Shown here piece after piece: positions 1 through 34,770 of a DNA stretch of 34,770 bases. The stretch is taken from positions 1 through 34,770 of IMG/VR virus record IMGVR_UViG_3300002230_000025. The stretch is one strand, 5' to 3'. The position numbers were made by a program, and so were the translations under genes. The first letter of the stretch is position 1. Every line of letters begins with the position of its first letter. This DNA comes from a virus. Below the pieces are notes generated by a model. The model saw only the letters and a program-made list of their open reading frames with translations. It was not told the DNA's origin and made no database searches.

Positions 1-261
1 CGTCAGGAAATACCGCTAAAAAAATTAAAGGCTCAGAGTTCACTACTGAGTTTAATAACATTGCTACAGGAGTAAACAGTAAGGCCGACACGACTACTGT
101 AAACACTACTACAGCAACAGCTAACGCTGCTCTTCCTAAAGCTGGTGGAACCATGTCGGGTGCAATAGCAATGGGAACCTCCAAGATTACTGGAGCAGGA
201 AACCCAACTGATGCTCAGGACGTAGCTACAAAAGCTTACGTTGACACTAGCTCTGGCGCTG
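1..261. repeat. Terminal direct repeat, left copy
   Basis: Positions 1-261 are identical, base for base, to 34510-34770, the last bases of the window. The unit length is therefore 34,509 bp. The repeat lies inside a tail-fibre reading frame and does not lie between modules, so it looks like the overlap of a circular or circularly permuted assembly. A genuine packaged terminal repeat is less likely but cannot be excluded from sequence alone. Confidence 0.95.
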
Positions 262-689
262 CTCTTCCTAAAGCTGGTGGAACTGTTACTGGTAACGTCA
301 TTCTAAATGATAATGTTAAGGCATTATTTGGCACAGGTAGTGACTTAGAAATCTATCACTCTGGTACTCATAGTTTCATAGACCACACAGCCAGTGCAGG
401 CTCTTTATATTTACGTTCAGCTCAAAACCTCCTTATACAGAACAACGCTGAAGACGCGATTATCTGTACGGAAGATGGTGCTGTTACTCTGTATCACAAC
501 AGTGTTGCAAAGGCAGCCACTTCTGCTACAGGAGTGACCGTAACAGGTGCTGTAAGTTTGTCTACTCTTTTGCGCGTAGCGCCTTCTGCTGAGCCTTCTT
601 CAGGTTCGACCGCTGGGGATGTATATTATGATTCTACATCTAACAAGCTACGTTGTTACAACGGCTCTGGTTGGAACGACCTGTTTTAA
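3..689 (+). CDS. Tail fibre-like protein, C-terminal part (5' end lies at 34461)
   Basis: The frame is open from base 3. Joined across the circular junction to the ATG at 34461 it gives a 245-residue protein. Two Ala-Leu-Pro-Lys-x-Gly-Gly elements, of the kind seen in phage tail-fibre repeats, lie in the first half. The second half carries an EIYHSGTHS block and a VTLYHNSVAK block that are closely similar to blocks in the fibre encoded at 26117-27733. The C-terminus (YYDSTSNKLRCYNGSGWNDL) is of a type common at fibre ends. It directly follows the tail tubular B-like gene and precedes the internal virion genes. The role is inferred to be an adsorption or tail-tip component; no enzymatic motif is visible. 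Confidence 0.75.
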   Translation, partial: SGNTAKKIKGSEFTTEFNNIATGVNSKADTTTVNTTTATANAALPKAGGTMSGAIAMGTSKITGAGNPTDAQDVATKAYVDTSSGAALPKAGGTVTGNVILNDNVKALFGTGSDLEIYHSGTHSFIDHTASAGSLYLRSAQNLLIQNNAEDAIICTEDGAVTLYHNSVAKAATSATGVTVTGAVSLSTLLRVAPSAEPSSGSTAGDVYYDSTSNKLRCYNGSGWNDLF

Positions 690-725
690 CACTACTCTTA
701 TTATTATTATTAAAGGAAGCTAAGA

Positions 726-1823
726 ATGCCTACTACAGAAGAAATAGTTAACATAGGAAGTGGCCTGTTGAATACAGCGGGTAACTACCTAAACACAAAA
801 GATGCCATTACCAGCGCGAGAGAAATGGGGCAAAAGGCAGTAGAAGGGGGTAATACAATTTCTGCTGAAGCTCTTGCAGGCACAGAGTTTAAACCTTACA
901 CAGTAACCAGTAACTTAGCTACGTCTACTGCTGGCCCGTCTGGAGGTGTTACACAGACACTAAGCGAAGACGAGCTACGCCGTCAGAACGCCTATTTAGG
1001 CTCAGCAGAGACTTTGTTTGGCGGGGTAGGCGGTGACATCAATGCACAGACGCAAGTCCTCTACGACCAACTGAGGGCCATTCAAGCCCCTGCTGAGATG
1101 CGTAGGCAGCAAGCGACCCAAGAGCAGATGTTTGGTAGAGGTACTGGAGGCATGACTTCAGGTATCTACGGTGGCTCTGGTATGCAGTTTGCTGACGCAC
1201 AGGCACGTATGGAGCAGGAAGGTCGTGACATGCTTATGGCTAGAGGGATAGTAGGCGATGACCAAGACCGTAGACTCCAACAGGCTAAGGGCTTAATGGA
1301 TGCTGGTTATAACCCTTCAAACCAAGCTTCTGATATGTTCACAACGGGTTATAACCCTGCTACACTGGCTACTCAAGGTGATATTCGTGGTCAAGAGCTT
1401 AGTGCTGAAGCTAAGTCTAAAGCGTTGACTCAGATGATTAACGCTGAAGTTATTGCTGGTAACCTGAGCAGCAAACAGGCTCAAGACTTGCTAACCACTG
1501 TTACAGGCAGTGCAGATGCTAGTGGTAACTATACTGGTGGTTTGCTAGGTGGTGCAGCCGAGTGGTTACTTGGTGAGGCTAGTGATGCCCTTGGTGGTAT
1601 CACTACCGATGCTAACGGGGCTATTACAGGAATTGGAGGCTTTGTGTACGCAGGCGGCGATATACCTACAGATGCTAATGATATAGACTTGAGTGGTGTA
1701 ACTGGCACAGGTAGCGGAAATATACCTACAGATGCTAGTGGTATAGACTTGAGTGGTGTAACTGGCACAGGTAGTAGCGGTAGCTATACTGCCGATGGTA
1801 CTTATATTGCAGACTTTTATTAA
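726..1823 (+). CDS. Probable internal virion protein, 365 aa
   Basis: No enzymatic domain recognised. The protein is rich in Gly, Ala, Gln and Ser, with a predicted helical Gln/Arg-rich middle (about residues 100-190) and a Gly/Thr-rich C-terminal tail. The tail holds two copies of a 20-residue unit beginning IPTDA and ending GVTGTGS. A purine-rich ribosome binding site (AAGGA) lies about 8 bases before the ATG. It is the first of three consecutive large unknown genes after the tail tubular and fibre genes. In T7-type phages that slot holds the internal core/ejection proteins, so the role is inferred from position and composition. Confidence 0.55.
   Translation: MPTTEEIVNIGSGLLNTAGNYLNTKDAITSAREMGQKAVEGGNTISAEALAGTEFKPYTVTSNLATSTAGPSGGVTQTLSEDELRRQNAYLGSAETLFGGVGGDINAQTQVLYDQLRAIQAPAEMRRQQATQEQMFGRGTGGMTSGIYGGSGMQFADAQARMEQEGRDMLMARGIVGDDQDRRLQQAKGLMDAGYNPSNQASDMFTTGYNPATLATQGDIRGQELSAEAKSKALTQMINAEVIAGNLSSKQAQDLLTTVTGSADASGNYTGGLLGGAAEWLLGEASDALGGITTDANGAITGIGGFVYAGGDIPTDANDIDLSGVTGTGSGNIPTDASGIDLSGVTGTGSSGSYTADGTYIADFY
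1660..1779 (+). repeat. Two tandem 60-bp units in coding sequence
   Basis: Two adjacent 60-bp units, starting near 1660 and 1720, differ by only a few bases and encode two nearly identical 20-residue blocks near the C-terminus of the 726-1823 product. The high DNA identity suggests a recent duplication. Confidence 0.9.
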
Positions 1824-1835
1824 GGAGAACAAACA

Positions 1836-3233
1836 ATGGCACAAGTACAAGATTTAAGCGGTTTATTAACAGGTATCTCCTCTCAAGCGCCTATTGACCC
1901 ACGAGTGGGCCTTACTCCTGTGCAGCAGTTACAGGCTCGTGGGATGGCATCTAGTGAAGCTACACGTAAAGCAGCAGGAGGCTTAATGTCTTCTATTGCT
2001 GGTAGGGAAGTGAACGTCCAGACTTCTCGTGAGAGAGCACAGTCTGAGCTTGCTGGTTTAGACATTAACGACCCTAAAGACCAACCCCGTATCCTTGAGA
2101 TATACACACGCCTTGACCCCAATAAGGCTGCTCAGTTAAAGGCTGCTTTTGCTCAACAGGGTAGAGACCGTTCAACTATATCAGCATCCGCAACTTCCGA
2201 TTTAAAAACACGAAAAGCAATTGCCGAACAAGTACGTGCCGCAGGTTACGGCAAAATGGCAGAGGCTATACTACAAGAAAAAGGAAACGATGTTCTTTTA
2301 AAAGGAGGTATTAAAGTTTTAACTAACATGGCTCAACCTGCTAAGCCCGTAGCTAGGATGTACCCCACAACTGATGAAACACTTGAAATTTTTAAAAAGG
2401 AGAAAGCATTTGAAGCTGATTTAGGTATAGCTCAGGAAGCAGAGAATACAGCGACAGCACAGTCTGCACAGTATTTACCAATACTTCAGCAAATGCAGGC
2501 ATTAACAGAGACTGTTGATTTCGGGCCTGGTTCTACAGCTATTGCTAGTATTAACAACACTTTACATAGTCTTGCAAGTAAAGCTGGTCTAAATCCTGAA
2601 CCTTTAAATGCTAGTGTCGATGCCACAAAGACTTATAATTCGTTATCTAAAAGACTTAAGGCTTGGTTACTCGAAGCACAGAAAGGTGCTATTTCTAACT
2701 TAGAAAACAAAGAAATTACAAAGAACACAGCTAACCCTGATATGACCAAAAATCAAGCACAGGCTCTGGTAAACTTTAGTGAAGCCTCTTTAATGTCTTC
2801 TAACAACAAGGCACAAGAACAGAAACAGTGGTTACGCGATAATGGTACTTTAATTGGTTTTGAAAGAGCGTGGGGTAAATACATTGAAGACTTCCCCCGT
2901 ACTGAAGGGTTTTTAACACTGAAAGACCCAGACGGTAAGAGAAAATCTGTACAAGCTAACTTTAAACCTATTAAAAGCAATATGGAATTGTTTAGTCTAT
3001 ACGCTTCTAACAAAGGCAAACCACCTACTTTTATTAAAGAAGGTAAAGGTTTTACAATAGAAGATATTAAAAAAGAATTAATACAAGACAGGTTAGATGA
3101 GATGAAACTAGGTAATCCTGACTTTAAACCTACAAAAGAACAACTGTCTTTGTACGAGCTAAACGCACGTAGAAAAATAGGAAGCCTTATTTCTTTACGG
3201 TTAAACAACGGTACTTACACGGTGGCTAAATAA
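1836..3233 (+). CDS. Probable internal virion protein, 465 aa
   Basis: No recognisable catalytic domain. The sequence is largely helical and charged, with Gln/Ala-rich stretches around residues 130-240 and a Lys-rich C-terminal third. An AAGGAG ribosome binding site precedes the ATG by 7-8 bases. Its TAA shares one base with the ATG of the next gene (TAATG), so the two are probably translationally coupled. Position between two other large unknown late genes supports a structural or ejection role; this is inferred from context only. Confidence 0.5.
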   Translation: MAQVQDLSGLLTGISSQAPIDPRVGLTPVQQLQARGMASSEATRKAAGGLMSSIAGREVNVQTSRERAQSELAGLDINDPKDQPRILEIYTRLDPNKAAQLKAAFAQQGRDRSTISASATSDLKTRKAIAEQVRAAGYGKMAEAILQEKGNDVLLKGGIKVLTNMAQPAKPVARMYPTTDETLEIFKKEKAFEADLGIAQEAENTATAQSAQYLPILQQMQALTETVDFGPGSTAIASINNTLHSLASKAGLNPEPLNASVDATKTYNSLSKRLKAWLLEAQKGAISNLENKEITKNTANPDMTKNQAQALVNFSEASLMSSNNKAQEQKQWLRDNGTLIGFERAWGKYIEDFPRTEGFLTLKDPDGKRKSVQANFKPIKSNMELFSLYASNKGKPPTFIKEGKGFTIEDIKKELIQDRLDEMKLGNPDFKPTKEQLSLYELNARRKIGSLISLRLNNGTYTVAK

Positions 3234-5248
3234 TGGCTTTATCACAAGAAGAAAAAGACGCGCTCTATTCTGATGTCCCAGACTTTGAAACAAAAGCTGA
3301 CATGGTTACACGAGAAGAGCTGCAAGGCGACCCACGGACACCGGCAGAACAAGCTATTGATTTTGTATCAAACCCAAGAGAAAACCTGTTAAAGCCTATA
3401 TCTGCTGGCTCTATGGATTTTGTTTCTGGCTTAAATACTGGTGTAGCTGGAGTTGCTAGACTTGGCGCTGAGGTGATTACAGCGGTTCCTTTGGGTTTAA
3501 GCTGGCTGCTGAGCAATGAAGACGAGGGGTTTTTTACAGCGGAAGATAGAACAAACTTTATACAAGCTAATGTAACACAGCCTGAACTTGCAAGACAAAG
3601 AGCATATAGTCAGTATAGGGAAGAGCTTACAGGAAACAAACCTAATGATTTTATGGAAACAATAGGGCAGATTTATCCTTCTTTATTTGTAAACCCCTCT
3701 AAAGCAGCACCCACGGTTATAGGGCGTATGATTCAAGCAGGTAAGTACGGTGGTGCTAGCGGTGCAATGGAGTTTACTGAAGGAGGAGCCTCAGAAATAG
3801 CTACCAACACTCTAGTAGGCATGACACTTGGCATTGGTTTTCAAGGAGGAATTGACGGTGCGGTAGGTTATAAGCGTTTAAGGGAAAAGCCTACACTAAA
3901 AAAACTTACTGTCAATAACCCAACAGCGGAGGATGTCCTGAGCAGGGCAGAGCAAAGTGAAGTTTTAAAGGCTGCTGAAAAATTAGGAATTACCGTTACT
4001 CCTGCTGAAGCAACTGGCGATATTCTGCTAATTCATGGGCAGAATCAAATAGTAGTGAACGAGATGACAAGGGGAGAGTTGGCTGAGTTCTTACTAAAAC
4101 GTAATGATGACCTTACAGAGAACATTCTTAACTTACAACGAGTAGGGGATAGAGACTTACAGTATACAGGAGCTACTTTTACTCCTGCCAGTATAAGTGG
4201 AGCCGCTGACGCTACACCTGCTCGTCCTCCTTTCCTTGGTAACCAAGACGAGGTTCGTTGGAAAAAGTCAAGACAGGAAGTCTATAGAAAAACTCTCGAC
4301 CAAGAAGACCTTGCTGAGGTTCTAGGAGCAAGCCCGTTGCTTCAGAGACAGTTTATAAAATATCAAAGAGCTGCAAAGACAAAACCTAGTAAAAGAACTG
4401 ATGCTCAGGCTTTAGATTTAACAGTACTTGATAAACTAAAAAAAGATTTGGGAATAAAAGGTGACATGCCTTTAAACAATGTCGGTTTCTTGGATATGTT
4501 AATTAACAACCTAGACCAAGTATTAGATACAGGCGCTGAAGCTGGCACCGCTGCGGCTAAGTCACAAAGAGCCGCAATACAAGGACAGCGCAAGGCTTTG
4601 TCTCAGAGATTAAAAGATAAAGTAGCAGGATACGCTGACGTTAAGGCACAAGGTCAACGAGCTTTGGCTGTTAGTATGTTACGTAATGCAGTAGACGAAA
4701 CAACTACCGCTGCGGGTGACTACGCTGAGACTTTCTACAAGAATGTACTTAGAGATAAAAAGAAAAGAGAAGAGCTTATAAGTATTTTAAAGGCTAACGA
4801 CCCTGAAGCCGCCAGTCACGTTGCGGATTTAGGTTTGGTCATGTCTCATATATTCAGTGACGCTAATTTAGCTAAAAAGATAAAGCAAGTGTCAGGCGAT
4901 ATTTCCACAGAGTCTACAGGTGGTGCGGGTACGGTAAGCAGCTACGCTCCGTGGATTGTTAAAGGTGTATCTGCCCTGAAAAAAGATGAGGGAATGATTA
5001 GAGTGCTGACCGACCCACGATGGGCTTCATCAATCAAAGATTTAAGAGGGAGAACACCGGACGAGACTTTTTTAAAACTTGCTAACCTTTTAACAACAGC
5101 AACAAACACAAGCAATTACATAGAACAAACGCTTGACATGCAATCAACAGCAAAAGAGGAGAAAGCCTCTCAACCTCGAACAAGTAAGAACCCAGTAAGA
5201 CCTCAATCGAGCCGTCAGCCTCTTGGTTTGTTTGGTTACAACATTTAA
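3233..5248 (+). CDS. Probable internal virion/ejection protein, 671 aa
   Basis: Last gene of the rightward late arm. An Ala/Gly-rich segment around residues 55-95 and another around 160-205 could be membrane-active, which is common in ejection proteins but not proof. The rest is helical, with Lys/Arg-rich stretches and a disordered Ser/Lys/Pro-rich tail. No lytic transglycosylase or protease motif was seen. It is coupled to the upstream gene by a TAATG overlap, and a hairpin terminator follows 15 bases after its stop. Function is assigned from size, order and neighbours. Confidence 0.5.
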   Translation: MALSQEEKDALYSDVPDFETKADMVTREELQGDPRTPAEQAIDFVSNPRENLLKPISAGSMDFVSGLNTGVAGVARLGAEVITAVPLGLSWLLSNEDEGFFTAEDRTNFIQANVTQPELARQRAYSQYREELTGNKPNDFMETIGQIYPSLFVNPSKAAPTVIGRMIQAGKYGGASGAMEFTEGGASEIATNTLVGMTLGIGFQGGIDGAVGYKRLREKPTLKKLTVNNPTAEDVLSRAEQSEVLKAAEKLGITVTPAEATGDILLIHGQNQIVVNEMTRGELAEFLLKRNDDLTENILNLQRVGDRDLQYTGATFTPASISGAADATPARPPFLGNQDEVRWKKSRQEVYRKTLDQEDLAEVLGASPLLQRQFIKYQRAAKTKPSKRTDAQALDLTVLDKLKKDLGIKGDMPLNNVGFLDMLINNLDQVLDTGAEAGTAAAKSQRAAIQGQRKALSQRLKDKVAGYADVKAQGQRALAVSMLRNAVDETTTAAGDYAETFYKNVLRDKKKREELISILKANDPEAASHVADLGLVMSHIFSDANLAKKIKQVSGDISTESTGGAGTVSSYAPWIVKGVSALKKDEGMIRVLTDPRWASSIKDLRGRTPDETFLKLANLLTTATNTSNYIEQTLDMQSTAKEEKASQPRTSKNPVRPQSSRQPLGLFGYNI

Positions 5249-5263
5249 TACGCGTAATAAAAA

Positions 5264-5282
5264 GGGGGTCGCAATGACCCCC
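5264..5282 (-). terminator. Rho-independent terminator between convergent arms
   Basis: A perfect 7-bp GC-rich stem (GGGGGTC / GACCCCC) closes a 5-base loop. Read on the minus strand it is followed by TTTTTATTA, a classic intrinsic terminator for the leftward transcript ending with nrdJ. Read on the plus strand the following T-run is weak (AAGTTT), so it may also slow the rightward transcript, less efficiently. Confidence 0.85.
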
Positions 5283-5285
5283 AAG

Positions 5286-5331
5286 TTTACTACACTTTTA
5301 CCTACCAATAAACACCACTTTACTACACTTT
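5286..5331. repeat. Pair of 13-bp direct repeats in the convergent intergenic region
   Basis: TTTACTACACTTT occurs at 5286-5298 and again at 5319-5331, between the terminator and the end of nrdJ. Purpose unknown. The remainder of 5249-5393 contains no open frame worth calling. Confidence 0.8.
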
Positions 5332-5393
5332 CTACACCTTTGGTTTAACTTTGTGTCTGTTTGGGTAGTATAACACCGTATATTAGAACTCTA

Positions 5394-7274
5394 TTAAACT
5401 ATTTCACACGCCCCACCAGTACACGCTAACTCCTGAGAGCCTGTAGTGTTATCCTCCTGCTCGAAGTAGATTAGGTCATTCCAATTAACACCTTGTGGCA
5501 TAGCTGCTAGTAACTCCTCGTACTTCTCAGCAGTGATGTCCTCATAAGGAGCTTGCTGATACGTATGGTCACTTACAGGCAACAAACTAATACCACTACA
5601 GATGTCAAAGTTATCCCATATCCACTGTGCTACTTGCAGGAACTCGCTGTCTGTGTAGTATACAGTGATACTTGGCTTATGCTCACACCAATGGTTCTGG
5701 TAAGTCTTCCAAAGTGCTAGCTGCTCCATAGCTCCTACCATCTTCACTGTCGTACTGCCCTTTGGTGCTTTGACAGGGAAACCAAACACTAACGATGACT
5801 CTGACATAACGTCCTGCTCTACGGGGAACCCTGTTGCTGACATGAACGCTGCAAGCGGGTCTTTCTTGTCTGAACGTACACGTCGAATGTAATACTCAGA
5901 GAAGCGAGGGTGGATGCCAGAAGCACTATCAACAAGCTGAGACACAGTACCACTCGGCTTAACAGCCGTAACAGCAGTAGACTGATTAATGCCAAGCTTC
6001 GCAGCCCACTTCTTGTTAGTTTTAATAGCAACATCTCTAATACTCTCCAAGACTACCTGACAGTGTGGTGAGTCTGCACTGCTCAACAACTCGTTGTCCA
6101 TAATTCCCGTCATGCTGACACCCAGTAATGCTTCCTCTTCTGTGTTCTTCTTCCAGATGCTCCGCAGGTAACGGAAGTCTGTCAAGGTAGCCTGTAGTGT
6201 ACCAATGATAGCAGCTACTTCTGCCTTAGCCTTTAGTGTCTCTTCAGTGTCATCTGCCCGTACAACAATCTCTGAGAGGTTACAGAACTGGTTGCTACGT
6301 AGGATAATCTCAGAGCAAGGGTTAGTACCAAAGTCATGGTTAGGGTCTCTACGCCCGTTACGTGCTGCAATGTTCTGAGCTGCTACACGACTAAAGAGAC
6401 CACGCTCACCTGCTTTGGATTCGTACAAGGTCTGCATCTCATTGAGGAATGCTTCAAAGTCTGGCTTCTCTGTGTACGCTACACTGTTGTTAGCAAGTCT
6501 ACGGTGTCCTTCCTTCTCCCACCAAGCGCCTGACTTAGCTTTAGCCATGCGGCCATCAGATAGGTTAGACAGGCTAATCAAAGCTGAACGTCTAACACCA
6601 CCTACAACTACAATATCAGCAACCTTACAGACTACATCGTGGCACTCAATGCTGGTCAGCTTACGTCCTTCAGCCTTCTGGAATATACCTACGCAGAAGT
6701 GAAACAAATCATCAAGGGGCTGTGGGCCTGACGCTCGACCACCGAAGGTCTCTAGTCGCTCACCTGCACCACGTACACCTGACATATCCCACTTAGGTAT
6801 CTTACCAGCGTACAGCATAGCAATCAGCTCACGGAAAGCACTAGCCCAGCCTATCTTACTGTCGCCTACTACAATGGTAGTGTCAGTCGGGTGGAATGAC
6901 TCAGCGATTACTGGTAACTTAGTAATGAAGTTACGCTCTACGCTGAACCCTACACCTGTACCACACATAAGGACGTACATCAGCTCATCAAAGCTACGGG
7001 GTGAATCAATGGCTAGGTAAGAACAGTTAAAGCCAGCTACGTTATCCTTGTCAAGTGCTACACCTGCTGTCATTAAGCAGCGCATTGATGGCATTACTTC
7101 TAGGTCATGTATGGAGTTGTAGAGCTTCTCTGCTGTCTTCTTGTCTATCTGCCCACGGTTAGACCAGAAGTCTACGTAACGCTGTACTGTCTCTGCCCAC
7201 GTCTCTCTACGGCCTTCCTCTTGCATCCATCGTGCGTAGCGGCTCTTGTGTATAAACTGTTGGTACTGTTCCAT
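5394..7274 (-). CDS. nrdJ: Adenosylcobalamin-dependent (class II) ribonucleotide reductase
   Basis: Reduces ribonucleotides to deoxyribonucleotides for phage DNA synthesis using coenzyme B12; cytoplasmic. The 626-residue protein keeps the key residues of the monomeric Lactobacillus leichmannii type. NPCSEIIL carries the thiyl-radical Cys320 and Glu322. Cys84 (GFNCS) and Cys331 form the substrate-reducing pair; Cys331 lies 11 residues after Cys320, as in the family. The C-terminal CxxxxC pair (Cys618, Cys623) shuttles electrons. It is about 110 residues shorter than the L. leichmannii enzyme (739 aa). It is the last gene of the leftward arm and its ATG overlaps the preceding stop by one base. 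No partner small subunit is encoded, as expected for class II. Activity depends on cobalamin from host or environment. Confidence 0.96.
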   Translation of the reverse strand: MEQYQQFIHKSRYARWMQEEGRRETWAETVQRYVDFWSNRGQIDKKTAEKLYNSIHDLEVMPSMRCLMTAGVALDKDNVAGFNCSYLAIDSPRSFDELMYVLMCGTGVGFSVERNFITKLPVIAESFHPTDTTIVVGDSKIGWASAFRELIAMLYAGKIPKWDMSGVRGAGERLETFGGRASGPQPLDDLFHFCVGIFQKAEGRKLTSIECHDVVCKVADIVVVGGVRRSALISLSNLSDGRMAKAKSGAWWEKEGHRRLANNSVAYTEKPDFEAFLNEMQTLYESKAGERGLFSRVAAQNIAARNGRRDPNHDFGTNPCSEIILRSNQFCNLSEIVVRADDTEETLKAKAEVAAIIGTLQATLTDFRYLRSIWKKNTEEEALLGVSMTGIMDNELLSSADSPHCQVVLESIRDVAIKTNKKWAAKLGINQSTAVTAVKPSGTVSQLVDSASGIHPRFSEYYIRRVRSDKKDPLAAFMSATGFPVEQDVMSESSLVFGFPVKAPKGSTTVKMVGAMEQLALWKTYQNHWCEHKPSITVYYTDSEFLQVAQWIWDNFDICSGISLLPVSDHTYQQAPYEDITAEKYEELLAAMPQGVNWNDLIYFEQEDNTTGSQELACTGGACEIV

Positions 7275-7408
7275 TATTTCTTATCCTTTGATTTAGGTTT
7301 GTCTTTATTCTTCTTACCAAAGATAGCGTCATAGTTATCTTCGTACTTCTTCTTGTCTGTGGGGCGGGTCGTTGAACCCTTGCCCCCGTGTGTCTGCCCC
7401 TGTGCCAT
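7274..7408 (-). CDS. Small lysine-rich phage protein, 44 aa
   Basis: Begins MAQGQTHGGKGS and ends in a Lys-rich tail, with a YEDNYDAIFGKK core. Proteins of this shape are frequent beside nucleotide-metabolism genes in phages, but no function is known to me. It has one-base TAATG overlaps on both sides (with the DUF3310 gene upstream and nrdJ downstream), which is strong evidence that it is translated. A GGAGGGGG ribosome binding site lies before its ATG, inside the end of the upstream gene. Confidence 0.75.
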   Translation of the reverse strand: MAQGQTHGGKGSTTRPTDKKKYEDNYDAIFGKKNKDKPKSKDKK

Positions 7409-7920
7409 TATTCACCCCCTCCGCAACCTTCTGTGTCACAAAAAGGAAAGTTCAGACAACCTAAGTGCTCTTCCTCATTGTAATCGTCATCCTCTTCTTC
7501 AAACAAAAGTTCTTTTATCAGTTCAGCTAAGTACCACTGAGCTTTCTGTAAATCCTCTACTGGCTTACCTTTGTAGTCATAGCGCCAGAGGTACTTCATG
7601 CAGTTGCCCTTGAGGTATCCTTGGAATGCTTCAGTAGACATAGATGCTTGGATACCCTCAATGCACTCTATTGACCCCTTGTTGTAATGGTTAGGGCTGT
7701 TTACTACGTCTTCTTTTTTCGAATTAGCCCAGTAATGGCTTTTAGCCATAGCCTCATCAATGCTATTTTCCTTTTCTTCATCGTCGTCAAAAGGATTAAG
7801 CTCTGCGTCTGCCATGTCAAGATAAACCTGCATCAAAGGCTCTTTTATTGTAGGCTCAATGGCCGGTGCTTGTTTACGTAGTCTATCCCAGTCTTGGGGT
7901 GTTGCGTTATTAATGCTCAT
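7408..7920 (-). CDS. DUF3310 domain protein, 170 aa
   Basis: Residues about 70-135 match the DUF3310 pattern: VNSPNHY, then an EGIQASM region, then YLKGNCMKYLWRY and DLQKAQWYL. DUF3310 occurs in many phages and includes the C-terminal region of T7 gp1.7, a nucleotide kinase; whether this protein has kinase activity is unknown. An acidic N-terminal region precedes the domain. The C-terminus is acidic and then Cys/Gly-rich. It sits two genes upstream of nrdJ, in keeping with a nucleotide-metabolism role (inference). Confidence 0.8.
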   Translation of the reverse strand: MSINNATPQDWDRLRKQAPAIEPTIKEPLMQVYLDMADAELNPFDDDEEKENSIDEAMAKSHYWANSKKEDVVNSPNHYNKGSIECIEGIQASMSTEAFQGYLKGNCMKYLWRYDYKGKPVEDLQKAQWYLAELIKELLFEEEDDDYNEEEHLGCLNFPFCDTEGCGGGE

Positions 7921-8068
7921 TTTCTAATTCCTCTTCTCTGTGTCTGATGAGCCTATCTTCAAAGGCGTTTAGTAAATCGTCAGCGTCTATTTCAAGTATC
8001 TCTAAGATAAGTATCTCATCGTTTTCCCTGACGAACTGTTCCTTGTATTCCTCAAATGTTAGTGACAT
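7910..8068 (-). CDS. Small acidic protein, 52 aa
   Basis: An open frame beginning MSLTFEEYKEQFVREN, strongly acidic and predicted helical. It fills the only gap between endonuclease I and the DUF3310 gene, overlapping the former by 10 bases and the latter by 11. Its ribosome binding site is weak (GAGATAAG). No homologue recognised. Tight packing with both neighbours is the main support. Confidence 0.6.
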   Translation of the reverse strand: MSLTFEEYKEQFVRENDEILILEILEIDADDLLNAFEDRLIRHREEELENEH

Positions 8069-8442
8069 TTCTTATCTCTCACATACTGTAGTAGTTCGCT
8101 ACTTGTTTTAACAGTGAAGCATGGAAATCCTTCTTTCTCACACCACTGGCCCATAGTCATCTTACTACCCTTACGTACCTTTGTCAAGGTGTTTGACAAC
8201 ACAAAGACTAGCTCCCACTCTGGCATAGAGTCTCTGATAGCCTTGTACTTCTGTGTGTCACCTACCCTGAAGTAGCCCTTAGCCTCTATCAGTATCTTCT
8301 TGTCTTCGTTCACAAAGTCAGGAGTGTACTTCCTGTGTGTTGTGTAAGGCAAGTTGTAAGGCTCGTAGATAAACTCTTTGGTTAGTGCGTCTGCTAACGC
8401 TGATTCTAACCCTGACCTGTACTTCGTTTTCTTCTTAGTCAC
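8059..8442 (-). CDS. Endonuclease I-like Holliday junction resolvase
   Basis: Resembles T7 gene 3 endonuclease I (149 aa) over most of its 127 residues. YRSGLE supplies Glu13, YTPDF supplies Asp42, and LIEAKG supplies Glu53 and Lys55, the PD-(D/E)XK active site. A KGS...GQWCEKEGF segment matches the family's C-terminal region. The T7 enzyme resolves branched DNA before packaging and degrades host DNA. It overlaps the upstream exonuclease-like gene by 8 bases. Confidence 0.92.
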   Translation of the reverse strand: MTKKKTKYRSGLESALADALTKEFIYEPYNLPYTTHRKYTPDFVNEDKKILIEAKGYFRVGDTQKYKAIRDSMPEWELVFVLSNTLTKVRKGSKMTMGQWCEKEGFPCFTVKTSSELLQYVRDKKCH

Positions 8443-9307
8443 TGAGCTTCAACTCCTGTACGTTTGGCTCCTTCACTACCTCGCATAGATACTTAGGCTG
8501 GTAAGAGTAGTTAAACAAGCGCAGATTAGGGTAACAGTGCTGCTTGTACTGACAGTAAGAACAACCCATAGCCAGTTGCATATTACCTGACTTACCGTCT
8601 GGCTTAGGTTTATGGCACACTCTCCACGGCTCAGGCTTTTTTACCATCTCCTTGAGGTACTTAATCCTATCAGCTATCGTGCCATTGAACTCCATGTCAA
8701 CCTTAAACTCTGGGTCTGCTAAGTCGTACTTCAGGTAAGTGAGATGACCTACTGTCTTGTCGATGGCTAACCAACCAATCTGTGTCTCGCCTTCTGAGTA
8801 GGCGTAGGCTTTAATCTGGTCTACGTAGCCAAAGGGGTCATCCCTAAGTATCTTACCTTCTTTAAACTTCTTAAACCCAAAGCTGCTTGCAGACTTAACA
8901 TCTGTAACAATACCGTCAATCTTGCAATCCATAGAGCCTCTGATACCCTCTACCTCACACTGCTTCTGTTCGTCTGTAACTGTGTGGCCTGACATGCGAG
9001 TAAGAAACAACAACAACTCTTCCACTAAATGTCCATACATAAACTTAACGTAGGTGTGTGGCTCAATCTTCTCTTTCTTGGTACCGTTTACAACGTTCCA
9101 GAGGAATCTATCAGTGCGTCCTACGTTCGACAAGCGTAGCGTTCGTTTATCTACTCGCTTATCTCTGCCGAACTCTGTTCGCATTAGAGCCTTTACGTTT
9201 TCACCAAACTTCTCTATCTCTGCCTCTACGTCAACTGAGGGGTCTGCATCCTTGCTCTCCATCATTGCGTAGATGTCGTCTACCAGTGTGTCAGTCGTCT
9301 TGTTCAT
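8435..9307 (-). CDS. PD-(D/E)XK exonuclease, Cas4/RecB-like
   Basis: A 290-residue nuclease. GHLVEE near residue 92 corresponds to motif I. GSMDCKIDG and TDVKSAS give Asp127, Asp131, Asp136 and Lys138. DQIKAYAY (Gln164 to Tyr168) matches the RecB-family QxxxY motif. Four cysteines (231, 249, 252 and 258) near the C-terminus could bind an iron-sulphur cluster, as in Cas4 and AddB; that is inference. In this position it probably provides the 5' exonuclease used for recombination and host DNA breakdown, in place of T7 gp6. An AGGAG ribosome binding site lies 7 bases before the ATG. Confidence 0.82.
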   Translation of the reverse strand: MNKTTDTLVDDIYAMMESKDADPSVDVEAEIEKFGENVKALMRTEFGRDKRVDKRTLRLSNVGRTDRFLWNVVNGTKKEKIEPHTYVKFMYGHLVEELLLFLTRMSGHTVTDEQKQCEVEGIRGSMDCKIDGIVTDVKSASSFGFKKFKEGKILRDDPFGYVDQIKAYAYSEGETQIGWLAIDKTVGHLTYLKYDLADPEFKVDMEFNGTIADRIKYLKEMVKKPEPWRVCHKPKPDGKSGNMQLAMGCSYCQYKQHCYPNLRLFNYSYQPKYLCEVVKEPNVQELKLSD

Positions 9308-9713
9308 CTTCTAACTCCTTGAATGCTTTGATAACGTCTGTCGAGAATAACTTCTGTAAATTAACCAAGAACATTCTACTAGCGTTATGGTCGCCACCAC
9401 TAACTGTTTTGAATTTGTCAAGTCTTTTTACAATCTTTTTCAGGACGGGGGTGCTGAAGACTAACGTACAGTATTCTTCTTCCCCGATACAGAGGTTGTG
9501 GAACCAGTAGTCTGACTCCGTAGCCTCAATCCCTGAAGGCTTACCCCATGACTGGTACTCAATGCAGATGTTACCAGTACGTTGCCACATGTCCTTCTCT
9601 GACTTAACTTCTATCTTCTTACCAGTAAGCATCTCTGCTATCTTGTCTTCCCTGACCTCGCCGTAAGCTAAGTCAATGTCAAACTTCTTTCTATTCTCTT
9701 TGCTGGGTTTCAT
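9291..9713 (-). CDS. PD-(D/E)XK-like nuclease family protein, 140 aa
   Basis: A conserved-looking phage protein whose DLAYGEVREDK start, IEVKSEKD (Glu/Lys) and NICIEYQS segments resemble the core of a PD-(D/E)XK nuclease fold: acidic residue, E-x-K, then a strand ending in Glu. The KPSGIEATESDYW stretch is typical of this family as I recall it. Its biochemical role is not known. It overlaps the stop of the upstream gene (TAATG) and the exonuclease gene by 17 bases, inside a run of nucleases. Confidence 0.6.
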   Translation of the reverse strand: MKPSKENRKKFDIDLAYGEVREDKIAEMLTGKKIEVKSEKDMWQRTGNICIEYQSWGKPSGIEATESDYWFHNLCIGEEEYCTLVFSTPVLKKIVKRLDKFKTVSGGDHNASRMFLVNLQKLFSTDVIKAFKELEDEQDD

Positions 9714-10066
9714 TAAGCGGCTCCCTTGAATGCCACGTTAAACCACTTCTCAATGTTACCCGTCTGCTTGTCTTCGGTCATCTCTTCGTAGACTGCATCT
9801 AAACCCTGTTCCTTGTACAACTGATAGTGTGGGTGATTAGGGTTGCCTACTCTATACCGCTGTCCATCAATAATAACCCTTACCTTGTTTCGTTTAATCT
9901 TGTCTAAGGCATCAGTGAGTCTCTGCCCAGTTTGCTCCCACTTTGTATTCTCCTGCAAGGGGGCAGTTGAGTTTGTAGTGAAGTCCGGAAGCTTCAATAC
10001 AAGATGTTGCCAAGCGGCCAAACCTTTCTGCGTCTTTTGATTTAACTTCTGTCTGGATTTCATCAT
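9713..10066 (-). CDS. Small conserved-type protein overlapping the polymerase gene; start uncertain
   Basis: The longest frame gives 117 residues from an ATG at 10066 with an AGGAAA ribosome binding site, but its first 155 bases lie inside the DNA polymerase gene in another frame. The plausible conserved part (RVIIDGQRYRVGNPNHPHYQ, then LDAVYEEM) begins only after the polymerase stop at 9912. No ATG, GTG or TTG exists in frame between the polymerase stop and that core. True synthesis may start at 10066, at an unusual codon, or by re-phasing at the polymerase end. Function unknown. The downstream end is firm: its TAA overlaps the next ATG. Confidence 0.6.
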   Translation of the reverse strand: MMKSRQKLNQKTQKGLAAWQHLVLKLPDFTTNSTAPLQENTKWEQTGQRLTDALDKIKRNKVRVIIDGQRYRVGNPNHPHYQLYKEQGLDAVYEEMTEDKQTGNIEKWFNVAFKGAA

Positions 10067-11633
10067 GTATATTTCCTATTATTTTATAGTCAATTTTATA
10101 TATAGTAGCATATTCTTCCAGTAAACACAATGCCTTCTTCATTACAATAGCACCTGCTGACTGGAGTAAGCTGTTCAGTGCAGCATGTTCTGACCTGATT
10201 GCCACTCGTCTTCCATCCAATCCAAAAACATAACCTCTTCCAGCAGCCACTCCAACCTGTTCTCGTAGTCTACCAAGAGCTGGCGTATTTCGTAGGAACT
10301 TCGTTTTAAGTCTTTTGCCGTCCTTTGCAGTTCCTCCAACGATGCTTCCGATTTTTGAATCTCCTGCGCCGTAAAGGAAAGCGTAGATGAAAGTCTTTGC
10401 TTGGTCTCTAGTCTCAAGGCCCGCAGCCAACTGATTTGCTGTGTGAATATCTCCTGTGAGTATTTCATTAGTGTATGCCTCATCTTTCATGTAGTGCGCC
10501 AGCATTCGTAGTTCTAAACCACTGGCATCCATACCCACCAAGCTATAACCTTCCGGTACTGTCCAGCAAGCTCTACATTCTTGGCCGTAAGGCGAGTAGA
10601 CTGCTGGTACTTGACCCATGTTAGGGCTTGAGTGTGTCATACGGCCTGTTACAGCGCCGTTAGCGTTTACGTAACCGTGTACTCTATCGTCATCCTTAAC
10701 TGCTGTTATCCAGCTCTGTATCTGTGCTATACGCTTCTGAACTAGAAGGTACTCACCAATCAGTGCAGCCTCTGGTATACCCTTGACTTTATTGAGTACT
10801 GACTCATCTACTATGGGCTGACCCTTCTCAGTAAATGTCTCAGGCTTCCACCCAAAGTACTGTAGGTATCGGCCTATCTGTTGGCGCGAACCTAAGTTAA
10901 ACTCAGGGTAATCAATCCTACTAAAGTCTGCTACTGCTGTCTCCCACTGCTCACCTAAGAACTTCAGGCCAACGATGGAGTAGGTGCCGTCCTTCTTAAC
11001 CTTCGGTGATACTTGTTTTATAAAAGTAGGTAAAGGTCTGAACTTAGAATGTACACTATCCTCTAAGTCAAGCTTTTTCTCTTTTAATTTAGCTAACAGA
11101 GTGAATGCTTTTCTCTGGTCTAAGAGCCAACCGTTCTTGATTTGTTCTGCAATAATAACCTGTACCTGATGTTCAAGGTCAAGGCTTTCACCTCTAAAAC
11201 CAGCAAGTGATACGATGAGCTTCTTATACACCAGTTCATTAACTCTAACGTCTTGCTGGCAGTACTCCACCATATCCTGCGAGAAATTAAGCCAATCATT
11301 ATAATCCCCTTTAGGGCATCCTAACTGCTCACCCCAGCTATCTAGTGAATGACCACCTTGGCGTGAAGGCTCTGCCAAGCGTGACATAACAAGTGTGTCA
11401 GTTACCTTCTTATCAGTGAAGTCTACGTTCCAAAGCTTTTTGAGCGCCGGTATATCATAGCCAATTATGTTGTGGCCTATGATTTCCATCTGCTCAGAAT
11501 AAAAGTAATCTTTAAAAGTAACCTCACTGGTAAACACTAGCTCTTTAGCTGTGTTTACTTCACGTACTGCAACACACCATATAAGAGTAGGCTCTAGCCC
11601 GTTGGTTTCGATGTCAAAGACTATCTTCTTCAC
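9912..11633 (-). CDS. Family A DNA polymerase, T7-like
   Basis: Replicative polymerase with 3'-5' proofreading. Exo motifs: DIET (Asp7, Glu9), NIIGYD (Asn55 to Asp60) and YCQQD (Tyr124, Asp128). Polymerase motif A is MDASGLELR (Asp369). Motif B is RDQAKTFIYAFLYG (Arg409, Lys413, Tyr417). Motif C is IHDEIQ (Asp524). The C-terminus ends GANWAETH, like T7 (GPNWAICH). At 573 residues it is about 130 shorter than T7 polymerase, and the thumb region lacks room for the thioredoxin-binding insertion. Tyr at the position of E. coli Phe762 has been associated with virulent phages. Start is GTG at 11633, preceded by AAGGAG at 7-base spacing. Confidence 0.96.
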   Translation of the reverse strand: MKKIVFDIETNGLEPTLIWCVAVREVNTAKELVFTSEVTFKDYFYSEQMEIIGHNIIGYDIPALKKLWNVDFTDKKVTDTLVMSRLAEPSRQGGHSLDSWGEQLGCPKGDYNDWLNFSQDMVEYCQQDVRVNELVYKKLIVSLAGFRGESLDLEHQVQVIIAEQIKNGWLLDQRKAFTLLAKLKEKKLDLEDSVHSKFRPLPTFIKQVSPKVKKDGTYSIVGLKFLGEQWETAVADFSRIDYPEFNLGSRQQIGRYLQYFGWKPETFTEKGQPIVDESVLNKVKGIPEAALIGEYLLVQKRIAQIQSWITAVKDDDRVHGYVNANGAVTGRMTHSSPNMGQVPAVYSPYGQECRACWTVPEGYSLVGMDASGLELRMLAHYMKDEAYTNEILTGDIHTANQLAAGLETRDQAKTFIYAFLYGAGDSKIGSIVGGTAKDGKRLKTKFLRNTPALGRLREQVGVAAGRGYVFGLDGRRVAIRSEHAALNSLLQSAGAIVMKKALCLLEEYATIYKIDYKIIGNIHDEIQTEVKSKDAERFGRLATSCIEASGLHYKLNCPLAGEYKVGANWAETH

Positions 11634-11643
11634 TTACGACTCC

Positions 11644-12141
11644 TTACGTTCCATGATTCGCGAACTCACCGTGTAGTTCCTCTCGTGCTTTACGTACTGC
11701 TATCTCAGCTTCAGGTACAGTACGGAAGTGGCCCAGATGTTTCCTCTTTCCATTGAGAGAAACCGAAGCACTCCACATGTTATGGGTTTCCTTCCATGTT
11801 ACTCCTTTAACTCCTGAAGTGTTGTTGCTTTGCCTGCCTTGGTTGTGGTTGTTCTGTGTAACGGTGGCAGCGCGTAAGTTCTCTATGCGGTTATTTTTCC
11901 TGTCAGTATCTATGTGGTCTAAGATAGAAGGTAGATAACCTTTGTGCATTAAAAATATTATCCGGTGATTAAAATACCTAACCCCTTTAATACTGGTTTT
12001 TAAGTAACCATATCCATCATCTTTGCCTACAACCTGTCCTGCTTCCGCACCTTTACGGACACTGATTTTGCGGATAAGATTACCAGTCTCCTTATCATAT
12101 CTAAACAACTTGTTTACTAAATCTAAAGTCAATTCTGTCAT
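11644..12141 (-). CDS. HNH homing-type endonuclease with AP2 domain
   Basis: An HNH nuclease segment (NHRIIF, DHIDTDRKNNRIENLR; residues about 60-100) is followed by an AP2-type DNA-binding domain (SGVKGVTWKETHNMW, GHFRTVPEAEIAV; about 108-160). This is a common free-standing phage homing endonuclease architecture. It sits between primase-helicase and polymerase, as an insertion in an otherwise continuous replication block. The ATG at 12141 is preferred: it follows GGAG at 7-base spacing and starts just after the helicase stop. An upstream in-frame start at 12162 would overlap the helicase gene. It probably cuts alleles lacking the insertion, and is not needed for replication itself. Confidence 0.9.
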   Translation of the reverse strand: MTELTLDLVNKLFRYDKETGNLIRKISVRKGAEAGQVVGKDDGYGYLKTSIKGVRYFNHRIIFLMHKGYLPSILDHIDTDRKNNRIENLRAATVTQNNHNQGRQSNNTSGVKGVTWKETHNMWSASVSLNGKRKHLGHFRTVPEAEIAVRKAREELHGEFANHGT

Positions 12142-12142
12142 G

Positions 12143-13786
12143 TTAGAACTCCACCTTATCATCGGCTACTGGACACGCTGTCTCAATCATACGGCCAGAG
12201 TCTTTATCGTAGTAGAGGTAACAAGCTGCACCAGTCAAACCAACAAACCGATTCTTAAGAACCCTGACGCAAGTAGTGTTACGTATATCAGCGTCTGGGT
12301 GCTGCTGGTCACGTTCTAAGCCAATAACCATGTCACTTAGCTGTGCGATACTGGCTGAACCTCTAAGCTCTCCTAAACTAATCTTACCGCCATCCTCGTG
12401 CGCCTTCTGACCTGACGGTCGGCGTAGGTGAGACACTAAGAACAAGCCAACACCTGTCTCCTGAACTATCTTACGGAGATTAGTCATAATACTGTCGATA
12501 GCCTTACGCTCGTCTCCGTTCGCTTGGTCACTGACTACGATGCTCAGGTGGTCTAGGATAATCCACTTGCAGTCTAAACCCTTAGCCATGTAGCGTATGC
12601 GGCCTAAGAGGTCATCCTCGCTGGTACTACCCCAATGGTCTAGCATATAGATACGCCCTGAACCCATTGTTTTTTCCCAGTAGCCTTTCTGCTCTTCGGT
12701 GGTAACTACTGCTTTAACGTCAGGTAAGTGTAGCTGCTTGTTGGCTTCGATAGACATAATGCCTAGTGCTGTCTTGGGTATGTCCTCTTCAAGTGCCAAG
12801 ATACCAATGTTATCTTCTGTCTGGTTCAACAAGTAGTGTTCCAGCTCACGTACTATCTGAGACTTACCCATGCCAGAACCTGAAGTAATGGTAACCAGCT
12901 CTTTAGCTCTAAAGCCGTGGGTGTACTCGTTTAGACATGTCCAAGGGTAAGGGATAGAAACAGTCTGTGCTTGCTCCTGTAGCAACTCCCAAGTGTCTAA
13001 GCCTGACACAATACCATCGGGTCTGAACACCTTAGCATCCCACCAGCTACTAACAAACTCTGACACCTTACGCGCCTTCAACATATCGCCTGCATCCTTC
13101 AGGGGCAGTGTTACGTTCTTAGCCTTGTTAGGTGTGAATAACGTTAGTACAGACTGTGCTGCTTCCTGTCCCGCCTTGTCGTTATCAAAACAGACAATCA
13201 CGTTATCGAAGCTCTCTAACCAGTCTAGGTTTGCTTTGATATCCTTAGTTGCACCGGCAGCGCCTGACCTAATCGATACTACTGGCCATTTGCCATCGAA
13301 CATCTCAGAGACAGCCATTGCGTCTGCCTCTCCCTCAGTGATGGTAATGTACTTACCGCCCTCTCTATACGCCTGTTGTCCAAACAGACCTACATTATCG
13401 AAGTTACCTGTGGCGTAGAATCCTTTGTTCTCTACCTGTCTGACCTTCGTCCCTGTGGCCTGACCTGTGTCTTTATCGTAGTACGGGTAATGATGCTTGA
13501 CAATCTTGCCCTCTGGGGAGAATTCTACAGTCACACCGAACTTAGCTGCGATTGCCTGTGAAATCTTCCTATCGGGGATTGACGCTATAGTTCCTGTCAT
13601 CTCAAATGCTCTTGTTGGTTTCTTAATTACATCAGCAAAGTCTGGGGCAGTTCCGTTGCCCCTCTCGTAGTGACCACACCCACCGCTGAAGCAGTGAGCG
13701 TGTCCATCAGAGTACCTTGCAAGGTTGTTGCCTGAACCACACTTAGGGCATGGCTCATGCTTTACAAAGGTAGACTCTTCTCTCAT
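12143..13786 (-). CDS. DNA primase-helicase, T7 gp4-like
   Basis: A 547-residue bifunctional replication protein (T7 gp4 is 566). The N-terminal zinc-binding site has Cys13, Cys16, Cys32 and Cys37. The TOPRIM primase core has ITEGEADA (Glu151) and FDNDKAG (Asp201, Asp203). The DnaB/RecA-type helicase has Walker A SGSGMGKS (Lys308), Walker B WIILDH (Asp412), then LFLVSHLRRPSG and GELRGSASIAQ. It unwinds DNA and lays RNA primers for the adjacent polymerase. Start ATG at 13786, with GAGG from the SSB 3' end as probable ribosome binding site. Confidence 0.96.
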   Translation of the reverse strand: MREESTFVKHEPCPKCGSGNNLARYSDGHAHCFSGGCGHYERGNGTAPDFADVIKKPTRAFEMTGTIASIPDRKISQAIAAKFGVTVEFSPEGKIVKHHYPYYDKDTGQATGTKVRQVENKGFYATGNFDNVGLFGQQAYREGGKYITITEGEADAMAVSEMFDGKWPVVSIRSGAAGATKDIKANLDWLESFDNVIVCFDNDKAGQEAAQSVLTLFTPNKAKNVTLPLKDAGDMLKARKVSEFVSSWWDAKVFRPDGIVSGLDTWELLQEQAQTVSIPYPWTCLNEYTHGFRAKELVTITSGSGMGKSQIVRELEHYLLNQTEDNIGILALEEDIPKTALGIMSIEANKQLHLPDVKAVVTTEEQKGYWEKTMGSGRIYMLDHWGSTSEDDLLGRIRYMAKGLDCKWIILDHLSIVVSDQANGDERKAIDSIMTNLRKIVQETGVGLFLVSHLRRPSGQKAHEDGGKISLGELRGSASIAQLSDMVIGLERDQQHPDADIRNTTCVRVLKNRFVGLTGAACYLYYDKDSGRMIETACPVADDKVEF

Positions 13787-13788
13787 CC

Positions 13789-14160
13789 TTAAAAATCCTC
13801 TGCGCCTTCCATCTCTGCTACTTCCAGAACCTTGACCTTGTTGAGGTAAGTACCAATACCATGTACAGGGTGCGGCTGACCATCTGTATACAATAGCCTG
13901 ACTTTGGAACCTCTGGTCACTCGACCACTAAAGGCTGACCCATCAGGGTTAAGTACTGGTACGTCAAACTTGCTGCTAAACTTACGCTGTTTGACACCCT
14001 CATACTCTCTCAACTTGACACCCTTGGCATCTAGCTCATCTGCTGTGGCATCATCTAAAGACACTACCAGAGAGAATTTACCAGTGGATTGACCGTTGTA
14101 CATCTCGTGTTCATTCAGGTTCTCAAATGCTACTGTACCTTCTAAAGTTGCTAATGACAT
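13789..14160 (-). CDS. Single-stranded DNA-binding protein, gp2.5-like
   Basis: A 123-residue protein beginning with a short beta-rich segment, then KFSLVVSLD, a charged middle and RGSKVRLLYTDGQ. It ends in an acidic tail closing with Phe (MEGAEDF), the hallmark of SSBs that recruit polymerase and helicase. It is much shorter than T7 gp2.5 (232 aa). It is the first gene of the replication block, directly upstream of the primase-helicase. AAGG lies 9 bases before the ATG. Its 124-bp upstream gap holds one copy of the repeated 21-bp regulatory-looking motif. Confidence 0.8.
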   Translation of the reverse strand: MSLATLEGTVAFENLNEHEMYNGQSTGKFSLVVSLDDATADELDAKGVKLREYEGVKQRKFSSKFDVPVLNPDGSAFSGRVTRGSKVRLLYTDGQPHPVHGIGTYLNKVKVLEVAEMEGAEDF

Positions 14161-14205
14161 AATTATTACCTTTCAGTTAGTTATTAAATTTACTTTGTTT
14201 ATCTT

Positions 14206-14226
14206 CTTTAGTATACCTAAGTATAC
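14206..14226 (-). promoter_or_regulatory. 21-bp palindromic motif, copy C, upstream of SSB
   Basis: On the minus strand this reads as GTAYACTTARGTAYACTAA followed by AG, 46 bases before the SSB start codon. Two further copies lie in the same orientation relative to the gene they precede, at 18889 and 19043. It is built around the near-perfect palindrome TAAGTATACTTA. It is probably an operator or activator site; the binding protein is unknown. The rest of 14161-14284 is AT-rich with no clear -35/-10 pair. Confidence 0.7.
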
Positions 14227-14284
14227 TTTAGTTAGTTACTTTAATGTTTAATCTTAAAGAACATAACATAAGTTCAGTCTAGCA

Positions 14285-14491
14285 TTAGTTATACCCTCTG
14301 TCAACCTCAAATTCATCTAAACTTACTGTAAAATCAATTTGGGTGTCAACTGTTGCGTCAAAATCAGTGTAAGCTTTAGTTGAAATCTTACTACAGCTAT
14401 AGCACATTCCTACCATTGTGTTTCCTGCACCGTAGGTTTTATCTAGCTCTACCCCTGTCAATATAACGTCACATGCTTTGCATCTACTCAT
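14285..14491 (-). CDS. Small zinc-finger-like protein, 68 aa
   Basis: Two CxxC pairs (CKAC at residues 4-7, CYSC at about 30-33) suggest a zinc ribbon in the N-terminal half, followed by an acidic C-terminal half. No family recognised. The start overlaps the end of the upstream gene by 8 bases, so it is part of the same message. Confidence 0.7.
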   Translation of the reverse strand: MSRCKACDVILTGVELDKTYGAGNTMVGMCYSCSKISTKAYTDFDATVDTQIDFTVSLDEFEVDRGYN

Positions 14492-14714
14492 CTCTGTTAC
14501 CCCCGAAGGCGCTGTCGTATTTTTGTTTAAAGTCGCTGTAAGGCATTGCGTGATATTCTTGTCGCAACCTATCAGCGGCCATGGCTTGCATCTCTGATAC
14601 TGTCATACAATAAAGTTGATACTCTACTAGCTCGCTAACTAAAACGTACTCTGTGTCAGCTAACCAGTCGCTCTGGTGGTCGTAACCTATCAACTGCTCT
14701 TTAATCTTACTCAT
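14484..14714 (-). CDS. Hypothetical protein, 76 aa
   Basis: A soluble, mixed-charge protein (starts MSKIKEQLIGYDHQ) with no recognised domain. It overlaps both neighbours by 8 bases, typical of a tightly packed early phage operon. Confidence 0.65.
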   Translation of the reverse strand: MSKIKEQLIGYDHQSDWLADTEYVLVSELVEYQLYCMTVSEMQAMAADRLRQEYHAMPYSDFKQKYDSAFGGNRDE

Positions 14715-14787
14715 CTGCGCTACCTCTCATCTCATCAATTGCGTAGTAGAATAAGCCTATCACTACCATTGCCCCTATAACTGCCAT
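14707..14787 (-). CDS. Tiny single-span membrane protein, 26 aa
   Basis: MAVIGAMVVIGLFYYAIDEM followed by a short charged tail. One hydrophobic helix covers nearly the whole N-terminal half. A GAGG ribosome binding site sits 8 bases before the ATG, within the end of the upstream gene, and the stop overlaps the next start by 8 bases. Role unknown; it exactly fills a gap in the operon. Confidence 0.55.
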   Translation of the reverse strand: MAVIGAMVVIGLFYYAIDEMRGSADE

Positions 14788-14789
14788 TT

Positions 14790-14996
14790 TTAATCCTCAT
14801 CAAATGTATAAACGTTACCCCAAGAAATAATAATACAGGGAAGCAGTATTATAACACCTTGAAAGGGCAGTGTCTCTATTTCTCCCGTTAAACTGTTCTG
14901 TGTGTACACTGGCCTGCTATCAACAAATTCAATATCTAAGCCGGTTCCCGCTCTGAACTCTATCGATAAATGCCTATTAAATATAAGCCAACTCAT
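14790..14996 (-). CDS. Hypothetical protein with C-terminal hydrophobic segment, 68 aa
   Basis: Starts MSWLIFNRHLSIEF. A hydrophobic stretch (GVIILLPCIIISWG, about residues 47-60) may be a membrane anchor or a buried beta hairpin. Its ATG overlaps the stop of the MazG-like gene by four bases (ATGA). No homologue recognised. Confidence 0.6.
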   Translation of the reverse strand: MSWLIFNRHLSIEFRAGTGLDIEFVDSRPVYTQNSLTGEIETLPFQGVIILLPCIIISWGNVYTFDED

Positions 14997-15415
14997 ACCC
15001 GACCCCCTTGTCTATGTAATAGACCCGCTGTAAACCCTTTCTCGAAGCTTGTAAGGGCTTCTGCTGCTTCTCCTGACCCTACCCCAAAGCCTTTTAAGTA
15101 TTCGCCGTCAGAATCGATTACAGTGCGTTCTTTAACGAATACACCGTCTACCATTTTACCCTTTCTATCTTTTATATCATCATAGGCAACCCGAAGGCAC
15201 TCAGAGAGGCCCAGATTGTTCCGTGTGGCGATATTGATTAGAACCACTAGGATATCCCCTATATCATCCGCAATGGGCTTAGACAGCAGTATGTTCGTTT
15301 CTAGCTCTTTTACCTCTTCTAACAGCTTGCCATTGAATTGTTGTAAGTCTGTAGACCCTTCAATCAGGTTTCGGTCGTGGTGCCATTGTTTAACTTTATC
15401 TATTAAATCATCCAT
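14993..15415 (-). CDS. MazG-like nucleotide pyrophosphohydrolase, 140 aa
   Basis: An all-alpha NTP pyrophosphatase pattern: KLLEEVKELE (Glu33, Glu34, Glu37) and, after 13 residues, DDIGDIL (Asp51, Asp54), followed by a second helical pair and KGKMVDGVFVKE. Family members hydrolyse (d)NTPs to monophosphates; phage versions have been linked to nucleotide salvage or alarmone control. It lies early in the leftward arm and may work with NrdJ and DUF3310 on the nucleotide pool (inference). ATG at 15415 is chosen; an in-frame TTG two codons upstream sits closer to the GAGG and could also be used. Confidence 0.82.
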   Translation of the reverse strand: MDDLIDKVKQWHHDRNLIEGSTDLQQFNGKLLEEVKELETNILLSKPIADDIGDILVVLINIATRNNLGLSECLRVAYDDIKDRKGKMVDGVFVKERTVIDSDGEYLKGFGVGSGEAAEALTSFEKGFTAGLLHRQGGRV

Positions 15416-15417
15416 TT

Positions 15418-15543
15418 TCAATTATCCTCATCTAGCCATTGATTATCGCCGCGCTCGTCTGCCAGCGCCTCATCTATTTCCCATTGTTCAAACTGTGGGC
15501 TATCGTCCTCCCACGTTAAATGTTCGTCTCCGTGCTCGTCCAT
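15418..15543 (-). CDS. Small very acidic protein, 41 aa
   Basis: Starts MDEHGDEHLTWEDDSPQF; almost half of its residues are Asp or Glu. Its ATG overlaps the stop of the gene before it (TAATG), and it ends two bases before the MazG-like start. Small acidic early phage proteins sometimes mimic DNA or inhibit host enzymes; that is only an idea here. Confidence 0.6.
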   Translation of the reverse strand: MDEHGDEHLTWEDDSPQFEQWEIDEALADERGDNQWLDEDN

Positions 15544-15749
15544 TACTTCACCCCCACAATTAAACCGTCCTGCATTGATACACTGGCGAAAAACTCGCGA
15601 CCTTTACCAGTAATGTGCGGCCTATTGGCTCCCGTCATTGTTCCAGTGCCTACGTATTCAGGGCCGAACATACTTGTTTCTATGTAGTCTAAGCGTTTAC
15701 CTATACTTTCCTTTAGTTCTTTTTTGCTTTTATAGTTAAAAATAATCAT
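15543..15749 (-). CDS. Hypothetical protein, 68 aa
   Basis: Starts MIIFNYKSKKELKESIGKRL, contains PEYVGTGTMTGANRPH, and ends in a short hydrophobic strand. It has the feel of a small mixed alpha/beta phage protein; no family recognised. Coupled by TAATG to the next gene. A 47-bp AT-rich gap (15750-15796) precedes it. Confidence 0.65.
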   Translation of the reverse strand: MIIFNYKSKKELKESIGKRLDYIETSMFGPEYVGTGTMTGANRPHITGKGREFFASVSMQDGLIVGVK

Positions 15750-15796
15750 TGTTTTTATACCTTTATTTAATTAGTTGAATGTTGAACTGTACAGCC

Positions 15797-16093
15797 TTAG
15801 ATTGATAAACGCAACCACTCGGCAGATAACCGCTCTGTGGCCGTCTCTAACCTGCTATACCCTACACTGTCGCGCCCCTTGTTACCGTATCGCTCTGGGT
15901 TGCGTTCGTGGGCCGGTGTAATATCCCAGTCGGTTATTTCATCCCTACCCTTTAAGCGCCGGTAGAGTGTGGCGTTACTTATACCTGTTATTAAAGCGAT
16001 TGCGTAAATGCTGTAACTAGCGCCGGTGATTAATCGCGGGTGCTCTCCGCTGAATATTAGCTCCTTAGTTTGTCGCATTGTTTCAAGCTCCAT
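15797..16093 (-). CDS. Helix-turn-helix DNA-binding protein, 98 aa
   Basis: Residues about 25-47 (SIYAIALITGISNATLYRRL) fit a helix-turn-helix: a first helix, a turn at Gly-Ile-Ser, and a recognition helix with Leu-Tyr-Arg-Arg, as in resolvase/Fis-like small regulators. The C-terminal half is Arg-rich. Candidate phage transcription regulator, and one possible binder of the 21-bp motif. ATG at 16093 is chosen; a TTG three codons upstream (16102) is an alternative, as neither has a strong ribosome binding site. The start lies inside the end of the upstream membrane-protein gene. Confidence 0.65.
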   Translation of the reverse strand: MELETMRQTKELIFSGEHPRLITGASYSIYAIALITGISNATLYRRLKGRDEITDWDITPAHERNPERYGNKGRDSVGYSRLETATERLSAEWLRLSI

Positions 16094-16247
16094 ATCGGGC
16101 AATCATTGCCCAGTTGAGGAACGTAAACATAGCGACGACACCCAATGACAGTGATAGATAAACCACCGCGTCCGCAATATGTTTCTCTATTCGTGCAAGC
16201 TTTAGCGCCTTTAGGTGGGCGCTGTTTCCCTTGTAATTGTTTAACAT
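16083..16247 (-). CDS. Small membrane protein, 54 aa
   Basis: Starts MLNNYKGNSAHLKALKLARI. A basic amphipathic N-terminus is followed by one transmembrane helix (about residues 26-50). It has a perfect AGGAGG ribosome binding site 8 bases before the ATG, among the strongest in the window, which argues that it is made in quantity. Function unknown; early phage membrane peptides often act on superinfection or host physiology. Confidence 0.65.
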   Translation of the reverse strand: MLNNYKGNSAHLKALKLARIEKHIADAVVYLSLSLGVVAMFTFLNWAMIARYGA

Positions 16248-16250
16248 TGT

Positions 16251-16466
16251 TTAAACCTCCTTATAATATGGAAATGATTGTTTGGCCGCTATTGTTGAGT
16301 ATTCGTCGCGGTGCTTATAGTACGTTATATGGCTATATTTAAAGCCGTTAGCGTCCGCGAATCTATATGCGAGCGTCTGAATATGCTTTATTCCGCGCCC
16401 TCTTATATTGGCTATATAGCTAACAGGTGCTAATCTGTCATTCTGAAAAACTGCTAGAGCTTGCAT
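16251..16466 (-). CDS. Hypothetical basic protein, 71 aa
   Basis: Starts MQALAVFQNDRLAP. Rich in Tyr, Arg and His, with no recognised domain; a small nucleic-acid-binding role is possible but not shown. It lies two bases after the stop of the 38-aa gene and three bases before the start of the membrane protein, and its last codons contain that gene's ribosome binding site. Confidence 0.6.
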   Translation of the reverse strand: MQALAVFQNDRLAPVSYIANIRGRGIKHIQTLAYRFADANGFKYSHITYYKHRDEYSTIAAKQSFPYYKEV

Positions 16467-16468
16467 AA

Positions 16469-16585
16469 TTAAACCCCCATTAAAATTGTTTTAAGTTGCT
16501 TAATAGATTTGCCAGTCATTGCCGACAATTCCGCTAGTGTGATATTGCTACCGTCAAAATATGCTTTTATATCGTCGTCACTCAT
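16469..16585 (-). CDS. Tiny helix-turn-helix-like protein, 38 aa
   Basis: Starts MSDDDIKAYFDGSN, then ITLAELSAMTGKSIKQLKTI, which reads like a minimal helix-turn-helix (helix, Met-Thr-Gly-Lys turn, recognition helix). The ATG follows the stop of the gp88-like gene by one base, with GGTGG as ribosome binding site. Could be a very small regulator. Confidence 0.55.
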   Translation of the reverse strand: MSDDDIKAYFDGSNITLAELSAMTGKSIKQLKTILMGV

Positions 16586-16586
16586 T

Positions 16587-17420
16587 TTATCCACCTATTG
16601 CTATAATATCATTAAACGCGACCAGATTCGCCGCTGTAACAAAGAAACTGTTTTCCTGTAGGTTATCCGCTGCGCGTACTGCTTTGCTACTACCCTTGCG
16701 CGTCAAGCTACCAACAACTGCGCCGTCAAGATGCCGCAAATCTGTTTTATCGAATGACGCCAGGCTGTGGCTAATCTGTAATTCGTCACTAGCTAGACCT
16801 TTAGTATTAAACGCCACGGCTATACGGTGACCAGCCTTGACTGCCTTCTTAAACGCTGCGCGGCTCTGTTTGCTGAACATACTGGCACTATACGTCAAAT
16901 CGTAGTTTGCAAGGGTATTTTTGCGCACGCTTGATAATACTTTGCTGTAGTCATAAAACAGTGATTTAGGACGCTCTTTGATAATATCGGTATAATCTAT
17001 ATCACTAGTACCATTGAGGCGAAATAATGCCGGTATGCCAGTCTTAAGCGCCTTACGTTCTGCCTTATCTATTTCAGACAATAGCGCAGCCTTGTAACTA
17101 TCGGGACGCAGTAGCATTAAAATAGTGCGTTTAGTTGCTGCGCGCTGGCCGGTACTCATACCCAACTGGCCGGAGCTAATAAGACAAGGCTCTTTGCATC
17201 CTGCCGCTGCCGCAAAGGCGCATAGCGTAGCAGTAGCTACTTTATCAGCCGGTTGCAAGTACTGGATATAAGTATCGAATTTATCCGCACCCTTTTCTAC
17301 CTTTAAAGAACTACCTAGATAGCGCATCGGCTTATTAAGATAGTCTAGATTATCAATGGCCCACTGCTGGGCACTGGCGTTGATGGCTTTGCTTTGCTGT
17401 ATTTCTGATTTAGTTATCAT
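16587..17420 (-). CDS. gp88-like phage protein of unknown function, 277 aa
   Basis: The central region (TLCAFAAAAGCKEPCLISSG, then Arg-Ala-Ala-x-Lys-Arg-Thr, LRPDSYKAALLSEI and RLNGTSDIDY) matches my recollection of the actinophage gp88-type family (possibly Pfam DUF7227). Members carry a cluster of cysteines, a Gly-rich segment and an Asn-Gly-x-Ser/Thr-Asp motif; biochemical function is not established. Three cysteines (at about 67, 75 and 79) could bind metal. It is by far the largest gene in the leading early cluster and probably acts early in takeover of the cell (inference). Ribosome binding site AGGA lies 10 bases before the ATG. Confidence 0.5.
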   Translation of the reverse strand: MITKSEIQQSKAINASAQQWAIDNLDYLNKPMRYLGSSLKVEKGADKFDTYIQYLQPADKVATATLCAFAAAAGCKEPCLISSGQLGMSTGQRAATKRTILMLLRPDSYKAALLSEIDKAERKALKTGIPALFRLNGTSDIDYTDIIKERPKSLFYDYSKVLSSVRKNTLANYDLTYSASMFSKQSRAAFKKAVKAGHRIAVAFNTKGLASDELQISHSLASFDKTDLRHLDGAVVGSLTRKGSSKAVRAADNLQENSFFVTAANLVAFNDIIAIGG

Positions 17421-17495
17421 GGTAATATAATCCTATTTACTTTATTAAATTGGTTTAATGGTAGCCACTCTATGCGAATGGCTACGATAAATCAA

Positions 17496-17708
17496 CTACG
17501 CCTCAACGTACCATTCACCGTTGTCCGTCAAGGTTAAATTCATTTGCGTCCTGTCACTTTCAACACGTATCGTAGGCCAGTGTTTAACAGTGTAAGCGTT
17601 AGCTATCCAGTCGTTCAACTCTTCAACAGTGTTCAAGTGTTCCTTATTCGTCAATCGTCCATCTATCTCATATGCCCGTGGTAACTCTACTTTATAAACT
17701 TTAAACAT
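17496..17708 (-). CDS. Hypothetical protein, 70 aa
   Basis: Starts MFKVYKVELPRAYEI; mixed alpha/beta, ending DNGEWYVEA. No family recognised. An AAAGGG ribosome binding site lies in the end of the upstream gene. A 75-bp gap (17421-17495) separates it from the gp88-like gene. Confidence 0.6.
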   Translation of the reverse strand: MFKVYKVELPRAYEIDGRLTNKEHLNTVEELNDWIANAYTVKHWPTIRVESDRTQMNLTLTDNGEWYVEA

Positions 17709-17714
17709 AATGTT

Positions 17715-18110
17715 CTACCCTTTGCTGATTAAGTGTTGCGCTCGCTGCGCCCGTGATTCTTTAAGTTCAGCCTGCTTATCTTGCAATCTCTTCAGCTCCT
17801 CATCAACTGCTACTTTATCGGCGGCAATCTGTGCGCGTCTCACTGCTGCGCGGGCTTTTTCCAGTGCGCTGTTATCACTTAAACTGTTCCAAGTTTTATG
17901 GCTCGCCGTGGAATAACCAACTTCAAGCTGCGCGGCCAATACCCGATATTCTGCGCGTCTAACAGACACCCGGTCTATTTCGACAGCGGTAGCGTCCGGC
18001 CCATATAGTGCCCAATATTCAGAATCTAAACTGCTAATTTTCTCTTGTACTGCTACAAGTAACAGGTGCAGTTCGTTTTGATTGTTCAAGTCTATTTTAT
18101 AGTTGGTCAT
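17715..18110 (-). CDS. Coiled-coil hypothetical protein, 131 aa (first leftward gene)
   Basis: Starts MTNYKIDLNNQNELH. Most of the protein is charged helix, with a strong coiled-coil prediction by eye over residues 85-131 (Ala/Arg/Glu/Lys/Gln heptads). It is the first gene of the leftward arm and so probably the earliest expressed. ATG at 18110 is preferred because GAGG lies 9 bases before it; an in-frame ATG at 18125 lacks a ribosome binding site. Function unknown. Confidence 0.6.
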   Translation of the reverse strand: MTNYKIDLNNQNELHLLLVAVQEKISSLDSEYWALYGPDATAVEIDRVSVRRAEYRVLAAQLEVGYSTASHKTWNSLSDNSALEKARAAVRRAQIAADKVAVDEELKRLQDKQAELKESRAQRAQHLISKG

Positions 18111-18230
18111 AATGTCTTGCCTCATTTTGGTGCGTTTAATTAAGTAGGTCTTTCTCGTCTTGATGGGTGTATTCTAAAGCATAGCCGCATGATGTCTATA
18201 CCTAAATTCATATAGTGCCCATTCATCAAA

Positions 18231-18258
18231 CTTATATCACTCCGGGCTTAGATATAAG
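18231..18258. repeat. Inverted repeat CTTATATC / GATATAAG
   Basis: Perfect 8-bp arms separated by 12 bases (CTCCGGGC within the loop), 121 bases upstream of the first leftward gene. It could be an operator or an RNA hairpin in the leader of the leftward transcript. Confidence 0.7.
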
Positions 18259-18620
18259 GAGCGGGCGCGCGTAAATAACATAGACTGACAGAGAATGCTA
18301 ATACTATTTAGTTATAAGCAGACGACCACCATATACCCATAAACAGTAGCACCTCTACAGGCCAGCAGTGGCGTGGGATACAGAGGATTTCGACGTTCTC
18401 CTAGTGACCTATGCCCTAGTATAGATGACAAGTGCAAGCGCTTAGAAGGCAATACAGGGCCATCTATAAACATATAACTACCAGTGATAATGCTTTTGAT
18501 TAACATAATTATCAGTGATGCAATGTTGGCATAGGTTTTGCTAGTGTGGGCCTGTAGGTATCCTATAGCATACTCACTCCCCCAGTGTACAGATATAAAC
18601 GTGACTACATCCTGGATTCT

Positions 18621-18700
18621 GGTCACCAATTGAGTTGCCTGTGTGCCTTGAGTGTGCTAGTGATTCCCCGTGACCCTGGAGTACCATCCGGTCACCAATT
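18621..18700. repeat. Direct repeat GGTCACCAATT, two copies
   Basis: GGTCACCAATT occurs at 18621-18631 and 18690-18700, 69 bases apart, in the divergent control region. GGTCACC/GGTGACC is itself a near palindrome. A protein-binding site is likely; which protein is unknown. Confidence 0.7.
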
Positions 18701-18888
18701 AGGCTTGACAATCCCTGTAGCCTATGATAAACAGGGGCCGGGGGGGGGCTGGTTTGCTTGGGTATTATTATGGGTACCCTATGATATACAAAAAAGTGGC
18801 CATTTAAGAAGACGTGTGTTACCATAAGTAACAGTATTGTGTGTAAATAGGTGGCCCGTAAGTCATTGATTTATAAGGGAGTTCGCGG

Positions 18889-18910
18889 GTACACTTAAGT
18901 ACACTAAAGG
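18889..18910 (+). promoter_or_regulatory. 21-bp palindromic motif, copy A, upstream of the late promoter
   Basis: Matches the shared pattern GTAYACTTARGTAYACTAA with C at both Y positions, followed by AGG. It ends 26 bases before the -35 box of the rightward promoter, a usual location for an activator site. Confidence 0.7.
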
Positions 18911-18936
18911 GTAGTCTAAATTAACTAAAATACTTC

Positions 18937-18965
18937 TTGACTTCTAAGCTAAAATATGTTATAAT
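18937..18965 (+). promoter_or_regulatory. Sigma70-type promoter for the rightward arm
   Basis: TTGACT at 18937-18942 and TATAAT at 18960-18965 with a 17-bp spacer, one base from full consensus. The -10 box lies about 120 bases before the first rightward gene, so the message has a long leader that includes motif copy B. Confidence 0.9.
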
Positions 18966-19042
18966 ATACCTATGTTATAAATTACTTCATTTAGTTATTA
19001 ACATTAAGATATTAACAAAAGAACTTAACTAAAGGGTCTTAA

Positions 19043-19063
19043 GTATACTTAAGTATACTAAGG
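19043..19063 (+). promoter_or_regulatory. 21-bp palindromic motif, copy B, in the leader of the rightward message
   Basis: Matches the shared pattern GTAYACTTARGTAYACTAA with T at both Y positions, followed by GG. It lies 78 bases downstream of the -10 box and 19 bases before the first start codon. In DNA it could be a roadblock operator; in RNA the palindromes could fold close to the ribosome binding site. Confidence 0.7.
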
Positions 19064-19082
19064 TAGCCCCATAGGAGTTATA

Positions 19083-19490
19083 TTGACTGATAAAAAAGTA
19101 AAGAACCAAGCCTCGAAGAGGATTGGGCGTCCTCCTAAGTCTGAGATTGTCAGCCGCAAGCGGGGAACCGTTGGCTCAGTAGGTCGTCCCAAGGGTGATG
19201 CTGCTATCATCAATGAGTACAAGACTAGGATGCTTACGTCTCCTAAGTCTAAGAAGGTCTTAGAGTCTATCTTTGATGCTGCTCTGGATGATGAGCATAA
19301 GAATCAGGCTGCTGCTTGGAAGCTAGTGATGGATAGGGTCTTACCTACCAGCTACTTCGAAAAGGATGCCGCAGGCGGTAACAAGGGTGGCATCAACATA
19401 TCAATCACTGGTGTCGGTGGTGAGAAGACTGTCATCTCAGGTGGCTCAACAGAGCCTGTAGCAGAAGGGGAGTACACCGAAGATGTATGA
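19083..19490 (+). CDS. Probable small terminase subunit, 135 aa
   Basis: Two AT-hook-like Gly-Arg-Pro elements near the N-terminus (RIGRPPKS, VGRPKGD) suggest DNA binding. A helical core follows (YKTRMLTSPKSKKVLESIF, then AAWKLVMDRVLP), and the C-terminus is Gly/Glu-rich. Proteins of this form precede the large terminase in many podoviruses, so it probably recognises the packaging site; direct evidence is limited to position and DNA-binding motifs. The start is TTG at 19083, with AGGAG 5 bases before it; no in-frame ATG is suitably placed. Confidence 0.6.
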   Translation: MTDKKVKNQASKRIGRPPKSEIVSRKRGTVGSVGRPKGDAAIINEYKTRMLTSPKSKKVLESIFDAALDDEHKNQAAAWKLVMDRVLPTSYFEKDAAGGNKGGINISITGVGGEKTVISGGSTEPVAEGEYTEDV

Positions 19491-19857
19491 TATTAACCAA
19501 GACCTAGATTACTTCACCAGAGAAGAGTTTGCCTGTCAGCACACAGGTGAGAATGAAATTAAAGATACATTCCTATTGAAGCTAGACCTGTTAAGAGCAA
19601 GGTGTGGCTTCCCATTTGTTATTACTAGTGGCTATCGTAGCCCCGAACATCCGATTGAATCGAGAAAGGAGAAAGCAGGAACTCATGCCCAAGGCATTGC
19701 AGCAGACATTAAAGTTAGTACGGCACAACAGAGGTACACGTTGGTTGAGGAAGCTATCAAGATGGGATTTGGAGGCATTGGAATACACAGTGTGTTCGTC
19801 CATATTGATATGCGCAGTGTTGACGGTAATTCTAAACCTGTAATGTGGTTATATTGA
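19483..19857 (+). CDS. Peptidase M15-type endolysin, 124 aa
   Basis: A zinc peptidase that cuts peptidoglycan cross-peptides. SGYRSPEH, GTHAQGIAADI (His68, Asp75) and FVHIDM (His107, Asp109) give the zinc-binding His-Asp-His set of the M15A/DUF882-type peptidases. No signal peptide or membrane segment is present, so release would need a holin (candidates at 29374 and 29577). It overlaps the small terminase gene by 8 bases and directly abuts the large terminase start, an unusual place for a lysis gene. Confidence 0.88.
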   Translation: MYDINQDLDYFTREEFACQHTGENEIKDTFLLKLDLLRARCGFPFVITSGYRSPEHPIESRKEKAGTHAQGIAADIKVSTAQQRYTLVEEAIKMGFGGIGIHSVFVHIDMRSVDGNSKPVMWLY

Positions 19858-21111
19858 GTGACTGACTTAAAAGTTGAGCTACTGCCTTGGCAACAAGAGG
19901 TCTGGAATGACCCCTGTCGCTTCCAAGTAATAGCTGCTGGTAGACGTACAGGTAAGTCTCGTCTCGCTGCGTGGAAGTTAATCATTGAAGGTTTGACTAC
20001 TACTAAGGGTCATGTTTTCTATGTAGCTCCTACACAGGGTCAGGCTAGAGACATTATGTGGCAGACGTTACTGGAAGTAGGTAACCCTGTCATTACCTCT
20101 AGCCACGTAAACAACCTACAGATTAAGCTAATCAACGGTGCTACCATCGCACTCAAGGGCGCTGACAGACCAGAGACCATGCGTGGTGTCAGCCTTAAGT
20201 TCTTGGTCATGGATGAGTACGCCGACATGAAGCCGGAGGTCTGGGAGCAAATCCTAAGACCTGCCCTAGCTGACCAGAAGGGTTCAGCGATGTTCATAGG
20301 CACGCCTATGGGCCGTAACCACTTCTTTGACCTACATCAGTACTCTGTGCTGGCTAAGGATGATGACTGGAGTGGTTGGCACTTTACTAGTTACGATAAT
20401 CCGTTACTAGACGAAGAAGAGATTAACAAAGCTCAGAAGTCGATGTCAGCCTTCTCCTTCCGACAGGAGTTCATGGCGTCCTTTGAGGCAGCAGGTGGTG
20501 AACTCTTTAAGGAAGAGTTCGTAAAGTTCTCAGAGGAAGAGCCTGAAGATGGTAATTATTACATTGCTGTCGATTTGGCAGGATTTGCAGATGTACAGAA
20601 AGCTACAACTAAAACTAATCGTCTTGACCAAACGGCTATCGCTGTGGTTAAAGCAGGCACTGAGGGTTGGTGGGTTGCTAATATCATACATGGCCGTTGG
20701 GGCGTCGAAGAGACTGCCAGACGAATCTTTGAAGCAGTCAGAGACTACAAACCAATCTCAGTAGGTATTGAGAAAGGTGCGTTAAAGAACGCTGTGTATC
20801 CTTACTTGAATGATATAATGAAGAAGAACCAGCGGTTCTTTAGAGTAGAAGAGCTTTCACACGGTAATCAGAGAAAGATAGACAGAGTTGTCTGGGCATT
20901 ACAAGGACGCTTTGAGCACGGTAACATCACACTAAACAAGGGTGAGTGGAACACACAGTTCTTAGATGAACTATTCCAGTTCCCCAATAAGCTTGTTCAC
21001 GATGACTTGATAGATGCCTTGGCTTACATAGACCAGCTCGCTAAGGTGGCTTACGCTATTGACTTCGAAGAAGAAGAATACGAATTCATGGACACATACT
21101 CAGGGTACTAA
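19858..21111 (+). CDS. terL: Terminase large subunit
   Basis: The packaging motor ATPase and nuclease. Walker A AAGRRTGKS (Lys33), Walker B FLVMDEYAD (Asp119, Glu120) and coupling motif IGTP (148-150) mark the ATPase. The RNase H-like nuclease has YIAVDLAG (Asp239), VGIEKG (Glu305) and VHDDLIDALAY (Asp382, Asp386). At 417 residues it is compact. Start is GTG at 19858, immediately after the endolysin TGA, so translation is probably coupled. The portal gene starts 2 bases after its stop. Confidence 0.95.
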   Translation: MTDLKVELLPWQQEVWNDPCRFQVIAAGRRTGKSRLAAWKLIIEGLTTTKGHVFYVAPTQGQARDIMWQTLLEVGNPVITSSHVNNLQIKLINGATIALKGADRPETMRGVSLKFLVMDEYADMKPEVWEQILRPALADQKGSAMFIGTPMGRNHFFDLHQYSVLAKDDDWSGWHFTSYDNPLLDEEEINKAQKSMSAFSFRQEFMASFEAAGGELFKEEFVKFSEEEPEDGNYYIAVDLAGFADVQKATTKTNRLDQTAIAVVKAGTEGWWVANIIHGRWGVEETARRIFEAVRDYKPISVGIEKGALKNAVYPYLNDIMKKNQRFFRVEELSHGNQRKIDRVVWALQGRFEHGNITLNKGEWNTQFLDELFQFPNKLVHDDLIDALAYIDQLAKVAYAIDFEEEEYEFMDTYSGY

Positions 21112-21113
21112 CT

Positions 21114-23141
21114 ATGTTAGAAGAAAACGAACCATTTCACATCGAACAAACGCTTGAAGACTGGGTTGGTGAGAAGTGTAGTAACTGGCGAGACCACTTT
21201 GAAGCTAACTACTCACAACGCTTCGATGAGTACTATCGTCTCTGGCGTGGACAGTGGGCTGCTGAAGATAAGACTCGTCAGTCAGAACGCTCTAAGATTA
21301 TCTCTCCTGCCCTACAACAGGCTGTAGAGTCATCTGTAGCAGAACTAGAAGAAGCTACCTTCGGACGTGGTAAGTGGTTCGACATTAAAGACGATGTAAT
21401 GGATAAAGACAACAAAGACATCGTTATGTTGCGTACACACTTAGAGTCTGACTTTAAGCGCAACAAAGTACGTAAGGGTGTCGCTGAGTGTCTTATTAAC
21501 GCCGCCGTCTTTGGTACTGGTATCGCTGAGATTGAACTAACAACTGAAAAAGAGTTTAAACCAGCTACACAGCCCCTAATGGACGGTGAATTGACCGCTA
21601 TTGGTGTCAACATTACTGACCGTACATGTATCAAACTACGCCCTGTAATGCCTCAGAACTTCCTTATTGACCCCGTTGCTACCTCTATTGAGGATGCTTT
21701 AGGTGTTGCTGTTGATGAATACATCTCTATGCACGTTGTTGAGCAGCTACAGGAGCAGGGTGTCTACCGTGATGTGGCTTTAGAGTCAGCATCTAATGAT
21801 TTTGACATTGAACCAGACCACTCTATTACTTCTCTGTACGAAGAAGACAAGATTCGCTTGACTAAGTACTACGGTTTAGTACCTCGACACCTGTTAGAGC
21901 AGGCTCAGCAAGAAACTGACGCTGAAGAGGAGTCTGTGTCTCTTACTGGAGAGGAAGAAGACACTAGCTACTACGTTGAGGCTATTGTTGTAGTAGGTAA
22001 TGACGGTATTTTGTTAAAAGCTGAAGCTAACCCCTACATGATGGGTGATAGACCTATCATTGCATTCCCTTGGGATGTCGTTCCTAGCCAGTTCTGGGGT
22101 CGAGGAGTATGTGAGAAAGGGTATAACTCCCAAAAGGCGTTAGACGCAGAACTACGCGCTAGAATCGATGCTCTTGCATTGACTGTACACCCTATGATGG
22201 CTATGGATGCCTCTCGTATGCCTAGAGGTGCTAAACCAGAGATACGTGCTGGTAAAGTTATCTTGACAAACGGTAACCCTGCTGAGATTCTACAGCCCTT
22301 TAACTTTGGTCAGGTCAGTCAGATTACCTTTGCACAGGCAAGTGAGCTACAACGCATGGTACAGACCGCTACAGGCGCTATAGACAGTGCTGGTACGTCA
22401 GGGTCTATTAATGGCGATGCGACCGCTGCGGGAATCTCTATGAGCTTAGGAGCCATCATTAAGCGTCACAAGCGCACATTGATTAACTTCCAAGAATCAT
22501 TCATCATTCCTTTCGTCACCAAAGCTGCTCACCGCTACATGCAGTTTGAGCCTGAGATGTACCCAGTTGCTGACTATAAGTTTGATGTGTCAAGCTCTTT
22601 AGGTATTATTGCTCGTGAGTATGAGGTTACACAGCTCGTACAGTTACTACAAACTATGTCACCAGATACTCCGATGTACCCTGAGTTGATTAAGTCTATT
22701 GTTGACAACATGAACTTAGCTAATCGCGAAGAGCTTATTGCTAAGCTTGATGCAGCTAACCAGCCTAACCCACAGGCTCAGCAAGCACAACAAGCTACAC
22801 AACAAGCTGCCTTGGCCTTCCAAGCGTCACAGACTGGAGCACTCAACGGACAGGCTAAAGAGTCTGAAGCTCGAGCACTTAAAGCAGTGGCTGAAGCACA
22901 GGCTATTCCACAAGAGACAGAGATTGCTCGTATTAAGGCTGTAACGACTAACCTACAGGCTGGAGATGCAGACGACAAAGAGTTTGAGAAGCGCCTTAAA
23001 ATCTCTACACAGCTCCTTAAAGAAAGAGAAGTGGCTGTTAAAGAAGGTGCTGTACAGGCACAACCACAACCTGAGCCGCAACCAGTAGCTCAACCACCCA
23101 TGATGATGCAGGAACCCACACAAGGGCAATTCCCACAATGA
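21114..23141 (+). CDS. Portal (head-tail connector) protein, 675 aa
   Basis: Forms the dodecameric channel for DNA at one capsid vertex. Identified by position after terL, size, and features common to podovirus portals: an N-terminal Trp/Tyr-rich region (YYRLWRGQW), an FGRGKWFDIKD segment, DRPIIAFPWDVVPSQFWGRG near residue 305, and an Ala/Gln-rich coiled-coil C-terminal barrel region with a Pro/Gln/Met-rich tail. Its TGA overlaps the start of the next small gene. Confidence 0.88.
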   Translation: MLEENEPFHIEQTLEDWVGEKCSNWRDHFEANYSQRFDEYYRLWRGQWAAEDKTRQSERSKIISPALQQAVESSVAELEEATFGRGKWFDIKDDVMDKDNKDIVMLRTHLESDFKRNKVRKGVAECLINAAVFGTGIAEIELTTEKEFKPATQPLMDGELTAIGVNITDRTCIKLRPVMPQNFLIDPVATSIEDALGVAVDEYISMHVVEQLQEQGVYRDVALESASNDFDIEPDHSITSLYEEDKIRLTKYYGLVPRHLLEQAQQETDAEEESVSLTGEEEDTSYYVEAIVVVGNDGILLKAEANPYMMGDRPIIAFPWDVVPSQFWGRGVCEKGYNSQKALDAELRARIDALALTVHPMMAMDASRMPRGAKPEIRAGKVILTNGNPAEILQPFNFGQVSQITFAQASELQRMVQTATGAIDSAGTSGSINGDATAAGISMSLGAIIKRHKRTLINFQESFIIPFVTKAAHRYMQFEPEMYPVADYKFDVSSSLGIIAREYEVTQLVQLLQTMSPDTPMYPELIKSIVDNMNLANREELIAKLDAANQPNPQAQQAQQATQQAALAFQASQTGALNGQAKESEARALKAVAEAQAIPQETEIARIKAVTTNLQAGDADDKEFEKRLKISTQLLKEREVAVKEGAVQAQPQPEPQPVAQPPMMMQEPTQGQFPQ

Positions 23142-23296
23142 TTATTACACAAAGAGAGTTTAATGACGCGCTAGAGCAAATTAACAGAGCGTTTGCAGTA
23201 GTTGACGAAAAGGTTGACAAACTAGAAGCAGAGGTTAAAGCCTTAACAAAGGAGAAAGCCAATGGCAACGCCAAGAAAGGGCAAAGCAAAAGTTAA
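23138..23296 (+). CDS. Small coiled-coil protein, 52 aa
   Basis: Starts MIITQREFNDALEQINRAF and continues as a heptad-patterned helix (VDKLEAEVKALTKE) with a basic tail. Its ATG overlaps the portal stop (ATGA), and it overlaps the next gene by 35 bases. No homologue recognised; perhaps a minor capsid or assembly factor. Support comes from coupling to the portal gene and good amphipathic periodicity. Confidence 0.6.
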   Translation: MIITQREFNDALEQINRAFAVVDEKVDKLEAEVKALTKEKANGNAKKGQSKS

Positions 23297-23519
23297 GGTA
23301 ACAGCCAGTGGTAAGAAGGTTAGCTACGGTCAGGCTGGTAAAGCAAAGGATGGAGGTTCCCGTGTAAAAGCGGGGACGGCTAAGGGAGACAGCTACTGCG
23401 CTAGGAGCTTAGGTATTAAGAAAGGCTTACCCAAAGCTAAACAGAATGACCCTAACACCCCCAACAACCTCTCACGTAAGCGTTGGAAGTGTTCTGGGGC
23501 TAAATCGAGGAAAAAGTAA
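23262..23519 (+). CDS. Basic phage protein, 85 aa
   Basis: Highly Lys/Gly/Ser-rich, starting MATPRKGKAKVKVTASGKKV, with SYGQAGKAKDGGSR, a SYCARSLGIKKG motif and RKRWKCSGAKS at the end. Similar small basic proteins lie next to portal genes in many marine podoviruses as I recall; function is not known, and DNA binding in the head is plausible. AGGAG precedes the ATG. Confidence 0.75.
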   Translation: MATPRKGKAKVKVTASGKKVSYGQAGKAKDGGSRVKAGTAKGDSYCARSLGIKKGLPKAKQNDPNTPNNLSRKRWKCSGAKSRKK

Positions 23520-23623
23520 TGGCATGTTCAGTGTGTGATGGTAAAAAAAAGAAGACACCTAAAAGCAACAAGATGCCCATCAGAGGGCAACGAGCAATTA
23601 AAAACAAGGCTAAGAAGAAATAG
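23519..23623 (+). CDS. Tiny basic protein, 34 aa
   Basis: Starts MACSVCDGKKKKTPKSNK and ends Lys-Lys-Lys; it has one CxxC pair. The ATG shares a base with the TAA of the previous gene (TAATG), strong support for translation. A promoter begins four bases after its stop. Function unknown. Confidence 0.65.
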   Translation: MACSVCDGKKKKTPKSNKMPIRGQRAIKNKAKKK

Positions 23624-23626
23624 TTC

Positions 23627-23655
23627 TTGACTTTTAGACTAAACTGTGCTATAAT
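23627..23655 (+). promoter_or_regulatory. Sigma70-type promoter for the scaffold/capsid genes
   Basis: TTGACT (23627-23632), 17-bp spacer, TATAAT (23650-23655). It lies in the 98-bp gap before the gene at 23722 and probably boosts synthesis of scaffold and major capsid protein. The spacer shares the word GACTAAA with the promoter at 29546. Confidence 0.9.
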
Positions 23656-23721
23656 GTACTATAGTATTCTTTAAGTTGATACTTTACTTCTTAACAAAAC
23701 TGTCCTAAAGGGATAAACAGT

Positions 23722-23979
23722 ATGATAGACAAAGAATTAGAACGGTACTACGAAAGTATGTACTCGTTGTTTCATAATGAGGGCTGGAAGTCTTTACTAA
23801 GTGATTTAAAAGAAAACACTGTAAGTATAAACTCAGTAGAGCACACCACAGACCTAAACGACCTACAGTTTCGCAAGGGTCAGTTGTCTATTATAGCTAG
23901 TCTACTTAACTTAGAAGAACAGATTAGAGCAGCCGAAGAACAAGCATTAGAGGAAGACCTTGATGCGTATAATGGCTGA
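23722..23979 (+). CDS. Hypothetical helical protein, 85 aa
   Basis: Starts MIDKELERYYESMYSLFHNE and ends in an acidic, Ala/Glu-rich helix. Small proteins of this size with a QLSIIASLLNLEEQIRAAEE-like end are common just before capsid genes in podoviruses; no function known. AAAGGG lies 10 bases before the ATG. First gene after the 23627 promoter. Confidence 0.7.
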   Translation: MIDKELERYYESMYSLFHNEGWKSLLSDLKENTVSINSVEHTTDLNDLQFRKGQLSIIASLLNLEEQIRAAEEQALEEDLDAYNG

Positions 23980-24196
23980 TTTTCAGTGTCCTGACGGACA
24001 TGTCAATGAGTTTTTTGTTGATAACGAAGTAAAGCAGGTTGAGTGTACGGATTGTAGTCTTCCTGCTTATAAACTTATTTCCCCCGTTCGCAATAAGATT
24101 GACCCCATTTCTGGTAATAACGTAGGTGCTACGATGAAGTGGATGAAGATGCGCGAACAAAAACTGAAGCAAGAGCGTAAGGCCAACTCTGCGTAA
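23963..24196 (+). CDS. Zinc-ribbon protein, 77 aa
   Basis: Residues about 4-36 carry CPDGH followed by CTDC, a zinc-ribbon of the FmdB-like kind, then a basic helical tail (MKWMKMREQKLKQERKANS). ATG at 23963 is chosen because GAGG lies 9 bases upstream; ATG at 23972 (MADFQC) is also possible. It overlaps the end of the preceding gene. Role unknown; could bind nucleic acid or serve as a late regulator. Confidence 0.7.
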   Translation: MRIMADFQCPDGHVNEFFVDNEVKQVECTDCSLPAYKLISPVRNKIDPISGNNVGATMKWMKMREQKLKQERKANSA

Positions 24197-24253
24197 GCAG
24201 AAGCTTTACTTAACTAAAACCTCCACAATGATAATATATCACGGAGTTTAATA

Positions 24254-25057
24254 ATGGCAACACTGATAGACGAGCGTCCAGAAGACGTCAACCCAGACGA
24301 AGAAATTACCACCTTTGAACAAGAAGAAGAACAGGAAGCTCCGCAAGAGTTAAACCCTGAACCTCCTCAAGAAGAAGAAATCCCCGAGAAGTACCAAGGA
24401 AAGTCAACCGCTGAAATTGTAAGGATGCACCAAGAAGCTGAGAAGCTACTAGGCAGACAAAGCGGAGAAGTAGGGGAGCTACGTTCTGTTGTTGATAGTT
24501 ATATCCAGACACAACTCGACACCAAAGCACCACCAGCACCAACTGAAGACCCTGATGAAGATGTAGATTTTTTCTCAGACCCAGACAAGGCTGTCGCAAG
24601 AGCAATTGCTAATCATCCTTCTATTAAACAAGCTGAACAGGCCAATGTAGATAACAAGCGTAATACCGCGAGGACACAACTGCAAGAACGTCATCCCGAT
24701 ATGCCGCAGATTCTACAGGACGCTAAGTTTGTTGAGTGGATTAAAGGCTCTAAGATTAGAACACAGCTTTTTGCCCAAGCAGACCGTGGTTATGATTACG
24801 ATGCCGCTGATGAACTCCTTTCTAATTGGAAAGAACGTCAAGGTGTTGTTTCTCAGACCTTAGCTGCTGAAAAAGATGGACGTAAGGCTGCTATTAAGAC
24901 AGCTTCTACAGGAAGTACAAAGGGCAACGGACAACCACAGTCTAGGAAGATTTACAGACGCTCAGACATTATTAAACTAATGCAGGACGACCCAGAACGG
25001 TACTTAGCTTTGTCAGATGAAATTGGCCTAGCTTACGCCGAGAAGAGAGTTCGCTAA
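24254..25057 (+). CDS. Capsid scaffolding protein, 267 aa
   Basis: An acidic, Glu/Pro/Gln-rich, largely helical protein immediately upstream of the major capsid gene, the standard scaffold position. The N-terminal third is strongly acidic (FEQEEEQEAPQEL). The middle has coiled-coil character (STAEIVRMHQEAEKLLGRQ). The C-terminus is basic (KIYRRSDIIKLMQ, YAEKRVR), which would bind the capsid protein. It guides procapsid assembly and leaves before maturation (family knowledge). Confidence 0.88.
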   Translation: MATLIDERPEDVNPDEEITTFEQEEEQEAPQELNPEPPQEEEIPEKYQGKSTAEIVRMHQEAEKLLGRQSGEVGELRSVVDSYIQTQLDTKAPPAPTEDPDEDVDFFSDPDKAVARAIANHPSIKQAEQANVDNKRNTARTQLQERHPDMPQILQDAKFVEWIKGSKIRTQLFAQADRGYDYDAADELLSNWKERQGVVSQTLAAEKDGRKAAIKTASTGSTKGNGQPQSRKIYRRSDIIKLMQDDPERYLALSDEIGLAYAEKRVR

Positions 25058-25088
25058 CTTAACTATTATCATTTAAAGGTATTATCTC

Positions 25089-26048
25089 ATGGCTACATCA
25101 GTATATCCCGCACAAGGCGGCGCAGTAGACAACACTAGCGCAGCAAAGTTTATCCCAGAAATCTGGAGTGACGAAGTTGTCGCTGCCTATAAATCTAACC
25201 TCGTCATTGCCAACCTCGTTAAGAAGATGGGTATGTCAGGTAAGAAAGGCGACACCATTCACGTACCTAAGCCTATCCGTGGCTCAGCAACCGCTAAAGC
25301 CGCTAACACAGCCGTAACCATTCAGAACAGCACTGAAGAAGAAGTCTTGATTGCAATTGACAAGCACTTTGAATTCTCCCGTCTTATCGAAGACATTACC
25401 GAAGTTCAAGCACTTGCTTCTCTCCGTCAGTTTTACACTGGTGATGCAGGTTATGGTCTAGCTAAGCAGATTGATAGTGATTTGTTCCAGTTGGGCAAGA
25501 GGTTTGGTGATGACAACGGTTCTGGTTCTGACTGGGTTCACAGCAACACTTACAACTTCTCTGGCTCTGCTGGTATCGAGACTTACGCTGCTGACGCTGT
25601 AGCTGCTGGTGACGTATTTAACGATGCTGGTTTCCGAGCTGCTATCCAGAAGCTGGATGACGCAGACGTTCCTATGGACGGTCGTTCTTTCGTAGTTCCT
25701 CCTTCCATCCGTAACGCTATCATGGGCGTTGACCGCTACATGTCTTCTGACTTCGTAGATGGTCGTGGTGTCAAGAACGGTCAGATTGGTAACTTGTACG
25801 GCATTGACGTATACACTACTTCTAACTGTCCTGTACTTGAAACTGCCTCTGAGAACAGCGCTGGCGGTATTGTTAAAGGTGCAATGTTGTTCCACAAGGA
25901 TGCTATGGTTCTTGCTGAGCAACAAGCTGTACGTTCACAGACTCAGTACAAGCAGGAGTTCTTGGGAACTCTCTACACTGCTGATTGTCTGTACGGTACT
26001 CAGGTACTACGTCCAGAAGCAGGTATCGTTCTAGCTGTAAACGGCTAA
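25089..26048 (+). CDS. Major capsid protein, 319 aa
   Basis: HK97-fold-type capsid protein by position and sequence pattern. FIPEIWSDEVVAAYKSNLVI and VKKMGMSGKKGDTIHVPKP are typical of podovirus capsid N-terminal regions. The middle holds a spine-helix-like region with IDSDLF, and the C-terminus ends LRPEAGIVLAV. It follows the scaffold gene by 31 bases and is followed 17 bases later by a strong intrinsic terminator, so it probably yields a discrete abundant message. AAAGG lies 11 bases before the ATG. Confidence 0.93.
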   Translation: MATSVYPAQGGAVDNTSAAKFIPEIWSDEVVAAYKSNLVIANLVKKMGMSGKKGDTIHVPKPIRGSATAKAANTAVTIQNSTEEEVLIAIDKHFEFSRLIEDITEVQALASLRQFYTGDAGYGLAKQIDSDLFQLGKRFGDDNGSGSDWVHSNTYNFSGSAGIETYAADAVAAGDVFNDAGFRAAIQKLDDADVPMDGRSFVVPPSIRNAIMGVDRYMSSDFVDGRGVKNGQIGNLYGIDVYTTSNCPVLETASENSAGGIVKGAMLFHKDAMVLAEQQAVRSQTQYKQEFLGTLYTADCLYGTQVLRPEAGIVLAVNG

Positions 26049-26065
26049 GCGATAAGCAACAAACT

Positions 26066-26100
26066 AGGGGGTTCTTCGGAATCCCCTTTTCTTTTTCTGT
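26066..26100 (+). terminator. Rho-independent terminator after the capsid gene
   Basis: A 9-bp stem (AGGGGGTTC / GAATCCCCT, one G-T pair) closed by a very stable C(UUCG)G tetraloop (loop at 26075-26078), followed by TTTTCTTTTTCTGTTTTT. Partial read-through must supply the downstream tail genes unless another promoter exists. Confidence 0.95.
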
Positions 26101-26116
26101 TTTTGTAGGAGTTAAG

Positions 26117-27733
26117 ATGTCGATATATAGAGGTGAGGGTGGTTCAGGTGACGCTACCAATGACGCTACAATAAGTGATGCTACAGCTCAAGCGGTCATA
26201 GCTTCTACAAAAGCAGGTGAAGCAGCAGCAAGTGCAACAGCAGCAGCAGCCTCTGCAACGAGTGTACAGACCCTCACAGCAGCAACAGGAGCCGCTGGAA
26301 GCTCTGCGTCTTACAACGCTGGCACTAACACCCTAACTGTGCCAAGAGGCGACACAGGGGCAACAGGTTCTACTGGTGCTAAAGGAGATACTGGTGCTCA
26401 AGGTGCTCAAGGTGCTCAAGGTGCTCAAGGTAATACTGGTGCTGCCGGAGCCGATGGTACAGGGGCTACTACGTCTTCTGTAACAGCCGCTGGTGCTTTA
26501 ATGGACAGCGAAGTAACTAACCTTGCACAGGTTAAAGCTTTTGCCGCTTCTGACTATGCTACAGCAGCACAGGGAACTTTAGCTGCTGCGGCGCTCCCTA
26601 AGTCAGGCGGCGCTATGACTGGCGCTATCACTACCAACAGCACCTTTGACGGCGTAGATATTGCTACACGAGATGGCGTTTTAACCAGCACTACAACTAC
26701 TGCCAATGCTGCGCTTCCCAAGTCTGGTGGTGCTATGACGGGTGCAATTACTACTAACAGCACTTTCGATGGCGTGGACATTGCTACACGCGATGGTGTG
26801 TTGACTACTACTACTAACACCGCTAATGCCGCTTTACCTAAAGCTGGTGGAGCAATGACAGGCGCTATTACAACTAACAGCACCTTTGATGGCCGTGATG
26901 TAGCTACTGACGGCACTAAACTAGATGGTATAGAAGCTAGTGCAGACGTTACGGACACAACTAATGTAGTGGCTTCTTTAACCGCAGGCTCTAACATTAC
27001 TATTGCTGCTGACGGAACAATTGCAAGCACGGCATCTGGTGGTGGCGGTGAAACTTTAGCCCAGACCCTAGCACTTGGCAATACTACAGGCGGCACAGAC
27101 TTAGTAGTTTCTACGGGAGATAGTATTACTCTTCCTGACGGAGCGAAGATTAAGCTTGGTGACGAGCCAAACCTAGAAATTTCCCACAGCGGTACACATT
27201 CTATTATTGAGGACGTAGGTGGTGGCAGTTTATTTATTAAAGGCGGCCCACAACTTAAACTATTTAATGATACTGAAAGTGCTGTTCTTTGTCAGAAGGA
27301 CGCTGGTGTAACGTTATATCACAACAACATAGCTAAGGTTGTAACAACTGCAACAGGTTTAAGTGTTACTGGTACAACAGTTACTGACGCTATTACTATT
27401 GCAGGCGCTATTACAGAAGATGCTGTAACGCTTACCGGAACCTCTACAACTATTGACCTAGCTACCGCTACTAACTTTGTGCATGACCTCACAGGCGCTA
27501 CTACTTACACGTTTAGCAACCCAGCAGCCACAGGCAACGCCTCTAGTTTCACGCTCAAAATTATTCAAGACGCAACAGCCCGAACGATTACTTGGCCTGC
27601 TACCGTTAGGTGGGCAGAAGGAACTGCGCCAACGCTTTCCACGGCCAATAACGCAGTAGATGTGTTTACGTTTTATACTATTGATGGTGGTTCTAACTAC
27701 TACGGCTTTACGGCTGGACAGGCGATGGCATAA
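26117..27733 (+). CDS. Collagen-like tail fibre protein, 538 aa
   Basis: An Ala/Thr-rich N-terminus is followed by a collagen-like Gly-x-y region (about residues 78-116, with four GAQ triplets). From about residue 159 come three 40-residue fibre repeats of the ALPKSGGAMTGAITTNSTFD type. A LEISHSGTHS / VTLYHNNIAK region follows, shared with the second fibre at 34461. The C-terminal domain is probably beta-structured (YTFSNPAATGNASSF). ATG at 26117 with AGGAG is chosen; the open frame extends upstream into the capsid gene and terminator, so earlier starts are excluded. Trimeric adhesive fibre is inferred; lying right after the capsid gene is unusual. Confidence 0.82.
   Translation: MSIYRGEGGSGDATNDATISDATAQAVIASTKAGEAAASATAAAASATSVQTLTAATGAAGSSASYNAGTNTLTVPRGDTGATGSTGAKGDTGAQGAQGAQGAQGNTGAAGADGTGATTSSVTAAGALMDSEVTNLAQVKAFAASDYATAAQGTLAAAALPKSGGAMTGAITTNSTFDGVDIATRDGVLTSTTTTANAALPKSGGAMTGAITTNSTFDGVDIATRDGVLTTTTNTANAALPKAGGAMTGAITTNSTFDGRDVATDGTKLDGIEASADVTDTTNVVASLTAGSNITIAADGTIASTASGGGGETLAQTLALGNTTGGTDLVVSTGDSITLPDGAKIKLGDEPNLEISHSGTHSIIEDVGGGSLFIKGGPQLKLFNDTESAVLCQKDAGVTLYHNNIAKVVTTATGLSVTGTTVTDAITIAGAITEDAVTLTGTSTTIDLATATNFVHDLTGATTYTFSNPAATGNASSFTLKIIQDATARTITWPATVRWAEGTAPTLSTANNAVDVFTFYTIDGGSNYYGFTAGQAMA
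26393..26428 (+). repeat. Four tandem 9-bp units coding Gly-Ala-Gln
   Basis: GGTGCTCAA is repeated four times without change inside the collagen-like region. Perfect short repeats of this type change copy number easily, altering fibre length. Confidence 0.95.
26591..26910 (+). repeat. 120-bp tandem repeats (three units, last one shortened)
   Basis: Units begin at 26591, 26711 and 26831 and encode the 40-residue fibre repeat. The third diverges after GRDVATDGTKLDG. Synonymous differences between units indicate an older duplication than the 9-bp array. Confidence 0.9.
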
Positions 27734-28239
27734 TGAGTACAGTTGCTAATAAACTTCAAAAAGCTACAAGTACTGCTGGCCCTGTTTCTGGAATAACTGC
27801 TCGCTATATTCGGCTCACTGGGTTTACAAGGTCGGTATCTTCTGGCCCCTTCATTTCACAGTTTGCCTTGTATACAGATGCAAATTTAACAAACTTAATT
27901 ATTGGTCAAGACCATTTTCCACCACCCACAACACAGCTTACTGCCAGCTACGAGTTTAGTAGTTTTCCAGCTTTTAATGCGGGGCAATCTGCTCCTTATA
28001 CAGGTTGGCATCTTGCTAATCGCAGTACGTCAGTTATTATAAACGACTGGATTCAGTACGACATGGGTTCGCCTATTACAATAGGAAGCGTTTTAGTAAG
28101 AAACGGATATTATACGGTTACTTCTAACTATTGGGCTACTGGTTTTAATGTTGAGCATTCTAATGATGGAACTAACTGGACGTTAATACAAGCTGTGACT
28201 AACACCTCCGGCCCAACTGTTAACACTATTAATACTTAA
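27733..28239 (+). CDS. Discoidin (F5/8 type C)-like protein, 168 aa
   Basis: ARYIRLTGF, ISQFALYTD, INDWIQYDMGSPITIGSVLV, YWATGFNVEHSNDGTNWTLI and an aromatic-rich middle follow the strand pattern of discoidin carbohydrate-binding domains, in which a jellyroll binds sugars at one end. The ATG shares a base with the stop of the collagen-like fibre gene (TAATG), so the two are probably made together. A receptor-binding tip or decoration protein is inferred. Confidence 0.72.
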   Translation: MSTVANKLQKATSTAGPVSGITARYIRLTGFTRSVSSGPFISQFALYTDANLTNLIIGQDHFPPPTTQLTASYEFSSFPAFNAGQSAPYTGWHLANRSTSVIINDWIQYDMGSPITIGSVLVRNGYYTVTSNYWATGFNVEHSNDGTNWTLIQAVTNTSGPTVNTINT

Positions 28240-28255
28240 CTTTAAGGGAACAAAA

Positions 28256-28708
28256 ATGTATATTAAAACCCTAAATGACGCTATAGATGTTTTCCCTTAT
28301 AGTGCTGTAGCCTTAAAAAAAGACAACCCTTTAACTTCTTTTCCTCAAAAAATTACTAATGAGACGCTTGCTGAGTGGGGTGTTTACTATGTTGTAAGAG
28401 CTGAAGTGCCTCCTTCAGTGGGCTTTAACGAAAAAGTTGTACCTCTAAGCACGCCTACTCTCGAACAGGGTATGTGGACGTTGGGTTGGGAAGTTGTAGA
28501 TAAAACAACCGAAGATATTGAAACAGAGGGAGCAGGTGCTAGGTTAGAACGCGATGAGCTACTGACCCAATGTGACTGGACGCAGCTTCCTGACTCGCCG
28601 TTAGACAGCACTACAAAAGCTTCTTGGGCTGCTTACCGAACAGAGCTAAGAGACGTAACTGAACAGTCTGGTTTTCCTACAGACATTACTTGGCCTACAG
28701 CGCCTTAA
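28256..28708 (+). CDS. Tail assembly chaperone-like protein, 150 aa
   Basis: The C-terminal half (RDELLTQCDWTQLPDSPLDS, then WAAYRTELRDVTEQSGFP and DITWPTAP) matches the conserved motif of phage tail-assembly chaperones (Phage_tail_APC type). The N-terminal half resembles the DAIDVFPYS...LKKDNP start of such proteins. It probably assists folding of the fibre encoded just upstream. Ribosome binding site AAGGGA lies 7 bases before the ATG. Confidence 0.82.
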   Translation: MYIKTLNDAIDVFPYSAVALKKDNPLTSFPQKITNETLAEWGVYYVVRAEVPPSVGFNEKVVPLSTPTLEQGMWTLGWEVVDKTTEDIETEGAGARLERDELLTQCDWTQLPDSPLDSTTKASWAAYRTELRDVTEQSGFPTDITWPTAP

Positions 28709-28728
28709 CTATACTTGGAGTAACAACA

Positions 28729-28932
28729 ATGAAATATTTATTAGTAGTAGCAGCATTCGCGTTGACAGCCTGTAATACCTTTAATGCCGCAGTAGACGGC
28801 TCACAGATGATTGTAGACAGTACTGTTGATTCCGCGCAGGCTATGGTTACAGACACAGCTAAGGGCGTTGGAGCAGGCTCTGCTACGTTTGTTGACGGTA
28901 TTGCCGCTGACATACGTAAAGCGTCTGAGTAG
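28729..28932 (+). CDS. Small predicted lipoprotein, 67 aa
   Basis: The N-terminal signal peptide MKYLLVVAAFALTACNTF has a clear lipobox (LTAC), so Cys15 would be lipidated after cleavage. The rest is Ala/Asp/Val-rich with no known domain, resembling entericidin-like lipoproteins. GGAG precedes the ATG. It heads a cassette of membrane-associated genes (28729-29954) that contains the holin candidates, so a role in lysis (outer spanin-like) or superinfection exclusion is possible; both are guesses. Confidence 0.75.
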   Translation: MKYLLVVAAFALTACNTFNAAVDGSQMIVDSTVDSAQAMVTDTAKGVGAGSATFVDGIAADIRKASE

Positions 28933-29361
28933 ATGTTAGCCGAGATTGCTGCCGCTAACGCAGCTTTTAAGGTTATCAAGACAGCACTTAGTAACGGGAA
29001 GGAATTATATGATTGTTCAGGCGCAGCTAAGCAATACTTCGACAATAAGAGTGTTATAGCAAAACGTGTAGCATCCAAGGGCAAAAGTGACTTGGATGCT
29101 TTCATGGCTCTGGAGAAGATTAAAGAGCAGGAAGAGTGGCTGAAGGATTATATGGTATACGCAGGCCGCGCTGAGATGTATGGTGACTGGCTACAGTTTC
29201 AAAGTGAGTGTAAAAGAGAAAGAGAACAAGCAGCTCGTTTAGCTGTTTTAAAAAGACACCACACAATTAAGATGTTAAAAAACTTTATAACTATTATTGG
29301 CGTAGCAGTAGCAATCATACCTATTATGATATACGCCATAATTTACTCACTCAGCAAATAG
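28933..29361 (+). CDS. C-terminally anchored membrane protein, 142 aa
   Basis: Helical, charged residues 1-112, followed by one hydrophobic segment (about 115-138, FITIIGVAVAIIPIMIYAII). The ATG directly follows the lipoprotein stop. Membrane anchor plus long helical domain resembles an inner spanin in outline, but with the anchor at the opposite end. Function uncertain; known spanin sequence features were not recognised. Confidence 0.65.
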   Translation: MLAEIAAANAAFKVIKTALSNGKELYDCSGAAKQYFDNKSVIAKRVASKGKSDLDAFMALEKIKEQEEWLKDYMVYAGRAEMYGDWLQFQSECKREREQAARLAVLKRHHTIKMLKNFITIIGVAVAIIPIMIYAIIYSLSK

Positions 29362-29373
29362 CAAGGGAATGAC

Positions 29374-29562
29374 ATGGTAGAAGACACGAAAGAGATGTTA
29401 GACGTAGCTGCTGCTTCTACTGCGGTACTTTCAATGGCTGCTTGGTTACCGCCAACAGCTTCTATTTTGACAATCATCTGGTTAGGTATTAGGATATTTG
29501 AGTCTAATACTGTACAAAGTATAGTTAATGGAACAAAAAAAACTCTTGACAAGCAAGACTAA
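29374..29562 (+). CDS. Holin-like small membrane protein, 62 aa
   Basis: A short acidic N-terminus, a hydrophobic region of one long or two short helices (about residues 15-43, LSMAAWLPPTASILTIIWLG) and a basic C-terminal tail (GTKKTLDK). Proteins of this size and layout are frequent holin candidates in marine podoviruses. AAGGGA lies 8 bases before the ATG. Confidence 0.6.
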   Translation: MVEDTKEMLDVAAASTAVLSMAAWLPPTASILTIIWLGIRIFESNTVQSIVNGTKKTLDKQD

Positions 29563-29574
29563 ATGGTGTATAAT
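29546..29574 (+). promoter_or_regulatory. Sigma70-type promoter overlapping the next start codon
   Basis: TTGACA (29546-29551), 17-bp spacer, TATAAT (29569-29574): a full consensus match. The -10 box ends 2 bases before the ATG at 29577, so a transcript started here would begin inside the first codons and could not use that ATG. Just downstream is GTATACTAAG, half of the 21-bp motif. Confidence 0.8.
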
Positions 29575-29576
29575 AC

Positions 29577-29954
29577 ATGAGTATACTAAGTAGCTTAATA
29601 GGGCCAATTGCTGGTTTAGCTAAAAACTATCTAAATAACAAAGCAGAAGAAAAGCAAGCTAAGCATCAAGCTAAGATGTCAGTAATAGCAAACGATGCTG
29701 ACTGGGAATCTAAGATGGCTGAGGCTTCTAAGGATTCATGGAAAGATGAGTTCTGGACAATAGTCTTAGCTGTTCCTATCTTCATGGTAGGTTACGCTAT
29801 AGCTGCTAACGACATAACTGTTATAGATAGAGTAGCTGCTGCGTTTGTAGCACTAGAGGAGCTTCCTGAGTGGTATCAATACTTGTTGTTTATTGCTATA
29901 AGTTCTAGCTTTGGTATTCGTGGAGTTAGTAAAATAATGGATATGAGGAAGTAG
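29577..29954 (+). CDS. Holin candidate (GTA_holin_3TM-like), 125 aa
   Basis: WKDEFWTIVLAVPIFMVGYA begins a first transmembrane segment (about 58-80), and YQYLLFIAISSSFGIRG (about 99-116) resembles the end of the GTA-type three-span holin family. A charged helical N-terminus (KAEEKQAKHQAKM) precedes. It could form the lesion that lets the M15 endolysin out. The ATG at 29577 must be read from upstream transcripts; Met34 could serve a transcript from the 29546 promoter. Confidence 0.7.
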   Translation: MSILSSLIGPIAGLAKNYLNNKAEEKQAKHQAKMSVIANDADWESKMAEASKDSWKDEFWTIVLAVPIFMVGYAIAANDITVIDRVAAAFVALEELPEWYQYLLFIAISSSFGIRGVSKIMDMRK

Positions 29955-29958
29955 ACTA

Positions 29959-32211
29959 ATGGCATTAGATGATATAACAAAAAGCCCAGCGCCTTATCAA
30001 ACCTTAGTGCTTCCTCAAGACACACAGGAAGAAGAAGAAGTTGTCTCCCTTGCTAGTGGCTTTGATAACGAAGTAGACCCCTTTGCAATTGAACAGCCTG
30101 TAGCCCCTGTAGCCCCTGTAGCCCCTGTAGAACCTGTAGAACTAGACTCTTCTCTCTACGGTGAACAAGCGCGTCCTTTTGTAGACACAGTAGCAATGAA
30201 CGAACGACTAGCAGCCGAAGACCCAGCAGCGATAATGGCGCGCATCAACGCCTCTCTGGGATACGACTTAGGCAGTACTGACACCATTGTTCCCAACTTA
30301 GACCCTGCAAAGATAACTGCTTACGCAATGGACGTACAACGCCCAAAACTTTTACAGGATATTAACTTATCTCGCGATTCTTTTACTGACGAAGAGTTTA
30401 CAGACAACACTAAATTTTGGGACATTTATACCCCCAAAGAAGCAGAGTTTAAGCAAGGCCAACGAGACGCTCTAACAGATTTGTATTCAACAGACATCGA
30501 ACAGTTTTCTAAAGTATATGATAATCTTGATATTAACTCTCAGCTTAACTTTGTAGAAGGACAATACTCACAGGGAACTATAGACAAGACTACGTATCTT
30601 GAGCAAGCCGCTGGTCTTCTTTATGCAGACGATGCTAGACGAAGCGCCCCCGGCGCAGAGCCATCCAAGAACTACTTTATTAAAGAAGACATTCTTTATG
30701 AAGTTCCTTCTACGTTTGCGGATGACCCTAGCGGTTTCTACGCTAGAGAAGTTATCTTGTTTGATGACCAAAAGTTAAGCGGTACTAGCAACGACTCACG
30801 GTTAAACGAAGAACAGCTCTTTAAACGTGCAATAGGTCAGACTAACTACGATAGTGCAGACTCTGAGTCTAAGTGGGTGGCTGCTCGTGATAATATTTTA
30901 AAGCCTATGGCCAGAATAGGTTTAGCAATAGCCACGGGGAGTTCGTCAGAGCAACTTATTTCTGCTATTAAATTGGTTTCTGGTGAGACACTACACGCTT
31001 CAGACTATGCGTCTTTAGCTCTGGGTGGCATGGAGATGGCTAACATAATAAAGGCACCTGTAGACGCGGCTACGGCAGCGCAGGCTGGTACAGACGCAAT
31101 GAATGCAGTTAATGTCGCGGGCACTGGTAATGCTATAGCCGCAGGAAACGCCGCTCAAGCAGCAGCATCCGCAGGAACAGGTGTCTTAGGTCTTGGTTAT
31201 AATGCATCAAAAGCTTTAATAACAGGGGTAGTTACAGGAGACCCTGTAGAAGCTATTGCTCTTGCTTATGGGCCTGCGATTGTTAAAAAAGCCGTAGGTA
31301 AGCTTGGTGTTGGGGATGCCTTAAACACTTGGGCAAGTGATAATAATATAAACGCTGACGACTTGAACGCGGGAATTAGTAAGACTATAAAATCTCTTGC
31401 TAAAGGCGATGATATAGAAGACGCTCTGCTAAAAGGTGTAGGTAAATACATAACGGAAGGAGGAACTATTCTTCCCGATGCTGTTGAGGATGCTTTGAAA
31501 ACAGCAGGTAAGCAAGTAGCTGATTTAGTATCACCAGTTACAGACGTTTTATCTGTACTTAACAAGAACCTCATTAAACCAGTTGCTTCAGAAGTAGGGG
31601 ATGTTCTCTCAGCCGTAGATACCGAAACTAGAGGCTTGTTGTCAGCAGTAGACGATAAAGTGCTACAGCCTCTTACGCGTCCTGTTGGAGATGTCCTATC
31701 AACGGCAGACACAGCAGCTAGAGAAGGTTTATCAGCTTTTGACGATGCAGTACTTAACCCTGTTGGAGACGTAGTTGAGGACGTAGGTCAAGCAGTAGGA
31801 GACGTAGCTGAGGACGTAGGTCAAGCGGTAGGAGACGCGCTGTCAGAAGCTGAAACAGCAGTTAGACAGATTATTGGAGATATAGACTTACCAGACTCAG
31901 ACTTACCTGATATAGACTTGCCTGATATAGACTTACCTGATATAGACTTACCTGATATAGACTTACCTGATATAGACTTAAACATACCACAGGTAACTAG
32001 TGCTCCGTCTCCTACTCGTACTACAGGTGGTTTATTTGACGTATCTCAGTTTGAACATGAGGAGGGTATTAGTTTAGTAGGTAACCTGCTTACAGGTCTT
32101 ACAGAACAAGACGCTAAGAAGTTAAGTAAAAAACAATACCAAGAACCCAAAGAAGAAATGGTAGACATACTGTCAGACCCCTTTGCTAATATTTTTAACT
32201 ACAAGGTATAA
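29959..32211 (+). CDS. Large repeat-rich virion protein, 750 aa
   Basis: No catalytic domain recognised. Features in order: an acidic N-terminus with VAP/VEP triplet repeats (about residues 46-61); a long helical region; an Ala/Gly-rich and hydrophobic middle (about 360-440); a repetitive segment of units like PVGDVLSAVDT...GLSAVDD (about 515-615); then seven DIDLP-type pentapeptides (641-675) and a basic/acidic tail. The late position before the tail tubular genes suggests a structural or ejection protein, possibly membrane-active; inferred. The start is 4 bases after the holin candidate stop, with GAGGAAG as ribosome binding site. Confidence 0.6.
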   Translation: MALDDITKSPAPYQTLVLPQDTQEEEEVVSLASGFDNEVDPFAIEQPVAPVAPVAPVEPVELDSSLYGEQARPFVDTVAMNERLAAEDPAAIMARINASLGYDLGSTDTIVPNLDPAKITAYAMDVQRPKLLQDINLSRDSFTDEEFTDNTKFWDIYTPKEAEFKQGQRDALTDLYSTDIEQFSKVYDNLDINSQLNFVEGQYSQGTIDKTTYLEQAAGLLYADDARRSAPGAEPSKNYFIKEDILYEVPSTFADDPSGFYAREVILFDDQKLSGTSNDSRLNEEQLFKRAIGQTNYDSADSESKWVAARDNILKPMARIGLAIATGSSSEQLISAIKLVSGETLHASDYASLALGGMEMANIIKAPVDAATAAQAGTDAMNAVNVAGTGNAIAAGNAAQAAASAGTGVLGLGYNASKALITGVVTGDPVEAIALAYGPAIVKKAVGKLGVGDALNTWASDNNINADDLNAGISKTIKSLAKGDDIEDALLKGVGKYITEGGTILPDAVEDALKTAGKQVADLVSPVTDVLSVLNKNLIKPVASEVGDVLSAVDTETRGLLSAVDDKVLQPLTRPVGDVLSTADTAAREGLSAFDDAVLNPVGDVVEDVGQAVGDVAEDVGQAVGDALSEAETAVRQIIGDIDLPDSDLPDIDLPDIDLPDIDLPDIDLPDIDLNIPQVTSAPSPTRTTGGLFDVSQFEHEEGISLVGNLLTGLTEQDAKKLSKKQYQEPKEEMVDILSDPFANIFNYKV
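31879..31983 (+). repeat. Seven tandem 15-bp units coding Asp-Ile-Asp-Leu-Pro
   Basis: Units of the form GATATAGACTTACCT; the middle four are nearly identical, the second reads DSDLP and the last DIDLN. Short near-identical repeats suggest recent slippage and a rod-like or linker segment. Confidence 0.95.
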
Positions 32212-32217
32212 AATTCA

Positions 32218-32865
32218 ATGACATACTTAGAAGCTGTAAACAGAGTTCTTATACGCTTGAGAGAAGAAGAGGTGACTACGGTTAACCAGAACCCTTACTC
32301 TAAGCTTATAGGAACTTTTGTAAATGACGCTAAACGTATGGTGGAGGATGCTTGGGATTGGTCTTCGTTAAGAACCACTATTACAGTCACTACACAAGCT
32401 GACGTTTTTTCTTACAACTTAATTGGAGCTAACTCTTCTTTTAAAACCTTGAACGTGTTGAATGACACTAAAAACTGTTTTATGGAGCATATTCCTGCTT
32501 TTGAAATGAGTAACCAATACCTTATTCAGCCTGTTGTAGAAGGGTCTCCTACTCAGTACACTTGGAACGGCTTTACTGCCGAAGGCAACGCTATTGTAGA
32601 TGTCTACCCTAAGCCTAACTCTGTAGAGTACTTACGCTTTAACCTTGTTCAACGTAGAGATGAATACACTAACGATTCTGATGTGTTCTACGTACCTACT
32701 CAGGCTGTTATTCAGCTTGCACAGGGCTTTGCAATGGAAGAGAGAGGAGAGACAGGCGGCCAGTCAAGCGGAGCCATGATACAGTTAGGACGTTCTACGT
32801 TGGCTGACGCTATCGCCTTTGATGTTGCAAGGTTTCCTACTGAGTTAATCTGGAGGGATGTGTAA
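32218..32865 (+). CDS. Tail tubular protein A-like (adaptor), 215 aa
   Basis: Resembles T7 gp11-type head-tail adaptors: an N-terminal helix starting YLEAVNRVLIRL, FVNDAKRMVEDAWDWSSLR (the DAxxEV-DWxxLR pattern near residue 40-55), a central beta region with AIVDVYPKP, and a C-terminal helix. It joins the portal to the tail tube. Its stop overlaps the start of the tubular B-like gene by one base. Confidence 0.85.
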   Translation: MTYLEAVNRVLIRLREEEVTTVNQNPYSKLIGTFVNDAKRMVEDAWDWSSLRTTITVTTQADVFSYNLIGANSSFKTLNVLNDTKNCFMEHIPAFEMSNQYLIQPVVEGSPTQYTWNGFTAEGNAIVDVYPKPNSVEYLRFNLVQRRDEYTNDSDVFYVPTQAVIQLAQGFAMEERGETGGQSSGAMIQLGRSTLADAIAFDVARFPTELIWRDV

Positions 32866-34460
32866 TGGCTCAACAGCTACAGAATCTTGCAATCTCTGCT
32901 CCTGCTTTTGCAGGTCTTAACACTGAAGACTCTCCTGTGTCTTTAAGCGCAGCTTTTGCTGATGTTGCAGAGAACTGTGTAATTGACCAAAGAGGCCGTA
33001 TTGGAGCTAGGAAAGGCTGGAGTGCTGTTGCTGGTAACGGAGCAGCAGTCTTAGGTACTAGTGCAGGTATTGAGCACATACAAGAGTTTATTGCGTATGA
33101 CGGAACAGTAACTGTTTTCTCTATGGGCAACCTAAAGATATACAGAGGAACTTCAACTCTTGTTGAGATAGCCTTTCCGACGAGTTACTCTTGTAGTGCT
33201 AATAAATGGAAGACTGCTTCTTTTGATAACAATGTTTACTTCTTTCAGGCTGGACATGCTCCTCTCAAGTACGTAGCTGGAGCCTCTGCTTTAGTGCTCG
33301 TCCCTGACTCTGGAAGCACCGCTCCTCCACAAGGAGACGAAGTACTGGCTGGCTTTGGTCGTCTATGGGTTACATCTGTTGCAAACCAAGACTACAAGAT
33401 TTATGGTAGTGCTCTCCTTGATGGAGACACTTGGCATGGCTCAGGTAACTCGTGGTTAACTTTAGATTTAACTAACGTCTGGCCACAAGGGTATGACTCT
33501 GTAGTTGCACTCGCTGAACACAACGGATACTTAGTTGTCTTTGGTAAGCGTTCTATTATCTTATATCAAGACGTTGTAGGAGCACAGGGCGGGGATTTAA
33601 CTGCTACCACTGCTGACACAATTAGACTGTACGACACCATTGAAGGTGTTGGTTGTATTGCTAGAGATTCTGTACAGTCAACTGGTAATGACTTGCTGTT
33701 CTTATCTAATCGAGGCGTGATGTCTCTTGGTCGTCTTATACAAGAAAAAGCTATTCCACTTAATGATATTAGTAAGAATGTACGCACAGACCTTATGGAG
33801 CTTGTTGCCTTTGAATTTGCTGCGGGTGACGGTAAAGCAATTAAAAGTGCTTACAGTGCTAAACATGCGTTCTATATATTAACACTTCCAGAATCAGACG
33901 TTGTTTATTGTTTTGATGTGCGCAGACCCTTAGAGGATGGTTCTTTTAGAGCTACTACTTGGAGAGGTTTAACACCTTTAGCCTTGTCAGTGTTTGCTGA
34001 CGATGAGCTAATGATGGGCTTAGCTAAAGACGGCTCTGCTCAACCAGCCTTAGTAAAGTATGGTACATATAACGATGGGGATGCGTCTTACGACATGAAG
34101 TACTTTAGTCACCCTCAAAACTTTGGTAACCCTACTAACTTAAAATTCCTTAAAAAGATGAATGTTACCATTATTGGAGGGGCAGGCGCAAACGCTATAC
34201 TTAACTGGGGGTACGATTACTCCAATAACTTCACTAAACAAGCTATTACCTTAGCGGCATCAACGGATGACGCAGAGTTTAATGAAGCAGAGTTCAACAC
34301 CACAGCAGAGTACACAGGAGGCACCACTGTTAATGAACCTTCTCTAAATACTTCAGGCTCTGGTGTAGAAGTAACTGTAGGTCTTGAATCAACAATTAAC
34401 GGCACTGCTTTTTCTATTCAAAAAATTGACATACACGCTCTATTGGGGAGATTTATCTAA
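32865..34460 (+). CDS. Tail tubular protein B-like (tail nozzle), 531 aa
   Basis: Starts MAQQLQNLAISAPAFAGLN, with SAAFADVAENCVIDQRGRIG and ARKGWSA following, the usual opening of podovirus tail tubular B/stabilisation proteins. The rest is a beta-rich, probably propeller-like region with NGYLVVFGKRSIILY and LLFLSNRGVMSLGR, then a second beta domain. It is shorter than T7 gp12 (794 aa). The fibre gene starts directly after its TAA. Confidence 0.85.
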   Translation: MAQQLQNLAISAPAFAGLNTEDSPVSLSAAFADVAENCVIDQRGRIGARKGWSAVAGNGAAVLGTSAGIEHIQEFIAYDGTVTVFSMGNLKIYRGTSTLVEIAFPTSYSCSANKWKTASFDNNVYFFQAGHAPLKYVAGASALVLVPDSGSTAPPQGDEVLAGFGRLWVTSVANQDYKIYGSALLDGDTWHGSGNSWLTLDLTNVWPQGYDSVVALAEHNGYLVVFGKRSIILYQDVVGAQGGDLTATTADTIRLYDTIEGVGCIARDSVQSTGNDLLFLSNRGVMSLGRLIQEKAIPLNDISKNVRTDLMELVAFEFAAGDGKAIKSAYSAKHAFYILTLPESDVVYCFDVRRPLEDGSFRATTWRGLTPLALSVFADDELMMGLAKDGSAQPALVKYGTYNDGDASYDMKYFSHPQNFGNPTNLKFLKKMNVTIIGGAGANAILNWGYDYSNNFTKQAITLAASTDDAEFNEAEFNTTAEYTGGTTVNEPSLNTSGSGVEVTVGLESTINGTAFSIQKIDIHALLGRFI

Positions 34461-34770
34461 ATGACTGCATATAACGTAACCACTAATTTTGGTTCTAAAG
34501 ACGACCTAGCGTCAGGAAATACCGCTAAAAAAATTAAAGGCTCAGAGTTCACTACTGAGTTTAATAACATTGCTACAGGAGTAAACAGTAAGGCCGACAC
34601 GACTACTGTAAACACTACTACAGCAACAGCTAACGCTGCTCTTCCTAAAGCTGGTGGAACCATGTCGGGTGCAATAGCAATGGGAACCTCCAAGATTACT
34701 GGAGCAGGAAACCCAACTGATGCTCAGGACGTAGCTACAAAAGCTTACGTTGACACTAGCTCTGGCGCTG
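34461..34770 (+). CDS. Tail fibre-like protein, N-terminal part (continues at base 3)
   Basis: The ATG directly follows the TAA of the tail tubular B-like gene (34458-34460). The window cuts the gene after about 103 codons, and the rest is found at 3-689 because the ends repeat. The N-terminus (MTAYNVTTNFGSKDDLASGN) probably docks the fibre to the tail, by analogy with podovirus fibres; this is inference. It is followed by a fibre repeat of the ALPKAGGTMSGAI type. Confidence 0.75.
   Translation, partial: MTAYNVTTNFGSKDDLASGNTAKKIKGSEFTTEFNNIATGVNSKADTTTVNTTTATANAALPKAGGTMSGAIAMGTSKITGAGNPTDAQDVATKAYVDTSSGA
34510..34770. repeat. Terminal direct repeat, right copy
   Basis: Exact copy of positions 1-261. 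It contains codons 17 onward of the fibre gene that starts at 34461. Joining this copy to the left one restores a continuous reading frame that ends at 689. Confidence 0.95.

Follow-up and report, generated by a model that had tools for sequence, protein, structure and literature searches.

A candidate early operon encoding a GP88 family protein in an uncultured marine tailed phage

What does a tightly packed run of small genes, most of them without known function, do for the phage that carries it? The question is raised by the reverse-strand block 18125-14285 of IMG/VR virus record IMGVR_UViG_3300002230_000025, of which the whole stretch of 34,770 nucleotides, here called the window, was analysed. 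A preliminary description had listed thirteen genes; the packed cluster of small ORFs was recovered, but it holds 14, the one left unnamed being MazG-like, and the coordinates and sizes of the 98-, 38-, 54-, 26- and 41-aa proteins and of the gp88-like gene were borne out. With moderate confidence, we read the block as an early operon, serving host takeover and a switch, of an uncultured marine tailed phage, with two functional halves. The layout itself is two-part: g1-g9 is variable and CpG-rich, and g10-g14 is a syntenic core preceding the replication operon. The order g11-g13-g14-ssb-primase is kept in dozens of loci, while the content of g1-g9 varies. On our reading, g1-g9 would be an exchangeable host-takeover module with GP88 in the lead, whose further members include a putative helix-turn-helix (HTH) protein, a small protein of the membrane and one that is very acidic. 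The genes g10-g14 would set the stage for replication and for switching to later genes. The distal half contains the following genes.

17715..18125, reverse strand: g1, 131-136 aa; on inspection a charged, probably helical protein; its gene opens the arm
17496..17708, reverse strand: g2, 70 aa, no known function; one relative (L148, 41% identity, pN/pS 0.44)
16587..17420, reverse strand: GP88 family protein, 277 aa; Pfam PF17338, 86.7 bits against a gathering cut-off of 24.4
16469..16585, reverse strand: g4, 38 aa, weakly HTH-like; PHROG repressor E=0.04, HTH_15 E=0.03
16251..16466, reverse strand: g5, 71 aa, no known function; L026 at 83% identity, pN/pS 0.16
16083..16247, reverse strand: g6, 54 aa, probably membrane; single hydrophobic segment by inspection
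15797..16093, reverse strand: g7, 98 aa, HTH-like; HTH_7 E=0.0014, 43 relatives
15543..15749, reverse strand: g8, 68 aa, phrog_37117 (function unassigned); E=2e-20, 11 relatives
15418..15543, reverse strand: g9, 41 aa, very acidic; 17 of 41 residues D or E

Several of these proteins had been given tentative roles from their sequences. Both HTH candidates have the expected size; the match of g7 lies under the curated cut-off for Pfam HTH_7 (19.2 vs 23.8 bits), and that of g4 is weak only. In 17 g7 sequences R20, G24, Y27, T42, R46 and the C-terminal W93-L94 are invariant. The two supposed membrane proteins (g6 and the 26-aa g12) each show one hydrophobic segment by inspection, and the extremely acidic protein and the gp88-like protein stand as described. 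Ten proteins were scanned against PADLOC-DB, whose models mainly describe defence rather than anti-defence, and a single weak match was obtained (g7 with mad1, E=0.006 across 23 residues), which lends the suggested action against host defence or transcription no direct support. Relatives of g1 number six, the two best with pN/pS 0.32-0.33, and in L129, L079 and L078 they are likewise upstream-most among the detected genes; against Pfam, g1 gave sub-threshold matches only. For g4, 12 relatives reach up to 100% amino acid identity, with pN 0-0.01 and pS about 0.5 (0.55), and g5 has three further relatives at about 28% identity. The 26 relatives of g6 include 19 above 50% identity, with a median pN/pS of 0.14 (pN 0.025, pS 0.37 for the 54-aa ORF), and the 52 relatives of g9 have a median of 0.29 (pN 0.04, pS 0.43-0.78). 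The least-supported ORFs of the block are g2 and g12, for which coding support is thin (one and two relatives, respectively).

GP88 is very widespread, at least 577 IMG/VR stretches and 258 phage records containing relatives, and it has no assigned function; no mention of its Pfam number was found in the literature searched. All 73 aligned members match PF17338, and all 73 retain three cysteines, C67-x7-C75-x3-C79 in the window protein, together with the invariant polar residues K40, R134, N136, T138, D140, K160, D224, D227, R229 and K242. The gene has pN 0.029 and pS 0.50. By profile, GP88 is related to DUF5131 (PF07505): two DUF5131 proteins score past the GP88 cut-off, the best E-value between the families is 2e-7, and their matches coincide in position in seven genomes. 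Alignment with hhalign gave E=1e-4 over the RLNGTSD/FYDYTK segment (probability 57%, 48 columns). The families share a three-cysteine motif, spaced CX7CX3C in GP88 and CX6CX2C in DUF5131, and the RLNGTSD/SMSD and FYDYTK/LTKRP motifs align. Some DUF5131 proteins adjoin TcmP, whereas the present block is without a TcmP-sized gene. DUF5131 in turn matches TIGR04471, the model for radical SAM mobile pair protein A (E=4e-21, under the equivalog cut-off).

The AF2 model of GP88 (pLDDT 91, pTM 0.88) shows a beta/alpha fold with the cysteine loop after strand 1, an order of elements that fits a partial (beta/alpha)6 barrel with its cluster loop in that place. A Foldseek search of the model against the PDB found no match below E=0.001, radical SAM structures included, and neither GP88 nor DUF5131 nor an intermediate protein gave a useful hit when searched against the PDB. 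The canonical radical SAM CX3CX2C is absent, and given this noncanonical spacing we term GP88 radical-SAM-like and do not file it as a member of the superfamily. GP88 is probably an iron-sulphur enzyme, a distant kin of DUF5131 and the radical-SAM proteins; we infer the iron-sulphur chemistry, and this link offers a concrete first test of function. Early phage proteins are often binders, and GP88 might instead be non-enzymatic, its cysteines holding structural zinc and the protein inhibiting a host complex by binding. This is possible though rather unlikely: it agrees with the noncanonical cysteine spacing and with the fact that no solved homologue was found, but the many invariant polar residues besides the cysteines resemble an active site, and the homology to DUF5131 also speaks against it.

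The proximal half, in which the MazG-like protein, a beta protein, g12, g13 and a four-cysteine protein make up the core, consists of five genes.

14993..15412, reverse strand: g10, predicted MazG-like NTP pyrophosphohydrolase, 139 aa; PHROG 1992 and 715, E=6e-33 and 1e-31
14790..14996, reverse strand: g11, 68 aa, five beta strands; AF2 pLDDT 88
14707..14787, reverse strand: g12, 26 aa, one hydrophobic segment; 2 relatives (92% and 60%)
14484..14714, reverse strand: g13, 76 aa, N-terminal MSKIKE..IGYE conserved in the alignment; 123 relatives
14285..14491, reverse strand: g14, 68 aa, zinc-ribbon-like, CxxC-x22-CxxC; 146 relatives

In the proposed scheme MazG would hydrolyse nucleotides. Its gene, g10, has 66 relatives and starts with ATG, a TTG at 15421 being possible too; the protein has no match in Pfam and falls below the cut-off in NCBIfam. 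Inspection for the metal-binding EExxE...ExxD found EEVKE and, in the second half, DDIGD in place of ExxD. The beta protein g11 occurs in 474 IMG/VR stretches, and neither g11 nor g13 has a match in the 50,697 phage records; a fold search of g11 against the PDB gave nothing. Judged by this occurrence, g11 is a hallmark of an uncultured lineage, which g11, g13 and the leader arrays described below mark in hundreds of contigs and to which no cultured phage in the collection is close. The best match of the window's TerL is 43% over half its length, phage records gave no near-identical match to 13000-21000, and neither an Rfam nor a tRNA scan had any hit in the window. PHROG 28777 (function unassigned) matches g12 at E=0.002. 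In g14, the residues C4, C7, C30 and C33, which form two CxxC knuckles, are invariant in 42 of 42 sequences, and no Pfam or NCBIfam family exceeds its cut-off.

Short repeats and promoter-like sequences lie at the edges of the block and in the leader of the opposite arm.

14206..14231, reverse strand: tandem CTWWRG array, repeating every 10 bp, within the ssb/primase/polymerase operon leader
18171..18198, reverse strand: candidate early promoter upstream of g1, TAGACA-16-TAGAAT, a 10/12 consensus match only
18888..18909, no strand assigned: CTWWRG pair/palindrome, about 28 bp 5' of the -35 box of the rightward promoter
18937..18965, forward strand: strong predicted sigma70-type promoter driving the rightward arm (TTGACT-17-TATAAT plus TG), 11/12 matches
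19038..19063, forward strand: tandem CTWWRG array within the rightward-arm leader

Promoter and repeats are conserved in relatives. The layout of the rightward promoter is similar there, the pair/palindrome recurs in L002, L065 and L258, and 34 rightward-arm leaders hold 47 CTWWRG pairs at 10-bp spacing, where the null mean is 0.02, while 47 ssb leaders hold 18, where the null is 0.03. The totals of promoter and terminator scans were no higher than in shuffles. An operator consisting only of a perfect palindrome was set aside, the arm spacing differing among relatives, and phased CTWWRG units were adopted instead. Both g14 and ssb are present in all 21 usable loci with the exact core (Fisher p=0.015 and 0.003), a co-occurrence confounded by relatedness and by joint exchange of the whole replication module. 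The HTH-like g7 was rejected as array regulator, since its presence does not go along with that of the repeat (4 with, 17 without; Fisher p=0.16).

These repeats may be part of a switch that turns on the remaining genome: their 10-bp-phased units, in the replication-operon leader and the rightward-arm leader, would be the target of the four-cysteine ribbon g14 or of g13, if not of Ssb or a different replication-module product. The arrays could also be RNA hairpins that control translation of ssb and of the first rightward gene, a reading we find about as doubtful as that of GP88 as a binder. Both arrays do lie in leaders, directly 5' of the ribosome-binding site, and their arms covary in several relatives; the mean folding z-score of 42 ssb leaders, however, is only -0.29, and strict 10-bp phasing and the copy upstream of the promoter at 18888 fit a DNA-binding array better. 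The DNA switch that we prefer would be testable through the leader arrays and the g11/g13 lineage, in a phage that apparently depends on the RNA polymerase of its host: a search that detects the T7-type enzyme in two phages known to carry it found none in the window.

From its position we infer that the block is expressed early, as had been proposed. GP88 is gene 1 in HMO-2011; in CRP-143 and HTVC134P it is gene 2-3 and precedes the one for RNA polymerase. In 22 relatives its median distance to the point where the opposite arm begins is 1.3 kb.

The stretch 15400-18130 had also appeared richer in GCG/CGC words than the surrounding arm, hinting at a different history. At equal G+C, it has 44 such words per kb against 14 in the remaining arm, the highest enrichment among all 2.7-kb windows of the genome, and a CpG observed/expected ratio of 1.2 against 0.6-0.8. 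The codon-usage comparison that had been proposed showed a sharp shift at about 15,400. The word CGCGCAG was dismissed as a signal, its six coding-strand copies being mostly the codon pair CGC GCA (Arg-Ala). The g1-g9 block might be recently acquired foreign DNA, a moron-like cargo without joint function from a donor phage or host with other codon habits. Besides the sharp codon and CpG boundary, this agrees with the closest gp88 (L053, 96%) adjoining a primase of only 48%, and with L065, whose primase is 99% identical, having no match to g1-g5 or gp88 despite 5.6 kb of upstream sequence. We nevertheless consider it improbable, slightly more so than the two alternatives above: in each of 36 genomes out of 36 gp88 exceeds the gene for primase in CpG richness, and its location near the arm start is conserved. 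Since these 36 genomes have varied backgrounds, CpG richness is a lasting property of the gene and not a single foreign patch. A different history thus holds as a codon boundary and as exchange of modules between genomes, but not as one recent import.

Nearly all 14 ORFs are under purifying selection; each, including those of 38 and 41 residues, has fewer amino-acid than synonymous changes against at least one homologue. That the block is ordinary phage filler of small, near-neutral, unimportant ORFs is very unlikely, for although many early phage genes are dispensable in the laboratory and the content of g1-g9 is variable, pN/pS is far under 1 in nearly all of them.

Taken further than our preferred reading of an early operon, and as a speculation we ourselves think rather improbable, early GP88 would be a divergent radical-SAM-type enzyme of very many marine phages, and of mycobacteriophages, that, as infection begins, modifies a host target or the nucleotide pool, and the tiny zinc-ribbon regulator of the same operon would time replication and late genes via the 10-bp-phased CTWWRG arrays.

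Among known phages, the marine HMO-2011, CRP-143 and HTVC134P (L220-L222) likewise have an early region of small genes of no known function with GP88 at or near its start, followed by primase and polymerase genes and, in CRP-143 and HTVC134P, also ssb. Unlike them, the present virus is arranged in two divergent arms and lacks a gene for a T7-type RNA polymerase. Mycobacteriophages carry relatives of GP88 on the leftward strand, close to the right end of the genome; we do not equate them with the gene numbered 88 in PMC5712189 and PMC4626039. Strong early transcription at the right end, from the Pleft early operon, has been described for cluster A mycobacteriophages (PMC5712189, PMC4626039), which differ from the present virus in being temperate, with a repressor and stoperators.

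The cluster of small reverse-strand genes between 18125 and 14285 had been described as thirteen genes; we count fourteen open reading frames, numbered here from g1 (upstream-most) to g14 (nearest the ssb/primase operon). Among relatives retrieved through GP88, primase and g11, each of them had homologues, and pN/pS was 0.02-0.4 in most; support was thinnest for g2 (one relative) and g12 (two). Judged by these homologues and their low pN/pS, the short genes of the block are real, including those of 38 (g4) and 41 (g9) residues. The block is a real operon under selection, probably an early one, in an uncultured lineage; it is of an ordinary kind, and two leads are worth testing: the chemistry of GP88 and the phased leader arrays.

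The ends of the record are identical over 261 bp (1-261 and 34510-34770), so it is probably complete: a genome of about 34.5 kb, with the cut falling within a structural gene. The leftward arm runs from the block through ssb, primase/helicase, HNH, DNA polymerase and nucleases to ribonucleotide reductase, and the rightward arm carries peptidase/endolysin, terminase, portal, capsid and tail genes. No phage record near-identical to 13000-21000 was found, the best TerL match reached 43% over half its length, and the DNA polymerase was closest to that of HTVC103P (about 51%); the lineage therefore has no close cultured relative in the phage collection searched. A family search with 19083-19490, labelled terS by position only, gave no match. 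The search for a T7-type RNA polymerase, positive in two phages known to have one, found none in the window. Pelagiphage transcriptomes include a phage that lacks its own polymerase and has early genes of unknown function (PMC12753301). The HNH endonuclease gene (11644-12162) separates primase from DNA polymerase. About 140 loci, some of which stop short of the position, yielded a single homologue (L067, 97%), which suggests a recent homing insertion. A Cas4-like exonuclease gene (8435-9307; PHROG 1990, E=7e-36) adjoins an endonuclease gene (8059-8442), and nine-base tandem repeats at 26338-26463, in a probable tail or fibre gene, would translate into a run of collagen-like Gly-x-x.

Among relatives, the order g11, g13, g14, ssb, primase is kept, often with MazG (g10 here) in front, and the genes upstream of this core are variable. 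In HMO-2011-type phages, dNTP hydrolysis by MazG has been weighed against a (p)ppGpp role (PMC9038755). Two loci whose primases are 98-99% identical to that of the window, L065 and L066, also share g6, g7 and g9 with it; g1-g5 had no match in the 5.6 kb upstream in L065 or in L066, where the upstream stretch is short and absence accordingly weak. In L053, gp88 is 96% identical to that of the window, yet the neighbouring primase only 48%. Four cysteines of g14 are invariant across 42 sequences. The confidently predicted five-strand protein g11 had no PDB match; it is present in 474 IMG/VR stretches and absent from the phage records searched. The helix-turn-helix proposed for the 98-residue g7 resembles HTH_7, but scores below the cut-off, and a PADLOC scan of ten proteins gave a single match, g7 to mad1 (E=0.006 over 23 residues), too weak to use.

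The GCG/CGC richness reported for 15400-18130 was borne out (43.9 per kb there and 13.7 elsewhere in the arm) at near-equal G+C (0.439 and 0.447). CpG observed/expected was 1.21 there, 0.79 in g10-g14 and 0.63 in the replication genes, and the NCG share of four-fold Ala/Pro/Ser/Thr codons was 0.257 in g1-g9, 0.113 in g10-g14, 0.101 in replication genes and 0.072 in late genes, placing the shift between g9 and g10. Codon usage is thus not uniform, and the different history hinted at in the preliminary description is borne out in part. CpG was higher in gp88 than in primase in 36 of 36 genomes (means 1.17 and 0.73; Wilcoxon 1.7e-7, a value that overstates independence given the relatedness of these genomes). 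The signature has therefore persisted, in keeping with a gene pool that has codon preferences of its own, or with selection acting differently on early genes, and not with a single import.

The rightward arm opens with a sigma70-type promoter, TTGACT-17-TATAAT, in a layout similar in the relatives examined. CTWWRG units spaced by 10 bp occur in both its leader and that of ssb, and are conserved across relatives:

14206-14231: CTWWRG array, ssb leader
18888-18909: CTWWRG array, upstream of the rightward promoter
19038-19063: CTWWRG array, rightward leader

Pairs at 10-bp spacing numbered 47 in 34 rightward-arm leaders (mean under base shuffling 0.02) and 18 in the 47 leaders of ssb (0.03 under the same shuffling). 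Within the window itself the paired pattern matched 8 times against 0.74 expected, a count reached by one of 100 shuffles. Of 50 non-redundant loci, 28 have the exact core TACTTAAGTA no more than 450 bp upstream of their first rightward gene. Both g14 and ssb are present in every one of the 21 usable loci among these (Fisher p=0.015 and 0.003, confounded by relatedness of the loci), and the four usable loci without the core, allowing one mismatch, have no ssb, although their first rightward gene is 62-72% similar, about as in many core-bearing loci. This co-occurrence suggests that a factor acting on the arrays would be encoded in the replication module, with g14, g13 and Ssb as candidates. 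No array adjoins the first gene of the block, the nearest being about 760 bp off. Between the arms, 18130-19080 (about 0.95 kb) holds no convincing gene and several short direct and inverted repeats; it is possibly an origin of replication or a non-coding RNA.

The gp88-like gene is the third of the block:

16587-17420, reverse strand: g3, GP88 protein of 277 aa

Its product matches Pfam PF17338 at 86.7 bits, and C67, C75, C79, K40, R134, N136, T138, D140, Y156, Y158, K160, D224, D227, R229 and K242 are kept across 73 aligned members. With a confident AF2 model, Foldseek returned nothing below E=0.001 from the PDB and 13 viral models below it, named GP88 or Gp37/Gp68-like, or else unnamed or uncharacterized. 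In seven genomes (G016, G059, G101, G105, G155, G178, G180), PF17338 searches landed on positions that DUF5131 also matches; two DUF5131 proteins, at 31.5 and 25.3, score above the GP88 threshold of 24.4, and hhalign sets RLNGTSD...FYDYTK against SMSD...LTKRP (E=1e-4, probability 57%). DUF5131 proteins in turn give E=4e-21 with the 'radical SAM mobile pair protein A' model, a score below its own equivalog cut-off. From these two links we infer that GP88 is radical-SAM-like; because the canonical motif is absent, we do not file it as a superfamily member. TcmP matches were found in genes neighbouring DUF5131 in two genomes; at L330 and L331 TcmP genes directly adjoin DUF5131 genes. In phages, GP88 may correspond to the DUF5131 partner of this pair.

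In 22 relatives the distance between GP88 and the start of the opposite arm is 550-2364 bp, with a median of 1290. GP88 is gene 1 in HMO-2011 and gene 2 or 3 in CRP-143 and HTVC134P. For cluster A mycobacteriophages, early transcription is reported to be strong at the right end (PMC5712189, PMC4626039), and among the mycobacteriophages listed GP88 relatives are found near the right end of the genomes.

Follow-up and report, generated by a model that had tools for sequence, protein, structure and literature searches.

A sigma-70-type consensus promoter abuts the start codon of a holin-candidate gene ahead of a viral tail module

A consensus promoter at the holin-candidate gene

In the 34,770-base stretch of viral DNA analyzed here (the window), the minus strand encodes the replication genes and the plus strand the structural genes. 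Its ends are identical over 261 nt (a direct terminal repeat, positions 1–261 and 34510–34770), and a window with such ends is a complete genome, circularly assembled or terminally redundant. On the plus strand, a 62-aa small membrane-protein-like gene (29374–29562) precedes a 125-aa holin-candidate gene (29577–29954), which is followed by a 750-aa gene weakly matching a tail tape-measure PHROG (29959–32211), an adaptor/tail protein gene (32218–32865; PF24175 SU10_adaptor, phrog_10775), and a 531-aa gene that also belongs to this downstream module (32865–34460). The 750-aa gene contains a tandem 15-nt repeat encoding Asp-Ile-Asp-Leu-Pro units (31879–31998). The 62-aa product matches neither Pfam nor PHROG. 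The 125-aa protein matches the profile of phrog_2524, a family of unknown function (E 3.6e-37, residues 2–122); no Pfam family matches it at E 0.001, and PF11351 (GTA_holin_3TM) leaves it unmatched up to E 1.

Between the first two genes, and overlapping the last codons and stop of the 62-aa gene, lies a sigma-70-type promoter sequence on the plus strand (P3, 29546–29574). Its −35 box TTGACA (29546–29551) and −10 box TATAAT (29569–29574) are separated by a 17-nt spacer and match the consensus at 12 of 12 positions; two bases, AC, then lead to the holin-candidate ATG (29577–29579), which has no Shine–Dalgarno sequence. A preliminary description had reported a consensus promoter at this gene start, with the −10 box ending two bases ahead of the ATG, and the sequence bears out both statements. 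In a promoter scan of 15001–34770, P3 was the sole 12/12 site. Consensus-like matches are common, as a reading of P3 as a chance resemblance would have it: the same region holds 31 looser promoter-like sites, against 30.0 expected. For the exact hexamer pair at a spacing of 16–18, however, the dinucleotide content of the whole window predicts 0.018 occurrences, both strands counted.

The two next-best sites of the scan share this strand and precede structural genes. P1 (18937–18965) precedes a terminase/endolysin/portal block, which includes an M15-type peptidase that is the probable endolysin (19483–19857; PF08291, E 9.2e-11), and P2 (23627–23655) precedes a scaffold/capsid block. Each matches 11 of 12 positions and has both a TG-n extended −10 element and an ordinary leader, whereas P3 has neither. 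An intrinsic terminator (26066–26087, plus strand) directly follows the major capsid gene. We compared the window with seven other capsid-gene-bearing stretches (G004, G006, G020, G021, G024, G025, and G029, of which G021 and G024 look near-identical). In all eight, P1 precedes the small terminase gene, P2 precedes the scaffold block, and the terminator follows the capsid gene. P3 is present in six of the eight; G004 and G006 have P1, P2, the terminator, and the tail module without it, and P3 is thus not indispensable.

The preliminary description had also placed a half-copy of a 21-bp motif, not spelled out there and here taken as AGTATACTTAAGTATACT, at the presumed transcription start. The half-copy, AGTATACT, does exist at 29580–29587 (plus strand), and the palindrome AGTATACTTAAGTATACT itself occurs at 19042–19059 and again, with one mismatch, at 14210–14227. 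Among the matches listed in the searches described below, AGTATACT follows the ATG in 11 of 72 contexts with P3 and in none of 125 others. We rejected the half-site as a P3 operator on the 11/72 count, on the position of AGTATACT within Ser-Ile-Leu codons, and because the full palindrome is a feature of the P1 leader. When two mismatches are allowed, five of the nine other records searched (G020, G021, G023, G024, and G029) have AGTATACTTAAGTATACT ∼100 nt beyond P1, and it was not found there in G004, G006, G022, or G025. This P1-leader palindrome is possibly an operator or RNA element.

Conservation of the promoter and exchange of the gene behind it

Relatives were gathered by protein, using the 125-aa product, two diverged homologues, the 62-aa upstream product, and a second gene type. 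These searches yielded, among the matches listed, 197 distinct contexts, once pattern-anchored loci (L083–L192) and contexts with upstream flanks of <150 nt or downstream flanks of <60 nt were removed. A promoter of at least 11/12 sits at the P3 place in 72 of these 197 protein-anchored contexts, and the best promoter score within 400 nt in the remaining 125 is 9.5; because queries L071, L046, and L113 were picked for carrying P3, the 72:125 ratio does not measure how common P3 is. With the upstream 62-aa gene as anchor, P3 is present in 43 of 55 distinct contexts, and the other 12 score ≤8.5. Thus, P3 has the hexamers and spacing (16–18) of a sigma-70 promoter, and its conservation exceeds chance, with bimodal scores over the 197 contexts among the matches listed. 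A 62-aa homologue precedes P3 in all 72 contexts among the matches listed, and the P3 contexts are therefore kin rather than independent events.

The geometry of P3 is strikingly uniform. Among the matches listed, the spacer is 17 nt in 72 of 72 P3 contexts, and the gap between −10 box and ATG is 1 nt in four, 2 nt in 64, and 3 nt in four. Clustering the 64 gap-2 windows at 85% identity gives 18 clusters, across which TTGAC, an AAA triplet, a GTG, and the −10 box are (nearly) invariant while the flanks vary. Because 72 contexts among the matches listed, comprising these 18 clusters together with the gap-1 and gap-3 forms, retain P3 at one position, it is not a chance site, and we give the chance reading negligible weight.

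The constant gap might instead reflect plain compaction: a tail promoter landed at a gene junction, and its distance from the ATG was inherited without function. Consistent with this, P3 in the window extends over the final codons of the preceding gene, one backbone is common to all 72 P3 contexts among the matches listed, and holin types are also swapped at the P3 junction (see below). However, the distance from upstream stop to ATG ranges from 12 to 74 nt, with nine different values, and the gap is still 1–3 in the 72 contexts among the matches listed. In 12 of the 72, 28 to 74 nt separate the upstream stop from the ATG, and P3 abuts the ATG despite the intergenic room. The gap also remains 1–3 in variants that differ in spacer and −35 box. 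We consider compaction rather unlikely. In two relatives (L455:405–500 and L400), the 62-aa gene and P3 are separated by a 59-nt intergenic stretch containing an inverted repeat (about ACATAAAAGTGTA/TACACTTTATGT); this stretch folds no better than shuffled sequences.

Two gene types occur behind P3: type A, that of the window (phrog_2524), and type B, whose members belong to PF11351 (E 3.1e-16 for the L113 protein). The two are alignable by hhalign over ∼31 N-terminal residues only (87.6 probability, E 3.5e-6), and PF11351 is thus alike to the window protein over that part alone while being the alternative occupant of the locus. The shared N terminus (29577–29670) marks the place of holin-type exchange. 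The window and relative L351 have the upstream gene, the promoter, and ∼10 codons in common and diverge thereafter. The presence of either type behind P3, along with this divergence, indicates that P3 stays while the lysis gene is swapped. From this exchange with PF11351 members and from its hydrophobic segments, the A-family gene is probably a holin.

P3 is linked to what lies downstream. Among the matches listed, in contexts with enough flank, tail genes follow in 52 of 62 cases with P3 and in 8 of 113 without (Fisher p 1e-25, uncorrected for kinship); the other 10 of the 62 P3 contexts have no recognised tail gene within the flank searched. By type, tail-module genes are present with P3 in 18/20 contexts of type A and 34/42 of type B, versus 8/75 and 0/38 without P3 (matches listed). 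As the association appears in both types, P3 goes with the tail module and not with a holin family. This link supports the suggestion that the promoter feeds the large gene at 29959. Four promoter-less tail contexts were scanned, and they contain no site of ≥10/12 within 2.5 kb on each side.

A scan of a viral collection with the P3 pattern returned at least 119 stretches. Of 67 distinct contexts with the core pattern among the loci examined, 64 lead into the holin-candidate gene type, the other three lying outside the family. A query combining P3 with the first codons had 30 matches in a cellular genome collection, none with the holin-candidate gene family. The exact string TTGACN18TATAAT was missing from 14 of 20 records of one set and 3 of 20 of another. 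Cultured phage records contain no DNA-level relatives of the region beyond two short matches. At the protein level, the portal matched 26 phage records at about 22–23% (among the matches listed), the adaptor none, and the 62-aa product one, partially. Phage C72C1 and Roseobacter phage CRP-810, inspected for their holins, have different gene layouts. A promoter held against a holin start is not described in the titles and abstract openings of the open-access literature searched.

Predicted transcript and the missing start signal

Leaderless genes typically have an ATG start, no Shine–Dalgarno sequence, and a fixed −10/ATG distance; lambda PRM, which serves cI, is a leaderless promoter in which the start codon is the RNA 5′ end. 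P3 resembles PRM/cI in that the promoter is set by the start codon and a Shine–Dalgarno sequence is missing. P3 RNA could, by analogy, be a leaderless holin message that starts exactly at the AUG and is followed by the tail genes. Several features fit. Among the matches listed, the holin-type start codon is ATG in 72 of 72 P3 contexts, versus 106 of 125 without P3 (the rest being 18 GTG and 1 TTG). The −10/ATG distance is fixed whatever the upstream sequence. A Shine–Dalgarno triplet precedes the start in 5 of 72 contexts with P3, leaving 67 without one, versus 114 of 125 contexts lacking P3 (matches listed); it is nearly always gone in P3 contexts because the −10 box takes its place. Both this loss and the exclusive use of ATG fit a leaderless message and an RNA that excludes the start codon equally well.

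The position of the start codon argues against the leaderless message. According to PMC5730371, bacterial polymerase most often initiates 7 bp past the −10 box, give or take 2 bp. By that rule, the predicted P3 start range is 29579–29583 (plus strand), with G29581 as the modal position. The A of the ATG is at position 2, 3, or 4 past the −10 box in 72 of 72 P3 contexts among the matches listed, outside the 5–9 range quoted there, so that P3 RNA should lack a full ATG and should begin at the G of the ATG or later, inside codon 1 or 2. A leaderless gene needs a gap near 6, which occurs in none of the 72 contexts (matches listed); unlike in PRM/cI, the P3 gap is several bases too short for a start codon at the 5′ end. 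We therefore regard the leaderless message as unlikely. A gap of 0–4 would be the sole placement that avoids both a leaderless AUG and a promoter within the coding sequence.

In P3-bearing genomes, pN/pS is 0.24 (codons 2–6) and 0.32 (codons 7–33) for type A and 0.37 and 0.17, respectively, for type B; this purifying selection on codons 2–33 indicates production of the long form, with P2 read-through as the presumed source of its RNA. Translational coupling may operate in the 46 of 72 P3 contexts (matches listed) that have the upstream stop 15 nt away. A relay through a mini-ORF (ATG 29563 to a TGA overlapping ATG 29577) was rejected: the GTG that precedes the −10 box tracks that box and not the holin frame. 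In gap-2 and gap-3 contexts, the place of this GTG is fixed relative to the −10 box, and it thus looks like part of the promoter. RNA folding of three stretches did not beat shuffled sequences in any case (z −0.49, 1.02, and −0.82).

The preliminary description had offered a second use for the promoter besides feeding the gene at 29959: P3 RNA would be translated from Met34, giving a short inhibitor or effector and a promoter-based switch between two holin forms. An in-frame ATG does lie at 29676–29678 (plus strand) of the 125-aa frame, the frame stays open, and both families have a Met at residue 34 or 35. Lambda S105/S107 is a dual-start holin, and the P3 locus resembles it in having a holin-type gene with possible dose control at its start. 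To our knowledge, however, where a holin has two forms, as in lambda S, the choice lies between start codons rather than promoters. Alignment of relatives showed Met34 to be conserved, but this conservation is not tied to P3: among the matches listed, the aligned Met is found in 22/22 proteins with P3 and 78/82 without in the window's family, and the second family has it in 45/49 and 42/43, respectively (one B-type P3 protein of <100 aa was excluded, leaving 49 of 50). Since the Met is kept with or without the promoter, Met34 does not track it, and other internal Mets are equally conserved. An apparent association by fixed residue number (Met34/35 in 22/22 versus 53/82 and in 44/48 versus 25/43, matches listed) was an offset artefact, gone on alignment. 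The inner ATG of P3 contexts has no Shine–Dalgarno-like triplet in 21/22 cases in the window's family and 33/45 in the second (matches listed). Thus, no inner start with a ribosome site tied to P3 was found and, in contrast to lambda S105/S107, the locus gives no sign of a second start codon or two products. The proposal that P3 feeds the large gene therefore stands, whereas Met34 is unsupported as a start and the dual-form reading is very improbable.

Three late promoters and holin dose

P3 resembles phage sigma-70 late/middle promoters, the kind read by host RNA polymerase, in its TTGACA/TATAAT boxes, its 17-nt spacer, its location on the structural-gene strand, and its place at a block boundary. 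It differs in that the −10 box is 1–3 nt from a start codon and that the first gene's start would be missing from its RNA. Position 29959 is the first start with a Shine–Dalgarno-like sequence on the predicted P3 RNA. We judge it somewhat probable that P3 is the last of three late promoters, transcribing the tail module and excluding the holin start. P1 would serve the terminase, endolysin, and portal genes, and P2 the scaffold and capsid; the post-capsid terminator would stop most P2 RNA, and P3, if active as predicted, would restart transcription for the tail module from 29959 onward. Initiating in codon 1 or 2, P3 RNA would yield no full-length holin, which would come solely from the minority of P2 RNA leaking through the terminator, and without a Shine–Dalgarno sequence. 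Because P3 RNA would be unable to give full-length holin, the tail genes could be strongly expressed without a higher holin dose and early lysis, a low dose being the presumed benefit.

More tentatively, we propose a start-codon-excluding promoter: selection may hold P3 at a distance of 1–3 nt from a toxic lysis gene's ATG, such that RNA made for later genes cannot express it, and this arrangement may have been kept through holin exchange. Strong promoters are expected to express the adjoining gene; P3 adjoins a probable lysis gene that, by geometry, it should skip. If true, this would provide a simple gap rule (1–3 nt) for reading phage genomes and a caution against pairing a promoter with the nearest ATG. 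It would also permit high-level transcription through a holin gene without early lysis and offer a testable account of low holin dose beside highly expressed tail genes in phages without their own polymerase.
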